Shown here in pieces: positions 1 through 64,000 of a stretch of DNA of 64,000 bases. Source of the DNA: Cryobacterium algoricola (GTDB lineage: Bacteria > Actinomycetota > Actinomycetes > Actinomycetales > Microbacteriaceae); assembly GCF_004402485.1 (NCBI RefSeq), contig NZ_SOFG01000024.1:186001-250000 (forward strand). The letters run 5' to 3'. The notes beneath the pieces are model-generated. The model was not told the DNA's origin. It saw only the letters and a list, made by a program, of their open reading frames with translations, and ran no database searches. The translations under genes and the position numbers were made by a program. How positions within the stretch are numbered: the stretch's first letter is position 1; each line of letters starts with the position of its first letter.

Positions 1-1453
1 CCTGGGACAGGAGGGCGTCGATCGCTGCGAGGGGGATCGGCAGCCAGTCTGGCCGGTTGAGCTTCTCGTAGACGGCCTCGTACAGGGCCTTGTCGAGTTC
101 GAAGGCGTCCAGGAGCGGTCGCTGCTCGCCGAGGCTGCGGCCCGAGCGTTCGCTGTACCCGTCGAGGAAGGCTCGCCTGCAGGCGTCGGCCCACGCGGTG
201 ACGGCGCCCGTTCGCCCAGGCGCCTCGCGTGACACCGTTCCCGCCGCGTAGGAGAACGACCTCAGCATGCCGGCGACATCGCGCCAGGGCACATCGGCGC
301 GGGTCCGGTCTTCGAGGGGGCTGAGCGGTTCGCCTTCGAAATCGACGAGCACCCAGCCTCGACCGGGAACGAGCAGGACCTGGCCGAGGTGCAGGTCGCC
401 GTGGATTCGCTGCAACCTCGGCCAGGACGCCTCGGCAGCTGAGGCGAACACCGCCTCGATCGCCGGGGCGTACCGGTCGAGTGCAGGCACCTCCGCGACC
501 GCGCGCCGGGCGCGGGCGCGCAGGCCGTCGATGACCGTGCCGACGATCTCAGCGGTCGGCTCCGCCGTCGGCATCGCGTGCGCGAGGTCGGCGTGGACTG
601 CCGCGGTCGCGACGCCGAGGCTCCGCGCCCGGGCAGTGAAGTCCTCGTTTCTCCTCGCCGCATCGAGTACCACCCGCCAGGCGTCTTCGACACCGGGAAG
701 GAACTCCTGGGCGAAAGCCAGGTGGCCGCGTGCGGTGCCATCCGCCGTGCGGGGGTCGGCCCAGTCCCCGACAACGCAGCCGACGGGGCGGGGAACGAAG
801 TGCGAGCCGGCTCGGGCGAGTGTGGACTGCACGGTGACGTCGGGGTTGTCACCGTGGTGGAGCGCCCGGAAGACCTTGCAGATCACGGGGGCGAGAACCC
901 GACCGTCAGGACCCGCGAGTTCGTAGATGATCGAGGTGTTGGACTGCTCGCCCCTGAGCACATGACTCGACACGACGGTCGGCTCGACGCCGTCGGCTCC
1001 GGATTCGCTGCCACCGGATTCGCTGCCACCGGGGAGGGGAGTGGGCAGGAGCTCGCCGTGCGCGACGGAGCCTCCATCCGGACCGGGTGCGGACCTGCCC
1101 CCGCGCAGCATCAGCAAGAGCAGCGCCCGGGCGTATGCCGGATCGGCGGGGGCGTCGTAGACGAACCGTCTCCGCCCGTCCGCTCCGGTCAGGATCGTGA
1201 TGAGGGCCGCCTCGGCTCCCGGGAGCGCAACATCGCGCTCGGTTACGGGAAGCTGGTAGACGGTCCGGCGCGGGTCACCGGCATCGAGGACGCAATCGGT
1301 GCGGATCAGGACCCCCGGTTCGCCGGAGGGCAGCGACCAGCAGCCCACGCGAGAGAGCTCCACCGGGCGACCCGTGTCCGCGAACCAGCGCTGGCGGGCG
1401 GCCCAGGAACTCACATCGGTGGGCAGTGCGGATCCGAGGCCATTCCCAGTCAT
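1..1453 (-). CDS. mak: Maltokinase, 3' end beyond the left edge
   Basis: Maltokinase phosphorylates maltose to maltose-1-phosphate in the trehalose-to-glucan (GlgE) route. The frame is open for 484 codons from an ATG at 1453 to the window edge, so the C-terminus is missing. The N-terminus reads SSWAARQRWFAD, typical of the maltokinase cap. The kinase part carries RIHGDLHLGQVLL with the catalytic HGD and then VLVDFEGEP, the aminoglycoside-phosphotransferase-type metal-binding segment. Near the edge FELDKALYEAVYE and NRPDWLPIPL match the usual maltokinase C-terminal block, so only a few residues are probably lost. A -10-like TACGCT lies 6 nt before the ATG, suggesting a leaderless transcript. 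TreS and GlgB genes normally adjoin this gene but are outside the window. Confidence 0.9.
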   Translation of the reverse strand, partial: MTGNGLGSALPTDVSSWAARQRWFADTGRPVELSRVGCWSLPSGEPGVLIRTDCVLDAGDPRRTVYQLPVTERDVALPGAEAALITILTGADGRRRFVYDAPADPAYARALLLLMLRGGRSAPGPDGGSVAHGELLPTPLPGGSESGGSESGADGVEPTVVSSHVLRGEQSNTSIIYELAGPDGRVLAPVICKVFRALHHGDNPDVTVQSTLARAGSHFVPRPVGCVVGDWADPRTADGTARGHLAFAQEFLPGVEDAWRVVLDAARRNEDFTARARSLGVATAAVHADLAHAMPTAEPTAEIVGTVIDGLRARARRAVAEVPALDRYAPAIEAVFASAAEASWPRLQRIHGDLHLGQVLLVPGRGWVLVDFEGEPLSPLEDRTRADVPWRDVAGMLRSFSYAAGTVSREAPGRTGAVTAWADACRRAFLDGYSERSGRSLGEQRPLLDAFELDKALYEAVYEKLNRPDWLPIPLAAIDALLSQ

Positions 1454-1652
1454 GCCGCCAGCGTACGCCAGCGGCAGAGTCTGGTCCGCAGACATCGTGA
1501 TGAGCTTGGAAATTACTGTGCCCAGCCGATGTCCGTGAGCCAGAACCATCGTTTGACGGCGTATTCACAGCACAGTGATAGCGTCCGGCAAGCGCGGATC
1601 CCTAGCTTCGATCCCGGTGGGCCCCACGAAGAGTCCCCGGAACCGGAGACTC

Positions 1653-3173
1653 ATGTTCTACACCTACCTGCGCCGGGAACTTGCGGGCCGTCGCAAGCAG
1701 ACCGCGATCGTCGCGATCGGCATGGCCCTCGCCATCGCCCTGGTCATCATCGTCAACTCGGTGTCGAGCGGGGTCCAGCTCGCCCAGGCATCCGTTCTCG
1801 AGTCCGTCTACGGTGTCGGCACCGACATCACCGTGAGCCAGGCACCCGCGGCCGCCGCGACGCCGGGCACAGGTAACGGCGCCCCGCAGCGCTTCGATTT
1901 CGGTTCGGCGGACGGCGCCGCCGCCGACGGGACCACCACGATCAGCCGCAGCCGCCTCACCGCTGAACGCGGGACGGAGACCTTCGCCTCGACCGGCCTG
2001 GACACCGTTCGTGCCGTCCCCAACGTCAGCGCGGCGGCGGCGACGCTCCTGCTGAGCAACTCCACGTTCAGCGGAGCCCTCCCGACCCGCACGGAGCCGG
2101 GCGCGACCCGGCCGTCGACCGGCCAGGGCGCGCAGACGCCGCCGACCGGCGGTCCTGACGGTGCAGGCGGAAGCTCGTTCAGTGTCGACTCCTTCACCGT
2201 GCTCGGCCTGAACCCGGCCGACGCGGCCGTCGGCCCGCTGTCGGCCGTCGCCCTCACCGAGGGGCGCTCCCTCGCGAGCACGGATGCCGGCGCTCACGTC
2301 GCCGTCCTCGACTCGAGCTATGCGACGACCGCGTCCCTCGCCGTCGGCGGCACGGTCGCGATCGCGGGCACCGACTTCAGCATCGTCGGTCTCGTCTCCG
2401 CTGCGACCGCGGACAGTGCCACGGCAGCCAACGTCTACATTCCGCTCGACGTCGCCCAGACCCTCGCGGCCCTGCCCGGTCAGGTGTCCAACATCTACGT
2501 GCAGGCAGCGTCGTCGACGGACATCGGCCAGGTCCAGGCGGACATCGCGACGGCGCTTCCCGCCGCGACCGTCAAGACCCAGGCGGACCTCGCGTCGAGC
2601 GTGTCCGGTTCGCTCGCGAGCGCATCGAGCCTCGTCTCCAACCTCGGGTTGTGGCTCTCCCTAATCGTTCTCGCTGCCGCGTTCCTGATCGCAATCCTCT
2701 TCACCATCTCCGGGGTCACCCGGCGCACCCGCGAATTCGGCACCCTCAAGGCGATCGGGTGGTCCAACGGCCGGATCGTGCGCCAGGTCGGCGGCGAATC
2801 GCTCGTGCAGGGCCTGATCGGCGGCGTCGTCGGCATCGTGGTCGGACTCGCCGGGATCCTCGTGATCAACATCATCGCCCCGACCCTGACCGCAGGGGCC
2901 TCGACGGCCGCGCAGGTGGCTGGCCGCGGAGCAAGGGCCGCCGGCGGCGCGGGAGGTGCCGGCGGCGCGGGCTTCGGCCCGGGTGGCGGCGGATTCGGTG
3001 CAGCGACCCAGGCGGCCGCCCAGTCGAACATCGTCCTGACGGCGCCCGTCACGGTATCCGTGATCCTGATTGCGGTCGGACTCGCCGTCCTCGGCGGCCT
3101 GCTCGCCGGAGTGATCGGCGGATGGCGGGCGTCCCGGCTCCGGCCGGCGGAGGCGCTGCGCAGCATCGCGTAG
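1653..3173 (+). CDS. MacB/FtsX-type ABC transporter permease
   Basis: This 506-residue protein is the membrane half of a two-gene ABC system with the ATPase at 3253. It has an N-terminal membrane helix (about residues 18-40, AIVAIGMALAIALVIIVNSV), a long extracytoplasmic domain of roughly 300 residues, and three C-terminal helices that form the FtsX-like core. The segment TRRTREFGTLKAIGWS is the usual coupling helix of this family and RLRPAEALRSIA is the typical tail. ATG 1653 is preferred over an in-frame upstream codon at 1575 because GGAG sits a few bases before it and the conserved MFYTYLRREL start follows. A Gly/Ala-rich loop (about residues 425-458) between two C-terminal helices is unusual. 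MacB/LolC-type permeases move lipids, peptides or drugs; nothing here fixes the substrate. Confidence 0.85.
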   Translation: MFYTYLRRELAGRRKQTAIVAIGMALAIALVIIVNSVSSGVQLAQASVLESVYGVGTDITVSQAPAAAATPGTGNGAPQRFDFGSADGAAADGTTTISRSRLTAERGTETFASTGLDTVRAVPNVSAAAATLLLSNSTFSGALPTRTEPGATRPSTGQGAQTPPTGGPDGAGGSSFSVDSFTVLGLNPADAAVGPLSAVALTEGRSLASTDAGAHVAVLDSSYATTASLAVGGTVAIAGTDFSIVGLVSAATADSATAANVYIPLDVAQTLAALPGQVSNIYVQAASSTDIGQVQADIATALPAATVKTQADLASSVSGSLASASSLVSNLGLWLSLIVLAAAFLIAILFTISGVTRRTREFGTLKAIGWSNGRIVRQVGGESLVQGLIGGVVGIVVGLAGILVINIIAPTLTAGASTAAQVAGRGARAAGGAGGAGGAGFGPGGGGFGAATQAAAQSNIVLTAPVTVSVILIAVGLAVLGGLLAGVIGGWRASRLRPAEALRSIA

Positions 3174-3252
3174 CACTGCCGCCGGCGCGGCACTGCCGGC
3201 GCCCTTCGGCCCTCCCGTTTTTTCACTTTCAGCTTCCAGAAGGAACCAGACC

Positions 3253-3939
3253 ATGTACCAGCTGACGAATGTCACCAAGAAGTATGACCAGGGCAAGCGC
3301 TCGGTCACCGCGCTGCAGGGCGTCACCGTGTCGATCCCCGACGGCCAGATGGTCGCGATCCAGGGGCCGACCGGCGGCGGCAAATCGACCCTCCTGCAGA
3401 TGCTCGGAGCACTCGACCGGCCGAGTTCCGGTTCCGTGGTCTTCGAGACGGAGCACCTCGGGAGTTCGGACCTGTCGAGCCTCGGGGATTCTCAGCTCGG
3501 TCGTATCCGTGCGACGGAGATCGGCTTCGTGTTCCAGGGCTTCAACCTGATCCCCACGCTGACCGCGCAGGAGAACGTCGAGACCGCGCTCGCCCCGCTC
3601 GGCGGGACGAGCGCCGCGCGCCGCGAGCGCTCGGCGGCGGCCCTCGAGGCCGTCGGCCTCGGCGATCGACTCGGCCACCTTCCTGCGGAACTGTCCGGCG
3701 GCCAGCAGCAGCGGGTCGCGATCGCCAGGGCCCTCGTCAAAGACCCGACCGTGCTCCTGGCCGATGAGCCGACCGGCAACCTCGACGAGGAGACCAGGGA
3801 CGAGATCATGGACCTGCTCGAGGGACTCTGGCGGGCGCAGGGTCTCACCCTGATCGTGGTCACCCACGACAGCGCAGTGGCCAAACGCGCCCAGCGTCGC
3901 CTGCACATCAAGGCCGGACGGCTCACCGAACTTGCGTGA
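3253..3939 (+). CDS. ABC transporter ATP-binding protein (LolD/MacB type)
   Basis: This 228-residue ATPase energises the permease encoded just upstream. Walker A GPTGGGKST is at residues 38-46, the signature LSGGQ at 147-151, Walker B VLLADE at 167-172 followed by PTGNLD, and the switch histidine at 205. The NLDEETRD and GFVFQGFNLIPTLTAQENV segments are typical of the lipoprotein/macrolide exporter branch. AGAAGGA about 10 nt before the ATG is a good ribosome binding site. The 79-nt gap to the permease shows no clear terminator, so the two genes are probably cotranscribed. Confidence 0.9.
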   Translation: MYQLTNVTKKYDQGKRSVTALQGVTVSIPDGQMVAIQGPTGGGKSTLLQMLGALDRPSSGSVVFETEHLGSSDLSSLGDSQLGRIRATEIGFVFQGFNLIPTLTAQENVETALAPLGGTSAARRERSAAALEAVGLGDRLGHLPAELSGGQQQRVAIARALVKDPTVLLADEPTGNLDEETRDEIMDLLEGLWRAQGLTLIVVTHDSAVAKRAQRRLHIKAGRLTELA

Positions 3940-3964
3940 GCGCCGGGCCGGCCGACCTCTGGGG

Positions 3965-3993
3965 TGGACAAAGATTAGAGTAAAGACTCTAAT
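3965..3993 (+). promoter_or_regulatory. Promoter of the nitroreductase-tetR operon
   Basis: TGGACA (3965-3970) and TCTAAT (3988-3993) are separated by exactly 17 bp, each matching five of six bases of the sigma-70/HrdB-type consensus. The first base of the ATG at 4000 is 7 nt after the -10 box, so transcription probably starts on the start codon (leaderless mRNA). No Shine-Dalgarno sequence precedes that ATG. Confidence 0.65.
3974..3993. promoter_or_regulatory. Palindromic operator, probably for the TetR at 5259
   Basis: ATTAGAGTAAAGACTCTAAT is a perfect 8-4-8 inverted repeat. It covers the spacer and the whole -10 box of the promoter, so a bound repressor would block RNA polymerase. The second gene of the operon encodes a TetR regulator, and 18-20 bp palindromes of this form are typical TetR sites. 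The pairing with this regulator is inferred from position. Confidence 0.65.
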
Positions 3994-3999
3994 TGAAGC

Positions 4000-5262
4000 A
4001 TGGCCACCGATAGAACACCCCAGAACGGCACGCACGAACCGAACGGACGGACGTCGACCCGGCGTTCGTTCCTCAAGGTTGCCGGAATCGGCGTGGGGTC
4101 CGTCGTGATCGCGGGCGCCGCCGGACTGACCTGGCGCGCGGTCGACGGCGGCGTGTTCGCGAGCGGGACCGGAGAGGCCTTCGCCGCGTGGGCACAGGCC
4201 GGTCCGGAGGCGCATGACGCCCTCGGGCTCGTGCGGGCCGCCGTGCTCGCCGCGAACGCGCACAACGCCCAGCCCTGGCAGTTCCGGGTGACCGACAACC
4301 GGATCGACGTCTTCGCGGACACGACCAGGAACCTCGGGACGATGGACCCGCTGCTCCGGGAGATGGATGTCTCGCTCGGGTGCGCGATCGAGAACATCGT
4401 CCTCGCGGCGCCCGCGAACGGGAAGACGACCACCGTCACCCTGCTGCCGGACCCCGCCGACCCCGCGCACGTCGCGCGGATCGACCTTGAGACGGCGGAG
4501 GCATCAGTCTCGCCGCTGTTCACCGCGATCGCATCCAGACACACCGACCGTAACGCCTATGACCTCACGCGGCCGGTGAGCGCCGCGGAGCTCACGAAAC
4601 TCAGCGGCATCGCCGCTGCGGAACCCGCCGAAGCAGGGCGCGCCGAAACGGGCGACACCGCACTCGTCGGCGCCGAACTCGTCTGGTTCTCGGCTCCCGC
4701 GGAAAGGGACGCATTCGGCGACCTGACCGTGCGAGCGACCGAGGCGATCATCGCGGACCCGCAGCAGGTCGCGGACGACGCCGCCTGGTACCGCACCGGC
4801 TGGCACGAGATCCAGTCGAAGAAGGACGGCATCACGATCGACCCGTCCGGGCAGTCGGAATTCATCAGGGCGGTTTCGAAGGTCGTCCCCGTTTCGACGG
4901 CCCAGAACAACGCCGGCTGGCTCACCGGCACCAGGGACAGCCAGGTCCCGACGGCGGCCGCCTTTGGAGCGCTCGTCGTGCGCGACCCGCTCGACACTGG
5001 CCAGCGCCTCGCGGTCGGACGCGCCTGGCAGCGCCTGCACCTGAGCATGACGGTCGACGGACTCCGCGCCCAGCCGCTCTGCCAGGTTCCGGAACGGATC
5101 GACAGGGAACGCTCGACGGGCCTCACCCCGGACTTCGGCCAGGCGATGGCCGCGCTGCTGCCCGCCGGCCGCCACGCGATCATGACCTTCCGGATCGGGT
5201 ACCCGACCGCGGAGGCGCTGCCGAGCCCACGGCGGCCGGCACGGGAGGTGGTGCTCTCATGA
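4000..5262 (+). CDS. Tat-exported nitroreductase-fold (Acg-like) protein
   Basis: This 420-residue protein starts with a twin-arginine signal: TRRSFLKVAG followed by a hydrophobic stretch (about residues 21-45), so it is probably exported folded with its cofactor. The mature part resembles the Acg/FMN-binding nitroreductase family, with AANAHNAQPWQF (family N-terminal motif), EMDVSLGCAIENIVLAA, and SRHTDRNAYD. Acg-like proteins are dormancy-linked in mycobacteria, and their activity is poorly known. It overlaps the following TetR gene by 4 nt and shares its promoter and operator. Export of a flavin nitroreductase-like protein together with a repressor suggests a response to a small toxic or redox-active compound, but that is inference. 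Confidence 0.75.
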   Translation: MATDRTPQNGTHEPNGRTSTRRSFLKVAGIGVGSVVIAGAAGLTWRAVDGGVFASGTGEAFAAWAQAGPEAHDALGLVRAAVLAANAHNAQPWQFRVTDNRIDVFADTTRNLGTMDPLLREMDVSLGCAIENIVLAAPANGKTTTVTLLPDPADPAHVARIDLETAEASVSPLFTAIASRHTDRNAYDLTRPVSAAELTKLSGIAAAEPAEAGRAETGDTALVGAELVWFSAPAERDAFGDLTVRATEAIIADPQQVADDAAWYRTGWHEIQSKKDGITIDPSGQSEFIRAVSKVVPVSTAQNNAGWLTGTRDSQVPTAAAFGALVVRDPLDTGQRLAVGRAWQRLHLSMTVDGLRAQPLCQVPERIDRERSTGLTPDFGQAMAALLPAGRHAIMTFRIGYPTAEALPSPRRPAREVVLS

Positions 5263-5936
5263 GCCGTGTCCCGACGACGGTAACCGCTGAGGAGACCAGG
5301 TCCAGGATCCTCGCCGTCGCCCTCGACCTCTTCAACGAACGCGGGCCCTCCGCCGTGACCACCAACGCGATCGCGGCCGCCGCGGGAATCAGCCCGGGCA
5401 ACCTGTACTACTGGTTCGGCGGCAAGGACGAGATCGTGCGCGAGCTGCACGCCAGTCTCGTGGCGGCCTATGAGACGCTCTGGGGGGCATCCGCTGCCGG
5501 AGAAGGGGACGCGCCCGAGCTTCACGAGTCCGAACGCCTCGAGCCGGAACGCCTCGACCCTGAGCAGGTGTTCGACCGCCTCGGGGCCGGCGCCGCGTTG
5601 ACACGGAAGTACGCGTTCCTGGCCCGTGACCTCTTCGGGCTGCTGCACGCGGACCCCGTGCTCGCCGAACAGTACCGGCACGTGCGCGCCCGGCGCCTCG
5701 TCAGGTTCAGCGAGATCGCCCGCGGCTGGCGCGAACACGGCGAGATCATCCCGCTCGGCGATCCGGAGCTCGGTGACCTCGTTCGGGCGCTCTGGATCCT
5801 CGCCGAATCCTGGTTCGCATTCGAGGAGCTCGACGGAGCGGACTCCGGTGGGACGACGGATTCCGCGGGCGGGACGCGCTATCTGCGCGCGGTGCTCACG
5901 CCTTACCTCAGCGCTCGGCCGCCCAGGAAGGGCTAG
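5259..5936 (+). CDS. TetR-family transcriptional regulator
   Basis: The 225-residue protein has the TetR N-terminal helix-turn-helix at about residues 12-55 (RILAVALDLFNERG, TTNAIAAAAGISPGNLYYWFGGKDEIVREL). The C-terminal ligand domain is unassigned. The start ATG overlaps the stop of the nitroreductase-like gene (ATGA at 5259-5262), so it is the second gene of an autoregulated operon; the palindrome at 3974-3993 is the likely target. Its stop overlaps the converging MFS gene by 4 nt. Confidence 0.88.
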   Translation: MSRVPTTVTAEETRSRILAVALDLFNERGPSAVTTNAIAAAAGISPGNLYYWFGGKDEIVRELHASLVAAYETLWGASAAGEGDAPELHESERLEPERLDPEQVFDRLGAGAALTRKYAFLARDLFGLLHADPVLAEQYRHVRARRLVRFSEIARGWREHGEIIPLGDPELGDLVRALWILAESWFAFEELDGADSGGTTDSAGGTRYLRAVLTPYLSARPPRKG

Positions 5937-7123
5937 ACGCGGCGGATGCCCCAGGCCACGACGGCCAGGGACGCGGCGCAGACGACACCGAGGAGGGACA
6001 TCAGCAGGGTGTAACTTGCGACGGCGTTGAGTGCCGCGAAGAGGACCGGCAGCAGGAACCCCAGGTAGGTGAGGCTGTAGTAGACGCCGGTGATACCGGC
6101 GAGGTCGGCGGGGGTGGAGATGCGCTGCACCTCGACGAGGCCGGCGACGACGCACACTCCGTACGCGGCGCCGAGCATGATCGCCGTGACGAGGGCCACG
6201 ATCGGGGACAGGGTCGCCGCGGCGCAGATGGAGAGCAGGATGCCGACGAGCATCATGCCCATGCCGACGACGAGTGCCCGCCCGTTGGTGAGCTCGTTGA
6301 TCCGGGCGACCTGCGGCTGGACCAGGGCCCCCGTGCCGAGGGTGACGACCGTGAGCAGGGTGGCATATGCGAGGTTGAACTCGCCGAGCTGGGTGTCCAC
6401 GAGCTTCGGCATGATCGCGTACGCGATCCCGGCGGCACCGAAGACCCAGGGCGCCGACGGGGCGATGACCCGCAGGAAGCGGCGGTGCCCTGCGAGCGGA
6501 ACCGCGAGGTCACGCCAGAACGGGCGGTGTGCGCGGTAACGCGGCACGGTCTCCGGCGCGGTGACCAGGAGCGGCAGCACGGCAACGCTCAGTACGATGT
6601 GGACGAGGTACGGGGCGAGTGTCGGCATCGGCCCCCACTGGGCGAGTGCACCGGCGACCCCGGCGCCGAGCCCGAAGCCGATGGTGAGGGTCAGCGCCGG
6701 GCGCCGGGCGCCCGCAACCGAGTCGGCCTGCCTGTCGAACGGCTGCGCGGAGAGTTCCTTCAGCCACGCGGTTCCGACCGACATCGCGACGCCGACGCTC
6801 AGTCCGGCCAGGAAGCGGCCGACACAGAGCATGACCGTGCTCGAAAATCCGAAACCGAGGAGGATGCTGGCCACGAGTCCCGTGATCACGCCCGCGATCA
6901 CGAGCGGCCGGCGTCCGTACCGGTCCGAGAGCGCCCCGGCGATGAGGAGCCCGGGGATCAGCCCGACGACGTATGCCCCGAGGAAGACATCCGCCATCAC
7001 GGTCGTGTAGTGGCCGAGCGCTTCGTACATGTGCAGCAACGGGGTGAAGTGGTTGCCGCCCCAGGCCATGACGAAGATGGCGGGTGCTGCGCGGAGCCAG
7101 GCGGGGATGGTGCGGGGAATCAT
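5933..7123 (-). CDS. MFS transporter
   Basis: This 396-residue major facilitator protein has about twelve predicted membrane helices. The loop between helices 2 and 3 carries GALSDRYGRRPLVIAG, the MFS signature. It lies 48 nt downstream of the GntR gene on the same strand, so the two probably form a regulator-transporter operon. A GlcD-type oxidase is transcribed divergently from the GntR gene, which hints at a small hydroxy- or keto-acid substrate. No residue pattern allows a firm substrate call; drug export is an alternative. Confidence 0.8.
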   Translation of the reverse strand: MIPRTIPAWLRAAPAIFVMAWGGNHFTPLLHMYEALGHYTTVMADVFLGAYVVGLIPGLLIAGALSDRYGRRPLVIAGVITGLVASILLGFGFSSTVMLCVGRFLAGLSVGVAMSVGTAWLKELSAQPFDRQADSVAGARRPALTLTIGFGLGAGVAGALAQWGPMPTLAPYLVHIVLSVAVLPLLVTAPETVPRYRAHRPFWRDLAVPLAGHRRFLRVIAPSAPWVFGAAGIAYAIMPKLVDTQLGEFNLAYATLLTVVTLGTGALVQPQVARINELTNGRALVVGMGMMLVGILLSICAAATLSPIVALVTAIMLGAAYGVCVVAGLVEVQRISTPADLAGITGVYYSLTYLGFLLPVLFAALNAVASYTLLMSLLGVVCAASLAVVAWGIRRV

Positions 7124-7171
7124 CGGACTTTCGGAATGCGATCGAAGGTAAGTGTGGGCAGTTGGCGGTGG

Positions 7172-7840
7172 TCAGTGGTTGAGCGGTGTGAAGTGCCCGG
7201 CCTCGACGTGTTCGCGGAGGGCGCGGTCGTACGCCCCGGTGTCTCCGCTGGACACGTGACCGGCCAGGGTCCGGTGCTCGGCGAGGAGGCGCTCGAGGTT
7301 GCGGGGGTCGCGGGAGGCGACGCGGTGGGTGAGGCGTTCGAGGCTCGGGCCGAGCTGGGCGTAGAAGCCGTCGATCACCCGGTTGCGGTTCTCGTCCACG
7401 ATCCGGGAGTGGAACCGGTGGTCGGCCCTGGCGAAGGTGAGCAGGTCGCCGCTCGCCGCGGCATCCGCCTGGATCCCGATCAGGGCGGCTAGGTCGGTGT
7501 CCACCGCAGCGGTCCCGCCCTGGCGTTCGCTCAGTAGTCGGACCGCTGTCGTCTCGAGCATGATGCGCACCTGGAGCAGCTCCGCGGTCTCCGCCTCGTC
7601 GAGCGCGGTGACGACGGCCCCCTTCTTCGGGAAGAGCCGGATCAGGCCGCGCGCCTCGAGTGCGAGGAAGGCCTCCCGCACCGGGGTGCGGCTGAGCGCG
7701 AGGGCGGCGGCGATCTCGCCCTCGGTCAGGAAGGAACTCGCGGGGAGAGCCCCGGAGATGATCAGGTCCGCGACATGCGTGTACGCCCGCTCGACGGCGG
7801 ACGCCCCGGCCGGCGGGAGGGAGGCTGATTCGGTCGGCAT
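7172..7840 (-). CDS. GntR-family regulator with FCD domain
   Basis: This 222-residue protein has an N-terminal winged helix (about residues 15-75: ASSFLTEGEIAAALALSRTPVREAFLALEARGLI) and a helical FCD ligand domain with the expected metal-site histidines in the C-terminal half (ADHRFHSRI and later EHRTLAGHV). FCD GntR proteins usually respond to organic acids such as lactate or glycolate, which fits the divergent GlcD-like oxidase. TAGGCT lies 6 nt before the ATG, so the message is probably leaderless. It likely controls the MFS gene behind it and the oxidase across the 156-bp divergent region. Confidence 0.85.
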   Translation of the reverse strand: MPTESASLPPAGASAVERAYTHVADLIISGALPASSFLTEGEIAAALALSRTPVREAFLALEARGLIRLFPKKGAVVTALDEAETAELLQVRIMLETTAVRLLSERQGGTAAVDTDLAALIGIQADAAASGDLLTFARADHRFHSRIVDENRNRVIDGFYAQLGPSLERLTHRVASRDPRNLERLLAEHRTLAGHVSSGDTGAYDRALREHVEAGHFTPLNH

Positions 7841-7902
7841 ACCCCCAGCCTAGCCATAGATACATCAATAACTACAAGTCGGCTACGGAATATGCCGCCG
7901 AA

Positions 7903-7908
7903 TATACT
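7903..7908 (+). promoter_or_regulatory. Possible -10 box for the GlcD-like gene
   Basis: TATACT is a good -10 match in the 156-bp region between the divergent gntR and glcD-like genes; no convincing -35 precedes it. Two GAATAT(G/A)C copies (about 7888 and 7900) form a direct repeat around it. I saw no clear GntR palindrome. The region is otherwise AT-richer than its surroundings, as expected for a control region. Confidence 0.3.
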
Positions 7909-7996
7909 GGGCAAACGCCCCGATTGAGGCACACCCACCGCCGGGCCGCGGGCCACTGCCCGGTGCCGGCTCGTCCACTCTGACCCAGAGGCCCCC

Positions 7997-9385
7997 GTGA
8001 CTGAAACGCTTTCCCCGCAGACGATCCTCGAAGAACTCGCCGGAGTGCTGCCGCAGGCGCAGCTCGTGACCGGCCAGGCGACCGAGGCGTATCTCACGGA
8101 CCAGTCGGACGGCACCGCCGCGGGGGAGCCCCTCGCCGTCGTGTTCCCCAAGAGCACCGCCGAGGTTGCGGCGATCGTCACCCTCGCGGCGGCCAACGGC
8201 ATTCCGCTCGTGCCCCAGGGCGCCCGCACCGGCCTCGCCGGAGGTGCGAACTCGATCACCGGCGCCATTGTCGTGAACCTCACCCGGATGAACCGGATCG
8301 TCTCCGTCGACACGGCGGACCAGACCGCGACGGTCGAGGCCGGAGTGCGCACGTACGCTCTGGCCAGGGCCGCCGCGGCCGCCGGTCTCTTCTACCCGCC
8401 GGACCCGGGCTCCTGGAAGGGTTCGACGATCGGCGGCAACGTCGCCACCAACGCCGGCGGGATGCTGTGCGTCAAGTACGGCGTGACGGGCAACTTCGTG
8501 CGCCGCCTCACGGTCGTCCTCGCAGACGGGTCCATCGTGCACACAGGGCAGCGCACCATCAAGGGTGTCGCGGGCTACAACCTGACGGCCCTCCTCGTCG
8601 GCTCGGAGGGAACCCTCGGCATCATCACCGAGATCACGGTCGGGCTGCTGCCTGCGCCCGCGCCTGCCTCCGGCGTCTCCGCGACCTTCTCGACCACAGC
8701 GGAGGCCCTCGCCGCCGCCGCGTTGATCGTCACGAACAACCGGCGCCCGAGCGTCCTCGAGTTCCTCGACGGATCCTGCATCACCGCGATCAACGCCTTC
8801 GACCCCGCGTCGACCCTCCCGGAGGGTGCGGCAGCGCTGCTCCTCGTGCAGTCGGATGCCGCGGGGCAGGCCGACGATGACGTCGCCGAATACGCGCGCA
8901 TCCTCGAGGCCGGGGGAGCGGGCGAGATCGTCATCGCCAACGACCCTGCGCACCTCGACCAGCTGATGAGCGCGCGCCGCCTCCTCCAGCCGGCCCTGCA
9001 GGCAGCGCGGGGTGCGAGCCTCAACGAGGACGTGACCGTTCCGCGCTCCCAGCTGCAGGCGCTCCTGTCCGGGCTTCAGGAGATTTCCCGCGAACTCTTG
9101 ATTCCGATCAGCACGGGTGGACACCTCGGCGACGGAAACCTGCACCCGGTGATCGGGTTCGACCCCGACCTGCCCGCGGAGGTCGACGCCGCCCATCGTG
9201 CCTTCAAACGGGTGATCCAGCTCGCTGTCACGCTCGGTGGCTCCGCGTCTGGAGAGCACGGGATCGGCCTGCTCAAGCAGGCGCACCTCGACGACGAACT
9301 CGGCCTCGCCGTGCGGGAGTTGCAGCGCCGCGTCAAGCTCGCCTTCGACCCCGCAAGCCTGCTGAACCCCGGAAAAAAGCTCTGA
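7997..9385 (+). CDS. FAD-linked oxidase of the GlcD/D-lactate dehydrogenase family
   Basis: This 462-residue flavoprotein oxidises a 2-hydroxy acid such as glycolate or D-lactate. The PCMH/VAO-type FAD domain is clear: VPQGARTGLAGGAN (about residues 75-88), DPGSWKGSTIGGNVATNAGG, KGVAGYNLTALLVGSEGTLG. The C-terminal FAD-oxidase domain has GHLGDGNLHP with metal-binding histidines and SASGEHGIGLLK. It starts with GTG, preceded by AGAGG at good spacing. No iron-sulfur partner (GlcF) is nearby, so it resembles single-subunit enzymes. The divergent FCD-GntR regulator and MFS gene probably belong to the same small-acid utilisation unit. Confidence 0.85.
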   Translation: MTETLSPQTILEELAGVLPQAQLVTGQATEAYLTDQSDGTAAGEPLAVVFPKSTAEVAAIVTLAAANGIPLVPQGARTGLAGGANSITGAIVVNLTRMNRIVSVDTADQTATVEAGVRTYALARAAAAAGLFYPPDPGSWKGSTIGGNVATNAGGMLCVKYGVTGNFVRRLTVVLADGSIVHTGQRTIKGVAGYNLTALLVGSEGTLGIITEITVGLLPAPAPASGVSATFSTTAEALAAAALIVTNNRRPSVLEFLDGSCITAINAFDPASTLPEGAAALLLVQSDAAGQADDDVAEYARILEAGGAGEIVIANDPAHLDQLMSARRLLQPALQAARGASLNEDVTVPRSQLQALLSGLQEISRELLIPISTGGHLGDGNLHPVIGFDPDLPAEVDAAHRAFKRVIQLAVTLGGSASGEHGIGLLKQAHLDDELGLAVRELQRRVKLAFDPASLLNPGKKL

Positions 9386-9440
9386 CGCGCAGGTTCGAGA
9401 ATTCTCAGGATCGTCACTCTCAGCACTGGTTTACCGGGGT

Positions 9441-9468
9441 TTGACTGTGCTAGGCGAGTCCTTTTAAA
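9441..9468 (+). promoter_or_regulatory. Candidate promoter in the pflB leader
   Basis: TTGACT (9441-9446) and TTTAAA (9463-9468) are 16 bp apart; the -35 is good and the -10 weak. It would give a leader of about 180 nt before pflB. The leader holds a CGCTCG/CGAGCG hairpin (9585-9602). I saw no convincing FNR, Rex or CRP/GlxR box in 9386-9652. Confidence 0.3.
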
Positions 9469-9652
9469 CGCGCGGGCGAGAGACGCGGCAGGACAACCCC
9501 CCGACCGGGCCTTGGCGGGGAGTAGTGTTGGAAAAAGAGAGCGGACCACGGTGCATCGAAGCACGTCTGGCGCCTCGTGTCCCCCGCTCGATACCCCGAG
9601 CGCGGGATCTTCCGCGGCGGGAAAGCTCAATCCCACGAGGAGAGTAGTCCAC

Positions 9653-11917
9653 ATGACAATTACAGAGGGCGTCCTCAGCGGCGACACTTCGATGCAGCAC
9701 GGCAAGGCGGAATTCGTTTCCGGGCCGTGGCAGGATTCGATTAACCTTCGCGATTTCATTCAGCGCAATTACACGCCGTATATCGGCGATGCGTCCTTCC
9801 TGGCCGGGCCGACCGCCCGCACCACGGGAGTCTGGGCCAAGTTGTCCGCGATGTTCCCCGAGGAACGTCGTAAGGGCGTCTACGACATCGACGCCTTCAC
9901 GCCGTCATCCATTACAGCCCACAAGCCGGGTTACATCGACAAGGACAATGAAGTCATCGTCGGCCTCCAGACGGATGCGCCGCTCAAGCGTGCGATCATG
10001 CCGTTCGGCGGATGGCGCATGGTCGTCAACTCCCTCGAGACCTACGGCTACCCCGTCTCTCCCGAGCTCGAGAAGATCTTCACCGACTACCGCAAGACCC
10101 ACAACACCGCCGTGTTCGACGTCTACCCTCCCGGTGTGCGTCGCGCTCGCAACAGCCACCTGATCACCGGTCTTCCGGATGCCTACGGCCGTGGCCGTAT
10201 CATCGGCGACTACCGTCGTGTCGCCCTCTACGGCGTCGACGCACTGATCGCCGGCAAGAAGAACGACCGCGCCGAGCTCGACATGGAGCCCTCGACCGAG
10301 GACATCATCCGCGCCCGCGAGGAAAACTCGGAGCAGATCCGGGCCCTCAAGGAACTCGTCCAGATGGCCGCGTCCTACGGCTCCGACATCTCCAAGCCGG
10401 CCCAGACCGCCCAGGAAGCCGTTCAGTGGCTGTACTTCGCGTACCTCGGCGCCGTCAAGGAACAGAACGGCGCAGCAATGTCGTTCGGCCGTAACTCGGC
10501 CTTCCTCGACGCATACATCGAGCGCGACCTCGCCGACGGCACCATCACCGAAGAAGGCGCACAGGAGCTCATCGATGACCTCGTCATCAAGCTCCGCATC
10601 GTGCGCTTCCTGCGTACCCCCGAATACGACGAGATCTTCGCCGGCGACCCGACCTGGGTCACCGAGTCCCTCGGCGGCATCGGTGAAGACGGTCGCCCGC
10701 TCGTCACCAAGACGGCGTTCCGTTTCCTCCAGACGCTGTACAACATCGGCGCAGCACCCGAGCCGAACCTCACCGTCCTCTGGAACGACGGCCTTCCCGA
10801 TGGCTTCAAGCGCTTCTGCGCCCAGGTCTCCATCGACACGTCGGCGATCCAGTACGAGTCCGACGACCTCATCCGCGCCGAGCTCGGCGACGACGCTGCG
10901 ATCGCCTGCTGCGTCTCCCCGATGCGCGTCGGCAAGCAGATGCAGTTCTTCGGTGCCCGGGTCAACGCCGTCAAGGCGCTGCTCTACTCGATCAACGGCG
11001 GCAAGGACGAGGTTTCCGGCAAGCAGGTCGCCCCGGCCACCGCGCCGAACCTCGACACGATCCTCGACTACGACACCGTCTTTGCGAATTACCTCGTCAC
11101 GCTCGAGTGGCTCGCCGAGACCTACGTCACCGCGCTGAACTGCATCCACTACATGCACGACAAGTACGCGTACGAGCGTCTCGAAATGGCACTCCACGAC
11201 AAGGAAATCGTTCGCACGATGGCCTGTGGCATCGCCGGCCTGAGCGTTGTCGCCGACTCCCTGTCCGCGATCAAGTACGCCAAGGTGCGTCCGGTCCGCG
11301 ACGACAACGGACTCGTCATCGACTACACGATCGAGGGCGAATTCCCGAAGTTCGGTAACGACGACGACAAGGTCGACTCCATTGCGATCGATGTCATGGA
11401 ACGCTTCATGAACATGATCCGCAAGCACCCGACCTACCGCAACGCCATCCACACCCAGTCGATCCTGACGATCACGTCCAACGTGGTCTACGGCAAGGCC
11501 ACCGGCAACACGCCCGATGGCCGTCGCAAGGGTGAGCCGTTCGCTCCGGGTGCAAACCCGATGAACGGCCGCGACACGCACGGTATGCTCGCGTCGGCGC
11601 TCAGCGTCGCCAAGCTCCCGTTCAGCCAGGCGCAGGACGGCATCTCGCTCACGAACACGGTCGTCCCCAGTGGCCTCGGTCACACCAAGGACGAGCAGAT
11701 CACGAGCCTCGTCGGACTCATTGACGCGTACACGGAAGCCACCGGCTACCACATCAACGTCAACGTGCTCAACAAGGAAACCCTCGAAGACGCCATGCTG
11801 CACCCGGAGAACTACCCGCAGCTGACGATTCGCGTCTCCGGCTACGCGGTCAACTTCGTGCGCCTCACCCGCGAACAGCAGATGGACGTCATCAGCCGTA
11901 CGTTCCACCAGCACTGA
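9653..11917 (+). CDS. pflB: Pyruvate formate-lyase
   Basis: PFL converts pyruvate and CoA to acetyl-CoA and formate in the anaerobic cytoplasm using a glycyl radical. The protein has 754 residues, the usual PflB size. The catalytic pair Cys419-Cys420 is in [19 protein letters not shown]. The radical glycine, Gly730, is in [10 protein letters not shown] near the C-terminus. ATG 9653 is chosen over an in-frame start at 9512 because AGGAGAG stands 9 nt before it and the protein then begins like other PflB proteins. The activase follows after 94 nt. A PFL pair is notable in a family often thought of as aerobic and implies survival or growth without oxygen. Its formate could feed the molybdoenzyme at 51383. 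Confidence 0.95.
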
Positions 11918-11921
11918 TCCC

Positions 11922-11935
11922 GATCAGTACTGATC
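11922..11935. repeat. Perfect palindrome and short duplication after pflB
   Basis: GATCAGTACTGATC is a perfect 14-bp palindrome 4 nt after the pflB stop. The gene's last bases CACCAGCACTGA (11906-11917) recur near 11957. The palindrome has no T-run and would be only a weak attenuator between pflB and pflA. Confidence 0.5.
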
Positions 11936-12011
11936 ACCACCAGCACCACGCTTCACCAGCACTGAATATCCACCGATAACAAATGGCGGCGACGCTGAGT
12001 AGGACGAGAAT

Positions 12012-12878
12012 ATGCCCGCAGTAAACCTCGGCCTACCCAGCGTCGGCCCCGCCGTCGCTCTGGTCGCACTGGAGAACGGCAAGACCCCCAGCACCGAACA
12101 GGCAGAACTTGCCGAACTCCACCACCTCGAGATGGCCGCCATTCACAATGGTTCCGTCGCGAGCGTCCATTCGTGGGAGCTCGTCACGGCCGTGGACGGC
12201 CCCGGAACCCGGATGACCCTGTTCCTGTCCGGGTGCCTGTTGCGCTGCCAGTATTGCCACAACCCGGACACCTGGAAGATGCGCGACGGGTTGATCACCA
12301 CCCTCGACGACCTGGTCACGCGCCTCAAGCGTTACAAGGGCGTCTTCGACGCCACCGGGGGAGGCCTCACCATCTCCGGCGGAGAGCCGCTCATGCAGCC
12401 GGCCTTCGTGGAGCGCATCTTCGAGGAATGCCACAAGCTCGGCATCCACACCACCCTCGACACCTCGGGGTTCCTCGGTAAGAGCGCCTCCGAGACCTTG
12501 CTCGACAACCTCGACCTCGTGCTTCTGGACGTCAAGTCCGGGCTTCACGAGACGTACAAAGAGGTCACCGGGCGCGAACTCCAGCCGACCCTCGATTTCG
12601 GCGATCGCCTGGCGGAAAAGGGGATCCCCGTCTGGGCCCGCTTCGTGCTCGTCCCCGGACTCACCGATGCCGTCGACAACGTCGACGCCGTCGCGGACAT
12701 CGTGGCTCGCTGGCCGAACGTCGAGCGCGTGGAAGTGCTCCCGTTCCACCAGATGGGCGAGGACAAGTGGGACCGCCTGGAGATCCCGTACCCGCTGCAC
12801 GGCGCGACGCCCCCCGACAAGGAGTTGCTGGAGCGCGTGCGGGAGCAATTCCGCTCGAGAGGCCTGACCGTCTTCTAG
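12012..12878 (+). CDS. pflA: Pyruvate formate-lyase-activating enzyme (radical SAM)
   Basis: This enzyme uses S-adenosylmethionine and a [4Fe-4S] cluster to place the glycyl radical on PFL. The cluster motif CX3CX2C is at Cys75, Cys79 and Cys82 (SGCLLRCQYCHNP). TVDGPGTR-like sequence (AVDGPGTRMTLFLSG) precedes it, and ISGGEPL is the SAM-binding GGE. From ATG 12012 the protein has 288 residues; AGGA stands 7 nt upstream. An internal ATG at 12132 would give 248 residues, the E. coli size, so the first 40 residues could be untranslated or a lineage-specific extension. A strong terminator follows at 12915. Confidence 0.93.
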   Translation: MPAVNLGLPSVGPAVALVALENGKTPSTEQAELAELHHLEMAAIHNGSVASVHSWELVTAVDGPGTRMTLFLSGCLLRCQYCHNPDTWKMRDGLITTLDDLVTRLKRYKGVFDATGGGLTISGGEPLMQPAFVERIFEECHKLGIHTTLDTSGFLGKSASETLLDNLDLVLLDVKSGLHETYKEVTGRELQPTLDFGDRLAEKGIPVWARFVLVPGLTDAVDNVDAVADIVARWPNVERVEVLPFHQMGEDKWDRLEIPYPLHGATPPDKELLERVREQFRSRGLTVF

Positions 12879-12914
12879 GCGGAACCGGCACTGAAACCGG
12901 CCCCCGCACGCTCA

Positions 12915-12949
12915 GAAAGGCGCGGCATCCCACGGATGCCGCGCCTTTC
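12915..12949. terminator. Terminator after pflA
   Basis: A perfect 16-bp stem (12915-12930 with 12934-12949) with a 3-nt loop, followed by no long T-run. The stem contains GGCATCC paired with GGATGCC, a core shared with the terminators at 19439 and 48370. Confidence 0.8.
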
Positions 12950-13082
12950 GTGCGTCACGATGAAAACGTTTACCACCAATGTTGCAATCAGCCGAGAAAA
13001 TGTGATGAATGCGCTTTCATTACTGGCAGACTGGTAGGTAACACGAGTGTCACGACAGGCGCGACACCAGGAAAGGTATCTC

Positions 13083-13574
13083 ATGACAACCGCTACGACA
13101 ACGGCTGCCCAGCCCCTGATCGCCGGTTCCGGCCAGGCGCGTATTCTTCGGATTATCGGCCTCCTTGGCATTATCGGTGGACTCGTTATGCTCCTCGTCG
13201 GCGGCGTCGTCTGGGGCACCGTCAGCAGCCAGCTGGCCGGCGAGAAGATTACAGTCGCAGCCGACGCATCGTTCCTCGCCGGAACGACCGTCGACAACCC
13301 CCTCTCCGCCCTCGCGCAGGCGAACATCATTAACCACCACGCCATGGAGGCCTCCGGCGGCAAGACGTACGCCGAGCTCGCCCAGGACGACAAGGTGCGC
13401 CCGACGGTTATGACCGCGTCGCTGCTGCGCGCCTCGCTCTTCACCTCGATCGTCGCCTTCGGCGTCTCCTTCTTCGCCATGGGCCTCGGCATCCTCGTCG
13501 GCCTGTTCGGCTGGGCGATCTTCGTCCTCACGCCGCACGCTTCGAAGAAGACCGCGGTTCCCGCAGTCGCCTAA
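13083..13574 (+). CDS. Small membrane protein, function unknown
   Basis: This 163-residue protein has a first membrane helix at about residues 20-45 (ILRIIGLLGIIGGLVMLLVGGVVWG), an extracytoplasmic segment with NIINHHAMEASGGKTYAELA, and a C-terminal hairpin of two helices ending near GWAIFVLTP. Similar actinobacterial proteins are sometimes labelled aromatic ring-opening dioxygenase LigA, but nothing here supports dioxygenase activity. GGAAAGG precedes ATG 13083 at good spacing. It stands alone, with terminators before (12915) and after (13606). Confidence 0.75.
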   Translation: MTTATTTAAQPLIAGSGQARILRIIGLLGIIGGLVMLLVGGVVWGTVSSQLAGEKITVAADASFLAGTTVDNPLSALAQANIINHHAMEASGGKTYAELAQDDKVRPTVMTASLLRASLFTSIVAFGVSFFAMGLGILVGLFGWAIFVLTPHASKKTAVPAVA

Positions 13575-13605
13575 TTGAGGAGCACCCGGTAACACCCGGC
13601 AGTAC

Positions 13606-13638
13606 AACGGGCCTCGCGGCACTCGCGGGGCCCGTTTT
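13606..13638. terminator. Terminator after the small membrane gene
   Basis: AACGGGCCTCGCG (13606-13618) pairs with CGCGGGGCCCGTT (13624-13636) across a 5-nt loop, with one G-U pair; the arm ends in a short T run. Confidence 0.75.
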
Positions 13639-13806
13639 CCGTACCCGGAGCGTCCAGCAGCCCGGCAGACACGCAGCGTTCACCCCGCGGGCACCTTTGT
13701 TACGCAGTCGAAACACGGGAACCCCTACTATGGGGCTACCGGACGATTCTGCTGCCCCGGGCGGCGGACATCGGGAACCACGTCCGCGGAATACTGGGGG
13801 ACCAGC

Positions 13807-15495
13807 ATGAGTGCTCGCGACAGCTATGCCACGTGGCGGAGTGCCCCAGGGGCGTCGACACGACCGCGGCGCGGAGGTGCCACCGGGCGACTGGTCGCGT
13901 TCATCGCCGCCGCCGTGCTCGTGACGGGCGGCCTCGTGACGGCCACTCCGCAACCGGCGGCATCTGCGGCATCCCTCGTCAGTGCGCCGTCCGGCTGGCT
14001 GCACACCGCGGGGGGCACGATCCAGAACTCCGCCAACCAGACCTACGTGGTCAAGGCCATCTCCTGGTTCGGAATGGAGACGAGCAACTGCGCCCCGCAC
14101 GGGCTCTGGACGATCGGCCTCGACGCCGGTCTCGCGCAGATCAAGTCGCTCGGATTCAACACCGTGCGCCTGCCCTTCTCGAACGAGTGCCTCGGTGGGG
14201 CTCCCAGCAACTCGATCAACTACGCGGTGAATCCGACCCTCGCGGGGCTGACCCCGCAGCAACTCATGGACACGGTGATCGCTCGGGCCACGGTCGCCGG
14301 GCTCAATGTCATCCTCGACCGGCACCGTCCGGATTCCGGAGCACAATCCGAGCTCTGGTACACCGCGCAATACAGTGAAGCCAAGTGGATCAGCGACTGG
14401 CAGGCACTCGCCGCCCGGTACAAGAACGATCCGACCGTGATCGGTTTCGACCTGCACAACGAACCGCACGGACAGGCCTGCTGGGGCTGCGGTGACCCCG
14501 CGATCGACTGGCAGGCCGCCGCGACTCGCGGTGGCAACGCCGTGCTCGCGGTGAACCCGAAGCTGCTGATCCTCGTCGAGGGTATCGAGAACCAGGCCAC
14601 CGGCGGATCCACCTGGTGGGGCGGCGGCCTGAGCGGCGTCAAGGCCAAGCCCGTCGTGCTCTCCGTTGCGAACCGGGTGGTGTACTCCCCGCACGACTAC
14701 CCGTCCACTGTGTGGGCGCAGAAATGGTTCAGCGCGGCCAACTACCCCGACAACCTCACCGCCGTCTGGGACCAGAACTGGGGCTACATCAGCAAGACCG
14801 GGATCGCACCCGTGCTCCTCGGTGAGTTCGGCACCAAGCTCGCGACCGACTCCGACCAGAAGTGGCTCGCCAAGCTGGTGCCGTACCTCTCGGGCAACGG
14901 CATGAGCTTCGCGTACTGGTCGTTCAACCCGAACAGCGGCGACACCGGCGGCATCGTCAAAGACGATTGGGTGACACCGGAGGCGGCCAAGCTTGCGGCC
15001 CTCGTACCGCTGCTCGGTGCCGGGACTCCGATCGTCATTCCGCCGACGCCGACTGCGACGCCGACTGCTACGCCGACGCCGACCGCTACGCCGAAGCCCA
15101 CTGCGACGCCGAAGCCCACTGCGACGCCGAAGCCCACTGCGACGCCGACGCCGACCGCGACGCCGACGCCGATGCCGACATCCGTCCCCGGCGTCGCTTC
15201 GATCACCACGACATGGAACGTGCAGAGCGCCTGGGGCGCCGGGTACGTCGCCGACTTCCGGGTGACGAGTGCGACGGGTGCCAAGGCGTGGAGCGTGACC
15301 TGGGCCGATCCGACCGTGACTGCGGTCACCAACGCCTGGGGGATGACGTGCACGGTCAAGGTCAAGACCTCGATCACGTGCACCGGCGCCGGTTGGGCGA
15401 GCACGATTCCCGCGGGTCAGAGTGTCTGGGTCGGCCTTCAGGTCGAGTCGGCCAAGGCCCCCGTTGCACCGAAGCTGGTCCTCACCGCCAGGTAG
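13807..15495 (+). CDS. Secreted GH5 endoglucanase with C-terminal CBM2
   Basis: This 562-residue enzyme is predicted to hydrolyse beta-1,4-glucan outside the cell. Residues 1-54 are a signal peptide with basic start, helix and AASA-type cleavage site. Residues 55-405 are a glycoside hydrolase family 5 barrel: acid/base Glu219 in DLHNEPHG, nucleophile Glu340 in VLLGEFGTK, and active-site histidines His173 (DRHRP) and His296 (SPHDYP). Residues 412-457 are a Thr-Pro linker built on ATPTP/ATPKP units. Residues 460-562 resemble a family 2 cellulose-binding module with conserved Trp residues and a Cys pair. The sequence right after the signal (SAPSGWL) recurs in the secreted protein at 18098. A CCCCTACTAT segment near 13725 may hold the -10 box. 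Confidence 0.88.
   Translation: MSARDSYATWRSAPGASTRPRRGGATGRLVAFIAAAVLVTGGLVTATPQPAASAASLVSAPSGWLHTAGGTIQNSANQTYVVKAISWFGMETSNCAPHGLWTIGLDAGLAQIKSLGFNTVRLPFSNECLGGAPSNSINYAVNPTLAGLTPQQLMDTVIARATVAGLNVILDRHRPDSGAQSELWYTAQYSEAKWISDWQALAARYKNDPTVIGFDLHNEPHGQACWGCGDPAIDWQAAATRGGNAVLAVNPKLLILVEGIENQATGGSTWWGGGLSGVKAKPVVLSVANRVVYSPHDYPSTVWAQKWFSAANYPDNLTAVWDQNWGYISKTGIAPVLLGEFGTKLATDSDQKWLAKLVPYLSGNGMSFAYWSFNPNSGDTGGIVKDDWVTPEAAKLAALVPLLGAGTPIVIPPTPTATPTATPTPTATPKPTATPKPTATPKPTATPTPTATPTPMPTSVPGVASITTTWNVQSAWGAGYVADFRVTSATGAKAWSVTWADPTVTAVTNAWGMTCTVKVKTSITCTGAGWASTIPAGQSVWVGLQVESAKAPVAPKLVLTAR
15046..15180 (+). repeat. Thr-Pro linker-coding minisatellite in the GH5 gene
   Basis: Repeated ACGCCGACT/ACGCCGAAG-type units encode the TPTA/TPKP linker between catalytic and binding domains. 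The nearly identical units could slip and change linker length. Confidence 0.7.
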
Positions 15496-15516
15496 TCGTC
15501 TGGGCAACATACTCGA

Positions 15517-15535
15517 GTCACCAGCGCATGGTGAC
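15517..15535. other. Small hairpin after the GH5 gene
   Basis: GTCACCA (15517-15523) and TGGTGAC (15529-15535) form a 7-bp stem with a 5-nt loop in the 169-nt gap before the PBP gene. No T-run follows, so it is at best a weak terminator. TAGCAT at 15615-15620 could be the -10 of the next gene. Confidence 0.35.
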
Positions 15536-15664
15536 GAAATCGAGCACAACCCGCGAGGCAACCGCGTGCACGCTCTCTGACCTGATCGCTCGGATAACGA
15601 TCGTGAGACACCCCTAGCATTTCCCGCGACCACGGAGTTCCATGAACCGTGATTGGGGGTTCAG

Positions 15665-17860
15665 ATGCGCACGAAGGAATTCCAGGAAAGACGGACCTTT
15701 GGTGGCGTGCTCGGCGGGTTGTCCGGATTCGTTGCCCTGAGCGCTGCCGCGGGACTCCTGGTCGCGGCGTCGGTGACGCCCGTCGTGGCGCTCTCCGGGC
15801 TTGCCGTCACCGACACGATCAACACGTTCGAAAGCCTGCCTGAATTCCTCTCGATCGACCAGCTGTCCCAGAAGAGCAATATCTACGCAGTGCGCGATGG
15901 TTCGACGCAACTCCTCGCCTCGTTCTACGACCAGAACCGGATCGAGGTCGGCTGGGACGCGATCAGCCACTTCGTGACGGATGCGGCGGTCTCGAGTGAG
16001 GACCCGCGCTTCTATGAACACGGCGGCATCGACCTGCAGGGGACGATTCGGGCCGGGCTCAGTGTGAGCCTCGGGGGAGAGACGCAGGGCGGGTCGTCCA
16101 TCAGCCAGCAGTATGTCAAGAACGTCCTCGTGCAGAAGTGCGAGATGCTTCCCGACCCGACGGCGCGCGACACCTGCTACAACACGGCCACCCGCACGAG
16201 CGCCGAGCGCAAGCTCAAGGAGATGCGACTCGCGATCGGCGTGGAGAAGAAGTATTCCAAAAAGGACATCCTTCGCCAGTACCTCAACATCAACGGCTTC
16301 GGAGGAACGGTGTACGGAATCGAGGCCGCCGCGGAGTACTACTTCAACACGACGGCCGCGGCCGTGAGTCTGCCGCAGGCCGCGAGCCTGGTCGCCATCA
16401 TCAACAACCCCGTCAAGTTCCAACTCGACGACCCGAACAGTGCAACCAATGGTGCAGCCAACGGCTACGCGGCGAACCGGGACCGTAGGGACTATATCCT
16501 CGGGACGATGCTGAAGTACGGCGCGATCGGACCTGCGGACTACGCGGCGGCGGTCGCGGCACCGGTCGAGCCCAGCATCCATGAACCCAGTACCGGTTGC
16601 CAGACCGCCGGCGGCAGCGCCTATTTCTGCGACTACGTGACCCATGTGCTTCGGAACGATCCGACCTTCGGGGCGGATGCCGACACCCGGCTGCTCAACT
16701 TCCGGCGCGGTGGGTACAACGTGTACACGTCCATAGACCTCGACCTTCAGGACGCCGCAGAAGCCACGATGAAGCAGAACGTTCCGATGACGTTCCCCGG
16801 CTGGGATGTCGGCGCGGTCATCGCCAGCGTGCAGGTGGGGACGGGCAGGGTGCTCGCGATGGTTCAGAACAAGGACTATAGCCAGGACCCCGCGGTCGAG
16901 GCAACGGGCGCGAACTACACGAGCATCAACTACAACACCGACTATGCCGATGGCGGTTCGAGCGGCTTCCAGCCGGGTTCCGGGTACAAGGTATTCACCC
17001 TGGCCGAGTGGCTGAAGGAAGGCCATGCCCTCTACGAACGAGTCGACTCCCGCCGCAAGGCCAACTGGGGCACCTTCCAGGACAGTTGCTTCGGCCCCCA
17101 GAACTACGACAAGGAGAAATGGAACCCGAAGAACGACGCCGACGAGAGCGGGGCGCACTACAGCGCCCTCGAGGCCACCGTGGGATCCATCAACACCGGG
17201 TACATCGGGATGGCCAAGAAACTCGATCTGTGCGGAATCCGGAAGACGGCGGAGGCGTTCCGGATGCACCGTGCCGATGCGACCGCGCTCCTGCAGAGCG
17301 CATCCTCGGTGATCGGCACGAACGAGATCGCCCCGCTGAGCATGGCCGTCGCGTTCGCGGGAATCGCGAACAAGGGGGTGACCTGCAGTCCGGTCGTGAT
17401 CGACCGGATCGTCGGTCCGACCGGCGCGGACGTTCCCGTACCGAGCAGCGAGTGCGCCGCCTCTGTCGACCCCACTGTTGCGGCCGGCATGGCGTATGCC
17501 ATGCACAAGGTCATGACGAACGGGACCGGGCAGCAGTCGAACCGGGCCATGGCGCCGCGCGTGCCCGTGATCGGGAAGACCGGGACGACGGATGGCAACA
17601 AGGACACCTGGATGACCGGGGCGAGCACGAAGGTGGCAACGGTCGTCGCGGTGGTCAGCCTCACCGGCCAGGTGAACCAGCGGACGACCTTCTTCGACAG
17701 CGGCCAGGCCGCGACCGCGAGACACCGGATGTGGCCCGCTGTGATGTCGGTCGCGAACGCGAAGTACGGTGGAGACGACTTCGTCGAGACCAATCCGGCG
17801 CCGGCGCCGACACCGAAACCGAAGACGCCGGCATCGGCGCCCCCTTCAACGCCGCGCTGA
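15665..17860 (+). CDS. Class A penicillin-binding protein (GT51 plus transpeptidase)
   Basis: This 731-residue bifunctional enzyme polymerises and crosslinks peptidoglycan. An N-terminal membrane anchor is at about residues 12-45. The glycosyltransferase domain has SSEDPRFYEHGGIDLQG with the catalytic Glu, GGSSISQQYVKN and ERKLKEM. The transpeptidase has SGYK (SxxK motif) in FQPGSGYKVF, SIN (SxN) in VGSINTGYIG, and KTGTT. The tail is Pro-rich. ATG 15665 is preferred to an in-frame TTG 12 nt upstream because a G-run stands before it. Neighbouring secreted genes on both sides suggest a cell-envelope island. Confidence 0.92.
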   Translation: MRTKEFQERRTFGGVLGGLSGFVALSAAAGLLVAASVTPVVALSGLAVTDTINTFESLPEFLSIDQLSQKSNIYAVRDGSTQLLASFYDQNRIEVGWDAISHFVTDAAVSSEDPRFYEHGGIDLQGTIRAGLSVSLGGETQGGSSISQQYVKNVLVQKCEMLPDPTARDTCYNTATRTSAERKLKEMRLAIGVEKKYSKKDILRQYLNINGFGGTVYGIEAAAEYYFNTTAAAVSLPQAASLVAIINNPVKFQLDDPNSATNGAANGYAANRDRRDYILGTMLKYGAIGPADYAAAVAAPVEPSIHEPSTGCQTAGGSAYFCDYVTHVLRNDPTFGADADTRLLNFRRGGYNVYTSIDLDLQDAAEATMKQNVPMTFPGWDVGAVIASVQVGTGRVLAMVQNKDYSQDPAVEATGANYTSINYNTDYADGGSSGFQPGSGYKVFTLAEWLKEGHALYERVDSRRKANWGTFQDSCFGPQNYDKEKWNPKNDADESGAHYSALEATVGSINTGYIGMAKKLDLCGIRKTAEAFRMHRADATALLQSASSVIGTNEIAPLSMAVAFAGIANKGVTCSPVVIDRIVGPTGADVPVPSSECAASVDPTVAAGMAYAMHKVMTNGTGQQSNRAMAPRVPVIGKTGTTDGNKDTWMTGASTKVATVVAVVSLTGQVNQRTTFFDSGQAATARHRMWPAVMSVANAKYGGDDFVETNPAPAPTPKPKTPASAPPSTPR

Positions 17861-17949
17861 CGGTTTTCCTTCCTGAGAGTTTCTCAACTCTGAATTTGTC
17901 CTGAGTTCCCCGTAATCACGGCGATCTCTCAGTATTTTAATTTGTCAAG

Positions 17950-17983
17950 CCCCTAGCGCAGGTCGAGAACTGGGGGTATTTTT
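17950..17983 (+). terminator. Possible terminator in the PBP-secreted protein gap
   Basis: CCCCTAG (17950-17956) pairs with CTGGGGG (17970-17976) across 13 nt, followed by TATTTTT. The stem is short, but the T-run makes it plausible for the PBP gene. Confidence 0.45.
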
Positions 17984-18001
17984 CGGCGCCCTGTCCCCCG
18001 A

Positions 18002-18021
18002 ATGGGTTACAGTCAACCCAT
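18002..18021. promoter_or_regulatory. Inverted repeat upstream of the secreted protein gene
   Basis: ATGGGTT-N6-AACCCAT is a perfect 7-6-7 inverted repeat about 77 nt before the start codon at 18098. It could be an operator; I cannot assign a regulator. Confidence 0.4.
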
Positions 18022-18097
18022 CGAAAATGCGTGTCGTAGGTTCTGTGGATGGATTTGTGATCGGCGCGTTCCGGTCATCTGAAAGGCAAAAAACTCC

Positions 18098-19381
18098 ATG
18101 CAACAGCTCTTTCGTCGCGCCGAGAAATCCTCGCCGCGTAGTACAGCCGCGCGCCACAAGCTCGCAAGCGGTATCGTCGCCGCAACGGCGGCCCTGTGTA
18201 TCGTCGTCGGCACAACGGCCTCGTGTGCGTTCGCTTCCGGCGGCACCTCGTCCTCCTCGTCAGGCTCGTCGTCCGTCAGCGCCCCGTCGGGCTGGCTCGC
18301 CGTGACCGGCGTGTGGTCGCACCGCAAGAACCACCACCAGGGAACGCCGACGCCGACTCCGACTCCGACGCCGACTCCGACTCCGACGCCGAAGCCCACG
18401 CCTGCCCCGACGCCAAAGCCCACTCCGACGCCGACTCCGAAGCCCACCCCGGCCCCGACGCCGACGCCTACTCCGACTCCGACGCCGACTCCGAAGCCCA
18501 CCCCGGCCCCGACTCCGAAGCCCACTCCGACGCCGACTCCGACTCCGACGCCGACTCCGACTCCGACGCCGACGCCGACTCCGACGCCGACTCCGACGCC
18601 GACTCCGACGCCGCCCCCCATCGCCATCGGAACGTCCCCGCTGCACACCAACATCGTGTCGACGACCTTCTGGGTCGGCGAGATCTTCAACGCGAACCTC
18701 AGCGACGGCAGCCAGGTCTGCAGCACCTATGACAGCAAGTGGGCGCTCCACCACACCGGCGTTCAGCTCGGATCCTCCACGGACACCGGCTGCGGCGGCT
18801 CGCCCGTCGGCGGGTGCGATGGTCCGTCCAGCGGCGCGACCGCTGCGACGTTCACCTGCACGACCGAGAAGCGCACAGCCGCAAACGGCTACTTCCCGAC
18901 CAGCCAGCCCAAGCCGCTCGAGAACCCGTTCTACCTGGACCTCCCGTACGACGACATCAACGACGCGACGGCGTTCGCGAACCGTGACACCGTCGTACCG
19001 TGGGCGAACGTGGCACCGTACAGCGCGCACCACGGTGACTCGAACTACTCGTACATGAAGAACCACTGGGTCCAGCTCACCGGCCCCAATGGCAAGACGT
19101 GCTACGGACAGGTCGAAGACGCCGGTCCCTCGAGCGGATCGCTGTACCACGACGCGGCCTACGTGTTCGGAAGCAACGACGCCCGTCCGGTGAACAAGCA
19201 GTTCAGCGGCGACCCGAGCCAGGGTGCAGGCACCGACGTGTCACCCGCCCTCAACGGATGCCTCGGCTTCGCTGACCTCGACGGCGATAACGACCACGTC
19301 AACTGGCGTTTCGTCGATCGTGCCGATGTCCCGGCCGGCCCGTGGCTGACCGTCGAGACCACCAGTCAGGTCTCGCAGTAG
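18098..19381 (+). CDS. Secreted protein with long Thr-Pro linker and double-psi-barrel-like C-terminal domain
   Basis: This 427-residue protein has a signal peptide (about residues 1-47), a Ser-rich segment, then SAPSGWL, the same post-signal motif as the GH5 enzyme at 13807. Residues about 84-171 are a near-pure Thr-Pro(-Lys) linker. The last 250 residues have [69 protein letters not shown] and a late [14 protein letters not shown] block. The pattern [10 protein letters not shown]...DVSPA resembles double-psi beta-barrel (GH45/expansin/RlpA-like) folds, with conserved Asp residues and several Cys. I infer a cell-wall or polysaccharide-binding or -cleaving role; enzymatic activity is not shown. 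A ribosome site (GAAAGGC) precedes the ATG. Confidence 0.65.
18349..18615 (+). repeat. Hexanucleotide-based Thr-Pro linker repeat
   Basis: About 265 bp of CCGACG/CCGACT hexamers with scattered AAGCCC units encode TPTPTP with occasional KPTPAP. This is the longest simple repeat in the window and a likely site of length variation. It is in frame and not a CRISPR array. Confidence 0.85.
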
Positions 19382-19438
19382 CAACAGGCGCTCTCCGGCC
19401 GACGGCTCGATAGCCGAGCGGCCCGCACGAGGATCCAC

Positions 19439-19478
19439 CGGATGCCCCGGTGTCGCACCTGCGACACCGGGGCATCCG
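19439..19478. terminator. Bidirectional terminator between converging genes
   Basis: CGGATGCCCCGGTGTCGCA (19439-19457) and its exact complement (19460-19478) form an 18-19 bp perfect hairpin between the secreted-protein gene and dnaE2. The ends carry the inverted GGATGCC/GGCATCC core. Confidence 0.88.
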
Positions 19479-19517
19479 CCTGTCCGGAACCCGCGCATCC
19501 GCCCGCACCGGTTCGGG

Positions 19518-22500
19518 TCAGGCGGAGCGCACGGACCAGAGCCGGTGCACGTTGGCTGGAGCGACAGCGGCGAGTTCGGCGGCAAGGGCCTCGGCCCTGG
19601 CCTCGTCGCCCGCTGCCTTCTCCGCCGCACGCTCGGTGCTGTGCCGCTGTCTGACCAGCCGCGCGGCATCGGTGAGGTCCCAGAGCATGTCGCCCGTGAC
19701 CGAAACGCCCTTCGCACCCGAGCGCCGGGTGCGGCCGCGGACGAGCAGGTGCCTGGTCTGGAAGACCGGACCGCCGATGCGTTCCTGGGCGTCATGGAAG
19801 AACACGACGTTCGCGACCGGTCCGGTGCCGTCGTCGAGGCTCACGAACACGACGCGACGCCCGCCGCGCATCGGCGGGGTGTTCGTCGCCCGGCGCACTC
19901 CCGCGAGGAGCACCTCGGTGCCGCCGGGCAGATCGGCGAGGGCCGACGCCGGGGTGACGCCGAGTTCGGCGAAGAGCGGATAGAAGCGGGCGAGCTGATG
20001 CCCGGAGACGGCGAGGCTCAGGTCACGGAGCTCGAGTTCGGTCTGGGTGCGGCCGCGCAGCTCGAGGGATGTGACGGCGGTGAACCGGTCGCCGGTGTAC
20101 CGGGGAACCGGCAGGTCGACCTCGAAGGCGAGCTGGTCGTCGTGCACGGTGACGGCCGTGCCGCGGAGCGACTGGATATGCGCGAGCAGCTCGTGCCGTC
20201 GCTCGCGGTCGTAGCCGATGAAGCTGTCGAGGGCGCCGACCCGTGCGAGCGCCTCGAAGCTCGACCGCCGGGGCCGCACCCGGTCCCGGAAGTCCTGCAG
20301 CGAGGAGAACGGCTGGTGCCGTACGATCCGGGCCCGCTCGGCGGCGGTGCTGCCGGAGAGCTCCGGCAGAGCCAGGCGGATACCGCGGCGCGGACCGGCC
20401 GGCCCGCTCGGCACCGGTTCGGTCGGCTCCGGTTCGGTCGGCTCCGGTTCGGTCCGGACGAGCGCGGCATAGCCTGGGGGAAGGTCCTCGACCCGGTAGT
20501 CGAGGACGCTGTGCTGCACGTCGAGCGGCAGCACGGGAACCCCGAGCACCCGGGCCTCCGCCACGAGCAGGTCCTTCGGCCACATGCCCGGGTCGTGGGT
20601 GAGGAGTCCGGCGAGGAACACCGCAGGGTGATGGGTCTTCAGCCACGCGGACTGGTAGGTGGGCAGGGCGAACGCGGCGCCGTGCGCCTTGGCGAAGCCG
20701 AAGCTACCGAAGCCCGCGAGTACCGTCCAGATCCGGTCGATCACAGTGGGAGGGAACCCGCGGGTCAGGGCCTGCTCCCGCACGTATGCCTCGATGAGGG
20801 GCAACTGCTCCGGTTTCCCCAGGTGCCTGCGGAAGACATCCGCCTTGCCCAGGCCGCAGCCGGTGAGTTCGTCGAAGAGCCGCATCACCTGTTCGTGGAA
20901 GATGACGACGCCGCGGGTCTCCCGCAGGATCGGCTCGAACCGCGGATGGATGTAGTCGGGCATGACCTCGCCGTGCCTGGCCTGCAGGTAGAGCAGGGGC
21001 ATGTTGTTCTTCATCGGGCCGGGCCGGAACAGGGAGATCTCCACGGTGAGGTCGTTGAAGACCTCGGGCTGCAGCTTGCCGACGAGTTCCATCTGGCCGG
21101 GAGACTCGAGCTGGAAGATGCCGAGGGTGCGCGTCGAGCGGATGAGTTCGTAGGTCGGCTCGTCGTCGAGGGGGATCCGGTCGAGGTCGATGCTCTCGCC
21201 CGTGAGGCGTCGGTGTTCCTCGACGGCATGTGCCATCGCCGACTGCATCCGTACGCCGAGGATGTCGAGCTTGATCAGTCCCATCGGGTCCATGTCGTGC
21301 TTGTCGAACTGGGACATCGGCAGCCCCATGCCCGAGGCCTGCACCGGGGTGCGGTCGAGCAGGCTCGCGTCCGAGAGGATCACGCCGCACGGATGCACCG
21401 AGATATGCCGGGGCAGCCGGTCGAGCCGTGCCGTGAGGTCGACGAGCTGGTCGAGCTGTTGTGACGCGCGTACCTCGGCGGCGAGCGGTTCGAGCTCGGG
21501 CTTCTCCTCGAGGGCGCGGCGGAAGTCGCGGGCGTTGAACCGCCACATCTGCTTGGCGATCGCCGACACCTGCCCGGGGTCCATGCCGAGGGCGAGCCCG
21601 GCGTCCCTGACGGCGCCACGACCACGGTAGGCGTTGGTCATCGACATCAGCGAGACCCGGTCGCTGCCGAAGGTCTGGAAGAGGGTGCGGTAGATATCGT
21701 GGCGGCGGGCCGACTCCACGTCGAGGTCGATGTCCGGCAGGGTCTGCCGTTCGGGGGAGAGGAACCGTTCCCAGAGCAGGCCGTTCGCGATCGGTTCGAC
21801 CGAGGAAGTGTGCAGGGCGTAGTTGAGCACCGAGCCGACGCCGGAGCCACGGGCCTGGATGCGCACGCCCATGCCCCTGACGATGTCGGCGACCCGGGAG
21901 ACCGTGAGGAAATAGCTCGCGAAGCCGAGGTGCTCGACCGTGGCCATCTCGTACTCGAGGCGGGTGTGCGCCGATTCGACGGCCGGTCGACCGGATGCCG
22001 CGTAGCGTTCCTCAACGCCGGATCGTCCGCGTTTCCAGAGTTCGGCGAGCGGGTCGCCGGTGACGCCGATCACGCGCGCCTCCGGCATCCGCGGGGTGCC
22101 GAGGCCGATGTCCGCCTGCGGGTCGAGCGTGCAGCGGTCGGCGAGCAGTTCGGTGTCGCGCAACAACCGGGCGAGCGCGCCGTCGTCGTGCAGCCCGGCG
22201 TCCACGACCATGCGGGCCACCTGCCGCATCGCCCCTGCCGGTTTGAGCCAGGCCTGTCCGTTCGTCTGCGGCTGCTCGAGCTCGGCGAGCGGGGTCAGGG
22301 TGCGTGCGGCGTCGGCAAGGTCTGCGGTGACCGCGTCCTCCGGTTCGCCATAACGCACGGCGTTCGTGAGCACGGCGGGCAGGCCGCTCTGTTCGGCGAG
22401 GGCGAGCATGCGGGTGGCGGGAGTGACGCTGCCCGGGCTGCCGGGTTCGGCGAGGTGGCAGACGATTTCGAGGCACACCGACGCGGCGGGCATTGACCGC

Positions 22501-23012
22501 TGCCAGGCGGTCAACCGGGCGCCGGCCTCCTTCGTCGCGCGGCGTTCGATCGCCTCGCCGACGTCTGAGGTCGGCCCGAGCAGCACGGTCAGGGTCCGGA
22601 GCCCGGCCAGTTCGGCGAGCTCGGACCGGCCGATGCTCGGCTCGGACCCGGCTCCCGCCCCGACCGTCTGGTGGGCGGCGGACACGGCGCGGCACAGCGC
22701 CGCATACCCGCGGCCGCTGGTGCCGCCGTGCGCGAGCACGACGACACGGCCGAGTGGAAGCCGGTCGTCGTCGTGCACCGCGAGGTCGGCCCCGAGGCCG
22801 GCGCGGATGCCCTCCGCCACGCACGCCCGCAGGTGCTTGACCGCCCCATAGAGTCCGTCGCGATCGGTGAGGGCGAGAAAGGAGGAGCCCTGAGCCCTCG
22901 CCTGTCCGGCAAGGGCCTCGGGGAGCGTCACCCCGTAGTGCGTCGAGTATGCGCTCGCGACGTGCAGGTGCGGGAAACCGCCGGCGGGCACGCCCGTGCC
23001 GTTCCCGTTCAT
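19518..23012 (-). CDS. dnaE2: Error-prone DNA polymerase DnaE2
   Basis: DnaE2 is the second C-family alpha subunit used for damage-induced mutagenic synthesis. The 1164-residue protein begins with a PHP domain (HLHVASAYSTHYG, ALTDRDGLYG). The palm carries the catalytic aspartates in PDIDLDVESARRHD. RGSGVGS, HPCGVI and GFGSFGFAKAHGAAFA are typical of the family, and an OB domain (VLLAGVRR, VFVSLDDGTGP) lies near the end. ATG 23012 is chosen although the frame is open upstream, because it overlaps the stop of the DUF6504 gene (ATGA) and is followed by the conserved start. The pair is preceded by a LexA box at 23301. No imuA/imuB-like gene is beside it. Confidence 0.93.
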   Translation of the reverse strand: MNGNGTGVPAGGFPHLHVASAYSTHYGVTLPEALAGQARAQGSSFLALTDRDGLYGAVKHLRACVAEGIRAGLGADLAVHDDDRLPLGRVVVLAHGGTSGRGYAALCRAVSAAHQTVGAGAGSEPSIGRSELAELAGLRTLTVLLGPTSDVGEAIERRATKEAGARLTAWQRSMPAASVCLEIVCHLAEPGSPGSVTPATRMLALAEQSGLPAVLTNAVRYGEPEDAVTADLADAARTLTPLAELEQPQTNGQAWLKPAGAMRQVARMVVDAGLHDDGALARLLRDTELLADRCTLDPQADIGLGTPRMPEARVIGVTGDPLAELWKRGRSGVEERYAASGRPAVESAHTRLEYEMATVEHLGFASYFLTVSRVADIVRGMGVRIQARGSGVGSVLNYALHTSSVEPIANGLLWERFLSPERQTLPDIDLDVESARRHDIYRTLFQTFGSDRVSLMSMTNAYRGRGAVRDAGLALGMDPGQVSAIAKQMWRFNARDFRRALEEKPELEPLAAEVRASQQLDQLVDLTARLDRLPRHISVHPCGVILSDASLLDRTPVQASGMGLPMSQFDKHDMDPMGLIKLDILGVRMQSAMAHAVEEHRRLTGESIDLDRIPLDDEPTYELIRSTRTLGIFQLESPGQMELVGKLQPEVFNDLTVEISLFRPGPMKNNMPLLYLQARHGEVMPDYIHPRFEPILRETRGVVIFHEQVMRLFDELTGCGLGKADVFRRHLGKPEQLPLIEAYVREQALTRGFPPTVIDRIWTVLAGFGSFGFAKAHGAAFALPTYQSAWLKTHHPAVFLAGLLTHDPGMWPKDLLVAEARVLGVPVLPLDVQHSVLDYRVEDLPPGYAALVRTEPEPTEPEPTEPVPSGPAGPRRGIRLALPELSGSTAAERARIVRHQPFSSLQDFRDRVRPRRSSFEALARVGALDSFIGYDRERRHELLAHIQSLRGTAVTVHDDQLAFEVDLPVPRYTGDRFTAVTSLELRGRTQTELELRDLSLAVSGHQLARFYPLFAELGVTPASALADLPGGTEVLLAGVRRATNTPPMRGGRRVVFVSLDDGTGPVANVVFFHDAQERIGGPVFQTRHLLVRGRTRRSGAKGVSVTGDMLWDLTDAARLVRQRHSTERAAEKAAGDEARAEALAAELAAVAPANVHRLWSVRSA

Positions 23013-23281
23013 CCCCAGTCGAGGGCGAGCACCCACGACCCGTCGACGTCGCGTCGCAGGTCGTAGCGGTGCTGCTCCTCGCCCCCGCGGGCCGCGTCGA
23101 CCCGCCACAGCTCGGTGTCGATGCGGGTCGGAACCCCGTCGTTCTCCCACCAGCGGGTGCGGGTGAACACCGCCTGCGGCTGCCCGATGATGGTGTGTTC
23201 GAAGCGGTCCCACGTGAATGCCAGGGGGTCGCCATCGGCCGAGAGCTCGACGTCGACGCGGGTGTCGATGATCTGGGGCAT
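23009..23281 (-). CDS. DUF6504 protein, first gene of the dnaE2 operon
   Basis: This 90-residue protein (MPQIIDTRVDVELS, DRFEHTIIGQPQAVF, RYDLRRDVDGSWVLALDWG) matches the small DUF6504-type proteins encoded next to dnaE2 or Y-family polymerases in actinobacteria. Its biochemical role is unknown; an accessory role in translesion synthesis is inferred from linkage and 4-nt translational coupling to dnaE2. GGAGGAG precedes its ATG, and the LexA box ends 20 nt upstream. Confidence 0.75.
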   Translation of the reverse strand: MPQIIDTRVDVELSADGDPLAFTWDRFEHTIIGQPQAVFTRTRWWENDGVPTRIDTELWRVDAARGGEEQHRYDLRRDVDGSWVLALDWG

Positions 23282-23300
23282 TCGGTGACTCCTCCGTACC

Positions 23301-23320
23301 TATCGAACAAATGTTCGATA
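23301..23320. promoter_or_regulatory. LexA (SOS) box
   Basis: TATCGAACAAATGTTCGATA is a perfect palindrome containing the Gram-positive/actinobacterial SOS consensus TCGAAC-N4-GTTCGA (23303-23318). It lies 20 nt before the DUF6504 start, so LexA should repress the DUF6504-dnaE2 operon until DNA damage. Confidence 0.93.
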
Positions 23321-23347
23321 TTGGGAGTGTACGTCACCCCGCCGACA

Positions 23348-24724
23348 CTAGCCAGCGCCGACCGTCGTCGGTGACGCAGCAGGGGCGGTCTCCGGTGCCG
23401 CGACGCGCAGGGCGTGTGCCCCGAGCAGGGCGGTCGGCACCCGGAAGGTCTCCCGGGCGGTGACGGCGGCGATCGCCGAGAGCACCATGGTGGCCGCGGT
23501 GAAGACGGCGACCGGCACCCAGCCGTCGATCCCGCTCCCGAGGAGGGCGTAACAGATGCTCGGAGCGAAGCCGGCGAGCAGGAATCCGAGCTGGGTGCCG
23601 ATCGCGAAGCCGGAATAGCGCACCGGGGCGGCGAACATCTCGGTGAAGAACGACGGCCAGAGCCCGTTGACCATCGAATAGAACAGGGTCATGTTCAGGA
23701 AGCCGCCGAGGAAGATGAGCGGGATCGACCCGGTCGAGATCGCCCAGAAGTAGAGGAAGATCGTCGCCGCGGAACCCAGGGTCCCGGCGATCCAGACCGG
23801 GCGGCGCCCGACGCGGTCCGACAGGGCCGAGAAGAGCGGGATGGTGACGAGGGAGCCCGCGATGGACACGGTCGCGACCCAGAGCATCGTGCCGCGATCG
23901 ATCCCGACGGCGGGGCTCGTGGCGTATGCGAGTCCGAAGACCGTGAAGACGGTCTGGGTGACGGCGAACAGGGAGCAGACGAGCACGCGCACGACGTCGC
24001 GCCACTGGTGCCGGAACACCTGTGCGGCCGGGAACCTCTCGACGGCGGCGACTGACTTCGCCTCGGCGAAGACCGGCGTCTCGTCGAGACGGGAGCGCAC
24101 GACGTAGGCGACGACGAGAACGACCGCGCTCAGCAGGAACGGCACCCGCCAGCCCCAGGCATACAGCTGGTCCTCCGGAAGGGCGGCGACCGGGATGAAG
24201 ACGATGGTGGCGAGAACCATCCCGGCGGCATATCCGGTCATCGTGAAACCGGAGAAGAATGCGCGGCGGTGTTCGGGTGCGTGCTCGATCGCGAGGGTGC
24301 TCGCCCCTGCCGCTTCCCCTCCGGCCGAGAAACCCTGGGCCAGGCGGCACAGCACGAGCAGGGCGGGCGCGAATGCCCCGATCTGGTCGTAGGTGGGCAG
24401 GAAGCCGATCGCGAGGCTCGCAACCCCCATGATCACGAGGGTGAGGATCAGCACTCGCTTCCGGCCGATCCGGTCGCCGAAGTGGCCGAGGATGAGCCCG
24501 CCGAACGGCCGGGCGACGTAGCCGACGCCGAATGTCGCCAGGGAGGCGATCGTCGCGATCGCCGGGTCGGCGGCGGAGAAGAAGATGTGGTTGAAGACGA
24601 GGGCGGCCGCCGCGCCGTAGATGAAGAAGTCGTAGTACTCGAGGGCGCTGCCCACGAACGCCGCTGCGGCGGCCTTTCGCGGCATCCGCTGGGGGATGGT
24701 CGGAGCTGGAACCGTGCTGGACAT
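23348..24724 (-). CDS. MHS-family metabolite:proton symporter
   Basis: This 458-residue transporter belongs to the metabolite:H+ symporter branch of the MFS (shikimate, alpha-ketoglutarate, protocatechuate-type carriers). Signature segments are ALEYYDFFIYGAAAAL in helix 1, HFGDRIGRKRVLI in loop 2-3, QGFSAGGEAAGA, and GWRVPFLLS. It is the last gene of the catabolic operon that starts at 27576, 76 nt after the SDR gene, with GGAG before its ATG. With KstD-type and SDR enzymes upstream and pobA/pca nearby, I infer uptake of a cyclic carboxylic acid. Confidence 0.85.
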   Translation of the reverse strand: MSSTVPAPTIPQRMPRKAAAAAFVGSALEYYDFFIYGAAAALVFNHIFFSAADPAIATIASLATFGVGYVARPFGGLILGHFGDRIGRKRVLILTLVIMGVASLAIGFLPTYDQIGAFAPALLVLCRLAQGFSAGGEAAGASTLAIEHAPEHRRAFFSGFTMTGYAAGMVLATIVFIPVAALPEDQLYAWGWRVPFLLSAVVLVVAYVVRSRLDETPVFAEAKSVAAVERFPAAQVFRHQWRDVVRVLVCSLFAVTQTVFTVFGLAYATSPAVGIDRGTMLWVATVSIAGSLVTIPLFSALSDRVGRRPVWIAGTLGSAATIFLYFWAISTGSIPLIFLGGFLNMTLFYSMVNGLWPSFFTEMFAAPVRYSGFAIGTQLGFLLAGFAPSICYALLGSGIDGWVPVAVFTAATMVLSAIAAVTARETFRVPTALLGAHALRVAAPETAPAASPTTVGAG

Positions 24725-24800
24725 GCTGTCTCCTTTGACAAGGTGCCTGGTTGGGTTGGGGCGGGTTGGGGCGAGTGGGACTCGGGAAGGGAAGCCTGGT

Positions 24801-25598
24801 TCAGACGGCGGTGTAGCCCCCGTCGATGACCAGCTCGGAACCGGTCGTGAAGCGTGATTCGTCGCTGGCCAGGTAGAGCACGCCGTATGCGATCTCCTCC
24901 GGCTCGCCCTGGCGGCGGAGCGGATTGCCGTCGACCAGCTGGCGGTAGTACGCCTCCGGCCCGATCGGGCTCATCTCGGCGGCCGTGCGGCTCATCCGGG
25001 TGTTCATCGAGCCGGGGTGGATCGAGTTCACCCGGATGCCGTACTCGCCATAGGTCGCGGCATCCGCCTTGCTGAGCAGCCGAACGGCCCCCTTCGTGGC
25101 GTGGTACAGCGGAACGCTCCTGCCGCCGGTGATGCCGTGGATCGACGAGAAGTTCACAATGCTGCCGCGCGACGCGGCGATCATGGCGGGGACCACGTAC
25201 TTCGTCATGAGCCAGGTGCCCTTGACGTTCACGTTGAAGATCCGGTCGAACTCGGCGAGGGTCGACTCGTGCGACGGGGCCGCCCTCCCGATGATGCCGG
25301 CCGCGTTCACGAGCACGTCGGGGACCCCGACGTCGGCGAGCACCCGCGCGATGGCGCGCTCAACCTGGTCCGGGTCGGTGATGTCGAGCTCGAGTGAGGT
25401 GACTCCCGGCTCGTGCCACGGTTCGGACGGCGCGGTGACATCGAGGCTGACGACCAGGGCGCCCTCGCCGGCGAGGAGCCGCACGCAGGCGCTGCCGAGG
25501 TCGCCGCTCCCTCCTGTGACGATGACGATCTTGCCCTGCACGCGGCCCTGCGGGGTCGCGGCTGTTGCGGCCGTTGCGGCCGTGTCGGTGATGGTCAT
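24801..25598 (-). CDS. Short-chain dehydrogenase/reductase
   Basis: This 265-residue classical SDR has the NAD(P)-binding TGGSGDLG (about residues 29-36), NAAG at the end of strand 4, catalytic Ser in NFSSIHG, YHATK with Tyr and Lys, and the C-terminal RFTTGSELVIDGGYTAV. Asp after the second strand (VVSLDVT) favours NAD over NADP. It overlaps the Dabb stop (ATGA). In its operon it most plausibly oxidises a ring hydroxyl to a ketone, like the 4-hydroxycyclohexanecarboxylate dehydrogenases; quinate/shikimate dehydrogenase is an alternative. The specific substrate is inference. Confidence 0.85.
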   Translation of the reverse strand: MTITDTAATAATAATPQGRVQGKIVIVTGGSGDLGSACVRLLAGEGALVVSLDVTAPSEPWHEPGVTSLELDITDPDQVERAIARVLADVGVPDVLVNAAGIIGRAAPSHESTLAEFDRIFNVNVKGTWLMTKYVVPAMIAASRGSIVNFSSIHGITGGRSVPLYHATKGAVRLLSKADAATYGEYGIRVNSIHPGSMNTRMSRTAAEMSPIGPEAYYRQLVDGNPLRRQGEPEEIAYGVLYLASDESRFTTGSELVIDGGYTAV

Positions 25599-25912
25599 TC
25601 CGTGGAGTCCTTTCGGTGGGTGGGCAGGTCGAAATCGACGGAGGCGATCTGTCGGCTGTGCGGCGCGGACAGGGCGATCAGGGGGGTGTGCAGCGGATGA
25701 GTGGCGTAGCCGGCGACGTCGGAGAGCGAGTCGAAGTCGGCGACGATGGCGCAGTCCCAGGACCGCGCCTCCCCGCCGAGGTCCCGCCCGACGCTGAGCG
25801 ACCGGAGCCCGGGAACGCTGCCGACGAGGCCGTCGAGACCGCTGCGCCAGCGTCGTTCGATCCCCGGGGTGAAGCTGTCCTCGAACCGGAACAGCACGAC
25901 GTGGCGGATCAC
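25595..25912 (-). CDS. Dabb (stress-responsive A/B barrel) domain protein
   Basis: This 105-residue protein starts at GTG 25912 and reads IRHVVLFRFEDSF, VPGLRSLSVGRD, ADFDSLSDVAGYATHPLHT, the dimeric alpha/beta-barrel Dabb pattern. It overlaps the flavoprotein stop by 4 nt and the SDR start by 4 nt, so it is tightly coupled to both. Dabb proteins include a polyketide cyclase and many of unknown function; a ring-tautomerising or product-releasing role here is speculation. The protein is easily missed because the same frame stays open far upstream in the flavoprotein region. Confidence 0.75.
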   Translation of the reverse strand: MIRHVVLFRFEDSFTPGIERRWRSGLDGLVGSVPGLRSLSVGRDLGGEARSWDCAIVADFDSLSDVAGYATHPLHTPLIALSAPHSRQIASVDFDLPTHRKDSTE

Positions 25913-27576
25913 CGGGCCGCCGCCGCCGCCGCGGGGACCTCGGCGGGGTAGCCGGCCGGCTGCCCCGCGAGGGTGCGGCCGATCAGGTAGCCCATCGTCA
26001 TCAGGGGTCCGAGGGTCGCGCCGGCGCCGGGGTAGCCGGCCCCGTAGGCGCTCTCCGCGATGTTCCCCGCCGCGAAGAGCCCCGCGATCGGGTCGCCGTC
26101 CACGTCCTGGACGCGGCCGACGGCATCCGTCGATACCCCGCCGCTGGTGCCGAAGGCGCCGTTCACGACCGCGAGCGCGTAGAACGGCCCGGTGGTGAGC
26201 GGGGCGAGGCTCGGGTTGGGGAAGACGTTCGCCGCGTCGCCCCAGTAGGTGTCGTAGCGGCTGCCGCCCCTGCCGAAGTCGGGGTCCTGGCCGAGCTCGG
26301 CATTGTGGTTGAAGCGGCCGACCGTGTCCGCGAGCGCGGCAGGGTCGACGCCGATGCGCGCGGCGAGGTCGGCCAGGGTGGCGCCTTCGAGCAGCCAGGC
26401 CGGCGTCGGTTGTCCGGCGCGGTGGCTCAGGACGCCGTAACGCTCGAGGAAGGCGTGGTCGAAGACGACGTGGGCCGGGGTGTTCAGTGGGGCATTGGCC
26501 GCCGGGTCCCAGGAATGCAGCGAGCGGGCGAGGTCGTTGTAATTCTGGGATTCGTTCGCGAAACGGCGCCCGTGCTGGTTGACCATGATCGAGCCGGGCC
26601 CCTGGCGTTCGAAGCGGAGCAGGGTGCCGACCTGCTCGCCGTCGCGGAGATCCCCGGGGATGACCGACATCGGCGCCCACCAGGCCTCACGGGTCCCGCC
26701 GGTCCGCGCACCGAGGCGCTGGGCCATCCGGAGGCCGTCTCCGGTGTTCGACGGGGGAGAGCAGACGACATGCAGCCGGGTCTGGAGCAACCCGTCGGCG
26801 AGCCGCTTGTCCCATTCGAAGCCGCCGCTGGCGAGCACGACGCCGTCGTTCGCGTGGAAGGTGCGTCCGTCGACGACGACGCCCGTGACCCGGCCGTCGA
26901 CGACGACGAGCCGTTCGGCGCGGGCCTCGACGGCGAGGGTCACGTCGTTCCCGAGGCAGGAGGCGAGCAGCATGCTGACGAGCGCCTGCCCCTTGGCGAC
27001 GAGGCCGGCCGTCTCCCGCGCAGCGAGCTCGGCCCAGGGAAAGTGCGTGAAGGCGCCCCAGTTCTCGTACTCCTGCATCGTGAACGGCGCCCGGCCGTCG
27101 GTGCGTACGTGCGCCCGCAGCGGGCCGAGCGCGGCGGCGGCGTCGTAGAGCGCGGGTTCGACCGTGCGTCCGCCGTCGAGGGCGCCGTCGAGGTCCATCC
27201 GGTAGTCCGGGAAGTTGTCGAGCAGCAGGAAGGCCACGTCGAGCTCGCGTTCGAGGTAGCGCAGCATGTCGTCGCCGCGGGTGATGGCGGCATCGAACAG
27301 GTCGTCCCGGCCTCTGCCCCGGGAGACGGCCCGGACATAGCGGGCAGCGTCCGCAGGAGAATCGTCGATTCCGGCCGCACGGGCGAGGTGGTTGGCGGCG
27401 ACCCAGAGCATCCCGCCCGACACCGCCGACGTGCCGCCGAGCAGGGCCGACTTCTCGACGACCAGAACGCTCTTGCCTTCGTTGGCCGCCGTCGCCGCGG
27501 CCGCGAGCGCCGCGGCGCCGGACCCCACCACCACGACATCGAATCGGTCCTGCGGCTTGCCCTGGAGAATTCGCAT
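25909..27576 (-). CDS. KstD-type FAD-dependent dehydrogenase (ketone desaturase)
   Basis: This 555-residue flavoprotein has an N-terminal FAD-binding segment (VVVVGSGAAALAAAATAA, then EKSALLGGTSAVSGG) and a C-terminal block GPFYALAVVNGAFGTSGGV...LFAAGNIAES...YPGAGATLGP, which matches 3-ketosteroid delta1-dehydrogenases, including the catalytic-type Tyr in GPFYA and the YPGAGATxGP motif. The family inserts double bonds next to a ring ketone. It heads an operon with a Dabb protein, an SDR and an MHS transporter. Since no steroid genes are near but pobA-pca is, 4-oxocyclohexanecarboxylate desaturation toward 4-hydroxybenzoate is more likely than steroid oxidation; this is inference. ATG 27576 has GGGAGTGGG upstream; the open frame beyond it is not coding. 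Confidence 0.82.
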   Translation of the reverse strand: MRILQGKPQDRFDVVVVGSGAAALAAAATAANEGKSVLVVEKSALLGGTSAVSGGMLWVAANHLARAAGIDDSPADAARYVRAVSRGRGRDDLFDAAITRGDDMLRYLERELDVAFLLLDNFPDYRMDLDGALDGGRTVEPALYDAAAALGPLRAHVRTDGRAPFTMQEYENWGAFTHFPWAELAARETAGLVAKGQALVSMLLASCLGNDVTLAVEARAERLVVVDGRVTGVVVDGRTFHANDGVVLASGGFEWDKRLADGLLQTRLHVVCSPPSNTGDGLRMAQRLGARTGGTREAWWAPMSVIPGDLRDGEQVGTLLRFERQGPGSIMVNQHGRRFANESQNYNDLARSLHSWDPAANAPLNTPAHVVFDHAFLERYGVLSHRAGQPTPAWLLEGATLADLAARIGVDPAALADTVGRFNHNAELGQDPDFGRGGSRYDTYWGDAANVFPNPSLAPLTTGPFYALAVVNGAFGTSGGVSTDAVGRVQDVDGDPIAGLFAAGNIAESAYGAGYPGAGATLGPLMTMGYLIGRTLAGQPAGYPAEVPAAAAAAR

Positions 27577-27605
27577 CGAATCCCACTCCCGTCGTCGTTG
27601 ACACA

Positions 27606-27633
27606 AGAATTTTGCGTTTCTGAAGACTGTCAA
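27606..27633 (-). promoter_or_regulatory. Promoter of the KstD-SDR-MHS operon
   Basis: On the minus strand TTGACA (27633-27628) is a perfect -35, followed after 16 bp by AATTCT (27611-27606). The leader to ATG 27576 would be about 25 nt and contains the ribosome site. Confidence 0.55.
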
Positions 27634-27656
27634 CGGTCGGGCTCGCTCATCGTGCC

Positions 27657-27675
27657 CCTCCCATTCAATGGGAGG
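27657..27675. promoter_or_regulatory. Probable IclR operator of the catabolic operon
   Basis: CCTCCCATTCAATGGGAGG is a perfect 9-1-9 palindrome 23 bp upstream of the -35 box of the operon promoter, a position that suits an activator. The adjacent gene encodes an IclR regulator. It resembles the palindrome at 29401 before pobA. Confidence 0.6.
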
Positions 27676-27719
27676 AAAACTCTCCGGGGGACCGGGCCCG
27701 GTGACCCGGGGCGTCCCGG

Positions 27720-28511
27720 TCAGACGGCCCGCGGCATCCGGCTTGTTCCGCCACGCGGCCGGTCGGCGCCGAGGGCCCGGGAGATGCCGTGCGCCGCGGT
27801 CTTCAGCGCGGGGACGGTCGCGCGCAGGTCCTCCTCGCCTAACGGGACGATCACGTTCAGTGCAGCGATCACCCGGTCGCCCCGTTCGAACACCGGAACG
27901 GCGATCCCGGTCGTGTCCGGAACGATGATCCCGGGCACGGAGGCATGGCCGAGCTGCCTGATCCCGGCCAGCAGCCGACGCAGTGCCGCAGGTTCGGTGA
28001 CGGTGTGTTCCGTGTAGCGCACGAGCTCCCGGCCGAGCACATCGTCCTGGAATTCCGGCGGGGAATACGCCAGCAACACGAGGCCGGACGAACACGCGTG
28101 GATCGGCAGCCGACCGGCGATCTGGGTGATGTTCACCGCTGACCCGCGGGTCGTGAGCCGCTCGATGTAGAGCACGTTCTCGCTGTCGAGCAGGCTCAGG
28201 GTCGTGTGCTGCTGCACGACGGCCTGCACGTCTTCCATGAAGGGCAGCGCGATTTCGCGCAGGTCCGTGGTGCGGGACCCCCGGGAGGCGAGTTCCCACA
28301 GCCGGATGCCGAGGCGCACTTCTCCGTCCGCGTCGCGTTCGAGGAGTCGTTCGTCGAGGAGCTGAAGGACGAGACGGTGGGTCGTTGCAAGCGGCATGCC
28401 GACCCGTCGCGACAACGTGGAGATCGTCATGGACGAGCGATGCGAACCGAAGGCGTCCAGAATCGTTACGAGCCGGGACAGCAGGGAGTCGCCGGAGCGT
28501 GAATTCGCCAT
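27720..28511 (-). CDS. IclR-family regulator, upstream of the KstD operon
   Basis: This 263-residue protein has an N-terminal winged helix (LLSRLVTILDAFGS, TISTLSRRVGMPLATTHRLVLQL) and an IclR effector domain (IAGRLPIHACSSGLVLLAYSP, GIAVPVFERGDRVIAALNVIVPLG). It precedes the flavoprotein operon on the same strand by 143 nt, with a palindrome in the gap. TACTGT lies 6 nt before the ATG, suggesting leaderless expression. It faces a second IclR gene across 51 bp. Such regulators commonly control aromatic-acid catabolism. Confidence 0.87.
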   Translation of the reverse strand: MANSRSGDSLLSRLVTILDAFGSHRSSMTISTLSRRVGMPLATTHRLVLQLLDERLLERDADGEVRLGIRLWELASRGSRTTDLREIALPFMEDVQAVVQQHTTLSLLDSENVLYIERLTTRGSAVNITQIAGRLPIHACSSGLVLLAYSPPEFQDDVLGRELVRYTEHTVTEPAALRRLLAGIRQLGHASVPGIIVPDTTGIAVPVFERGDRVIAALNVIVPLGEEDLRATVPALKTAAHGISRALGADRPRGGTSRMPRAV

Positions 28512-28562
28512 GGCCCCACAGTATGCTCCCCGCCGGTGTGGGGGGCGAGTAGCGTGGTGCTG

Positions 28563-29372
28563 ATGTCAGGGAAGCCCGCACAGTCGAGGGGAACCGAGGG
28601 CGCTGCGGCGTTCCCGGTCGATGACCGCGGTGTGGCCGCGCGGCTTTTCGCCATCCTCGACGCGTTCACCGCGCCGCCGGCGAGTTCGCTCACCCTCACC
28701 GCGATCGCGCAGCGCACCGGGATCCCGCTGACGACGGTGCACCGCCTCGTCGGAGAGTGGACGAGCTGGGGCGGCCTCGCCCGCCAGGAGGACGGCCGGT
28801 ACGCGCTCGGGATGCGGTTGTGGGAGGTCGGCGTGCAGACGCCGACGGCGCGGAACCTCCGCACGATCGCCCTGCCCTATCTGGAAGACCTGTACGAGTC
28901 GACCCATGAGCACGTGCACCTCGCCATCCTCGACGGAGGCGACGCCCTCTACCTCGAGAAGCTGTCCGGCCACCAGGCCGTGCGGGTGATCTCCCGCGTG
29001 GGAGGCCGCCTGCCGCTGCACGCGACCGGGGTCGGCCTCGTCCTGCTGGCCAACGCGTCGAACGAGGTGATCCAGGAGTACCTGGCGGGACCGTTGCCGC
29101 GTTTCCTGCCGCAGACGGTGACCGACCCCGAGGAGTTGCGGCGGCGCCTGGCCGGCATCCGCAGCCAGGGCATCGCCCGCATGTCCGAGGAGATGACGGC
29201 CGGGTCGAGTTCGATCGCGGCGCCGATCAGGGACAGAACCGGGCAGGTGGTTGCGGCCGTGTCGATCGTCACGCGCACAACACCCCGGCCAAGCCCCGAG
29301 CAGGAACAGGCCGTGCGCGTTGCGGCCCACGGGGTGGGCAGGGCGCTCGGGTACCGCCGCGCCACGGGCTGA
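28563..29372 (+). CDS. IclR-family regulator, upstream of pobA
   Basis: From ATG 28563 the protein has 269 residues, with a winged helix (RLFAILDAFTAPPAS, TLTAIAQRTGIPLTTVHRLVGEW) and an effector domain (VGGRLPLHATGVGLVLLANAS, SIAAPIRDRTGQVVAAVSIV). An in-frame GTG at 28536 is possible but TAGCGT 7 nt before the ATG favours a leaderless start there. It lies 115 nt before pobA on the same strand, with a palindrome at 29401-29416 in the gap, so it is the likely regulator of the pobA-pca operon (PobR/PcaR role). Confidence 0.87.
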   Translation: MSGKPAQSRGTEGAAAFPVDDRGVAARLFAILDAFTAPPASSLTLTAIAQRTGIPLTTVHRLVGEWTSWGGLARQEDGRYALGMRLWEVGVQTPTARNLRTIALPYLEDLYESTHEHVHLAILDGGDALYLEKLSGHQAVRVISRVGGRLPLHATGVGLVLLANASNEVIQEYLAGPLPRFLPQTVTDPEELRRRLAGIRSQGIARMSEEMTAGSSSIAAPIRDRTGQVVAAVSIVTRTTPRPSPEQEQAVRVAAHGVGRALGYRRATG

Positions 29373-29400
29373 GCCGAGGCTGGGCATCCGCCGGACGGTC

Positions 29401-29416
29401 TTTCACTCAGTGGAAA
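29401..29416. promoter_or_regulatory. Probable IclR operator upstream of pobA
   Basis: TTTCACTCAGTGGAAA is an odd palindrome centred on C (one internal mismatch), 20 bp upstream of a TTGATT (29437-29442) that could be the -35 box. Its core CA(C/T)TCA(G/A)TGG matches the palindrome at 27657, which has the same position relative to its own promoter. Confidence 0.55.
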
Positions 29417-29487
29417 CCACCACCTCGGGGGTGCCGTTGATTCCGCAAGATGGTGCGATCACCTGTCATCGTCGCTAGGAGAACCCC

Positions 29488-30669
29488 GTGTCCCCAGAAA
29501 ACACCCGTGTCGCCATCATCGGCGCAGGTCCCGCCGGTCTTCTCCTCAGCTGGGCGCTGCGGGACGCCGGCATCGACTCGATCGTGGTCGAGAACCGCTC
29601 CCAGGACTACGTGCTCGCCCGGATCCGGGCCGGCGTGCTCGAACAGAGCGCCGTCGAGACCCTCACCCGGCTGGGGCTCGGCGAGCGCATCCGGACGGAG
29701 GGCCTCGAACACGACGGCATCTACCTGCAGTTCCGGGGCGAGCGCCACCACGTCGACTTCCAGGAGCTCATCGGCCGCAGCGTCACGGTCTACGGCCAGC
29801 AAGAGGTCGTGAAAGACCTGATCAACGCGCATACCAGTGCCGGATCCACGATCTACTACGAGGCGGCGGATGTCGCGGTGCACGACCTCGAGTCGAGCGC
29901 ACCCCGGGTGACGTTCACCCACGCGGGGGAGGCACACACGATCGCGGCGGACTTCGTCGTCGGCGCAGACGGCTTCCACGGCGTCTGTCGCGCCAGCATC
30001 CCCCGCGAAGCCATCACGCTCTACGACCGGAGCTACCCGTACGCCTGGCTCGGGATCCTCGCGAACGTGGCGCCGTCGACCGACGAGCTGATCTACGCGC
30101 TGCACGAGGACGGCTTCGCCATGCACTCGATGCGTTCGCCGCACGTCTCCCGGCTCTACCTGCAGGTCGACACCGCAGACTCGCTCGAGCAGTGGCCCGA
30201 CGAACGGATCTGGGAGACCCTGCACGCTCGCCTCGGCGTGCCGGGCTGGACCCTCCAGGAGGGCGAGATCACCGACAAGTCGATCACGCCGATGCGCAGC
30301 TTCGTGGCCTCCCGCCTCGCGTACGGCAGCCTCTTCCTCGCGGGGGATGCCGGACACATCGTGCCGCCGACCGGGGCCAAGGGACTCAACTCCGCCATCG
30401 CCGACGTCACGATGCTCGCCGCAGCCCTCGCCGCCCACTACGCGGACGACGACGCCCTCCTCTCCGGTTACGGCGAGGCGGCGCTCCGTCGCCAGTGGCG
30501 CGTGCAGCAGTTCTCGCAGTGGATGACCGACCTGCTGCACCGCAACCGCACCGACCTGCAGACGATGGAGTTCGACTACCAGAGCCAGCTCGGCCGCCTC
30601 GACTACGTCACCGGCTCGGTCCATGCCCAGCGCGAACTCGCCGAGCAGTACTCCGGCCTGCCGTTCTAG
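29488..30669 (+). CDS. pobA: 4-Hydroxybenzoate 3-monooxygenase
   Basis: PobA hydroxylates 4-hydroxybenzoate to protocatechuate using FAD and NAD(P)H. The 393-residue protein has the dinucleotide motif GAGPAG (residues 12-17), the DG motif in VVGADGFHGVCR, and GD in LFLAGDAGHIVPPTGAKGLN. ARIRAGVLEQ and YGQQEVVKDL are typical substrate-site segments of this enzyme. The start is GTG with TAGGAG at good spacing. It is the first gene of the pca operon; pcaH follows after 30 nt. Confidence 0.95.
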   Translation: MSPENTRVAIIGAGPAGLLLSWALRDAGIDSIVVENRSQDYVLARIRAGVLEQSAVETLTRLGLGERIRTEGLEHDGIYLQFRGERHHVDFQELIGRSVTVYGQQEVVKDLINAHTSAGSTIYYEAADVAVHDLESSAPRVTFTHAGEAHTIAADFVVGADGFHGVCRASIPREAITLYDRSYPYAWLGILANVAPSTDELIYALHEDGFAMHSMRSPHVSRLYLQVDTADSLEQWPDERIWETLHARLGVPGWTLQEGEITDKSITPMRSFVASRLAYGSLFLAGDAGHIVPPTGAKGLNSAIADVTMLAAALAAHYADDDALLSGYGEAALRRQWRVQQFSQWMTDLLHRNRTDLQTMEFDYQSQLGRLDYVTGSVHAQRELAEQYSGLPF

Positions 30670-30699
30670 CCCCCATTCTCCCGAGAGGAATCATCGACA

Positions 30700-31470
30700 A
30701 TGACCACGTCACAACACGAGATCTCCGCAGAGATGCAGGCCATCGAGGCGGATGCCCGTGCCCTCGTTGCAGAGGGCAACGCCCCTGAGCTGCACCCGCG
30801 TCGCGACTACCCGCCTTATCGCAGCTCGATCCTGCGGCACCCGACCCACGAGCTCGTGCGGGCGGACCCGGAGGAGATCGAACGGCACTCGCCGGCCTTC
30901 GGGCACAGCGACGTCAGCCCGCTCGAGAGCGACCTGACCATCCAACACAACGGCGAGCCGCTCGGCGAGCGGATGACGGTGTCCGGGCGGGTGCTCGACG
31001 GCGAGGGTCGCCCGGTGCGGCATCAGCTCGTCGAGGTGTGGCAGGCCAACGCCGGCGGCCGGTACGTGCACAAGCGCGACCAGCACCCGGCCCCGCTCGA
31101 CCCGAACTTCACCGGCGTCGGCCGGGTCATCACCGGCGACAACGGCGAGTACTCGTTCACGACGATCAAACCGGGCCCGTACCCGTGGCGGAATCACCTG
31201 AACGCCTGGCGCCCGGCGCACATCCACTTCTCGCTGTTCGGCACCGCGTTCACCCAGCGACTGATCACCCAGATGTACTTCCCGGGTGATCCGCTCTTCG
31301 CGCTCGACCCGATCTACCAGTCGATCACCGATCCCGCGGCGCGCGCCCGGCTGATCGGCGTGTACGACCACGACCTGAGCGTGCCCGAGTTTTCGCTCGG
31401 CTACCGTTGGGACATCGTGCTCACCGGTCCGAAGTCGACGTGGATGGAAAGCGAAGAAGCCCATGACTGA
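30700..31470 (+). CDS. pcaH: Protocatechuate 3,4-dioxygenase, beta subunit
   Basis: PcaH carries the non-haem Fe(III) that cleaves protocatechuate to 3-carboxy-cis,cis-muconate. All four iron ligands of the family are in place: Tyr122 (GGRYVHKRD), Tyr161 (GPYPW), His174 and His176 (AHIHFS), with the same spacing as the well-studied pseudomonad enzyme. The protein has 256 residues. The coding frame overlaps pcaG by 8 nt. Confidence 0.96.
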   Translation: MTTSQHEISAEMQAIEADARALVAEGNAPELHPRRDYPPYRSSILRHPTHELVRADPEEIERHSPAFGHSDVSPLESDLTIQHNGEPLGERMTVSGRVLDGEGRPVRHQLVEVWQANAGGRYVHKRDQHPAPLDPNFTGVGRVITGDNGEYSFTTIKPGPYPWRNHLNAWRPAHIHFSLFGTAFTQRLITQMYFPGDPLFALDPIYQSITDPAARARLIGVYDHDLSVPEFSLGYRWDIVLTGPKSTWMESEEAHD

Positions 31471-32056
31471 ACCGTCCGCAGCGCCGGAAGCCCGGTACGT
31501 GCAGACCCCCGCGCAGACCGTCGGCCCGTTCTACGGTTTCGCGTTGCCGTACGACGGGGGAGCCGAGCTCGTGCCCGGCCACCACCCGCGGGCGATCCGG
31601 CTGCACGGCACCGTCTTCGATGGTGCAGGGGATCCGGTGCCCGACGCCATCCTCGAAATCTGGCAGGCCGACGAGACCGGAGCCCTGCCGGACGAGCGCG
31701 GCTCCCTCGCCCGCGACGGTTTCGGCTTCACCGGTTTCGGCAGGGCGGCCGTCGACCTCGGCGGCCACTACACCTTCACAACGGTCGAGCCCGGACCGGT
31801 CGCAGGCGGTGCGCCGTACGTGCTCGTCGCCGTGTTCGCGAGGGGGCTCATCCACCACCTGTTCACCCGGGCCTACTTCCCCGGGAATGCGGAGCGGAAC
31901 GCCGCGGATGCCGTGCTCACCGCGGTCCCGGCGGCCCGGCGGCAGACCCTCGTCTGCGTTCCGGAAGGAACCGGGCCGACGGGCGCGGCCTCGTACCGGT
32001 TCGACATCCACCTTCAGGGTGAGAACGAGACCGTGTTCCTGGATTTCGATGCCTGA
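31463..32056 (+). CDS. pcaG: Protocatechuate 3,4-dioxygenase, alpha subunit
   Basis: This 197-residue partner of PcaH shares the dioxygenase fold but lacks the iron ligands. It shows TPAQTVGPFYGFALPY near the start, LEIWQADETGALP, and GLIHHLFTRAYFPG in place of the HIH site. It overlaps pcaH and pcaB by 8 nt each, so the subunits should be made in step. Confidence 0.94.
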   Translation: MTEPSAAPEARYVQTPAQTVGPFYGFALPYDGGAELVPGHHPRAIRLHGTVFDGAGDPVPDAILEIWQADETGALPDERGSLARDGFGFTGFGRAAVDLGGHYTFTTVEPGPVAGGAPYVLVAVFARGLIHHLFTRAYFPGNAERNAADAVLTAVPAARRQTLVCVPEGTGPTGAASYRFDIHLQGENETVFLDFDA

Positions 32057-33581
32057 GCCCGTTCTCGACGCCGGGCTGCTCGCCCCGCTCGCCCACGGCA
32101 GCGAGGCCACCACGCTCACGAGCGACGCCGCCTGGCTGCAGGCGATGGTCGACACCGAGCTCGCCCTGACCCGGGCGCTCGTCGACGCCGCACTCGCCCC
32201 CGAGTGGATGCTTGGCGTGTGCGACACTCTCGCCGACGCCGGTGCGCTCGACCTCGGTGCGATCGCCCGGGAGGGGCGCGGCGGCGGCAACCCCGTGATC
32301 CCGCTCGTGAAGCACCTCGGCCTCGCAGCGGAACGCGTGCGCGCCGGGTCCTCCGATCACATCCACGTCGGAGCCACGAGCCAGGACATCCTCGACACGT
32401 CGGCGATGCTCATCGCCGACCGGGTCTGTGGCGAGCTCGCCGACCGGCTCGGGAACTTCGCCGCCGCGCTCGCCGTGCTCGCGGGGCAGCACCGGAACAC
32501 GATCATGGCCGGCCGTACCCTGGGCCAGCAGGCGTCGCCCACGAGCTTCGGCTTCGTCGCGGCCGGATGGCTGGACGCCGTGCTCACGGCCGCCACCGCC
32601 CTCGCCCGGGTGCGCGCGGCGCTGCCCGCGCAGCTCGGCGGCGCAGTCGGGAACCTCGCGGTGCTCACCGCCATCGCGAACGCCCGGTCCGGGGTCTCTG
32701 GGCCGACGGCATCCGCTTCGGGCACCCCGGCCGTCGACGTCGTCACGGAAAGGTTCGCCGCCCGGCTCGGGCTGCGCCGGCCGCTGCTCAGCTGGCACAC
32801 GGACCGCCTGCCGGTCGTGGAGCTCGGATCCGCGCTCGCCGCGGTGACCGGCGTCGCCGGGGCGTTCGCACTCGACGTGTCCGTGCTGTCCCGCACCGAG
32901 ATCGCCGAGGTGAACGAGCGGCTCGGCGCAGGGCAGGGCGGCTCCAGCGCGATGCCGCACAAGCGCAACCCGGTCACGGCCGTGCTCGTCACCGCCGCAG
33001 CGCGCCAGTCCCCGGCTCTGCTGGGGTCGCTCTACGGCAGCCTGCTGGCAGAGGACCAGCGCCCGAGCGGCGCCTGGCACGCCGAGTGGCAGACGTTGCG
33101 GGACCTCGAGCGGCTCGCGGTGTCCGCGGTCACCGGAGCGGCGGACCTGGCCGGGCGGCTCGACATCCACCCCGGGCGGATGCGGGTCAACCTCGAGTTC
33201 ACTGACGGGCTCGTCTTCAGCGAACGCGTGACCACGCTCCTCGCCGAGGCACTCGGCAGGACCAGGGCCTTCGCGCTCGTGCAGCGCGCCGCGGAGGAGT
33301 CCCATGAGACCCGGCGGCCGCTGCGGGTGACTCTGGGAGGGTTGCTTGCAGCAGAGGGCTCGACCGCGGGCGTGACCGACGCCCTGCGAGCCCAGGCCTG
33401 GGCCGCGTTCGACGCGGACACCGACCTCGGCCAGGGTTCCGCAGCAATCGACCGGGTGCTCGCCCGGTTCCGGGCGCAGTTCGAACCGGACGCGCCTGCA
33501 GAGCCGGAAGCACCCGAACGCCAGGCAGTTCCCGCACAGCAGTCAGTTCCCGCACACCAGTCAAGGACGGATTCCCGATGA
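32049..33581 (+). CDS. pcaB: 3-Carboxy-cis,cis-muconate cycloisomerase
   Basis: PcaB converts the ring-cleavage product to 4-carboxymuconolactone. The 510-residue protein belongs to the fumarase/aspartase superfamily: VGATSQDILDTSAM and the signature GQGGSSAMPHKRNPV. ATG 32049 overlaps pcaG; the same frame is open upstream but not coding. The last 35 residues are a Pro/Gln-rich tail with a short duplicated unit (AVPAQQS/SVPAHQS) beyond the usual family end. Confidence 0.93.
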   Translation: MPEPVLDAGLLAPLAHGSEATTLTSDAAWLQAMVDTELALTRALVDAALAPEWMLGVCDTLADAGALDLGAIAREGRGGGNPVIPLVKHLGLAAERVRAGSSDHIHVGATSQDILDTSAMLIADRVCGELADRLGNFAAALAVLAGQHRNTIMAGRTLGQQASPTSFGFVAAGWLDAVLTAATALARVRAALPAQLGGAVGNLAVLTAIANARSGVSGPTASASGTPAVDVVTERFAARLGLRRPLLSWHTDRLPVVELGSALAAVTGVAGAFALDVSVLSRTEIAEVNERLGAGQGGSSAMPHKRNPVTAVLVTAAARQSPALLGSLYGSLLAEDQRPSGAWHAEWQTLRDLERLAVSAVTGAADLAGRLDIHPGRMRVNLEFTDGLVFSERVTTLLAEALGRTRAFALVQRAAEESHETRRPLRVTLGGLLAAEGSTAGVTDALRAQAWAAFDADTDLGQGSAAIDRVLARFRAQFEPDAPAEPEAPERQAVPAQQSVPAHQSRTDSR

Positions 33582-34933
33582 CCCAGCCTCTCCTTCGCGG
33601 CACGCTGCGCCCCGATCCGGCGGATCCGGCCGGTCCGGTCGGTCCCGCCGGCCGGGCGCCGCTGCTCGTCCTCGGACCCTCGCTCGGCACGACGACGACG
33701 CTCTGGGACGCGGTCGTCGATGCGCTGGGCGCGCCGTCGGCCCCGAATCTCCGGGTGCTCAGCTTCGACCTGCCCGGACACGGGGTCAGCCCGGCCGCGC
33801 GGGAACCGTTCACGGTCGCCGAACTCGCCGACGCGGTGATCGCCCTCGTCGATTCGGCGACGGCCGCCGCTCTCGGTCCGGACGCCGCACCGGAGTCCTT
33901 CCACTACGCCGGGATCTCGCTCGGCGGCGCGGTTGGCCTCGAGCTCGGCATCCGCCACCCGGGACGCCTTCTGAGCCTGAGCGTCGTGTGTTCGGCGGCG
34001 CGGATCGGCACCGCGGAGGGCTGGCACGAACGCGCCGCGCGGATCAGGGCGAGCGGAACGCCGTCGATGGTGATCGGCAGCGCCGAACGCTGGTTCGCCC
34101 CCGGGTTCCTCGAGCGCGATCCCGCGGCGGGCGCCGGAGCGCTGAACCGGCTCCTCGACATCGACGACGAGTCGTACGCGCTCTGTTGCGAGGCGCTCGC
34201 CGGCTTCGACGCGCGCGAGGCGGTCGCCGGCATCCCCCTGCGGATGCTCTGCGTGGCCGGGGAACTCGACCTCGCCACGCCGCGTGCCCTCGTCGCCGAA
34301 CTCGCTGCGGCCGTTCCCGGTGCCCGGTATGCCGAGATCGCCGGAGCCGCCCACCTGCCCTCCCTCGAGCGGCCACGGGAGCTCGCCGGCCTGCTGCTGG
34401 ACCAGCTTATGGAAACGCCACCAGCCCCGCCAGCCGAGCACCCGATCGGGCGACCCAGCGCCCGGGAACCCGCCGCGCGCACGGCGGCAGAGGTGTACTC
34501 CGCGGGCCTGGCCGTGCGTCGGGCCGTGCTGGGCGACACGCACGTGGATGCCGCGACGGCCGCGATCACCCCGGAGACCGCCGACTTCCAGGACTTCATC
34601 ACCCGCTACGCCTGGGGTGAGATCTGGACCAGGCCCGGCCTCGACCGGCGCACCCGCAGCTTCCTCACCCTCGCCTGCCTGATCACCGGGGGCCACGAGC
34701 ACGAGCTCGCGATGCATGTGCGCGCCGCGCTCACCAACGGGCTCAGCCGCGCCGAGATCAGCGAGGCGATGCTGCACACCGCGATCTACGCCGGGGTGCC
34801 TGCCGCGAACTCGGCGCTCTCGATCGCCCGCACGACGTTCGCCGCCCTGGACGAGGAGGCCGCCCTGCCTGCCGAGTGCGCCCCGGATGCCGAGCCCGGC
34901 GCCGACTCGTCCCAGACCCCGTCACGTCCCTGA
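33578..34933 (+). CDS. pcaL: Fused 3-oxoadipate enol-lactonase / 4-carboxymuconolactone decarboxylase
   Basis: One 451-residue chain covers two steps. Residues about 25-290 are an alpha/beta hydrolase (PcaD part) with nucleophile Ser114 in GISLGG, acid in VAGELDLATP and His in AAHLPSLERP. Residues about 310-430 are the PcaC decarboxylase: VRRAVLGDTHVD, TRYAWGEIWTRPGLDRRTRSF, GHEHELAMHVRAALTNGLS and EAMLHTAIYAGVPAA. Such pcaL fusions are known in actinobacteria. It overlaps pcaB by 4 nt (ATGA). Confidence 0.94.
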   Translation: MTQPLLRGTLRPDPADPAGPVGPAGRAPLLVLGPSLGTTTTLWDAVVDALGAPSAPNLRVLSFDLPGHGVSPAAREPFTVAELADAVIALVDSATAAALGPDAAPESFHYAGISLGGAVGLELGIRHPGRLLSLSVVCSAARIGTAEGWHERAARIRASGTPSMVIGSAERWFAPGFLERDPAAGAGALNRLLDIDDESYALCCEALAGFDAREAVAGIPLRMLCVAGELDLATPRALVAELAAAVPGARYAEIAGAAHLPSLERPRELAGLLLDQLMETPPAPPAEHPIGRPSAREPAARTAAEVYSAGLAVRRAVLGDTHVDAATAAITPETADFQDFITRYAWGEIWTRPGLDRRTRSFLTLACLITGGHEHELAMHVRAALTNGLSRAEISEAMLHTAIYAGVPAANSALSIARTTFAALDEEAALPAECAPDAEPGADSSQTPSRP

Positions 34934-34954
34934 ACCGAACCGAAGGACTGCTCC

Positions 34955-35779
34955 ATGGATAAGACGTTCACCTCAGCGGCGGCCGCCGTCGCGGACATCC
35001 CAGACGGCGCCTCCCTCGCCGTCGGCGGCTTCGGCCTCGTCGGCGTGCCGATCGTGCTGATCCGCGCCTTGCTCGACCGGGGCACGACCGACCTCCGGGT
35101 CGTCTCCAACAACTGCGGCGTCGACGGCTGGGGGCTCGGCGAGTTGCTCAGGGAGGGCAGGATCAGCCGGGTCATCGCGTCATACATCGGCGAGAACAAG
35201 GACTTCGCCAGGCGCTACCTCGGCGGCGAACTCGAGGTCGAGCTCACTCCGCAGGGCACCCTCGCCGAGCGGCTCCGCGCGGGCGGCAGCGGCATCCCCG
35301 CGTTCTTCACCGCGAGCGGCGTCGGAACCCTCGTCGCCGACGGCGGCCTGCCCTGGCGCTACGGACCGGGTGGAGAGGTACTGGTGTCCTCACCGCCGAA
35401 GGAGACCCGGGTGTTCTCCTCGCTCGGCAAGACGCAGGAATACGTGCTCGAGGAGGCGATCGTCACCGACTTCGCCCTGGTACGCGCCGCTCGCGGCGAC
35501 CGCCACGGCAACCTCGTCTTCGAGAAATCGGCCCGCAACTTCAACCCGCCGGCCGCGATGGCCGGCCGGATCACCATTGCCGAGGTCGACGAGCTCGTCG
35601 AACCGGGCGAGATCGATCCGGACGACGTGCACCTCGCCGGCATCTACGTGCAACGGATCGTGCAGCTGAACCACGCGGATGCGCGCGACCTGCCGATCGA
35701 GAAGGTCACGACCCGGCCGCGGCCGGGAGCTGCCGCCGCGGCCGCGGCATCCGCCCCGACCTCCAGAATGGAAGGCTGA
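34955..35779 (+). CDS. pcaI: 3-Oxoadipate CoA-transferase, alpha subunit
   Basis: PcaI and PcaJ move CoA from succinyl-CoA to 3-oxoadipate. The 274-residue subunit has [30 protein letters not shown] and [15 protein letters not shown], typical of the A subunit of family I CoA-transferases. It starts 21 nt after pcaL, and pcaJ follows after 1 nt. An Ala-rich tail follows the conserved end. Confidence 0.92.
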
Positions 35780-35780
35780 C

Positions 35781-36458
35781 ATGCCCCTGACCCGCAACGA
35801 GATGGCGGCCCGCGCCGCGCAGGAACTCGCCCCAGACAGCTACGTCAATCTCGGGATCGGCCTGCCGACCCTGATCCCGAACTTCCTGCCCGAGGGGGTG
35901 CAGGTCATCCTGCACTCGGAGAACGGGGTGCTCGGCGTCGGCGCGTACCCGTGGGAGGGCGAGGAAGACCCGAAGCTGATCAACGCCGGCAAGGAGACCA
36001 TCACCGTCAATCCCGGTGCGGCGTACTTCGACTCCGCGCAGAGCTTCGGCATGATCCGTGCCGGGGTCATCGACGTGGCCGTGCTCGGCGCGATGCAGGT
36101 CTCGGCGTCGGGAGACATTGCCAACTGGGCGGTGCCGGGCAAGCTGATCAAGGGCATGGGCGGGGCGATGGACCTCGTGCACGGTGCGGACACCGTGATC
36201 GTCGTGATGGAGCACGTCACGCGTGCCGGCGACTTCAAGATCCTGGAAGAATGCTCCCTGCCGCTGACCGGCAAGGCCGTGGTCACCCGGATCATCACCG
36301 ACCTCGCGGTGATCGACGTCACCGCTGAGGGGCTCGTACTTCGCGAGGTCGCTCCGGGCGTCGCCGTCGCGGACGTCCAGGCGGCGACCGGGGCGCGGCT
36401 GCTTGTGCCCGCGGAACCGGGCGTCATTCGCACCCTCCTGTCGTGGGTCGGCGCATGA
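35781..36458 (+). CDS. pcaJ: 3-Oxoadipate CoA-transferase, beta subunit
   Basis: This 225-residue subunit contains the catalytic glutamate in [10 protein letters not shown] and the conserved [15 protein letters not shown] and [18 protein letters not shown] segments. ATG 35781 is chosen over an upstream in-frame start because it follows pcaI by 1 nt with GGAAGG before it. Its stop overlaps pcaF (ATGA). Confidence 0.93.
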
Positions 36459-37678
36459 ACGAGCGGATGCGCGAGGTCGTCATCTGTGAACCGCTGCGCA
36501 CACCGATCGGGCGCTTCGGCGGCGTGTTCGCCACGGTCGCACCGGCCGACCTCGCCGCCGCGGTGATCGCGGCGCTGCTGGAACGTACCGGCATCGACGG
36601 GGGCGTCATCGACGACGTGATCCTCGGGCAGGCCTACCCGACCGCGGAGGCGGCATCCGTCGCCCGCGTCGCCGCCCTCAACGCCGGTCTGCCGGTGACC
36701 GTCGGCGGGCTCCAACTCGACAGGCGGTGCGGCTCAGGCCTGCAGGCCGTGCTCGACGCGGCGATGCAGGTGCAGACCGGCATCAGCGACGTCGTCGTGG
36801 CCGGCGGCGTCGACTCGATGAGCCAGGCGCCGTTCTACACCGTCGAGTCACGCTTCGGAATCGGGGCAGGGCCGGGCTTGCTGCTCCGCGACGCACTCAG
36901 TCGCGGACGGGAGACCGCGGGCGGCCGCAACTATCCGGTTCCGGGCGGCATGCTCGAGACCGCGGAGAACCTGCGCCGGGAGTACGGCGTCGGTCGTGCC
37001 GAGCAGGACGAGCTCGCCGTGAGGTCGCAGCAGCGTGCCGCGACGGCCGTCGCAGAGGGCCGTTTCGATGCCGAAATCGTGCCGGTCACTGTTCCGGGGC
37101 GGAAAGGCGCCGTCGTCGTCGCCCGCGACGAAACCCCGCGGCCGGACACGACCCTGGCCGGTCTCGCCGGGCTGCGTCCCATCCTGCTGGGCACGGATGC
37201 CGACGCGACGGTCACCGCCGGAAACGCAAGCGGGCAGAACGACGCGGCCGCCGCGTGCCTCGTGACCACCCCGGAACGCGCCGCCGAACTCGGGCTCACG
37301 CCGCTCGTGCGCCTCGTGACCTGGGCCAGGGCCGGCGTAGAGCCGTCGCGGATGGGAATCGGACCGGTGCCCGCAACGAAGAGAGCTCTCGAACGTGCAG
37401 GGCTCACCCTTGCGGACATCGACCTGATCGAGCTCAACGAGGCATTCGCCGCCCAGGTGCTCGCGGTAAGCCGGGAGTGGAACTTCACCGACGCCGACTG
37501 GGAACGCACCAACGTCAACGGCTCCGGCATCTCCCTGGGTCATCCCGTCGGCGCAACCGGCGCACGCATCCTGGCGACAGCGAGCAGGCACCTGCACCGC
37601 ACCGGGGGGCGCTACCTGCTCGAGACCATGTGCATCGGAGGTGGCCAGGGCCTCGCCGCCGTCTTCGAGAGGGTGTGA
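36455..37678 (+). CDS. pcaF: 3-Oxoadipyl-CoA thiolase
   Basis: The last enzyme of the pathway splits 3-oxoadipyl-CoA to succinyl-CoA and acetyl-CoA. The 407-residue thiolase has the acyl-Cys in [11 protein letters not shown], the His in [10 protein letters not shown] and the second Cys in [15 protein letters not shown] 36455 overlaps pcaJ by 4 nt. General acetyl-CoA acetyltransferase activity cannot be excluded from sequence alone, but position makes PcaF the best call. Confidence 0.9.
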
Positions 37679-37706
37679 GCTCGCGCCAACGGGACAGCGC
37701 GACCTC

Positions 37707-37722
37707 GTCAGGGCTCCCTGAC
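37707..37722. terminator. Weak hairpin between converging pcaF and pepA
   Basis: GTCAGGG (37707-37713) and CCCTGAC (37716-37722) form a tight 6-7 bp hairpin without a T-run in the 82-nt gap; it may serve both genes. Confidence 0.35.
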
Positions 37723-37760
37723 ACGGGCGGGCCGTCTGTCTCCGGTGGCGACGGTCGTCT

Positions 37761-39269
37761 TCAGGAGGCCGGGGGCCGGAAGCCGAGCGCGAGTTCGACG
37801 AGCAGGCGGGCGCCGAAACCGGTCGGTCCCTTGGTCCGCCAGGAGTCATCGGAGTCCGACTGCATGGGACCGCACATGTCGATGTGCGCCCAGGGGGTGT
37901 CGCCGACGAAGTCCGCGAGAAACAGGGCGGCGGTCGTCGCACCGGCGAATGGCCCGCCGAGGTTCGACATGTCCGCGACGTCCGAGTCGAGCTGGTTGCG
38001 ATAGCGGCGGTCGAGCGGTAGCTGCCAGACGGTCTCGTCGGTGAGGTCGGATGCTGCGCGTACCTGGTCGACGATGCCCTGCTCGTTGCCGAACAGCGCC
38101 GCCATCATCGGGCCGAGCGAGACGAGGGCCGCTCCGGTGAGGGTCGCGAGGTCGACAATGGCGTCGACGCCCTCTTCGGTGGCGAGGACGAGGCCATCCG
38201 CCATCACGAGCCGCCCCTCCGCGTCGGTGTTCTTCACCTCGACGGTCGTACCGCCGCGGATCGTGAGGACGTCGCCCATCGCCGTCGCCGAACCGGAGGG
38301 CATGTTGTCTGTGCACATCAGGTAACCGGTCACGGCGTTCGTGCAGCCGAGTTCGGCCAGCGCCGTCATCGCGGCGAAGATCGCGCCGGCACCGGACATG
38401 TCCATCTTCATCGCGAGGTGCGTGACGTCTCCCGGCTTGAGCGCGATCCCGCCGGAGTCATACATGATGCCCTTGCCCACGAGGGCGAGGTGGCCGGTCG
38501 GCTGTCCCGAGGGGCGATACCGGACCTCGATCATCCTGGGCTCTTCGATGCTGCCGGCGTTGACGCCGAGGAGGCCGCCGCAGCCGAGGTCGATGAGCTC
38601 CGCCTTGTCGAACACGCTCACCTCGAGCCCGAATTGCGGTGCGAGGGCCTCGGCGAAGTCGCCGAAGACCGTCGCCGTGAGGTGGGAGGGCGGGGCCGCC
38701 GCGAGGTCGCGCGCCAGAGCCGTCGCCCGTGCGAGGGCGAGACCGCGGGTGACGCCGGCGGGGTGCGCTGTGCTCCCGACGAGGTCGAGGGCCTCGAGGG
38801 GTACCTCGGTGGTCTTCGTCTTGAGTTCGAGGTAGCGATAGCGGGCGAGCAGGGCTCCTTCGACGACGGCGGCGCTGGCCGCGACCGGTTCGAGGCCGCT
38901 CGCGGCGCTCATGAGGTCCGTCGCGAGATGGCGTCCGTGCCGGCCGGCCCTGGCGAAGGCGGCGGCGGCGTCCCGGAGGGTCGCGGTCGTGAGCTGCCCC
39001 TGCCCGCCGACGCCGATGGCCACGAGGGTCGGTGCGGATGCCCGGGTCAGCACGAGCGTCTGGCCCACCGCCCCGGTGAACCCGGCATCCGTGAGCGCCG
39101 CACGGTCGAGCCCGATCGCCGGGGGAACGGGACCGTCGCTCGAGACGGCGTAGCCGGCGATCGTGGCGCTCCGACCGAAGTCGGGCGTGATCTCGACCCG
39201 TGTGCGCAGCGTGAGGGAGGGGCCGGGAGTGAAACTCGCGGGGATCAGTCTGTGGGGCTGGTGCGTCAT
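37761..39269 (-). CDS. pepA: Leucyl aminopeptidase (M17)
   Basis: This 502-residue cytoplasmic aminopeptidase has the two-metal M17 site: KGIMYDSGGIALKPG with Lys and Asp ligands, MKMDMSGAGA, and NTDAEGRLVMADG with Asp and Glu ligands plus the catalytic Arg. The N-terminal domain (about residues 1-170) is variable as usual. ATG 39269 is preferred; the frame is open to 39587 but the upstream part overlaps the repeat array and moaE. It is transcribed divergently from moaE. Confidence 0.93.
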   Translation of the reverse strand: MTHQPHRLIPASFTPGPSLTLRTRVEITPDFGRSATIAGYAVSSDGPVPPAIGLDRAALTDAGFTGAVGQTLVLTRASAPTLVAIGVGGQGQLTTATLRDAAAAFARAGRHGRHLATDLMSAASGLEPVAASAAVVEGALLARYRYLELKTKTTEVPLEALDLVGSTAHPAGVTRGLALARATALARDLAAAPPSHLTATVFGDFAEALAPQFGLEVSVFDKAELIDLGCGGLLGVNAGSIEEPRMIEVRYRPSGQPTGHLALVGKGIMYDSGGIALKPGDVTHLAMKMDMSGAGAIFAAMTALAELGCTNAVTGYLMCTDNMPSGSATAMGDVLTIRGGTTVEVKNTDAEGRLVMADGLVLATEEGVDAIVDLATLTGAALVSLGPMMAALFGNEQGIVDQVRAASDLTDETVWQLPLDRRYRNQLDSDVADMSNLGGPFAGATTAALFLADFVGDTPWAHIDMCGPMQSDSDDSWRTKGPTGFGARLLVELALGFRPPAS

Positions 39270-39370
39270 CGGTGAACCTCGTTCCGGCTGTCGATTCGAC
39301 GGTGAATGGTTTCCGCCGGCGACAGCATACTGCCCGTTACGGGTACTTAGGGAGGGTGCCGGTACGGGGG

Positions 39371-39440
39371 ATTCGCGGGGATTCGCGGGGATTCGTGGGG
39401 GCTCGCGGGTCATCGCGGGCAGCCGCGGGTACTCTGGGGC
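39371..39440 (+). repeat. Seven 10-bp repeats over the moaE promoter
   Basis: ATTCGCGGGG, ATTCGCGGGG, ATTCGTGGGG, GCTCGCGGGT, CATCGCGGGC, AGCCGCGGGT and ACTCTGGGGC follow each other without a gap; the array decays toward moaE. The 10-bp period places each copy on the same face of the helix. The last unit contains the TACTCT -10 candidate of moaE. Confidence 0.8.
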
Positions 39441-39441
39441 T

Positions 39442-39882
39442 GTGGATTCCGAACGCATACCTCCGCTGTCCCTCGTGACCGAGCAGACGCTCGACGTCGC
39501 CGCGCATGTCCTCGCGGTGTCGTCGCGGTCGGCCGGCGCCGTCGTGACCTTTGTCGGCCAGGTGCGGGACCACGACCCCGATGCCACAGGCGCTGTGACG
39601 GGCCTCGACTACAGCGCCCATCCGGATGCCGGGCGCATCCTCACGGAGATCGCCGCCCGGTTCCGGGCCGCGAACCCCGCGGTCGAGCTCGTCGTGAGCC
39701 ACCGGATCGGCCACCTCGAGGTCGGCGACCTCGCCCTCGTCGCCGCCGTCGCGAGCGCGCACCGCGCCGACGCCTTCCTGGTCTGCGAGCGGCTCGTCGA
39801 GGCGGTCAAGGCCGAGGTCCCGATCTGGAAGAAGCAGTACGAAGTGGACGGCACCCACTCCTGGGTCGGCCTGGGGCTCTAG
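39442..39882 (+). CDS. moaE: Molybdopterin synthase catalytic subunit
   Basis: MoaE inserts sulfur carried by MoaD into precursor Z to make molybdopterin. The 146-residue protein has GAVVTFVGQVRDHD, LDYSAHPDAGR, HRIGHLEVGD and the active-site lysines in VKAEVPIWKKQY. GTG 39442 is chosen because TACTCT is 6 nt upstream and the domain begins 15 residues later; the longer open frame upstream crosses the repeat array. The partner moaD is 2.2 kb away on the other strand. Confidence 0.9.
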   Translation: MDSERIPPLSLVTEQTLDVAAHVLAVSSRSAGAVVTFVGQVRDHDPDATGAVTGLDYSAHPDAGRILTEIAARFRAANPAVELVVSHRIGHLEVGDLALVAAVASAHRADAFLVCERLVEAVKAEVPIWKKQYEVDGTHSWVGLGL

Positions 39883-40081
39883 CGCCTCCGGAGTCTCCGG
39901 CATCTCTGGCGGCCGTTCGCGTGAGCGGCGTCGCTCGCAATCGACCCGGCGTCCGCTGCACAGTGGTTCCGTAGCGGACCCGGCGCTCGGCCCTCCCGGG
40001 CGTACGAGCCTGTCGAGCGCATCGGGCCCATCGAATCTGCCGTCCCCACCGTCCGCTCTGCGGCGCCGATCCTCCGCCGGC

Positions 40082-41941
40082 TCAGTCGTCGTCGCGGAGA
40101 ATTCCGCTCTTGCTGGTGAGGAGGATGGCTGTCTGTTCGGGGTCGAGTCCGGGTGGTGGGGTGAGCCAGTAGCGGCCGGTGTCGTCTCGGGTGATGCGCC
40201 AGTGTTCGTTGTGGAGTCTGAGGTGGTCGGCCCGGCAGAGCAGGATGCCTTGGTCGAGGTTGGTGGGGCCTTCGTCGTCTTTCCAGTGCTGGATGTGATG
40301 CGTTTCGGTCCAGGAGGGTGGCCGGTCGCAGCCGGGCCACATGCAGCCGCCGTCGCGAAGGGCGAGGGCCGCTCTTTGGGCTGAGCTGAAGGTGCGCTGC
40401 TCCCGGCCGAGGTCGATACCGCTGCCGTGGTTATCGAAGGTGACATCGAGGAGCCCGCTGTCGCACCGGTTTCTTTCGAGGGTGTCGGTGGAGACGGTGA
40501 CCGCGGTCCCCTCGATGACGCCGGGCTGGAGCGCGGGTGCCTCGGTCTCGCGACCGGCATCGGCTGTGGTTTCGGCCACGGCGTCGGGAGTCGGCCCGCC
40601 CGGTTCGGTCCCGCCGGCTGCGGTCCCGATAAGAGCGGTCCGAACCTGGGCCGTCGCGGACGGTGCGACGCCGGTGAACGCGGACCCGGTAGGTGCGGCG
40701 TCGGTTGGTGCGGCGCTGGTGGGTGTAATCCCGGTCGGTGTGGCACCGGCCGGTGCCACGCCGATGAGTGCGGTCCCGGTCGGTGCGGTCCCGGTCGGTG
40801 TGGTGCCGGTGGGTGTGTTGTTCCGGGGGCGGATGGTGACCATGCGCACGGCGGGGCTGCGGCCGCCGGCGATGCGCTTGGGGTCGGCTTTGGCGCCGAG
40901 TTTGGTCAGGGCGAGGAATGCGTCCGCGGTGAGTTGCTCGGTGGTGCGCGGGTCGTCCTGCACCCGCTTGGCCCACGCGGCCTGTTCCTTGTCCACGAAC
41001 CTGACCCCGCCGCGGCGGGGGCTGGTGATGGCATCGTAGGTCTGCATCAGGTATTCGCCGTCTTCGGGGGCGAAGAGGCCGACCATGCGTACCTGCCCGG
41101 TGTGGAGCCGGTAGAACCGCAGGGACCGGTCGTCGTAGGCGGCTTTCTCCCGGGCGGCGATGCCGGCCTCATCGAGTACGTCCCGCACCCGGCGGGCCCG
41201 TTTGAACAGTTGGTCGGCGTTCAGGGTGCGTGCTTCGGTGAGGAGCCGGGCGAGGGCGGTGGCGAGTTTCTCTGGGGTGATCGCTTTGTCTAGGTCGCCG
41301 AGGCCTTTGCGGAGTGCGTCCGCTTTCTCGACGCTGAGCCAGCCCTCCCCGAGGGCCCGGCCGATCGGGGCGTGCCAGGGTGGTACCGCGGCCGCCGGCA
41401 CCGGCGGCATGCTCGGCGCCAGCCCGTCGAGGGGTGGCTGCCCGCCGGTCCCGTCGGGGCCTGCCCCTCCGCCGATCCCGTCCTGCCCGTCGAGGGGCGG
41501 AGTCTCGTCGAGCAGCTTCTGCGCTTCGGCAGCTTCCCGCGCCGCCTTCTCGGCAGCATCCGTCTCGACCAGGAGCCGTCCCACCCCGAGGAGCTTGACA
41601 GCATCACCCTTGCTCGACCCGGAGATCGACTGCAGCAGATCCTCCGGGCTACGGAAACCCTTCCGGGCCGCCAGGCCCTTCCCACCGAGCTCAGGACGCG
41701 ACCTGCGGGCCAGGGCCGCCGCGAACCACGCCGCCTGGGTATCGAGCGCCCGCCGCGCTTCCGCGATCAACGCGTGCCCCTCGAGCACCGCCTCATCACT
41801 GAGCGTGTCAACAGCGGCGGACGAACCGCCCAGCCCGGTGACGACATTCACCATCGACCGGAACCCATCGAGCACACCGCCGAGCACCCGGTCGCCATGC
41901 GGCTGATCGGGCGAAGCGGGCGATACGGGGAGGGTGGTCAT
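40082..41941 (-). CDS. DUF222/13E12-type protein with C-terminal HNH nuclease domain
   Basis: This 619-residue protein has an N-terminal DUF222 region (RALDTQAAWFAAALARRS, GFRSPEDLLQ...) and a C-terminal HNH motif: CMWPGCDRPPSWTETHHIQHW, NLDQGILLCRADHLRLH, with two zinc-type Cys pairs. This family is multicopy in Microbacteriaceae and mycobacteria and may be a selfish or defence-linked nuclease; its substrate is unknown. Between the domains (about residues 375-460) lies a degenerate TPTG-x pentapeptide repeat. It sits between moaE and the Moco operon, splitting the set. TAACGT 6 nt before the ATG suggests a leaderless transcript. Confidence 0.85.
   Translation of the reverse strand: MTTLPVSPASPDQPHGDRVLGGVLDGFRSMVNVVTGLGGSSAAVDTLSDEAVLEGHALIAEARRALDTQAAWFAAALARRSRPELGGKGLAARKGFRSPEDLLQSISGSSKGDAVKLLGVGRLLVETDAAEKAAREAAEAQKLLDETPPLDGQDGIGGGAGPDGTGGQPPLDGLAPSMPPVPAAAVPPWHAPIGRALGEGWLSVEKADALRKGLGDLDKAITPEKLATALARLLTEARTLNADQLFKRARRVRDVLDEAGIAAREKAAYDDRSLRFYRLHTGQVRMVGLFAPEDGEYLMQTYDAITSPRRGGVRFVDKEQAAWAKRVQDDPRTTEQLTADAFLALTKLGAKADPKRIAGGRSPAVRMVTIRPRNNTPTGTTPTGTAPTGTALIGVAPAGATPTGITPTSAAPTDAAPTGSAFTGVAPSATAQVRTALIGTAAGGTEPGGPTPDAVAETTADAGRETEAPALQPGVIEGTAVTVSTDTLERNRCDSGLLDVTFDNHGSGIDLGREQRTFSSAQRAALALRDGGCMWPGCDRPPSWTETHHIQHWKDDEGPTNLDQGILLCRADHLRLHNEHWRITRDDTGRYWLTPPPGLDPEQTAILLTSKSGILRDDD
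40685..40815 (-). repeat. 15-bp minisatellite inside the HNH gene
   Basis: Degenerate 15-bp units of the form GGTGCGGTCCCGGTC (plus-strand reading) encode the (A/T)PTG-x repeat of the HNH protein. Boundaries are approximate. Confidence 0.65.
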
Positions 41942-42084
41942 GCCCCCACGTTACGACCAACCACCGACATTCCTTGAGCAAGGCTCAGGTCTGTGGAAAC
42001 GTCCTTTGATCAGGCACCTGTTGAGGAGGATCCATCGCTTTCGCGGCCCACGGACCCGGTGGGGAGTCGGAGGTGGCCGGAGAC

Positions 42085-42324
42085 TCAGCCGCCGGCGAAG
42101 GGGGGCAAGACGTCGACGATATCGGTCCCGGCGAGTGGGACCGCATCATCCGCTGCCCTCGTGCCGTTGACCAGCAGGGAACAGCGCGACAGGATTTTGG
42201 CGAACTCGGCGCCGTGCCGGTCTGACAGGAAGGTTCGAAGCTCGCCGATGCTCGCAACATCGACGGTCGTGGTCTCGGTGCCGGCCGCCTCTGCTGCGGC
42301 CGCGAAGAAGCGGATGCCGGCCAC
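42085..42324 (-). CDS. moaD: Molybdopterin synthase sulfur carrier subunit
   Basis: This 79-residue ubiquitin-like protein starts at GTG 42324 (AGIRFFAAAAEAAGTE) and ends DVLPPFAGG, the C-terminal Gly-Gly that is adenylated and thiocarboxylated by the MoeB protein of the same operon. Its GTG overlaps the stop of the DUF6457 gene by 1 nt. Confidence 0.88.
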   Translation of the reverse strand: MAGIRFFAAAAEAAGTETTTVDVASIGELRTFLSDRHGAEFAKILSRCSLLVNGTRAADDAVPLAGTDIVDVLPPFAGG

Positions 42325-42611
42325 TAGCGCGTCTCGGTGGGGTGCGTCGCCGGCCAGGCCAGGGCGAGCCGGGTGGCGGTCGCGCACGCCTGCTCGATGT
42401 CGGCAGCGGTGCCGCCGTTGCGGGCAGCGGCGAAACCGACGAGGAACGTGCTGAGCGGGGCGGCAGGACGGGCGACGCCATGGGCGACGTCGCGGGCGAC
42501 GTCCAGGAGCGCGCCGACCGGAACGTCGGCCGGATCGAGGTCGAGTCCGGCGGCGAGGACGGCAAGCCAGTCGTCGAGGGCCTCGGGAGGCAGGGGGGTG
42601 GAGGTGCTCAT
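42324..42611 (-). CDS. DUF6457-type small protein of the Moco operon
   Basis: This 95-residue protein (LDDWLAVLAAGLDLD, LLDVARDVAHGVARPAAPLSTFLVGFAAARNGG, TRLALAW) is a helical domain that I recognise as the DUF6457 type found beside or fused to actinobacterial mobA. Function is unknown; the linkage to mobA and moaD implies a role in molybdenum-cofactor assembly. It overlaps mobA by 4 nt (ATGA). Confidence 0.7.
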   Translation of the reverse strand: MSTSTPLPPEALDDWLAVLAAGLDLDPADVPVGALLDVARDVAHGVARPAAPLSTFLVGFAAARNGGTAADIEQACATATRLALAWPATHPTETR

Positions 42612-43627
42612 TCGGTGTCGCTCCTCGGAGGGGTGCTGCTGATCGGGCTGGTTCCCGACAGGAGCGCGGTGCTCCACTCAACATCCTGCCACGTGTCCAC
42701 GTCACGTCCGCTGCCGTCAGCGTCGGCGACTCCGACGAGACGCAGTCCGGCGAGGAGGGCGCGCATGCTCGCTCCGTCCACTCCGGGGCCCAGACGTGCG
42801 GCGGCGCTTCGGAGGGCGCTTGCCCGGTAAAGGCCGGCGAGCCACTGGGGGTGACCGTCCGCGTCGGACAGGTGCAGGCCATCGAGGGCGTCCGGGCCGG
42901 AGGCGTTCGTACCCGCGCGGTCAGCGAGGCCAGGCTCAGCGCGGGCCTGGTCAGCGAGGGCCTGATCGCTGAGGGCCGCTACGAGGGTGCCGGCGGCGGC
43001 CGCTGCCCAGGGCAGGTCGCACGCGAGCACGAGCAGCCACTCCGCCGGGGCGGGCGCCGTGCCCGCGGGTGTGGGTCCGGCTTCGGGTTCGCGTCGGGCC
43101 CCGGGTGCGACGGCCTTGGCTCCCGCTGCGGATGCGGATGCGGATGCGGGTGTGGGCATGGCTCCCGGTGTGGATGCGGGCGCGGGTACCGGCCGGGCGA
43201 GGGCGGCGAGGCCGGCGGCGATACCCGCGACGGGGCCACCGAACGGTGGGTCCTCGAGCGCCCAGAGCACTCCGCTCGCCTCAGGACCGGCGGCCACCCG
43301 AGCCGACACCGGCCCGACGATGACGACTCGACGGGCGAGCGTGCGCGCGTCGAGCACCCGGGACAGCAGTGTGCGGCCGGCGACTTCGACGGCGGGCTTG
43401 ACGGCACCGCCGAGGCGGCTGCCGCGGCCACCGGCGAGCACGATCAGGTCGATCGGCCCCGAGCCGCCGGGCCCCGAGCCGCCGGGCTCCGAACCGCCGG
43501 GCCCCGAGCCGCCGGGTCCCGAACCAATTCGACGGAGATTTTGCCCAAAACCCGCGGTTTCGGGCTTCTCCGGTGCGTTCTTCCCCACAACTCCGTCGAA
43601 TTCGTTCGGGGCGAGGGGGTCGGGCAT
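42608..43627 (-). CDS. mobA: Molybdenum cofactor guanylyltransferase with odd N-terminal extension
   Basis: MobA attaches GMP to molybdopterin. The nucleotidyltransferase domain starts at about residue 60: IVLAGGRGSRLGGAVKPAVEV, then ALEDPPFGGPVAGIAAGL and LLVLACDLPW with the metal-binding Asp. The first 59 residues are not part of the family: residues 9-35 are encoded by a palindromic element (43518-43610) and residues 36-58 are a GPGGS pentapeptide repeat from a 15-bp tandem array. A second Ala/Pro-rich insertion lies around residues 145-185. ATG 43627 is 12 nt after the moaC stop; no better downstream ATG or GTG exists before the domain. The extension may reflect insertion of the element between moaC and mobA. 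Confidence 0.85.
   Translation of the reverse strand: MPDPLAPNEFDGVVGKNAPEKPETAGFGQNLRRIGSGPGGSGPGGSEPGGSGPGGSGPIDLIVLAGGRGSRLGGAVKPAVEVAGRTLLSRVLDARTLARRVVIVGPVSARVAAGPEASGVLWALEDPPFGGPVAGIAAGLAALARPVPAPASTPGAMPTPASASASAAGAKAVAPGARREPEAGPTPAGTAPAPAEWLLVLACDLPWAAAAAGTLVAALSDQALADQARAEPGLADRAGTNASGPDALDGLHLSDADGHPQWLAGLYRASALRSAAARLGPGVDGASMRALLAGLRLVGVADADGSGRDVDTWQDVEWSTALLSGTSPISSTPPRSDTE
43461..43520 (-). repeat. Four 15-bp tandem units in mobA
   Basis: Four copies of GAGCCGCCGGGCCCC (plus-strand reading, 1-2 changes each) encode GPGGS repeats in the MobA N-terminus, directly beside the palindromic element. Confidence 0.85.
43518..43610. repeat. Palindromic (REP-like) element inside the mobA start
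   Basis: Arms 43518-43537 and 43591-43610 are 20 bp long with one mismatch (CCCGAACCAATTCGACGGAG versus its partner). The 53-nt centre has a second small hairpin (CCCG-N6-CGGG). The inner border GACGGAGATTTT resembles GTCGGAGAATTT of the element at 57765, so the two may be one family. Confidence 0.75.
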
Positions 43628-43639
43628 GATGGGCGGGCC

Positions 43640-44254
43640 CTACTCGGCGGGTCGCAGCCAGTCGCCGGACTTGCCGCCGGTCTTACTGATCAGGCGGATG
43701 TCCCCGATGCTGACGGACTTGTCGAGTCCCTTGACCATGTCGACGACCGCCAGAGCAGCGATCGACACGGCCGTGAGCGCCTCCATCTCGACGCCGGTGC
43801 GGTCGGCCGTGCGGATGGTCGCGGCCACGCGCACGCCCGTGTCCTCGATCGTGAGGTCGACCGCCGCACCGTGAACCCCGATCACGTGGGCCAGGGGGAG
43901 CAGGTCAGCGCACTTCTTCGCACCCTGGATGCCCGCGATGCGTGCGACGGCGAGCACGTCGCCCTTGGGCGTCGTGCCGTCGCGAAGCGCGGCGACCACG
44001 CGGGGTCCGCAGAACACGAAGCCCGCAGCGGTCGCGCTGCGCACGGTCGGCTGCTTCTCGGTCACGTCGACCATCCGGGCCTGGCCGGCCGCATTGAGAT
44101 GCGTGAACGGCTGCGCCGACTGCGCGGCCTGTCCGCCCTGCGCTCCCCGCACTGTCCGCCGATCGGGTACGGGCTGCGGGGTCGGGGCGGCGGTGGTTTC
44201 GTCTCGGGCGGAAGTCATGACACCAGCATGGCTCACATCTCCGGAATGACTCAT
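43640..44254 (-). CDS. moaC: Cyclic pyranopterin monophosphate synthase
   Basis: MoaC converts the MoaA product to cyclic pyranopterin monophosphate. The conserved part starts at about residue 50 with FTHLNAAGQARMVDVTEK; KKCADLLPLAHVIG and GVEMEALTAVSIAALAVVDMVKGLDK are the active-site blocks. The first 45 residues are a low-complexity extension. ATG 44254 overlaps the moeA stop (ATGA); ATG 44218 is an alternative start giving a shorter tail. Confidence 0.93.
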   Translation of the reverse strand: MSHSGDVSHAGVMTSARDETTAAPTPQPVPDRRTVRGAQGGQAAQSAQPFTHLNAAGQARMVDVTEKQPTVRSATAAGFVFCGPRVVAALRDGTTPKGDVLAVARIAGIQGAKKCADLLPLAHVIGVHGAAVDLTIEDTGVRVAATIRTADRTGVEMEALTAVSIAALAVVDMVKGLDKSVSIGDIRLISKTGGKSGDWLRPAE

Positions 44255-45633
44255 ATCACCAGCATGACGGGGAGCAGATCACCCTCGGTCACGGTGTCGC
44301 AGTCCTCCGAGACGACGGCGAGGCCCTCGGCCTGGCCGAGCCCCGCGACGAGGTGCGAGCCGGAGCCGCCGGAAGTGGCCGGCCAGACCAGGGTCTCCGG
44401 GCCGCGGCGTTCGCAGACGACGGGCATGTACTGCTGCCGCCCGCTGGGGGAGCTCCAGCCGCGGGCGACGGTCCCGGTGATCGTCGGGCGGGTGATGTTG
44501 CCGTGGCCGCCCATGAACAGGAGCGCCGGACGCACGAAGGCCTCGAAGGAGACGAACGCGCTCACCGGGTTACCGGGCAGGGCGAACACGATCGGGCCGG
44601 GTGCCGTGCTCCCGGTAGTACTCCCGGCCGTGCCCGTGCCCCCGGCTGCGCTGACGGCACTACTGCCGGCGTCGCCGCTGCCGGTGCCGGTGCCGGTTGC
44701 GGGCAGCCGGCCGAAGCCCTGGGGCTTGCCCGGCTGCATCCGCACGGGACCGAACCAGATTCCGAGCGGAGCGAGTACGGCCTTGACGACGTCGTATGCT
44801 CCGACGCTGACCCCTCCGGAGAGGATGATCGCGTCCACCGTTCCGACGAGGGAGTCGAGCACTCTGCGGAGGGATTCCTCGTTGTCGGGGACGGCGCCGA
44901 TCCGGTGCACGACGCCGCCGGCCTGGGCGACGGCGGCGGAGAGCAGGTAGGAATTGGAGTCCGGGATCTGGCCGCGCCGTGCTGGGGAGCCCGGCACGAT
45001 CAGTTCGTCTCCGGTGGAGATCACGGCGACCCGGGGCGCGGGGTGCACAAGCAGTTCGGCCCGGCCGGCGCTCGCGGCGGCGGCGATCCTGGTCGGCCAC
45101 AGCGTCGTCCCCGCCCGCAGCACGGTGTCGCCGGCGGCGGCATCGCTGCCGGCCCTGCGGATGTGCGCGGCGGGTTCCGGCGCCCTGAGGATGCCGACCC
45201 GGTCGATTCCCCGGTCGGTGTCCTCGATCGGGACGACGGCATCCGCCCCGTCGGGGATCGGAGCCCCGGTCATGATGCGAGCGGCCTGCCCGGCGTCGAT
45301 GCGCGGGTTCTGCGCGGTACCCGCCGCGAGGTCGGCGACGACGGGCAGCATGACCGGGCTCCCCGGTGTCGCGGCGAGCAGGTCGGCACGCCGCACGGCG
45401 TACCCGTCCATCGCCGAGTTGTCGAAGGGCGGGGTGTCCGTCGCGCTCGTGACGGGCTCGGCGAGTGCGAGCCCGAGCGCATGGTCGAGCGGAACCCGGA
45501 CGGGCTCGAGAACGGGCAGCTGCGCCAGAATCCAGTCGAGATGCTCGGCGACCGGGCGGGCGGATGCCGCGTCACCGTGCCCGTCGCGCCGCATGTGGCC
45601 GTGGTGGCCGGCGTCGCCCTCCGGTGCGACCAC
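44251..45633 (-). CDS. moeA: Molybdopterin molybdenumtransferase
   Basis: MoeA inserts molybdate into adenylated molybdopterin. The protein shows PPFDNSAMDGYAVR, ARIMTGAPIPDGADAV, STGDELIVPG, GQIPDSNSYLL and ILSGGVSVGAYD. The start is uncertain: GTG 45633 stands 2 nt after the moeB stop with GGAG before it and would give 460 residues; ATG 45594 would give 447. The frame is open further upstream inside moeB, which I reject. A Ser/Gly/Thr-rich insert lies around residue 330. Confidence 0.92.
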   Translation of the reverse strand: MVAPEGDAGHHGHMRRDGHGDAASARPVAEHLDWILAQLPVLEPVRVPLDHALGLALAEPVTSATDTPPFDNSAMDGYAVRRADLLAATPGSPVMLPVVADLAAGTAQNPRIDAGQAARIMTGAPIPDGADAVVPIEDTDRGIDRVGILRAPEPAAHIRRAGSDAAAGDTVLRAGTTLWPTRIAAAASAGRAELLVHPAPRVAVISTGDELIVPGSPARRGQIPDSNSYLLSAAVAQAGGVVHRIGAVPDNEESLRRVLDSLVGTVDAIILSGGVSVGAYDVVKAVLAPLGIWFGPVRMQPGKPQGFGRLPATGTGTGSGDAGSSAVSAAGGTGTAGSTTGSTAPGPIVFALPGNPVSAFVSFEAFVRPALLFMGGHGNITRPTITGTVARGWSSPSGRQQYMPVVCERRGPETLVWPATSGGSGSHLVAGLGQAEGLAVVSEDCDTVTEGDLLPVMLVI

Positions 45634-45635
45634 GG

Positions 45636-46904
45636 TCAGCTCCGCGCTTCGATGGACCACTCCGGGGACCAGGTCCCCGACCACTGGGTGGACCATTTCT
45701 GCCCGGATCCCGGCGCTGAGCCCTGGGTGACGGCGGCGTCCCAGGCCGCGATCCCGCCCTCGAGCAGGGTCAGGTCGGTGAAGCCGTCCGCAGCGAGCGC
45801 GGCGGCGGCGCTCAGGGCGCGCGGCCCCTGCGCGCAGTGCAGCACGAGGGGTACGTCGCGGGGCAGCGACGCCAGGCCCTCCGGGCTGCGCAGCTGGTCG
45901 AGGGGGAGCAGCAGCGAGCCGGGGACCGCGCTTTCGGCGTGCTCTCCGGGTTCGCGCACGTCGACGACGATGAAGTCGTCTGCGCCGTTCGCACGCGCCA
46001 CGAGCCGGGAGACGAGCTGGGCCGGTGACAGCGTCGGCCAGGCGGGAGTGGGCGCAGGCCCGGAACCGGTCGCTGTCGCGGCTGCGGCCTCCGCTGCCTC
46101 CGTGGCGGCCCGGGCGTGGAGCTCAGCGTCTCCGCCGACGAGGGGCACCTCGGTGAAGCGCCCGGAGAGGGCGTCGATCACGAGCACCCGCCCGATCAGC
46201 GGCGCACCGATGCCGGCGACGAGTTTGATCGCCTCCGTCGCCATCAGCGAACCGACCTGGCCGCAGAGGGCGCCGAGCACTCCGGCCTCCGCGCAGTTGG
46301 GCACTTCGCCCTCCGCCGGCGGATTCGGGAACAGGTCCCGCAACTGCACGCCCGCGACGCCGCTCCCTGCGGGCGGGGCGGCCCAGAACACCGAGAGCTG
46401 GGCATCGAAGCGCAGCACGGATGCCCAGACGAGCGGCTTCCCCAGTTCGGCGCAGACGTCGTTCACGAGGAACCGGGTCGGGAAGTTGTCTGTGCCGTCG
46501 ATCACGACGTCGTACCCGGAGATGAGCGCGCGGGCGTTGCCGTGGTCCAGGCGCTCGGCGTGCTGGACGACGATGGTGGCGGGCGCGATGGCCGCGATGG
46601 ACTCCGCGGCGCTCACGACCTTCGGCCGGCCGACATCCGCCTGCCCGTGCACGATCTGGCGCTGCAGGTTGCTGGGTTCGACGTCGTCGCCGTCGACGAT
46701 GCCGATCGTGCCGATTCCGGCGGCCGCCAGGTAGAGCAGGGCGGGGGAGCCGAGGCCGCCCGCGCCGAGCACGAGCACCTTCGCGTTCGCGAGACGGCGC
46801 TGGCCGAGATCGTCGAGCTGCGGCAGGCGGCGCTGGCGGGCGGTGCGCACGGATTCGGTCGGGGTGAGCCGGGCAACGGGTTCGACAAGGGGAGGAAGGG
46901 CCAT
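45636..46904 (-). CDS. moeB: MoeB/MoeZ-type sulfur-carrier adenylyltransferase with rhodanese domain
   Basis: This 422-residue protein adenylates the C-terminal Gly-Gly of MoaD and supplies sulfur from its rhodanese domain. The ThiF/E1 part has VLVLGAGGLGSPALLYLAAAGIG (residues 44-66), DGDDVEPSNLQRQ and DGTDNFPTRFLVND. The rhodanese domain (about residues 300-400) has VDVREPGEHAESAVPGS and the active-site Cys in LHCAQGPRA. It heads the Moco operon. TAGCGT 7 nt before ATG 46904 points to a leaderless start; the frame upstream to 47045 is not used. Confidence 0.92.
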   Translation of the reverse strand: MALPPLVEPVARLTPTESVRTARQRRLPQLDDLGQRRLANAKVLVLGAGGLGSPALLYLAAAGIGTIGIVDGDDVEPSNLQRQIVHGQADVGRPKVVSAAESIAAIAPATIVVQHAERLDHGNARALISGYDVVIDGTDNFPTRFLVNDVCAELGKPLVWASVLRFDAQLSVFWAAPPAGSGVAGVQLRDLFPNPPAEGEVPNCAEAGVLGALCGQVGSLMATEAIKLVAGIGAPLIGRVLVIDALSGRFTEVPLVGGDAELHARAATEAAEAAAATATGSGPAPTPAWPTLSPAQLVSRLVARANGADDFIVVDVREPGEHAESAVPGSLLLPLDQLRSPEGLASLPRDVPLVLHCAQGPRALSAAAALAADGFTDLTLLEGGIAAWDAAVTQGSAPGSGQKWSTQWSGTWSPEWSIEARS

Positions 46905-47122
46905 GCCCCTTACGCTAGGCGCTCCCGGAGGCCCGCGCATCCGCATCCGCCCAGAGTCTCGGCCACCCCCTTGATATCCCCCACCGATGGGTGTTTCGTC
47001 GAAGACGGTACCGATGAGTAACGCACCACCCCCACAGCGCACCAACTAGCACCACTGCAATCTCGCACGACCGGAGCGGCCGTGTACAGAGGATCACATC
47101 GCAGAATCTAGGAAGGTATGTA

Positions 47123-48337
47123 ATGACAGGGAACAGAGCAGTTGCCTACAAGAGCCCGGGACACGTCGAGGTCATCGACATCGACTACCCCACCTTCGAA
47201 CTGAAGGACGGGCCCGGTGTCAACCCGGCCAATGTCGGCCGGAAGGTGCCGCACGGGGTCATCCTCCGCACGGTCAGCACCAATATCTGCGGCTCGGACC
47301 AGCACATGGTCCGCGGACGCACGACAGCGCCCGCAGACCTCGTGCTCGGGCACGAGATCACCGGAGAGGTCGTCGAAACGGGGCCGGACGTCGAGTTCAT
47401 CAAGGTCGGCGACATCGTGTCGGTCCCGTTCAATATCTCCTGCGGCCGGTGTCGCAACTGCAAGGAGCGCAAGACCGGGATCTGCCTGAACGTCAACCCC
47501 GACCGCCCCGGCAGCGCATACGGCTATGTCGACATGGGCGGCTGGGTCGGCGGCCAGGCCGAATACGTTCTCGTGCCGTACGCCGACTGGAACCTTCTGA
47601 AGTTCCCGGACCGGGACCAGGCCCTCGCGAAGATCATGGACCTGACCATGCTCTCCGACATCTTCCCCACCGGGTTCCACGGGGCGGTGAGCGCCAATGT
47701 CGGCGTCGGGTCGACGGTCTACGTCGCCGGTGCCGGGCCGGTCGGCCTCGCGGCTGCGGCGTCCGCGCACCTGCTCGGAGCGGCCGCCGTCATCGTCGGC
47801 GACCTCAACGAGGAGCGGCTGGCCCAGGCCCGCAGCTTCGGCTGCGAGACGGTCGACCTGCGCAAGGGCGACCCGCAGGACCAGATCGAGCAGATCCTCG
47901 GTGTACCCGAGGTCGACTGCGCCGTCGACGCGGTCGGCTTCGAGGCCCGCGGGCACGGCCAGGCCGCGGGGGAGGAGCGTCCGGCGACGGTGCTCAACTC
48001 GCTCATGACGATCACGGCGGCCGGTGGCGCGCTCGGCATCCCCGGGCTCTACGTCACGGGTGACCCGGGCGGGGTCGACGAGGCCGCGAAGGTCGGGTCG
48101 CTCTCGATCCGGCTCGGCCTCGGCTGGGCGAAGTCGTTGTCCTTCACGACGGGCCAGTGCCCGGTGATGAAGTACAACCGCAAGCTCATGATGGCGATCC
48201 TGAACGACAAGGTGCAGATCGCGAAGGCCGTCAACGCGCAGGCGATCAGCCTCGAGGACGCGCCGCGCGGCTACGCCGAGTTCGATGCCGGCAAGTCCGT
48301 GAAATATGTGCTCAACCCGAACGGTTACGTCAAGTAG
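47123..48337 (+). CDS. fdhA: Glutathione-independent formaldehyde dehydrogenase
   Basis: This 404-residue zinc alcohol-dehydrogenase-type enzyme oxidises formaldehyde to formate with tightly bound NAD. STNICGSDQHMVRGR, LGHEITGEVVE and CGRCRNCKERKTGIC hold the catalytic and structural zinc ligands; VYVAGAGPVGLAAAASA is the NAD motif. YGYVDMGGWVGGQAEYVLVPYADWNLL and the late WAKSLSFTTGQCPV are typical of the Pseudomonas-type FdhA (dismutase) subfamily. AGGAAGG precedes the ATG. It is monocistronic with a strong terminator. Its product, formate, links to fdhD and the molybdoenzyme nearby. Confidence 0.9.
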   Translation: MTGNRAVAYKSPGHVEVIDIDYPTFELKDGPGVNPANVGRKVPHGVILRTVSTNICGSDQHMVRGRTTAPADLVLGHEITGEVVETGPDVEFIKVGDIVSVPFNISCGRCRNCKERKTGICLNVNPDRPGSAYGYVDMGGWVGGQAEYVLVPYADWNLLKFPDRDQALAKIMDLTMLSDIFPTGFHGAVSANVGVGSTVYVAGAGPVGLAAAASAHLLGAAAVIVGDLNEERLAQARSFGCETVDLRKGDPQDQIEQILGVPEVDCAVDAVGFEARGHGQAAGEERPATVLNSLMTITAAGGALGIPGLYVTGDPGGVDEAAKVGSLSIRLGLGWAKSLSFTTGQCPVMKYNRKLMMAILNDKVQIAKAVNAQAISLEDAPRGYAEFDAGKSVKYVLNPNGYVK

Positions 48338-48369
48338 TGAACCAGTGACGTAACAGCAGCCGTGTCGAG

Positions 48370-48406
48370 CGGATGCCCGGCCAGGGCCGCCCTGGCCGGG
48401 CATCCG
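48370..48406. terminator. Terminator after fdhA
   Basis: CGGATGCCCGGCCAGG (48370-48385) pairs perfectly with 48391-48406 over a 5-nt loop. The stem base is again the inverted GGATGCC/GGCATCC core. Confidence 0.85.
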
Positions 48407-48446
48407 TGTCGCGGGGCCATGCTGACAGAAGATTAGGGTGGAGCGT

Positions 48447-49493
48447 ATGACCGGAAACCCGACACTCACGGACACCCGGGGCCGGCCGCTGCACGACCTG
48501 CGGATCTCGGTCACGGACCGGTGCAACTTCCGGTGCGTGTATTGCATGCCGAAGGAGGTCTTCGGCCGCGACTTCGCCTTCATGGAACGCGACGAACTGC
48601 TCACCTTCGAGGAGATCACCCGGCTCGCCCGGGTGAGCGTCGCGCACGGGGTCGGCAAGATCCGGCTGACCGGCGGGGAACCGCTGCTCCGTCGCGGCCT
48701 CGAGGACCTCGTCGCCCAGCTCGCCGCGCTCCGCACCCCGGACGGACGGCCCATCGACATCGCCCTCACCACCAACGGCTCCGCGCTCGCGGTCAAGGCG
48801 CAGGCCCTTAAAGAGGCCGGGCTCCGCCGGGTGACGGTGTCCCTCGACTCCCTCGACGACGTGACCTTCCGGGCCATGAACGACGTGAACTTCCCGGTCG
48901 CGAAGGTGCTGCACGGCATCGAGGTCGCCTCGAACGTCGGGCTCGGCCCGGTCAAGGTCAACATGGTCGTCAAGCGCGGCCAGAACGATGGGGACATCGT
49001 CGCGATGGCCCGGCACTTCCAGGGCACCCCGGTCGTCCTCCGCTTCATCGAATTCATGGACGTCGGGTCGAGCAACGGCTGGGAGATGGGCGCCGTCGTT
49101 CCCTCCAGCGAGGTGATCGCCCGGATCGACGCCGAACTGCCGCTCGAGGAGGTCGCCCCGAACTACACCGGTGAGACCTCGGCGCGCTGGCGCTACCGCG
49201 ACGGCAGCGGTGAGATCGGGGTGATCTCGAGCGTGACGCAGTCGTTCTGCTCGACCTGTTCCCGCGCCCGGGTGTCGACGGACGGCAAACTCTTCACCTG
49301 CCTGTTCGCGACGGAGGGACACGACCTGCGCGCGCTTCTGCGCGGCGGCGCCACGGACGACGAGCTGTCCGCGGCCATGGCGTCGGTCTGGCGAGAGCGG
49401 ACCGACCGGTACTCGGACCTGCGGAGCGCGAAAACGGGCGAGCTGCGGGCATCCGGCAAGAAGAAGATCGAAATGTCGTACATCGGAGGGTGA
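48447..49493 (+). CDS. moaA: GTP 3',8-cyclase (radical SAM)
   Basis: MoaA starts molybdenum-cofactor synthesis by rearranging GTP. The 348-residue protein has the SAM cluster CX3CX2C at Cys26, Cys30 and Cys33 ([13 protein letters not shown]), LTGGEPLLR, a C-terminal cluster region ([21 protein letters not shown]) and the functional GG end (SYIGG). ATG 48447 is chosen over an in-frame GTG at 48438; TAGGGT lies 7 nt upstream of it. fdhD follows after 9 nt. Confidence 0.94.
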
Positions 49494-49502
49494 CCAGCAA
49501 CA

Positions 49503-50423
49503 ATGACACGAATCACTGCACGACGAAAGGTCGTCCGACTCACCGTCGGCGGCCGCCGGACCACCAGGGAAGACGTGCTCGCCGTCGAGGAGCCGCTCGA
49601 GATCCGCGTGAACGGCACCTCGCTCGCGGTGACGATGCGGACGCCCGGCAACGACTATGACCTGGCCGCCGGCTTCCTGGTCTCCGAGGGCGTGATCAGC
49701 CGCGGCGAGCATTTCTTCGCGGCGCGCTACTGCGCCGGCGCCACCGTCGACGGTGAGAACACCTACAACGTCCTCGACGTGAGCCTCGCGCCCGGCGTCG
49801 CCGCACCCGACCCGAGCCTGGAACGGAACTTCCTCACCACGAGCGCGTGCGGGCTGTGCGGCAAGGCGAACATCGACGCCGTGCGCACCCGGTCGGTCTT
49901 CACCGTCTCGGACGACCCCGTCCTCCTCGACGCCGAACGCCTCATCACGTTCCCGGACGTGCTCCGGGCCGGTCAGGCCGTCTTCGAGAAGACCGGCGGC
50001 CTGCACGCGGCCGGACTCTTCGACGCCGCCACCGGGGAACTGCTTGTGCTGCGCGAAGACGTCGGGCGCCACAATGCCGTCGACAAGGTGATCGGCTGGG
50101 CGGTCAAGGAGGACCGGCTGCCGCTGCGCGGAACCGTGCTCCAGGTCTCCGGCCGGGCAAGTTTCGAACTCGTCCAGAAAGCAGCGATGGCCGGCATCCC
50201 GATGCTGGCCGCGGTCTCGGCTCCTTCCTCGCTCGCCGCGGAACTCGCCACGGACGTCGGCATGACCCTCGTCGGGTTCCTGCGTGGCGACTCCATGGTG
50301 ATCTACGCGGGCGCCGAGCGGATCACGGGCGGTGGCGGGCGCGCGGCGGACGATGTCGCCGGTGCTGAGGGTGCTGCGACGTCCGCCCCCTCGGCTCTTG
50401 CCGGTTCCGCCACGCCGAATTAG
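49503..50423 (+). CDS. fdhD: Formate dehydrogenase sulfurtransferase FdhD
   Basis: FdhD passes sulfur to the Mo-bisMGD cofactor and is needed for formate dehydrogenase activity. The 306-residue protein has the CxxC site at Cys116 and Cys119 ([10 protein letters not shown]), [14 protein letters not shown] and [16 protein letters not shown], all hallmarks. It is cotranscribed with moaA. Its stop codon lies inside the MarR-type operator at 50420. The likely client is the molybdoenzyme at 51383-53707. Confidence 0.95.
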
Positions 50424-50439
50424 TATGTGCGCATACTAA
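50420..50439. promoter_or_regulatory. Palindromic operator, probably for the MarR at 50922
   Basis: TTAGTATGTGCGCATACTAA is a perfect 8-4-8 palindrome covering the fdhD stop codon, 42 nt before the SRPBCC gene that shares an operon with a MarR regulator. Size and form suit MarR proteins. CATACT inside it could act as the -10 box. Confidence 0.65.
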
Positions 50440-50460
50440 CTGCCCCGATTCGCGGGGCAG
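50440..50460 (+). terminator. Hairpin after fdhD / leader of the SRPBCC gene
   Basis: CTGCCCCG (50440-50447) and CGGGGCAG (50453-50460) form a perfect 8-bp stem immediately after the operator. It may end the moaA-fdhD message or fold in the leader of the next operon; there is no T-run. Confidence 0.45.
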
Positions 50461-50481
50461 CTGCGGACGAGAGGTCACCTC

Positions 50482-50922
50482 ATGTGGAGAACTGAGTACA
50501 CGGCAGACACCAGCGCCACGCCCGCCGCGGTCTGGGCGGCGTTTCGGGACATCCACACCGGGGTCGCCGCGGCCGCGGGCGGGGACGTCTTCGAAATGGA
50601 CGGGGCGTTCACCGTCGGCACCGAGTTGAGCGTCACGCCGGTCGGGCAGGACACCTTCCGGTCCCGCATCATCGAACTTGCCCCGAACGAACGGTATGCC
50701 GACGAGACCACATTCGGCGACGTCGTGCTGACGTTCCGGCACTCGTTCACACCGAATGACGGCGGAACCCGGGTCACCCACGAGCTCGTGATCACCGGGC
50801 AGGATGCCGACGAGATCGGACCGGGGCTCGGCCCGGAGATCAGTGCGGACTTCCCCGAGGCGATGGCCGGGCTGTTCGCGCTCGCCGAGGCATCCGCTGC
50901 CCCTACAGGCCCTGACCACTGA
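50482..50922 (+). CDS. SRPBCC-domain protein
   Basis: This 146-residue protein has a START/Bet v1-like ligand-binding fold: WRTEYTADTSATPAAVWAAFRDIHTG at the start, RSRIIELAPNERYADET in the middle, and TFRHSFTPNDGGTRVTHELVI. Such proteins bind hydrophobic or aromatic molecules. GAGAGG precedes ATG 50482. It shares 1 nt with the MarR gene (TGATG), so it may bind the same small molecule that the regulator senses; this is inference. Confidence 0.75.
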   Translation: MWRTEYTADTSATPAAVWAAFRDIHTGVAAAAGGDVFEMDGAFTVGTELSVTPVGQDTFRSRIIELAPNERYADETTFGDVVLTFRHSFTPNDGGTRVTHELVITGQDADEIGPGLGPEISADFPEAMAGLFALAEASAAPTGPDH

Positions 50923-51382
50923 TGCCGGACGCCGGGGAGAACGGGCTCGACAGCGAGTTCGCGTCCGCGGAAGACAGCACGGGGCTGATGCTGTGGCGGC
51001 TCACCAACGCCTGGCAGGCGGCCCAGCGGGCCGCACTCCGGCCGTTCGACCTGACCCATGTGCAGTTCGTGCTGCTCGCCTCGCTCGCGTGGCTCGACAC
51101 AGACGGGCCGACCACCCAGCGCGAACTCTCCCGCCACGCCGGAACGGACCCGATGATGACCTCGCAGGTGCTGCGCACCCTGGAACGGAAGGACCTCGTG
51201 GAACGGCGGGGTCACCCGACGGATGCCCGGGCCAGGTCGCTCCGGGTGACAGCGGCGGGAGCCGAGCTCGCCCGACACGCAACCACGGCCGTGGAAGGAG
51301 TCGACCAACGCTTCTTCACCCCGCTCGGCGCCGAGCGGGCGGCCTTCACCCGGATGCTCCGCGTGGTGCTCGGCCCCGCGTC

Positions 51383-51386
<4 letters not shown>
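50922..51386 (+). CDS. MarR-family regulator
   Basis: This 154-residue protein has the MarR winged helix (FVLLASLAWLDTDGPTTQRELSRHAGTDPMMTSQVLRTLERKDLVERRGHPTDARARSLRVT read as separate blocks). It is translationally coupled to the SRPBCC gene and probably autoregulated through the palindrome at 50420. It converges with the molybdoenzyme gene, overlapping by 4 nt. Confidence 0.85.
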
Positions 51387-53707
<2,321 letters not shown>

Positions 53708-53922
53708 GATGCTCCTCTTGACTGCATACCGGCGCAACGGATGCCTTCGCCGGGTCACAGGAGGGTGGAGCGTCCTCTCGGTTGATTCCCAGCCCGGAAG
53801 GGCCCGCGAGCCGGAAAAGTGGCGTTAAATCAACGAGGGACGTTTGTCCCGGCCCACCGGGCCATTCTCGGCCCCTCGGCCGACACCAGCCGCGGCACCG
53901 CCGGCAGACAGGGAGTTCGACC

Positions 53923-56358
53923 ATGGGAACACAGAGCACACTGGATTCGCTCAGGGCCGCAGACTCGATCCTCGCCACGATCATGGCCGCAGACGACCTC
54001 ACCGTTTCCGCGAGCCGGGACGGTGGCAGCCGGGCCGTGCGCCTGCTCGCCGAGGCCGCCGTCGACCCCGCAGACCAGGTCACCGCGATCGCCGCCGTGC
54101 ACGCCCTCGCCCAGGTCTTCGACGAGACCGCCGACGAGGTGCTCGTCTCGCTGCTCGGGCACGAGCAGCTCTTCCTCCGCGAGCACGCGGCCTGGGCCTT
54201 CGGTGCCCGCCTACCGCGCTTCGACGCGGTCGCACCCCTGCTCGGCATGGTCATCGACGGCGGTTTCGCCGGGATGATCGCCCAGCGCACCCTCGAACAA
54301 TGGAGCGCGGCCGTCGCGGCCCCCGTCGCCCTCGCCGTCGAGGGAGCACTGCTCGGCGTCAGCGAGCCGGGCGAGAGGGCGCGCCTGGTCGAGACGATCG
54401 GCCAGATCTCGGGGCGGATCCCGGAACGCACGCTGTTCCGCGTCGCCGTCGACCCGGCGGAGGCGACCGAGGTGCGGGCTGCGGCGATCGCCGCCATCGG
54501 CGACCGTGGGCTCGCAGACGCCGCCCCTGGCTCCCTCTCGGGCGCCGGCGCGGGAATCGGAACCGGGATCGGTTCCGGGCTCGGTTCCGGCGACACCGGC
54601 CTCCGGATCGTCACCGGGCTGGCCGCGGGCAGCGGGGTCCTCGCCGAGGTCGCCAGGCTCGCCGTGATCGACCTGACCGTGCCGAGCTACCCGCGGGCCC
54701 CGTGGAGCAGCGGAACGACCGTCGCCCAGCTGTTCCTGCACGCCGACATCGACGGAGCGCTGACCCGGGTCGGCTCCGGCGACAACGGCGGCATCGCGAC
54801 CCTGTTGGTCCGGCTCGGGGACGCCCTCGTCGCCGGCCAGGCCACCGGCGACGCCGGCAGCGGTGCCGGCGAGGTCGGCCGGGTGCTCACCCTCTCCCGG
54901 GGCGGCTTCGCATCCGCCCTCGACTGCCTGCCCGAGGTGTCGTCGACCCTGTCTGGCCACGCCTTCGCGACAGTACCGTTCCTCGGCGAGCCCGTCGCAT
55001 CCGCCGACGCCTGGTCGCGCCGGATCGCGACCCAGCGCGGCATCCGCCGGGTGCTCCGCGCCGCGGGACCTGTCGACGCCATCCACCTGCGGATGGCGGA
55101 CGTCGGCACCCTCGCCGCCTCGACGGTCGCCAGGGAACTCGACATCCCGGTCGTGTTCACCGTCGCGCCAGACCCGCACAGCCTCATCCGCTCGCTCGAG
55201 TCCGCCGGCGCCCTCACCCGCGCGACCTTCGGCACGGTCGACGCGACCGAACACTTCTGGTTCCGCGTGCGGCTCGTCCAGCGCCTCGCAGCGGATGCCG
55301 CGCACACCGTGCTCTTTCCCCGGCCCGACCTCGAGCGTGACCTGCGTGAGCTCGTCGGCATCGACGTGACGCAGCACCCGGAACGGCACTCGATCGTCGC
55401 AGAGGGCATCGACATCGCCGTGATCGAGGCCTCGCTCGTCGACGCCCGGGCGAGCGATGGCACGCCGGAGGAGGCTGACGTGGCCGCAGCGTACGCCGAG
55501 CCCGTGTCCGACGCCGCCGCAGCACCCGCATCCACGGTTCCCGCGCAGATGAGCGTCGAGGGCGCTGTCGCCCTCGGACAGCTCGACGACCTCCTCGCGA
55601 CCCTCCCGCCCGAGCGCCGCGCGCTGCCGCTCGCGATCACGGTCGGCCGGCTGCACCGGGTCAAGGGCATGGCGACCCTCGTCGAAGCCTGGGCGGCCGA
55701 CCCTGCGCTCCGGGCCGCCTGCAACCTCCTGATCGTCGGAGGCGACCTTGCGAACCCCACCCCGGACGAGGCCGGACAGCTCGACAGGATCCACGCCGCC
55801 GTCCCGCGCGGCGACGCGGCCTCGGCCGGGCTGCTGCTCGCCGGGCACCGCTCGAACGACACCGTCGCCCGCTGGCTCGCCGCCACCCGCCTCGGCCGCA
55901 CCGGTCTCGCAGCGGCCAACGGCGTCTACGTCTGCGCGAGCATGAAAGAGGAATTCGGCATCGCGCTACTCGAGGCGATGGCGGCAGGGCTCACCGTGGT
56001 CGCCCCGAACGGCGGGGGACCGGCCACCTACGTCGAACAGGGCGTGACCGGGTTCCTGGTCGACACCGGGAACCCGGCCGGTCTCGCCGGCGGTGTGCGT
56101 GAGGCGCTCGATCTCGCGGCGGGCCCCTTCGGTCCCGAATTCGCCGAGCGCGCCATGGCCATGGTCTCCGGCTCGTTCACGATCCAGGCGATGGCGACGA
56201 CCCTCTCCGGGGTGTACCACGACGTCGCCGAGGCGCACGAACGCCTCAGGGCGGACGCGGGGACGGGCTTCGGCCAGGCGTTCACCGGCCAGGGTCTCTC
56301 CGGCCAGGGCTTCGCCGGCCGGGGACTGGCGTCGACCTGGACGCTGAGCGCCTCATGA
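53923..56358 (+). CDS. HEAT-like repeat / GT4 glycosyltransferase fusion
   Basis: This 811-residue protein begins with about 220 residues of helical HEAT-like repeats (ADQVTAIAAVHALAQVFDETADE, HEQLFLREHAAWAFG, PEATEVRAAAIAAIGDRGLA-type units). From about residue 270 a GT-B glycosyltransferase follows: N-terminal Rossmann part (LSRGGFASALDCLPEV, VVFTVAPDPHS), then ITVGRLHRVKGMATLVEAW, LLIVGGDL, and EEFGIALLEAMAAGL with the EX7E motif of family GT4 and GGGPATYVEQGVTGFLVD. HEAT repeats on a GT4 are unusual and suggest a protein- or scaffold-bound substrate. ATG 53923 has GGGAG upstream. It overlaps the next glycosyltransferase by 4 nt. Confidence 0.78.
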   Translation: MGTQSTLDSLRAADSILATIMAADDLTVSASRDGGSRAVRLLAEAAVDPADQVTAIAAVHALAQVFDETADEVLVSLLGHEQLFLREHAAWAFGARLPRFDAVAPLLGMVIDGGFAGMIAQRTLEQWSAAVAAPVALAVEGALLGVSEPGERARLVETIGQISGRIPERTLFRVAVDPAEATEVRAAAIAAIGDRGLADAAPGSLSGAGAGIGTGIGSGLGSGDTGLRIVTGLAAGSGVLAEVARLAVIDLTVPSYPRAPWSSGTTVAQLFLHADIDGALTRVGSGDNGGIATLLVRLGDALVAGQATGDAGSGAGEVGRVLTLSRGGFASALDCLPEVSSTLSGHAFATVPFLGEPVASADAWSRRIATQRGIRRVLRAAGPVDAIHLRMADVGTLAASTVARELDIPVVFTVAPDPHSLIRSLESAGALTRATFGTVDATEHFWFRVRLVQRLAADAAHTVLFPRPDLERDLRELVGIDVTQHPERHSIVAEGIDIAVIEASLVDARASDGTPEEADVAAAYAEPVSDAAAAPASTVPAQMSVEGAVALGQLDDLLATLPPERRALPLAITVGRLHRVKGMATLVEAWAADPALRAACNLLIVGGDLANPTPDEAGQLDRIHAAVPRGDAASAGLLLAGHRSNDTVARWLAATRLGRTGLAAANGVYVCASMKEEFGIALLEAMAAGLTVVAPNGGGPATYVEQGVTGFLVDTGNPAGLAGGVREALDLAAGPFGPEFAERAMAMVSGSFTIQAMATTLSGVYHDVAEAHERLRADAGTGFGQAFTGQGLSGQGFAGRGLASTWTLSAS

Positions 56359-57692
56359 CCCTGCTCATCATCAGCCCGGACTACGCCTCGCACCTGTTCC
56401 CGCTCGCGACCCTCGGCACGGCCTGGCAGGCCGCCGGGGAACGGGTCGTCGTCGCGAGCGGCCCCGCGACGGCCGGGATCGTCGCCGAGTTCGGCTTCGA
56501 GCGGGTGAACCTGCAGCTCGGCCGCGGCTCGAACCCCGGCACCATCCGGGCGGAACAACAGCCGAGCGGTGAGGACGACGCCCTCCGCGGCTTCTTCGCC
56601 GCGACCAGGCTCGGCCTGGTGCCGACGCTGCGGTTCCAGGCGGAGGCCCGCAGCAGTGACCTGCTCTGGAACCCGGTCGAGATCGCTCGTGAGGTGCAGC
56701 GCATCGTCGCCGAGGTGCGCCCGGACCAGATCATTGTCGACCACCTCGCCTTCAGCGCCCGCCTCGCCCTGTTGAGCGCCGGCATCCGTCACGCCGACGT
56801 CGTGCTCGGGCACCCGAGCGCCCTTCCGGTCGGCACGGAGGTCTACGGCTACCCGTCCACCTGGCCAGACGCCTTCTCCCCGGAGCCGGACGACCTCGCC
56901 GGGCTCCACCGCACCTGCGAGGCGGTACGCGACACCTTCACCGCCCAGTGGAATGCCGCCCTGCTCGAACTCGACCCCGCGGCGGAGCCGAGCCGGGACG
57001 CCTTCACCGAATCCGGCGACGTGCTGATGCTCAACTACCCGGGTGAACTGCACGCGCCCGATCGCACGGCCCTGCTTCCGCAGCACGTGTTCCTCGGCTC
57101 CGCGGTGCGCGCCGAGGCCCGCGACCCCGAGGTGGAGGCGTGGCTTGCCGACGCCGTTGCGGCAGGCGACGACCGGCCCCTCGTCTACGTGAGCTTCGGG
57201 AGCTTCCTGTCGGTGCGCGGCGACGTGCTCGCCCGGGTGGCGGATGCCCTCCGCGGCCTCGATGTCCGGGTCGCTCTCGCGACGGGGTCCACGGACCCCG
57301 CCGAACTCGGCCCGATCCCGGACTCCTGGCTCGTGCGCGGCTTCCTGCCGCAGGTCGCATTGCTCGGTGCCGCCGCGGTCGCCGTCACGCACGGCGGGAA
57401 CAACAGCGTGACCGAGGCGATGACCGCCGGGGTACCGCTGCTCGTGCTGCCGTTCTCCACCGACCAGTTCGCCGGGGCGGAGGCGGTCGAGACCGCCGGG
57501 TTCGGGCTCTCGCTCGCGCCCAATACCGCGACGGCGGTCGAACTCGGCGACGCGCTCCGGTCGGTGCTCGCGCTCGCGGCACCCGACCGGGTGCGGCTCG
57601 ACGACCTCAGCGGGTCACTGCAGGGCGGAACGGGCCCGCGCCGGGCCTACGAGGCGCTGACGGCGCTCGCGGCGGTCCCTGCAGCGGGCTGA
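56355..57692 (+). CDS. GT1-family (UDP-glycosyltransferase-like) protein
   Basis: This 445-residue GT-B enzyme has the N-terminal acceptor domain (LIISPDYASHLFPLATLGTAWQ with the catalytic-type His) and the C-terminal donor domain with VYVSFGSFLSV, WLVRGFLPQVALL and THGGNNSVTEAMTAGVPLLVLPFSTDQ, the GT1 donor motif. Relatives glycosylate lipids, macrolides or other small acceptors. Tight coupling with the HEAT-GT4 gene implies that both act on one product, possibly a disaccharide-bearing lipid or polymer; acceptor and sugar are unknown. Confidence 0.82.
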   Translation: MTLLIISPDYASHLFPLATLGTAWQAAGERVVVASGPATAGIVAEFGFERVNLQLGRGSNPGTIRAEQQPSGEDDALRGFFAATRLGLVPTLRFQAEARSSDLLWNPVEIAREVQRIVAEVRPDQIIVDHLAFSARLALLSAGIRHADVVLGHPSALPVGTEVYGYPSTWPDAFSPEPDDLAGLHRTCEAVRDTFTAQWNAALLELDPAAEPSRDAFTESGDVLMLNYPGELHAPDRTALLPQHVFLGSAVRAEARDPEVEAWLADAVAAGDDRPLVYVSFGSFLSVRGDVLARVADALRGLDVRVALATGSTDPAELGPIPDSWLVRGFLPQVALLGAAAVAVTHGGNNSVTEAMTAGVPLLVLPFSTDQFAGAEAVETAGFGLSLAPNTATAVELGDALRSVLALAAPDRVRLDDLSGSLQGGTGPRRAYEALTALAAVPAAG

Positions 57693-57764
57693 TCGCGCCG
57701 CCTTCCTCCGTCGCTGTCCCGCTCCTTCGGTCGCGGCGTTCCGGCGACCGGTGACGGGCGTAAC

Positions 57765-57831
57765 GTCGGAGAATTTCGCGACTCGCCGCATCCGCTTCGT
57801 GGAGGCACGGCGTGTCGCGAAAATCTCCGAC
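57765..57831. repeat. Palindromic (REP-like) element between GT1 and DUF2017
   Basis: Arms 57765-57788 and 57808-57831 match at 22 of 24 positions over a 19-nt loop; the outer part reads GTCGGAGAATTTCGCGAC. It lies in the 196-nt gap between converging genes and could act as a terminator. The border resembles that of the element at 43518. Confidence 0.8.
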
Positions 57832-57888
57832 TTTGCGCGAGTGCGGATGCTGCCTCCGGGACTCAGTGCCCGGCTCTGCGGCTGGGAC

Positions 57889-58437
57889 TCAGCGGTCGAT
57901 GGCGTAGACGAGGGACTCCTGCACCATGCCGAGCCACTCGTAGATGCTGCTGAGCAGCGGGGCTTCGTCGGCGTCCAGGTGCTGTTCGCCGTCCGGCGAG
58001 ATCTCGAGCCGCTCGGCGAGGGTGAGCCGCAGGTCGGTGAGCGTGCGCAGCCAGGACTGTACGGCGGGGGCGTCGAGCGCGATCGGCGTCGCCGGGACCT
58101 CGAAGAGGTCGTCCACGAGGGGCCCGACGGGTTCGTCGGCGATCTCGTCGAGGGGCTCCTCGCCGAGCGTCGCGAGCAGCACCCTGGCGTTGTCGAGTTT
58201 GCGTTCGAGGAGGTCCCCGGAGGTGAAACGCCGGAACTCGGCGGAGGCCTCTGCGTCGCCCGGGTAGGCATCCGGAAGCAGCCGTGTGAGCGCCGGGTCC
58301 GCGCCGGTTCCGAGGGCATGCGACTCCGCTGCGAGCAGGAGCTCGATCAGCTGGCTCGCGGCGAGCCGGAGCAGCCCGAGCTCGACGGCTTCGAAGCTCG
58401 CGGACACCGTTCCGGCGGGATCGCGGGTGAACAGCAT
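57889..58437 (-). CDS. DUF2017 protein, partner of clpS
   Basis: This 182-residue helical protein (EAVELGLLRLAASQLIELL, FRRFTSGDLLERKLDNARVLLATL, LTDLRLTLAERLEI, YEWLGMVQESLVYAIDR) matches actinobacterial DUF2017, almost always next to clpS. Function is unknown; linkage suggests a role with the ClpS-ClpC adaptor system. ATG 58437 overlaps the clpS stop by 1 nt. Confidence 0.8.
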   Translation of the reverse strand: MLFTRDPAGTVSASFEAVELGLLRLAASQLIELLLAAESHALGTGADPALTRLLPDAYPGDAEASAEFRRFTSGDLLERKLDNARVLLATLGEEPLDEIADEPVGPLVDDLFEVPATPIALDAPAVQSWLRTLTDLRLTLAERLEISPDGEQHLDADEAPLLSSIYEWLGMVQESLVYAIDR

Positions 58438-58721
58438 CACGAGTCCTCGTGGGAGAGGGTGGCCCAGAGCCCGAAGCCGTGCATCGCCTCGACGTGGCGC
58501 TCCATCGACTCGCGGTTTCCGGTTGCGACGACGGCCCTGCCGGAGTTGTGCACCCGCAGCATCAGGCGTTCGGCTTCCTCGGGTGCGACCCCGAAGTAGC
58601 TGCGGAACACGTAGGAGACATAGGACATCAGGTTGACCGGATCGTCCCACACGATGGTGACCCAGGGGCGGTCGAGGGAGACGGCTTCACGCAGGTCCGA
58701 TTTTTCAAAAGTCTTCGGCAC
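58437..58721 (-). CDS. clpS: ATP-dependent Clp protease adaptor ClpS
   Basis: ClpS brings N-degron proteins to ClpC/ClpP. The 94-residue protein has [15 protein letters not shown], whose Asp-Asp-Pro-x-Asn and Met line the N-degron pocket, then [13 protein letters not shown] and [15 protein letters not shown]. It starts at GTG 58721; CAGGCT, one base off a TAnnnT box, is 6 nt upstream. Confidence 0.92.
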
Positions 58722-58771
58722 CGGTTAAGCCTGACATGCCGGGGGTCGTTCCCGCCACCGTTACCGGAAAT

Positions 58772-59533
58772 TCATCCTCGCACCACGGCTTCCGGCGCGT
58801 GGTGCGGGCGCCCGGCCGCATGCCCGAGCGCCGCGACGGCGAGGGTGATCACGGCAGAGAGGGCGACGCCCCAGGCGATGTGCACCGAGAGCAGGAGGGC
58901 CCCGACCAGGGCGCCCGCGCAGATCAGCAGGATGGCGGCCACCCGGCGGAACCACGGCTGGCCCTTGCCGCCGCCGAGTCTCGAGTCCGCGGCCAGCCCG
59001 GTGATGGTCGACGTCACGACGACCGTCGTGACGTCCTTGACCCCGATGTGCCGGGCGACCCCCGCCTGGAGTCCCATCATCGCGGCGAGGAGGCTCGTGA
59101 TCACCAGGTCGAAGGGCTGCGCCGGATGCCCGCCGCCGAGGACCAGGGCAAGCGCCAGTCCCGCCATGATCGCGCCCTGCACCGCGAACAGCGCCGTCGC
59201 GTGGGTCGTCCAGCCGATCGCGACGGGCCGCAGCACCCGGCCGCCGATGGCCGCCCCGAGCATGAAGGTGAACAGGGCGAGCAACGGGCCGAGCACGGGC
59301 AGGTTGCTCGCGCCGGCGAGCGCCATCCCGAGGATGACGACGTTGCCCGTCATGTTGCCGGTGAACACCTTGTCCAGGCCGAGGTACCCGACGGCATCCG
59401 CCAGGCCGGTGGAGAACGTCAGCGCCAGCATGAGGCCGAGGTGCAGGTTCGCGGGATGACGGCGGAGCTTCTCGAGCACGATGATCCTTCGGGACGGGGA
59501 CTGCTGGGTATGTTTCCTGGAGGTAAAACTCAT
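58772..59533 (-). CDS. DUF1275 (YoaK-type) membrane protein
   Basis: This 253-residue integral membrane protein has about six helices and the family blocks LALTFSTGLADAVGYLGLDKVFTGNMTGNVVILG and LQAGVARHIGVKDVTTVVVTSTITGL. The family function is unknown. ATG 59533 is the best start; the frame remains open upstream across the divergent promoter region and is not coding there. Confidence 0.82.
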   Translation of the reverse strand: MSFTSRKHTQQSPSRRIIVLEKLRRHPANLHLGLMLALTFSTGLADAVGYLGLDKVFTGNMTGNVVILGMALAGASNLPVLGPLLALFTFMLGAAIGGRVLRPVAIGWTTHATALFAVQGAIMAGLALALVLGGGHPAQPFDLVITSLLAAMMGLQAGVARHIGVKDVTTVVVTSTITGLAADSRLGGGKGQPWFRRVAAILLICAGALVGALLLSVHIAWGVALSAVITLAVAALGHAAGRPHHAPEAVVRG

Positions 59534-59667
59534 GTCGATCGTGTCAACAGTGACCTGAAACGTACCGGCTGGTGGAATGGCACGCAAACGGGAGATAGCC
59601 TCGATCGCGAGGCACCAATAGTGTGAAGCACCACGTTCTTGTTTCTGCGTACCTGGAAGGCGCTCCC

Positions 59668-60768
59668 ATGTCGTACGTCGTACTCCACCCAGGCATGGGG
59701 AGTATTCCGCCCGGGCACTACCTTCCGGCCACCCCGCAGACCGTGCTGTGGGGCCGCCTGCCCTGTGCGGCGGATGCCGCGGTGCTCTCGATCGCATCCG
59801 GTGACGTCGTGACGATCGACACCCTCAGCCACGAGGGGCTGCTCGAGGACCAGGGTAGGGACCCGCTCGCCTTCTTCGGCGGCCACGGCGTCGCGGCGAT
59901 CGATGTGCTCACGGATGCCGTTGCGCTCGCCGCGAGCGACTACCCGCGGGACGCCGAGGCGGACGGTCCGCACGTCGTGACCGGACCGATCGAGGTGCGC
60001 GGTGCGCTCCCGGGCGACCTGCTCAGGATGACCCTGCTCGAGGCGACGCCCCGGGTGCCGTACGGCGTCATCTCGAGCCGCCACGGCCGCGGGGCGCTGC
60101 CCGGCGAGTACCCCGTCGGACCGGGCACGGTCTCCGTGTTCACCGAGGTCGACACCGATCCCGGATACGGGACGGAAGCCGGGGCGCTCGTCGGCACCCT
60201 GCCGCTCGTCCCCGGCGGAGACCGGGTCGTGCGCTTCCCGCTCGACCCGTTCCTCGGCATCATGGGCGTCGGCGTCGCCGGTGACACCCGGCCGCACTCC
60301 GTCCCGCCCGGCGCGCACGGCGGCAACCTCGACATCAGCCTGCTCACCGTCGGCAGCGCGCTGTACCTGCCCGTGCAGGTGCCGGGCGCGCTCGCCTACG
60401 TCGGCGACCCGCACTTCGCGCAGGGCGACGGCGAGGTGGCGCTGACGGCGCTCGAGGCGAGCCTGCGGGTGCGCATCCGCTTCGACGTCATTCCGGCGGA
60501 GGAGGCGGCGGCGCTCTTCGGCCGGCTCACCGGACCGCTCGCCGAGACTGATGAGTTCCTCGTGCCGACCGGGCTCGACCCGGACCTCGACGAAGCGATG
60601 CGGGCCTGTGTGCGCGCCGCGATCGCCCTGCTCGGGGCCCGCTACGGCATGGACCAGACCCTCGCGTACGCCTACCTGAGTGCGGCGACCGACTTCAACA
60701 TCTCCCAGGTCGTCGACCGTGTCACGGGCGTGCACGCCCGCATCCGGACGGCGGACTTCGGTGCTTGA
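59668..60768 (+). CDS. Acetamidase/formamidase-family hydrolase
   Basis: This 366-residue protein belongs to the FmdA/AmdA family: LPCAADAAVLSIASGDVVTIDTLSHEG, GPIEVRGALPGDLLRMTLLEATPR, and HGGNLDISLLTVGSALYLPVQVPGA. Members hydrolyse short amides to carboxylate and ammonia. ATG 59668 with GGAAGG before it is chosen over an in-frame GTG 45 nt upstream. It overlaps the AtzH-amidase gene by 8 nt. Confidence 0.82.
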   Translation: MSYVVLHPGMGSIPPGHYLPATPQTVLWGRLPCAADAAVLSIASGDVVTIDTLSHEGLLEDQGRDPLAFFGGHGVAAIDVLTDAVALAASDYPRDAEADGPHVVTGPIEVRGALPGDLLRMTLLEATPRVPYGVISSRHGRGALPGEYPVGPGTVSVFTEVDTDPGYGTEAGALVGTLPLVPGGDRVVRFPLDPFLGIMGVGVAGDTRPHSVPPGAHGGNLDISLLTVGSALYLPVQVPGALAYVGDPHFAQGDGEVALTALEASLRVRIRFDVIPAEEAAALFGRLTGPLAETDEFLVPTGLDPDLDEAMRACVRAAIALLGARYGMDQTLAYAYLSAATDFNISQVVDRVTGVHARIRTADFGA

Positions 60769-62599
60769 GCAGAACGGCCGACCCGTCGAAGTCACGGCGG
60801 CTCGTGCGTCCGTCCCTGCCGTGCTCCGTCCGGCCCCGCCTGCGGTCGGCACGCCTACGGTCGCCGTGCCCGTGCCCGTGCCCGTGCCCGTGCCCGTGCC
60901 CGTGCCCTCGGCCGCAACGCCCTCGGCAGCCACTCCTGCGTTTGCCGGGCCCACGGCGGCGATGCCCCCTGCCGCAACGTCCCCGGCCGCCGCGCTCCCC
61001 GCCGGACGGCCCGTGCGCGCCGCACCCTCGGCCGCTGCGCCCGAGCTTCGGCCGACCTCGATCACGGGGGAGCTGCCCGGTGGCCTGCTCGCCGCCTTCG
61101 AGGCCTACGAGGCCGCGCTCGCGGCCAATGACCTCGAGGCGCTCGCGGGGTTCTTCGCTCCCGGACCGGACACGCTCCGCGGCGACGCGGCCGGGCTGCT
61201 CGTCGGGAGCGACGCGATCGCCGGATTCCGCGCCGGCCGACCCGGGGTCGTGCGGCGCAGCATCCGCTCACTGCACGTGCGGGCCATCGGGACCGACCAC
61301 GCCCTGATCGTCGCCGAGAACGCGCCCGTGGCCGGCGGGGCCGGACTGGTGACGCAACTCTGGAGCCGGACCGCGGCGGGCTGGCGGATCGAGGCTGCGC
61401 AGGTCGCCGCATCCGCTCCCGCGATCGACCGGACCATCTGGCGGGTGGTCGGCACGCCGCTCGTCGCCGGCGAGGCCGGCGGAACCCTCGCGGGCGTGCG
61501 GGTCGCGGTCAAGGATCTCTTCGACGTGGCCGGGTTCGCGGTCGGGGCCGGCACCCCGGCCTACCTCGAGAGCGCGACCGCCGCGACCGAGAGCGCACCC
61601 TCGCTCACCGCCCTCCTCCGGGTGGGGGCGAGCGTGATCGGCATCGCCCAGACCGACGAGTTCGCGTACAGCATCGCCGGGACCAACGTGCACTCGGGGA
61701 CACCCCCGAATCCGCGCGTACCGGGAGGACTGCCGGGCGGCTCGTCAAGCGGACCCGCCGCCGCCGTCGCCCTCGGCCAGGCGGACCTCGGCCTCGCGAC
61801 CGACACCGCAGGGTCGATCCGGGTGCCTGCCTCCTACCAGGGGCTCTGGGGGCTGCGCACGAGCCACGGGGCGGTCAGCCGCGACGGGGTGCTCCCGCTC
61901 GCGCCCTCGTTCGACACGGTCGGCTGGCTCGCCAGGAACCCGGAGCTGCTCCGGGCCGCCGCCGCCGTCTCGCTCGACACCGACAAGCAGCTGCCGCTGC
62001 TGCCCGCCCGGTTCGCCGTGTGCACCCAGACCGTGTTCGCAGCGGAGGAGGGGGTGCAGGCGGCGTTCGTCGCCGCGGTCGACCGCCTCGAGGGAAGCGG
62101 GCACCTGTCCGCAGTTGAGATCGTCTCCCTCGACCCGTTGACCCGCCTATTCGAGACGTTCCGCACCGTGCAGGCGGCCGAGGCCTGGCACGCCCACGGC
62201 GACTGGGTCGACGCCCACCCCGGCACGCTCGGCCCCGACGTGCGCTCCCGTTTCGCGTTCGCCTCGCTCATCGACGAGGACGAGGCAGGCGCGCACCGGA
62301 TCGACCTCGCCGAGGCCAGGGAACGGCTCGACGCGGCCCTCGACGGCCGGATCCTGCTGCTGCCCTCCACCTCATCGACCGCGCCGGCCCGCACCTCGTC
62401 CGGGGCCCGGATCGAAGCGATCCGCACCGCGACGCTCTCCCTGACCTGCCTCGCCGCGATCGGCGGGTACCCCGCGGTGTCCCTGCCCGGCCTGTCCGTC
62501 GCCGGGGCGCCGGTCGGGCTCAGCCTCGTCGGACCGCGTCACTCCGACCTGGCCCTGCTCGACCTGGCCGCCGGGCTCGCTGCGGGGCTCGAGGGCTGA
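60761..62599 (+). CDS. AtzH-like domain fused to amidase-signature hydrolase
   Basis: This 612-residue protein has a low-complexity head (about residues 15-95, including seven VP repeats), an AtzH/SnoaL-like domain (about 100-225: LLAAFEAYEAALAANDLEALAGFFAP, GLVTQLWSRTAAGWRIEAAQVA) and an amidase (about 230-612). The amidase triad is visible: Lys in VRVAVKDLFDVAG, cis-Ser in GGSSSGPAAAVAL and nucleophile Ser in TDTAGSIRVPAS. AtzH-amidase pairs act in s-triazine and carboxybiuret breakdown; here they are fused. It starts at GTG 60761. The formamidase upstream and the PucG-like gene downstream suggest nitrogen recovery from ureides or small amides. Confidence 0.82.
   Translation: MLEQNGRPVEVTAARASVPAVLRPAPPAVGTPTVAVPVPVPVPVPVPVPSAATPSAATPAFAGPTAAMPPAATSPAAALPAGRPVRAAPSAAAPELRPTSITGELPGGLLAAFEAYEAALAANDLEALAGFFAPGPDTLRGDAAGLLVGSDAIAGFRAGRPGVVRRSIRSLHVRAIGTDHALIVAENAPVAGGAGLVTQLWSRTAAGWRIEAAQVAASAPAIDRTIWRVVGTPLVAGEAGGTLAGVRVAVKDLFDVAGFAVGAGTPAYLESATAATESAPSLTALLRVGASVIGIAQTDEFAYSIAGTNVHSGTPPNPRVPGGLPGGSSSGPAAAVALGQADLGLATDTAGSIRVPASYQGLWGLRTSHGAVSRDGVLPLAPSFDTVGWLARNPELLRAAAAVSLDTDKQLPLLPARFAVCTQTVFAAEEGVQAAFVAAVDRLEGSGHLSAVEIVSLDPLTRLFETFRTVQAAEAWHAHGDWVDAHPGTLGPDVRSRFAFASLIDEDEAGAHRIDLAEARERLDAALDGRILLLPSTSSTAPARTSSGARIEAIRTATLSLTCLAAIGGYPAVSLPGLSVAGAPVGLSLVGPRHSDLALLDLAAGLAAGLEG
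60866..60907 (+). repeat. Seven perfect GTGCCC hexamers
   Basis: Seven uninterrupted GTGCCC units encode Val-Pro repeats in the amidase head. Length changes would keep the frame. Confidence 0.9.
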
Positions 62600-62704
62600 G
62601 CCCGTCGACGGCCGGCCCCGCGGGCGAGGCCGACGGAATCCCTGACCGAACGCCGGATGCGGCGGGGTAACACCGTGGAAACGCCGCGTGCCTAAGCTGG
62701 TCAT

Positions 62705-63994
62705 GTGACCTTTCCGCTGCAGTCGACCCCCGTCCCGAGCCTTCCGATCAACCCGCCGCAGCGCCTGCTGATGGGACCGGGGCCGATCAATGCCGACCCA
62801 CGGGTGCTGCGTGCCATGTCCGCGCAGCTCGTCGGCCAGTACGACCCGGCGATGACGGGGTATATGACCGAGACGATGGGCCTGTACCGCGACGTATTCC
62901 GCACCGGCAATGAGCAGACGCTCCTGATCGACGGCACGGCACGTGCCGGGATCGAGGCGGCACTCGTCTCACTGATCCAGCCGGGAGACCGGGTGCTCGT
63001 GCCCATCTTCGGACGCTTCGGCCACCTCCTCCGCGAGATCGCCGAACGCGTCGGCGCCGAGGTGCACGTGCGGGAGGTGCCGTGGGGCACCGTGTTCACG
63101 CCCGCCGCGATCGAACAGGCGATCATCGAGACCCGGCCGACGCTGCTCGCGATCGTGCACGGCGACACCTCGACGACCCTCGCCCAGCCGCTCGACGAGC
63201 TCGGCGACATCTGCGCCCGGCACGGCGTGCTCTTCTACACCGACGCGACGGCGTCGCTCGGCGGCAACACCTTCGAAGCGGATGCCTGGGGCCTCGACGC
63301 CGTGACCGCCGGCCTGCAGAAGTGCCTCGCCGGGCCATCCGGTTCCGCACCGGCCACCTTCTCGGCCCGCGCCGTCGACGTGATCGACTCCCGCCGGAGC
63401 ATCGAGGCCGGCATCCGGGAGGCCGGGGACGCGGTGCTGCCCAACCGGATCCGCTCGAACTACTTCGACCTCGCCATGCTCTTCGACTACTGGGGTCCGC
63501 GCCGGCTCAACCACCACACCGAGGCCACGACCGCCCTCTACGGCGCCCGCGAGTGCGCGCGCATCCTCGTCGAGGAGGGCATGGCAGAGGCCGTCGCCCG
63601 GCACCGGCTGCACGGCTCGGCGATGCTCGCGGGAGTGCACGGCCTCGGGCTGTCCGTGTTCGGCGACCCGGCCCACCGGATGAACAACGTCGTCGCGGTC
63701 GAGATCCCCGACGGGGTCAACGGTGACGCGGTGCGCGGCACCCTGCTCGAGGACTTCGGCATCGAGATCGGCACCTCGTTCGGACCGCTGCACGGCAAGG
63801 TCTGGCGGATCGGCGTGATGGGCTACAACGCCCGCAAGGACACCGTGCTGACCACCCTCGCGGCGCTCGAGCAGGTGCTCCGGCGCGCGGGGGCATCCGT
63901 CACCGGTGGCGGGGGAGTCGGCGCGGCCTGGGACCTGTACGCCGACGCGGACCGTGACGCTGCTGCGTCCGACGACGCCGCGGTGCTCTCATGA
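62705..63994 (+). CDS. pucG: (S)-Ureidoglycine-glyoxylate aminotransferase-like protein
   Basis: This 429-residue class V PLP enzyme follows the PucG pattern closely: MGPGPINADPRVLRAMS, VGQYDPAMTGYMTETM, LLIDGTARAGIEAALVS, PIFGRFGHLLREIAERVGAEVH, the PLP Lys in GLQKCLAGPSG, RSNYFDLAMLFDYWGPRRLNHHTEATT and FGIEIGTSFGPLHGKVWRIG. PucG moves the amino group of ureidoglycine to glyoxylate in purine/allantoin breakdown. Plain alanine-glyoxylate aminotransferase is the alternative. GTG 62705 has TAAGCT 6 nt upstream, consistent with a leaderless transcript. Confidence 0.8.
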   Translation: MTFPLQSTPVPSLPINPPQRLLMGPGPINADPRVLRAMSAQLVGQYDPAMTGYMTETMGLYRDVFRTGNEQTLLIDGTARAGIEAALVSLIQPGDRVLVPIFGRFGHLLREIAERVGAEVHVREVPWGTVFTPAAIEQAIIETRPTLLAIVHGDTSTTLAQPLDELGDICARHGVLFYTDATASLGGNTFEADAWGLDAVTAGLQKCLAGPSGSAPATFSARAVDVIDSRRSIEAGIREAGDAVLPNRIRSNYFDLAMLFDYWGPRRLNHHTEATTALYGARECARILVEEGMAEAVARHRLHGSAMLAGVHGLGLSVFGDPAHRMNNVVAVEIPDGVNGDAVRGTLLEDFGIEIGTSFGPLHGKVWRIGVMGYNARKDTVLTTLAALEQVLRRAGASVTGGGGVGAAWDLYADADRDAAASDDAAVLS

Positions 63995-64000
63995 CGGCCG
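63991..64000 (+). CDS. Start of a following gene, cut by the right edge
   Basis: ATGACGGCC begins at 63991, overlapping the preceding stop as ATGA, the coupling seen repeatedly in this genome. Only three codons are present, so no function can be assigned; a further ureide-catabolism gene would fit. Confidence 0.5.

Follow-up and report, generated by a model that had tools for sequence, protein, structure and literature searches.

In the stretch of Cryobacterium algoricola DNA analysed here (64,000 nucleotides, hereafter the window), we identified a gene module that probably encodes a shortened chc route, leading from 4-hydroxy- or 4-oxocyclohexanecarboxylate to 4-hydroxybenzoate. The aerobic pathway described for turning cyclohexanecarboxylate, a model naphthenic acid, into an aromatic ring employs two desaturases in succession. 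Judged by sequence, the module is new relative to that route, as one of the two known ring desaturases is missing, the short-chain dehydrogenase (SDR) belongs to a different clade, and a small Dabb protein is coupled to the desaturase. Between positions 23348 and 37678, the minus strand carries genes for an IclR regulator, an FAD desaturase, the Dabb protein, the SDR and an MHS transporter, all open and divergent from a pobA-pca operon; every gene named here in the initial annotation (desaturase, SDR, MHS transporter, Dabb and pobA-pca) was recovered as an open reading frame. Gene order on that strand is ChcC1-Dabb-SDR-MHS, with chcC1 and dabb overlapping at GTGA and dabb and sdr at ATGA. Contigs of other genomes yielded 56 ChcC1 loci at 64-92% identity, and this recurrence indicates that the arrangement is not due to chance.

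The desaturase gene (25909..27576, minus strand) encodes a 555-aa FAD_binding_2 protein predicted to be a ChcC1-type FAD-dependent 4-oxocyclohexanecarboxylate desaturase. It shares 68% identity over 546 aa with desaturase I (ChcC1) of Sinomonas cyclohexanicum and scores 961.3 bits on the ChcC1 model (NF053676), with other models at 394 bits or less and the two best steroid-dehydrogenase models at 389 and 376 bits. The curated NCBIfam cut-off for ChcC1, 1000 bits, is missed by this protein and likewise by the three other Cryobacterium copies (978-984 bits); seven copies from other genera exceed it (1010.8-1044.5 bits). A tree that did not include steroid dehydrogenases placed the flavoprotein among the ChcC1 sequences. 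Its predicted structure (pLDDT 90.6) has KstD and cyclohexanone dehydrogenase as the nearest solved folds, from which it differs in sequence, with 33-38% identity to 3-ketosteroid delta1-dehydrogenase (7p18, 4c3x) and 29% to cyclohexanone dehydrogenase (8am3, 8am6, 8am8). As read from the alignment, KstD1 pocket residues Ser52, Val296 and Ile352 are replaced by M56, R324 and H385. The KstD-type catalytic residues Y125, Y346, Y515 and G519, whose equivalents are assigned roles in a section of PMC5348764, are invariant across 58 full-length ChcC1 sequences. The scores and identities speak against a 3-ketosteroid dehydrogenase, and sequence comparison identifies the flavoprotein as a ChcC1 orthologue. 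By these measures, the closeness to steroid dehydrogenases that the initial annotation had said would count against its reading did not appear.

Translationally coupled to chcC1 through the GTGA overlap is the Dabb gene (25595..25912, minus strand; PF07876), whose 105-aa product is a proposed acid-base tautomerase. In all 55 loci that could be read, chcC1 is immediately followed by a Dabb gene, whose start lies -3 to +25 nt relative to the stop codon of chcC1, and Dabb-SDR fusions occur in C. glucosi and two further protein clusters. Although the window protein is far from the Dabb-family olivetolic acid cyclase in sequence, a profile comparison matches the two at E 2.6e-10 and lines up the acid-base Tyr and His; the aligned residues, Y69 and H75, are invariant (56/56), in a pattern that is also present in other Dabb proteins and so is not specific.

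The SDR (24801..25598, minus strand; 265 aa) is a proposed 4-hydroxycyclohexanecarboxylate dehydrogenase. Classical SDRs carry the motifs TGxxxGxG, NAAG and YxxxK, which are represented here by TGGSGDLG from residue 28, NAAG at 98 and YHATK at 165. The protein falls under both ChcB cut-offs (158.9 bits for ChcB1, cut-off 400; 151.8 bits for ChcB2, cut-off 350) and lies in a clade separate from ChcB1/ChcB2 (SH-aLRT 100). A comparison set of 23 genomes with a window-type SDR and a ChcC2 over cut-off contained ChcB1 over cut-off in none, ChcB2 in three and the chc P450 in 18. Because 16 of the 23 combine P450, SDR, ChcC1 and ChcC2 with neither ChcB, the window-type clade seems to take the place of ChcB1 and ChcB2. 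The SDR step of a chc-type route proposed in the initial annotation therefore gains indirect support, but the enzyme is not orthologous to either described ChcB. SDR relatives at about 70% identity exist in other actinobacteria, which may count against the shortened route. Of 394 genomes of the class searched, two contained the SDR, and these, the window's own genome and a second one, were also the two with ChcC1.

The plus-strand operon supplies, by family and position, PobA and a beta-ketoadipate set, confirming that a complete operon from 4-hydroxybenzoate to succinyl-CoA and acetyl-CoA adjoins the module. PobA, 4-hydroxybenzoate 3-monooxygenase (29488..30669), scores 539 bits on subfamily model NF006091 (cut-off 351) and 471.1 bits on equivalog TIGR02360, below the cut-off of 538.7. 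Protocatechuate 3,4-dioxygenase is represented by PcaH (30700..31470; TIGR02422, 353.4 bits, cut-off 296.4) and PcaG (31463..32056; TIGR02423, 181.5 bits, cut-off 126.25). PcaB (32049..33581) was assigned by position and family; it is below cut-off on TIGR02426 (314.6 bits, cut-off 355.75) and scores higher on a nitrosuccinate lyase model (386.8 bits, cut-off 650). Fused PcaDC (33578..34933; NF051488, 483.7 bits, cut-off 390), PcaI (34955..35779; TIGR02429, 227.8 bits) and PcaJ (35781..36458; TIGR02428, 317.2 bits) are all above cut-off. The thiolase PcaF (36443..37678) was assigned by position, being above cut-off on subfamily NF004853 (654.5 bits) and below it on the pcaF equivalog TIGR02430 (385.5 bits, cut-off 597). 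When pobA was counted at > 40% identity in the flanks of the 56 fetched loci, four were positive; linkage was found in 4/4 Cryobacterium loci (the window and L009-L011) and, within the fetched flanks, in 1/53 loci outside the genus (L054). The pobA gene of S. cyclohexanicum is reported, in a passage of PMC5906575, as belonging to its cyclohexanecarboxylate metabolism.

Two IclR-family regulators occupy the divergent region. Regulator 1 (27720..28511, minus strand; Pfam IclR_C and HTH_IclR) is the first gene of the chc-type operon and scores 123.5 bits on the PcaR/PcaU/PobR subfamily model, below the cut-off of 284.75; an IclR of 44-62% identity adjoins ChcC1 in most non-Cryobacterium loci. Regulator 2 (28536..29372, plus strand; alternative ATG start at 28563) is of PcaR/PcaU/PobR type, with 148.6 bits on TIGR02431, under the same cut-off. 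Upstream of chcC1 lies a 19-bp palindrome (27657..27675; 9-bp arms, 1-base spacer), a candidate IclR operator, with a palindrome at the equivalent position in 4/4 Cryobacterium loci. Its bases differ in both arms in L010 and L011, where pairing extends across a 7-bp core, and perfect 9-bp arms arose in 13 of 5000 mononucleotide shuffles. The transporter (23348..24724, minus strand; 458 aa) is an MHS-family acid/proton symporter scoring 377.5 bits on TIGR00883 (cut-off 443.45) and 323.6 bits on the next-best model, shikimate transporter (cut-off 538), below cut-off on both.

The initial annotation had noted only one desaturase and no P450, and profile and homology searches extend this to the whole genome for ChcC2 and the chc P450. 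With all 34 candidates scored, ChcC2 (NF053677, cut-off 900) was not found in the window's genome, the best match being ChcC1 itself at 214.7 bits and other places giving 30 bits or less. ChcB1 was not found over cut-off (best match 305 of 400), a search at 1e-85 that scored 43 of 51 candidates gave no ChcB2, and the Sinomonas P450 had no match at 1e-80; the genome's one P450 shows 25-30% identity to members of the chc P450 cluster among the matches listed. This ChcC2-less set recurs in 15 of 50 relatives searched and, counted with the window's genome (G000), includes all four Cryobacterium carriers. The chc P450 and both ChcBs are also absent in 12 of the 15, while three Arthrobacter/Paenarthrobacter genomes keep IclR-P450-reductase, with a ferredoxin called in two. 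A further KstD-like protein or fragment is present in 11 of the 15, including all three with the P450; the best of these score 334-507 bits against the ChcC2 model, whose cut-off is 900. No KstD-like protein beyond ChcC1 was seen in G000, nor in G001, G003, G004 and G032 (E 1e-30, part of the candidates scored).

The chc cluster of S. cyclohexanicum ATCC 51369 (Yamamoto et al. 2021), as represented in parts of PMC9795900 and in NCBIfam model names, shares with the window a ChcC1 orthologue, an SDR for the 4-hydroxyl and 4-hydroxybenzoate as the product handed to PobA, and IclR, Dabb and MHS genes are likewise present in Sinomonas relatives. It differs in that the window's genome lacks the searched-for ChcC2, ChcB1, ChcB2 and chc P450 and has an SDR of another clade, while in the window Dabb sits between desaturase and SDR and pobA-pca is directly linked. 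Arthrobacter clusters (e.g. L015, L016) have the same SDR clade (about 68-73%), ChcC1 (67-71%), Dabb, MHS and IclR, but in the order SDR-ChcC1-Dabb-MHS and with an extra divergent ChcC2-IclR-P450-reductase-ferredoxin operon.

The identity of ChcC1 and the pobA linkage in Cryobacterium support the aromatising reading of the initial annotation, in which a hydroxylated or oxo cyclohexane acid would become 4-hydroxybenzoate for PobA. The MHS symporter would take up 4-hydroxy- or 4-oxocyclohexanecarboxylate, the SDR, from its pattern of gene replacement, would oxidise the 4-hydroxyl to the ketone, and ChcC1, from its identity to the named enzyme, would introduce the 2,3 double bond. One more ring oxidation followed by tautomerisation would give 4-hydroxybenzoate, which the encoded PobA and Pca enzymes would convert to succinyl-CoA and acetyl-CoA. 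Points against this route are the sub-cut-off ChcC1 score and the small number of fetched loci with pobA. The second oxidation may most plausibly come from ChcC1 itself acting on the re-bound enone, and we propose only tentatively that it makes this desaturation too. Eleven mapped ChcC1 pocket positions are invariant in organisms with or without ChcC2 alike, so nothing in the sequence points to a gained second activity. The coupled Dabb might shift or epimerise the acidic C1-H and so allow the ring to re-enter ChcC1; that a single KstD-type desaturase fully aromatises a cyclohexanone acid, with Dabb as C1 tautomerase/epimerase and the ring re-entering turned by 180 degrees, is a somewhat doubtful proposal.

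Within the shortened route, it is rather unlikely that the second oxidation falls to an unlinked enzyme outside the ChcC2 family, or to air and base. The further KstD-like proteins in 11 of the 15 ChcC2-less relatives, the three P450 keepers among them, would suit such an enzyme, but none appeared in G000, G001, G003, G004 or G032 at the thresholds used, and since these paralogues also occur in ChcC2-bearing genomes they look like part of another pathway. Air oxidation would draw on the ready enolisation of the enone acid and autoxidation of the dienol, and a passage of PMC10966990 mentions that the product of cyclohexanone dehydrogenase possibly passes to phenol. Also unlikely is a substrate that is already partly unsaturated (e.g. 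4-hydroxycyclohexene carboxylate), for which one ChcC1 desaturation and the SDR would be enough and a second desaturase unneeded. This would fit the four Cryobacterium carriers, which are without ChcC2 over cut-off and without the chc P450, and the same five genomes with no other KstD-like protein. It sits poorly with the Arthrobacter SDR-ChcC1-Dabb-MHS set, which adjoins ChcC2 and P450 where a saturated acid is expected, with the invariant mapped pocket, and with the P450 operon, starting from a saturated ring, in three ChcC2-less genomes.

A decaying leftover of a formerly complete chc cluster would be consistent with the four chc components not found, with ChcC1 scoring > 900 bits in only 4/57 Cryobacterium genomes, and with L024, which lacks ChcC2 and P450 despite closest tree relatives that have ChcC2. 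Such decay is very improbable, as the five genes are all open, three of them overlap, and dN/dS comes to about 0.16-0.20 when chcC1 is compared with three Cryobacterium copies and to about 0.15-0.18 when the SDR is compared with two. A steroid dehydrogenase, or another general ketone dehydrogenase, lying near pobA by accident is hardly a credible identity for the flavoprotein, given its model scores, its identity to S. cyclohexanicum desaturase I and the pobA linkage in every Cryobacterium locus.

In total, this natural gene set, without a second desaturase and with a different dehydrogenase and a coupled small protein, makes it directly testable whether a single flavoenzyme can take a saturated ring to a phenol and what its Dabb partner contributes. 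The combination of ChcC1, window-type SDR and Dabb, minus ChcC2, serves as a marker that reveals a route missed by searches demanding the full chc set. If the single-desaturase reading is true, ChcC2 would be dispensable and Dabb proteins would have a new role in alicyclic catabolism.

The region from 23348 to 37678 of the window carries two divergent operons, and the gene description given in the initial annotation is correct for both. The minus-strand, chc-type operon comprises an IclR regulator (27720-28511), the FAD-dependent flavoprotein chcC1 (25909-27576), a Dabb protein (25595-25912), an SDR (24801-25598) and an MHS symporter (23348-24724), with chcC1 and dabb overlapping by GTGA and dabb and sdr by ATGA. 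The plus-strand operon encodes a second IclR regulator, PobA, PcaH, PcaG, PcaB, a fused PcaDC, PcaI, PcaJ and PcaF; the PcaB and PcaF frames score below their equivalog cut-offs and are named by family and position. Upstream of chcC1 lies a 19-bp palindrome (27657-27675), and a palindrome also occupies the equivalent site in three other Cryobacterium loci (L009, L010 and L011), with both arms of L010 and L011 differing in sequence from those of the window and pairing across a 7-bp core; mononucleotide shuffles yielded perfect nine-base arms in 13 of 5000 cases. The immediate neighbor of the chc-type operon is a DnaE-type polymerase frame (19518-23213, minus strand) whose best match is an error-prone DNA polymerase at 587 bits, below the cut-off of 939 and above that of the polc superfamily. 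A 427-aa frame with long proline-threonine repeats (18098-19381, plus strand) matched no NCBIfam model at the threshold applied.

The flavoprotein is an orthologue of ChcC1, desaturase I of the Sinomonas cyclohexanicum route from cyclohexanecarboxylate to 4-hydroxybenzoate, and a steroid dehydrogenase was rejected from profile scores and sequence identity. A scan of genome contigs yielded 63 relatives, 56 at 64-92% identity and seven at 32-41%, with the closer 56 all from actinobacteria, nearly all Micrococcales plus two Corynebacterium. Among 57 Cryobacterium genomes, ChcC1 exceeded 900 bits in four, including the window's own, and the other three coincide with the L009, L010 and L011 genomes by contig number and by position of the match; five more gave weaker scores of 251-462 bits. 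In a class sample of 394 genomes, own genome included, the SDR and ChcC1 were detected in the identical two genomes, and the SDR was detected in five of the 396 genomes of an order sample searched for it. All four Cryobacterium carriers have pobA within the locus, and no pobA above 40% identity was found within the fetched flanks of 52 of the 56 relative loci. Locus L054, from an Arthrobacter with ChcC2, represents a second pobA-linked lineage, with a PobA of 47% identity at about 12500-13687 near ChcC1-Dabb. According to an excerpt of PMC5906575, the S. cyclohexanicum pobA has been reported to participate in the strain's metabolism of cyclohexanecarboxylate.

The Dabb gene is coupled to chcC1, with its start falling -3 to +25 nt from the chcC1 stop in all 55 readable loci and within 4 nt in 54 of them (L043 ends ahead of any readable Dabb gene). 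In C. glucosi (L009 11668-12738), Dabb and SDR form a single 356-aa open frame without a stop, and the same fusion occurs in two protein clusters, P0003 and P0004, one with 7 sequences and the other with 16; the two frames are separate in L010, L011 and the window. Dabb residues H4, Y69, H72 and H75 are invariant (56/56), and Y69 and H75 align with the Tyr and His of olivetolic acid cyclase to which a portion of PMC7962319, numbering them Tyr72 and His78, assigns acid and base catalysis. This Tyr-His-His pattern is also present in 3bgu, a Dabb structure of unknown function, and is therefore not specific.

According to an excerpt of PMC9795900, the reviewed chc pathway relies on a P450 and a dehydrogenase together with two desaturases acting in succession. 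The window's own genome, which is 100% complete with 0.46% contamination, shows none of the remaining chc genes at the thresholds applied: the sole noteworthy match to the model of ChcC2 (the second desaturase) is ChcC1 itself, the single P450 shows 25-30% identity to the chc P450 cluster among the matches listed, ChcB1 is matched best by an unlinked SDR, which reaches 305 of the 400 bits required, and ChcB2 had no match at 1e-85. This unlinked SDR (L101 7363-8124; G000:C21:755377-756090) is 56% identical to a ChcB1, and no chc genes were seen around it within the fetched 15 kb. No description of a ChcC2-less chc cluster was recognized in the titles and abstract openings of open-licence PMC literature.

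Genes in the relatives were called with a crude GC3 script, and matches of PcaJ, whose query was out of frame, were set aside. ChcC2 was searched in 50 of the 56 relative genomes, omitting L041, L044, L046, L047, L050 and L061 because these loci already contain SDRs of ChcB type along with a second KstD-like gene. Per genome, 22 first-look candidates were scored for ChcC2, up to 50 for ChcB1 and up to 43 for ChcB2, each a part of the total; the ChcB1, ChcB2 and P450 surveys were run without L047. ChcC2 exceeded its cut-off in 35 of the 50 and not in 15, namely three Cryobacterium and twelve Arthrobacter/Paenarthrobacter, making 16 ChcC2-less genomes with the window's own. Neither ChcB1 nor ChcB2 exceeded its cut-off in any of these 16. 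A chc P450 at about 74% was present in three of them (L021, recorded as P. aurescens TC1, L022 and L036), in the order IclR-P450-reductase without ChcC2, with a ferredoxin called in L021 and L036 and not in L022. The ChcC2-less state requires three changes on the ChcC1 tree, in the Cryobacterium clade, within which the Subtercola ChcC1 also falls, in an eleven-row Arthrobacter-type clade, and in L024 alone, where the absence looks like a recent loss.

The SDR has a counterpart at 67-91% identity in 37 of 56 loci, the remaining SDRs in the loci being at 28-39% and that of L059 not visible since the locus begins at a contig start. Named SDR relatives at about 70% are also present in other actinobacteria. 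In a 43-sequence tree, one branch (SH-aLRT 100) parts the window-type set from the ChcB1/ChcB2 set. Across the 23 genomes with a window-type SDR and ChcC2 above cut-off, ChcB1 exceeded its cut-off in none and ChcB2 in three, the P450 was present in 18, and 16 carry the P450, ChcC1 and ChcC2 without either ChcB; ChcB1 exceeded its cut-off in 15 of 17 comparison genomes without a window-type SDR in the locus. An economical reading of this distribution is that the window-type SDR would be a non-orthologous 4-hydroxycyclohexanecarboxylate dehydrogenase.

How the second desaturation would proceed without ChcC2 can be approached from the symmetry of the substrate. A mirror plane passes through C1 and C4 of 4-oxocyclohexanecarboxylate, and after the first desaturation the remaining C5-C6 pair could come to lie in the active site if the ring turned over. 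The C1 carboxylate would then face the opposite side, an obstacle that would be removed if a catalyst epimerised the acidic C1-H, and a Dabb protein working by acid-base catalysis would be a suitable candidate for this role. An argument against the proposal is that the mapped ChcC1 pocket residues are identical in copies that coexist with ChcC2. A signature of a bifunctional ChcC1 was rejected, as just two mild changes, L263 and V382, distinguished the copies of ChcC2-less genomes from the others under the filter applied (L059 excluded), and the Cryobacterium-clade changes (e.g., G512, S482 and L118) may reflect descent only.

A separate enzyme could also take the place of ChcC2. Extra KstD-like proteins or fragments occur, among the matches listed, in 11 of the 15 ChcC2-less relatives, including L021, L022 and L036, with best scores of 334-507 bits on the ChcC2 model, and these speak against a simple reading; none was found at 1e-30 in G001, G003, G004 and G032 among the part of the candidates scored. 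A KstD-like pair about 10-15 kb apart, whose members score about 500 and 200-220 bits against the ChcC2 model, was observed in G013 (G013:C32:43924-56510), and similar pairs in G014, G028, G007 and G048, Arthrobacter-type genomes with or without ChcC2. A linked substitute in ChcC2-less Arthrobacter loci was rejected from ten neighbor genes examined in three loci, which included no desaturase: in L012, a GntR/UTRA regulator, a PaaX-type regulator, a kynureninase-like aminotransferase, a tryptophan dioxygenase, a HAD protein, a phosphate transporter and an ABC ATPase; in L024, an MgsA-type ATPase and a class II tRNA synthetase; and in the ChcC2-bearing L016, a cyclophilin. Neighbors of the remaining loci were compared solely as clusters.

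The initial proposal that the SDR makes a ring ketone, which the flavoprotein aromatises before PobA takes over 4-hydroxybenzoate, is supported in substance, with the substrate, SDR direction and product of the route as we infer them. The locus is probably a variant of the known chc route, distinguished by the missing ChcC2 and by an SDR from a clade of its own, with Dabb and SDR fused in the C. glucosi counterpart.
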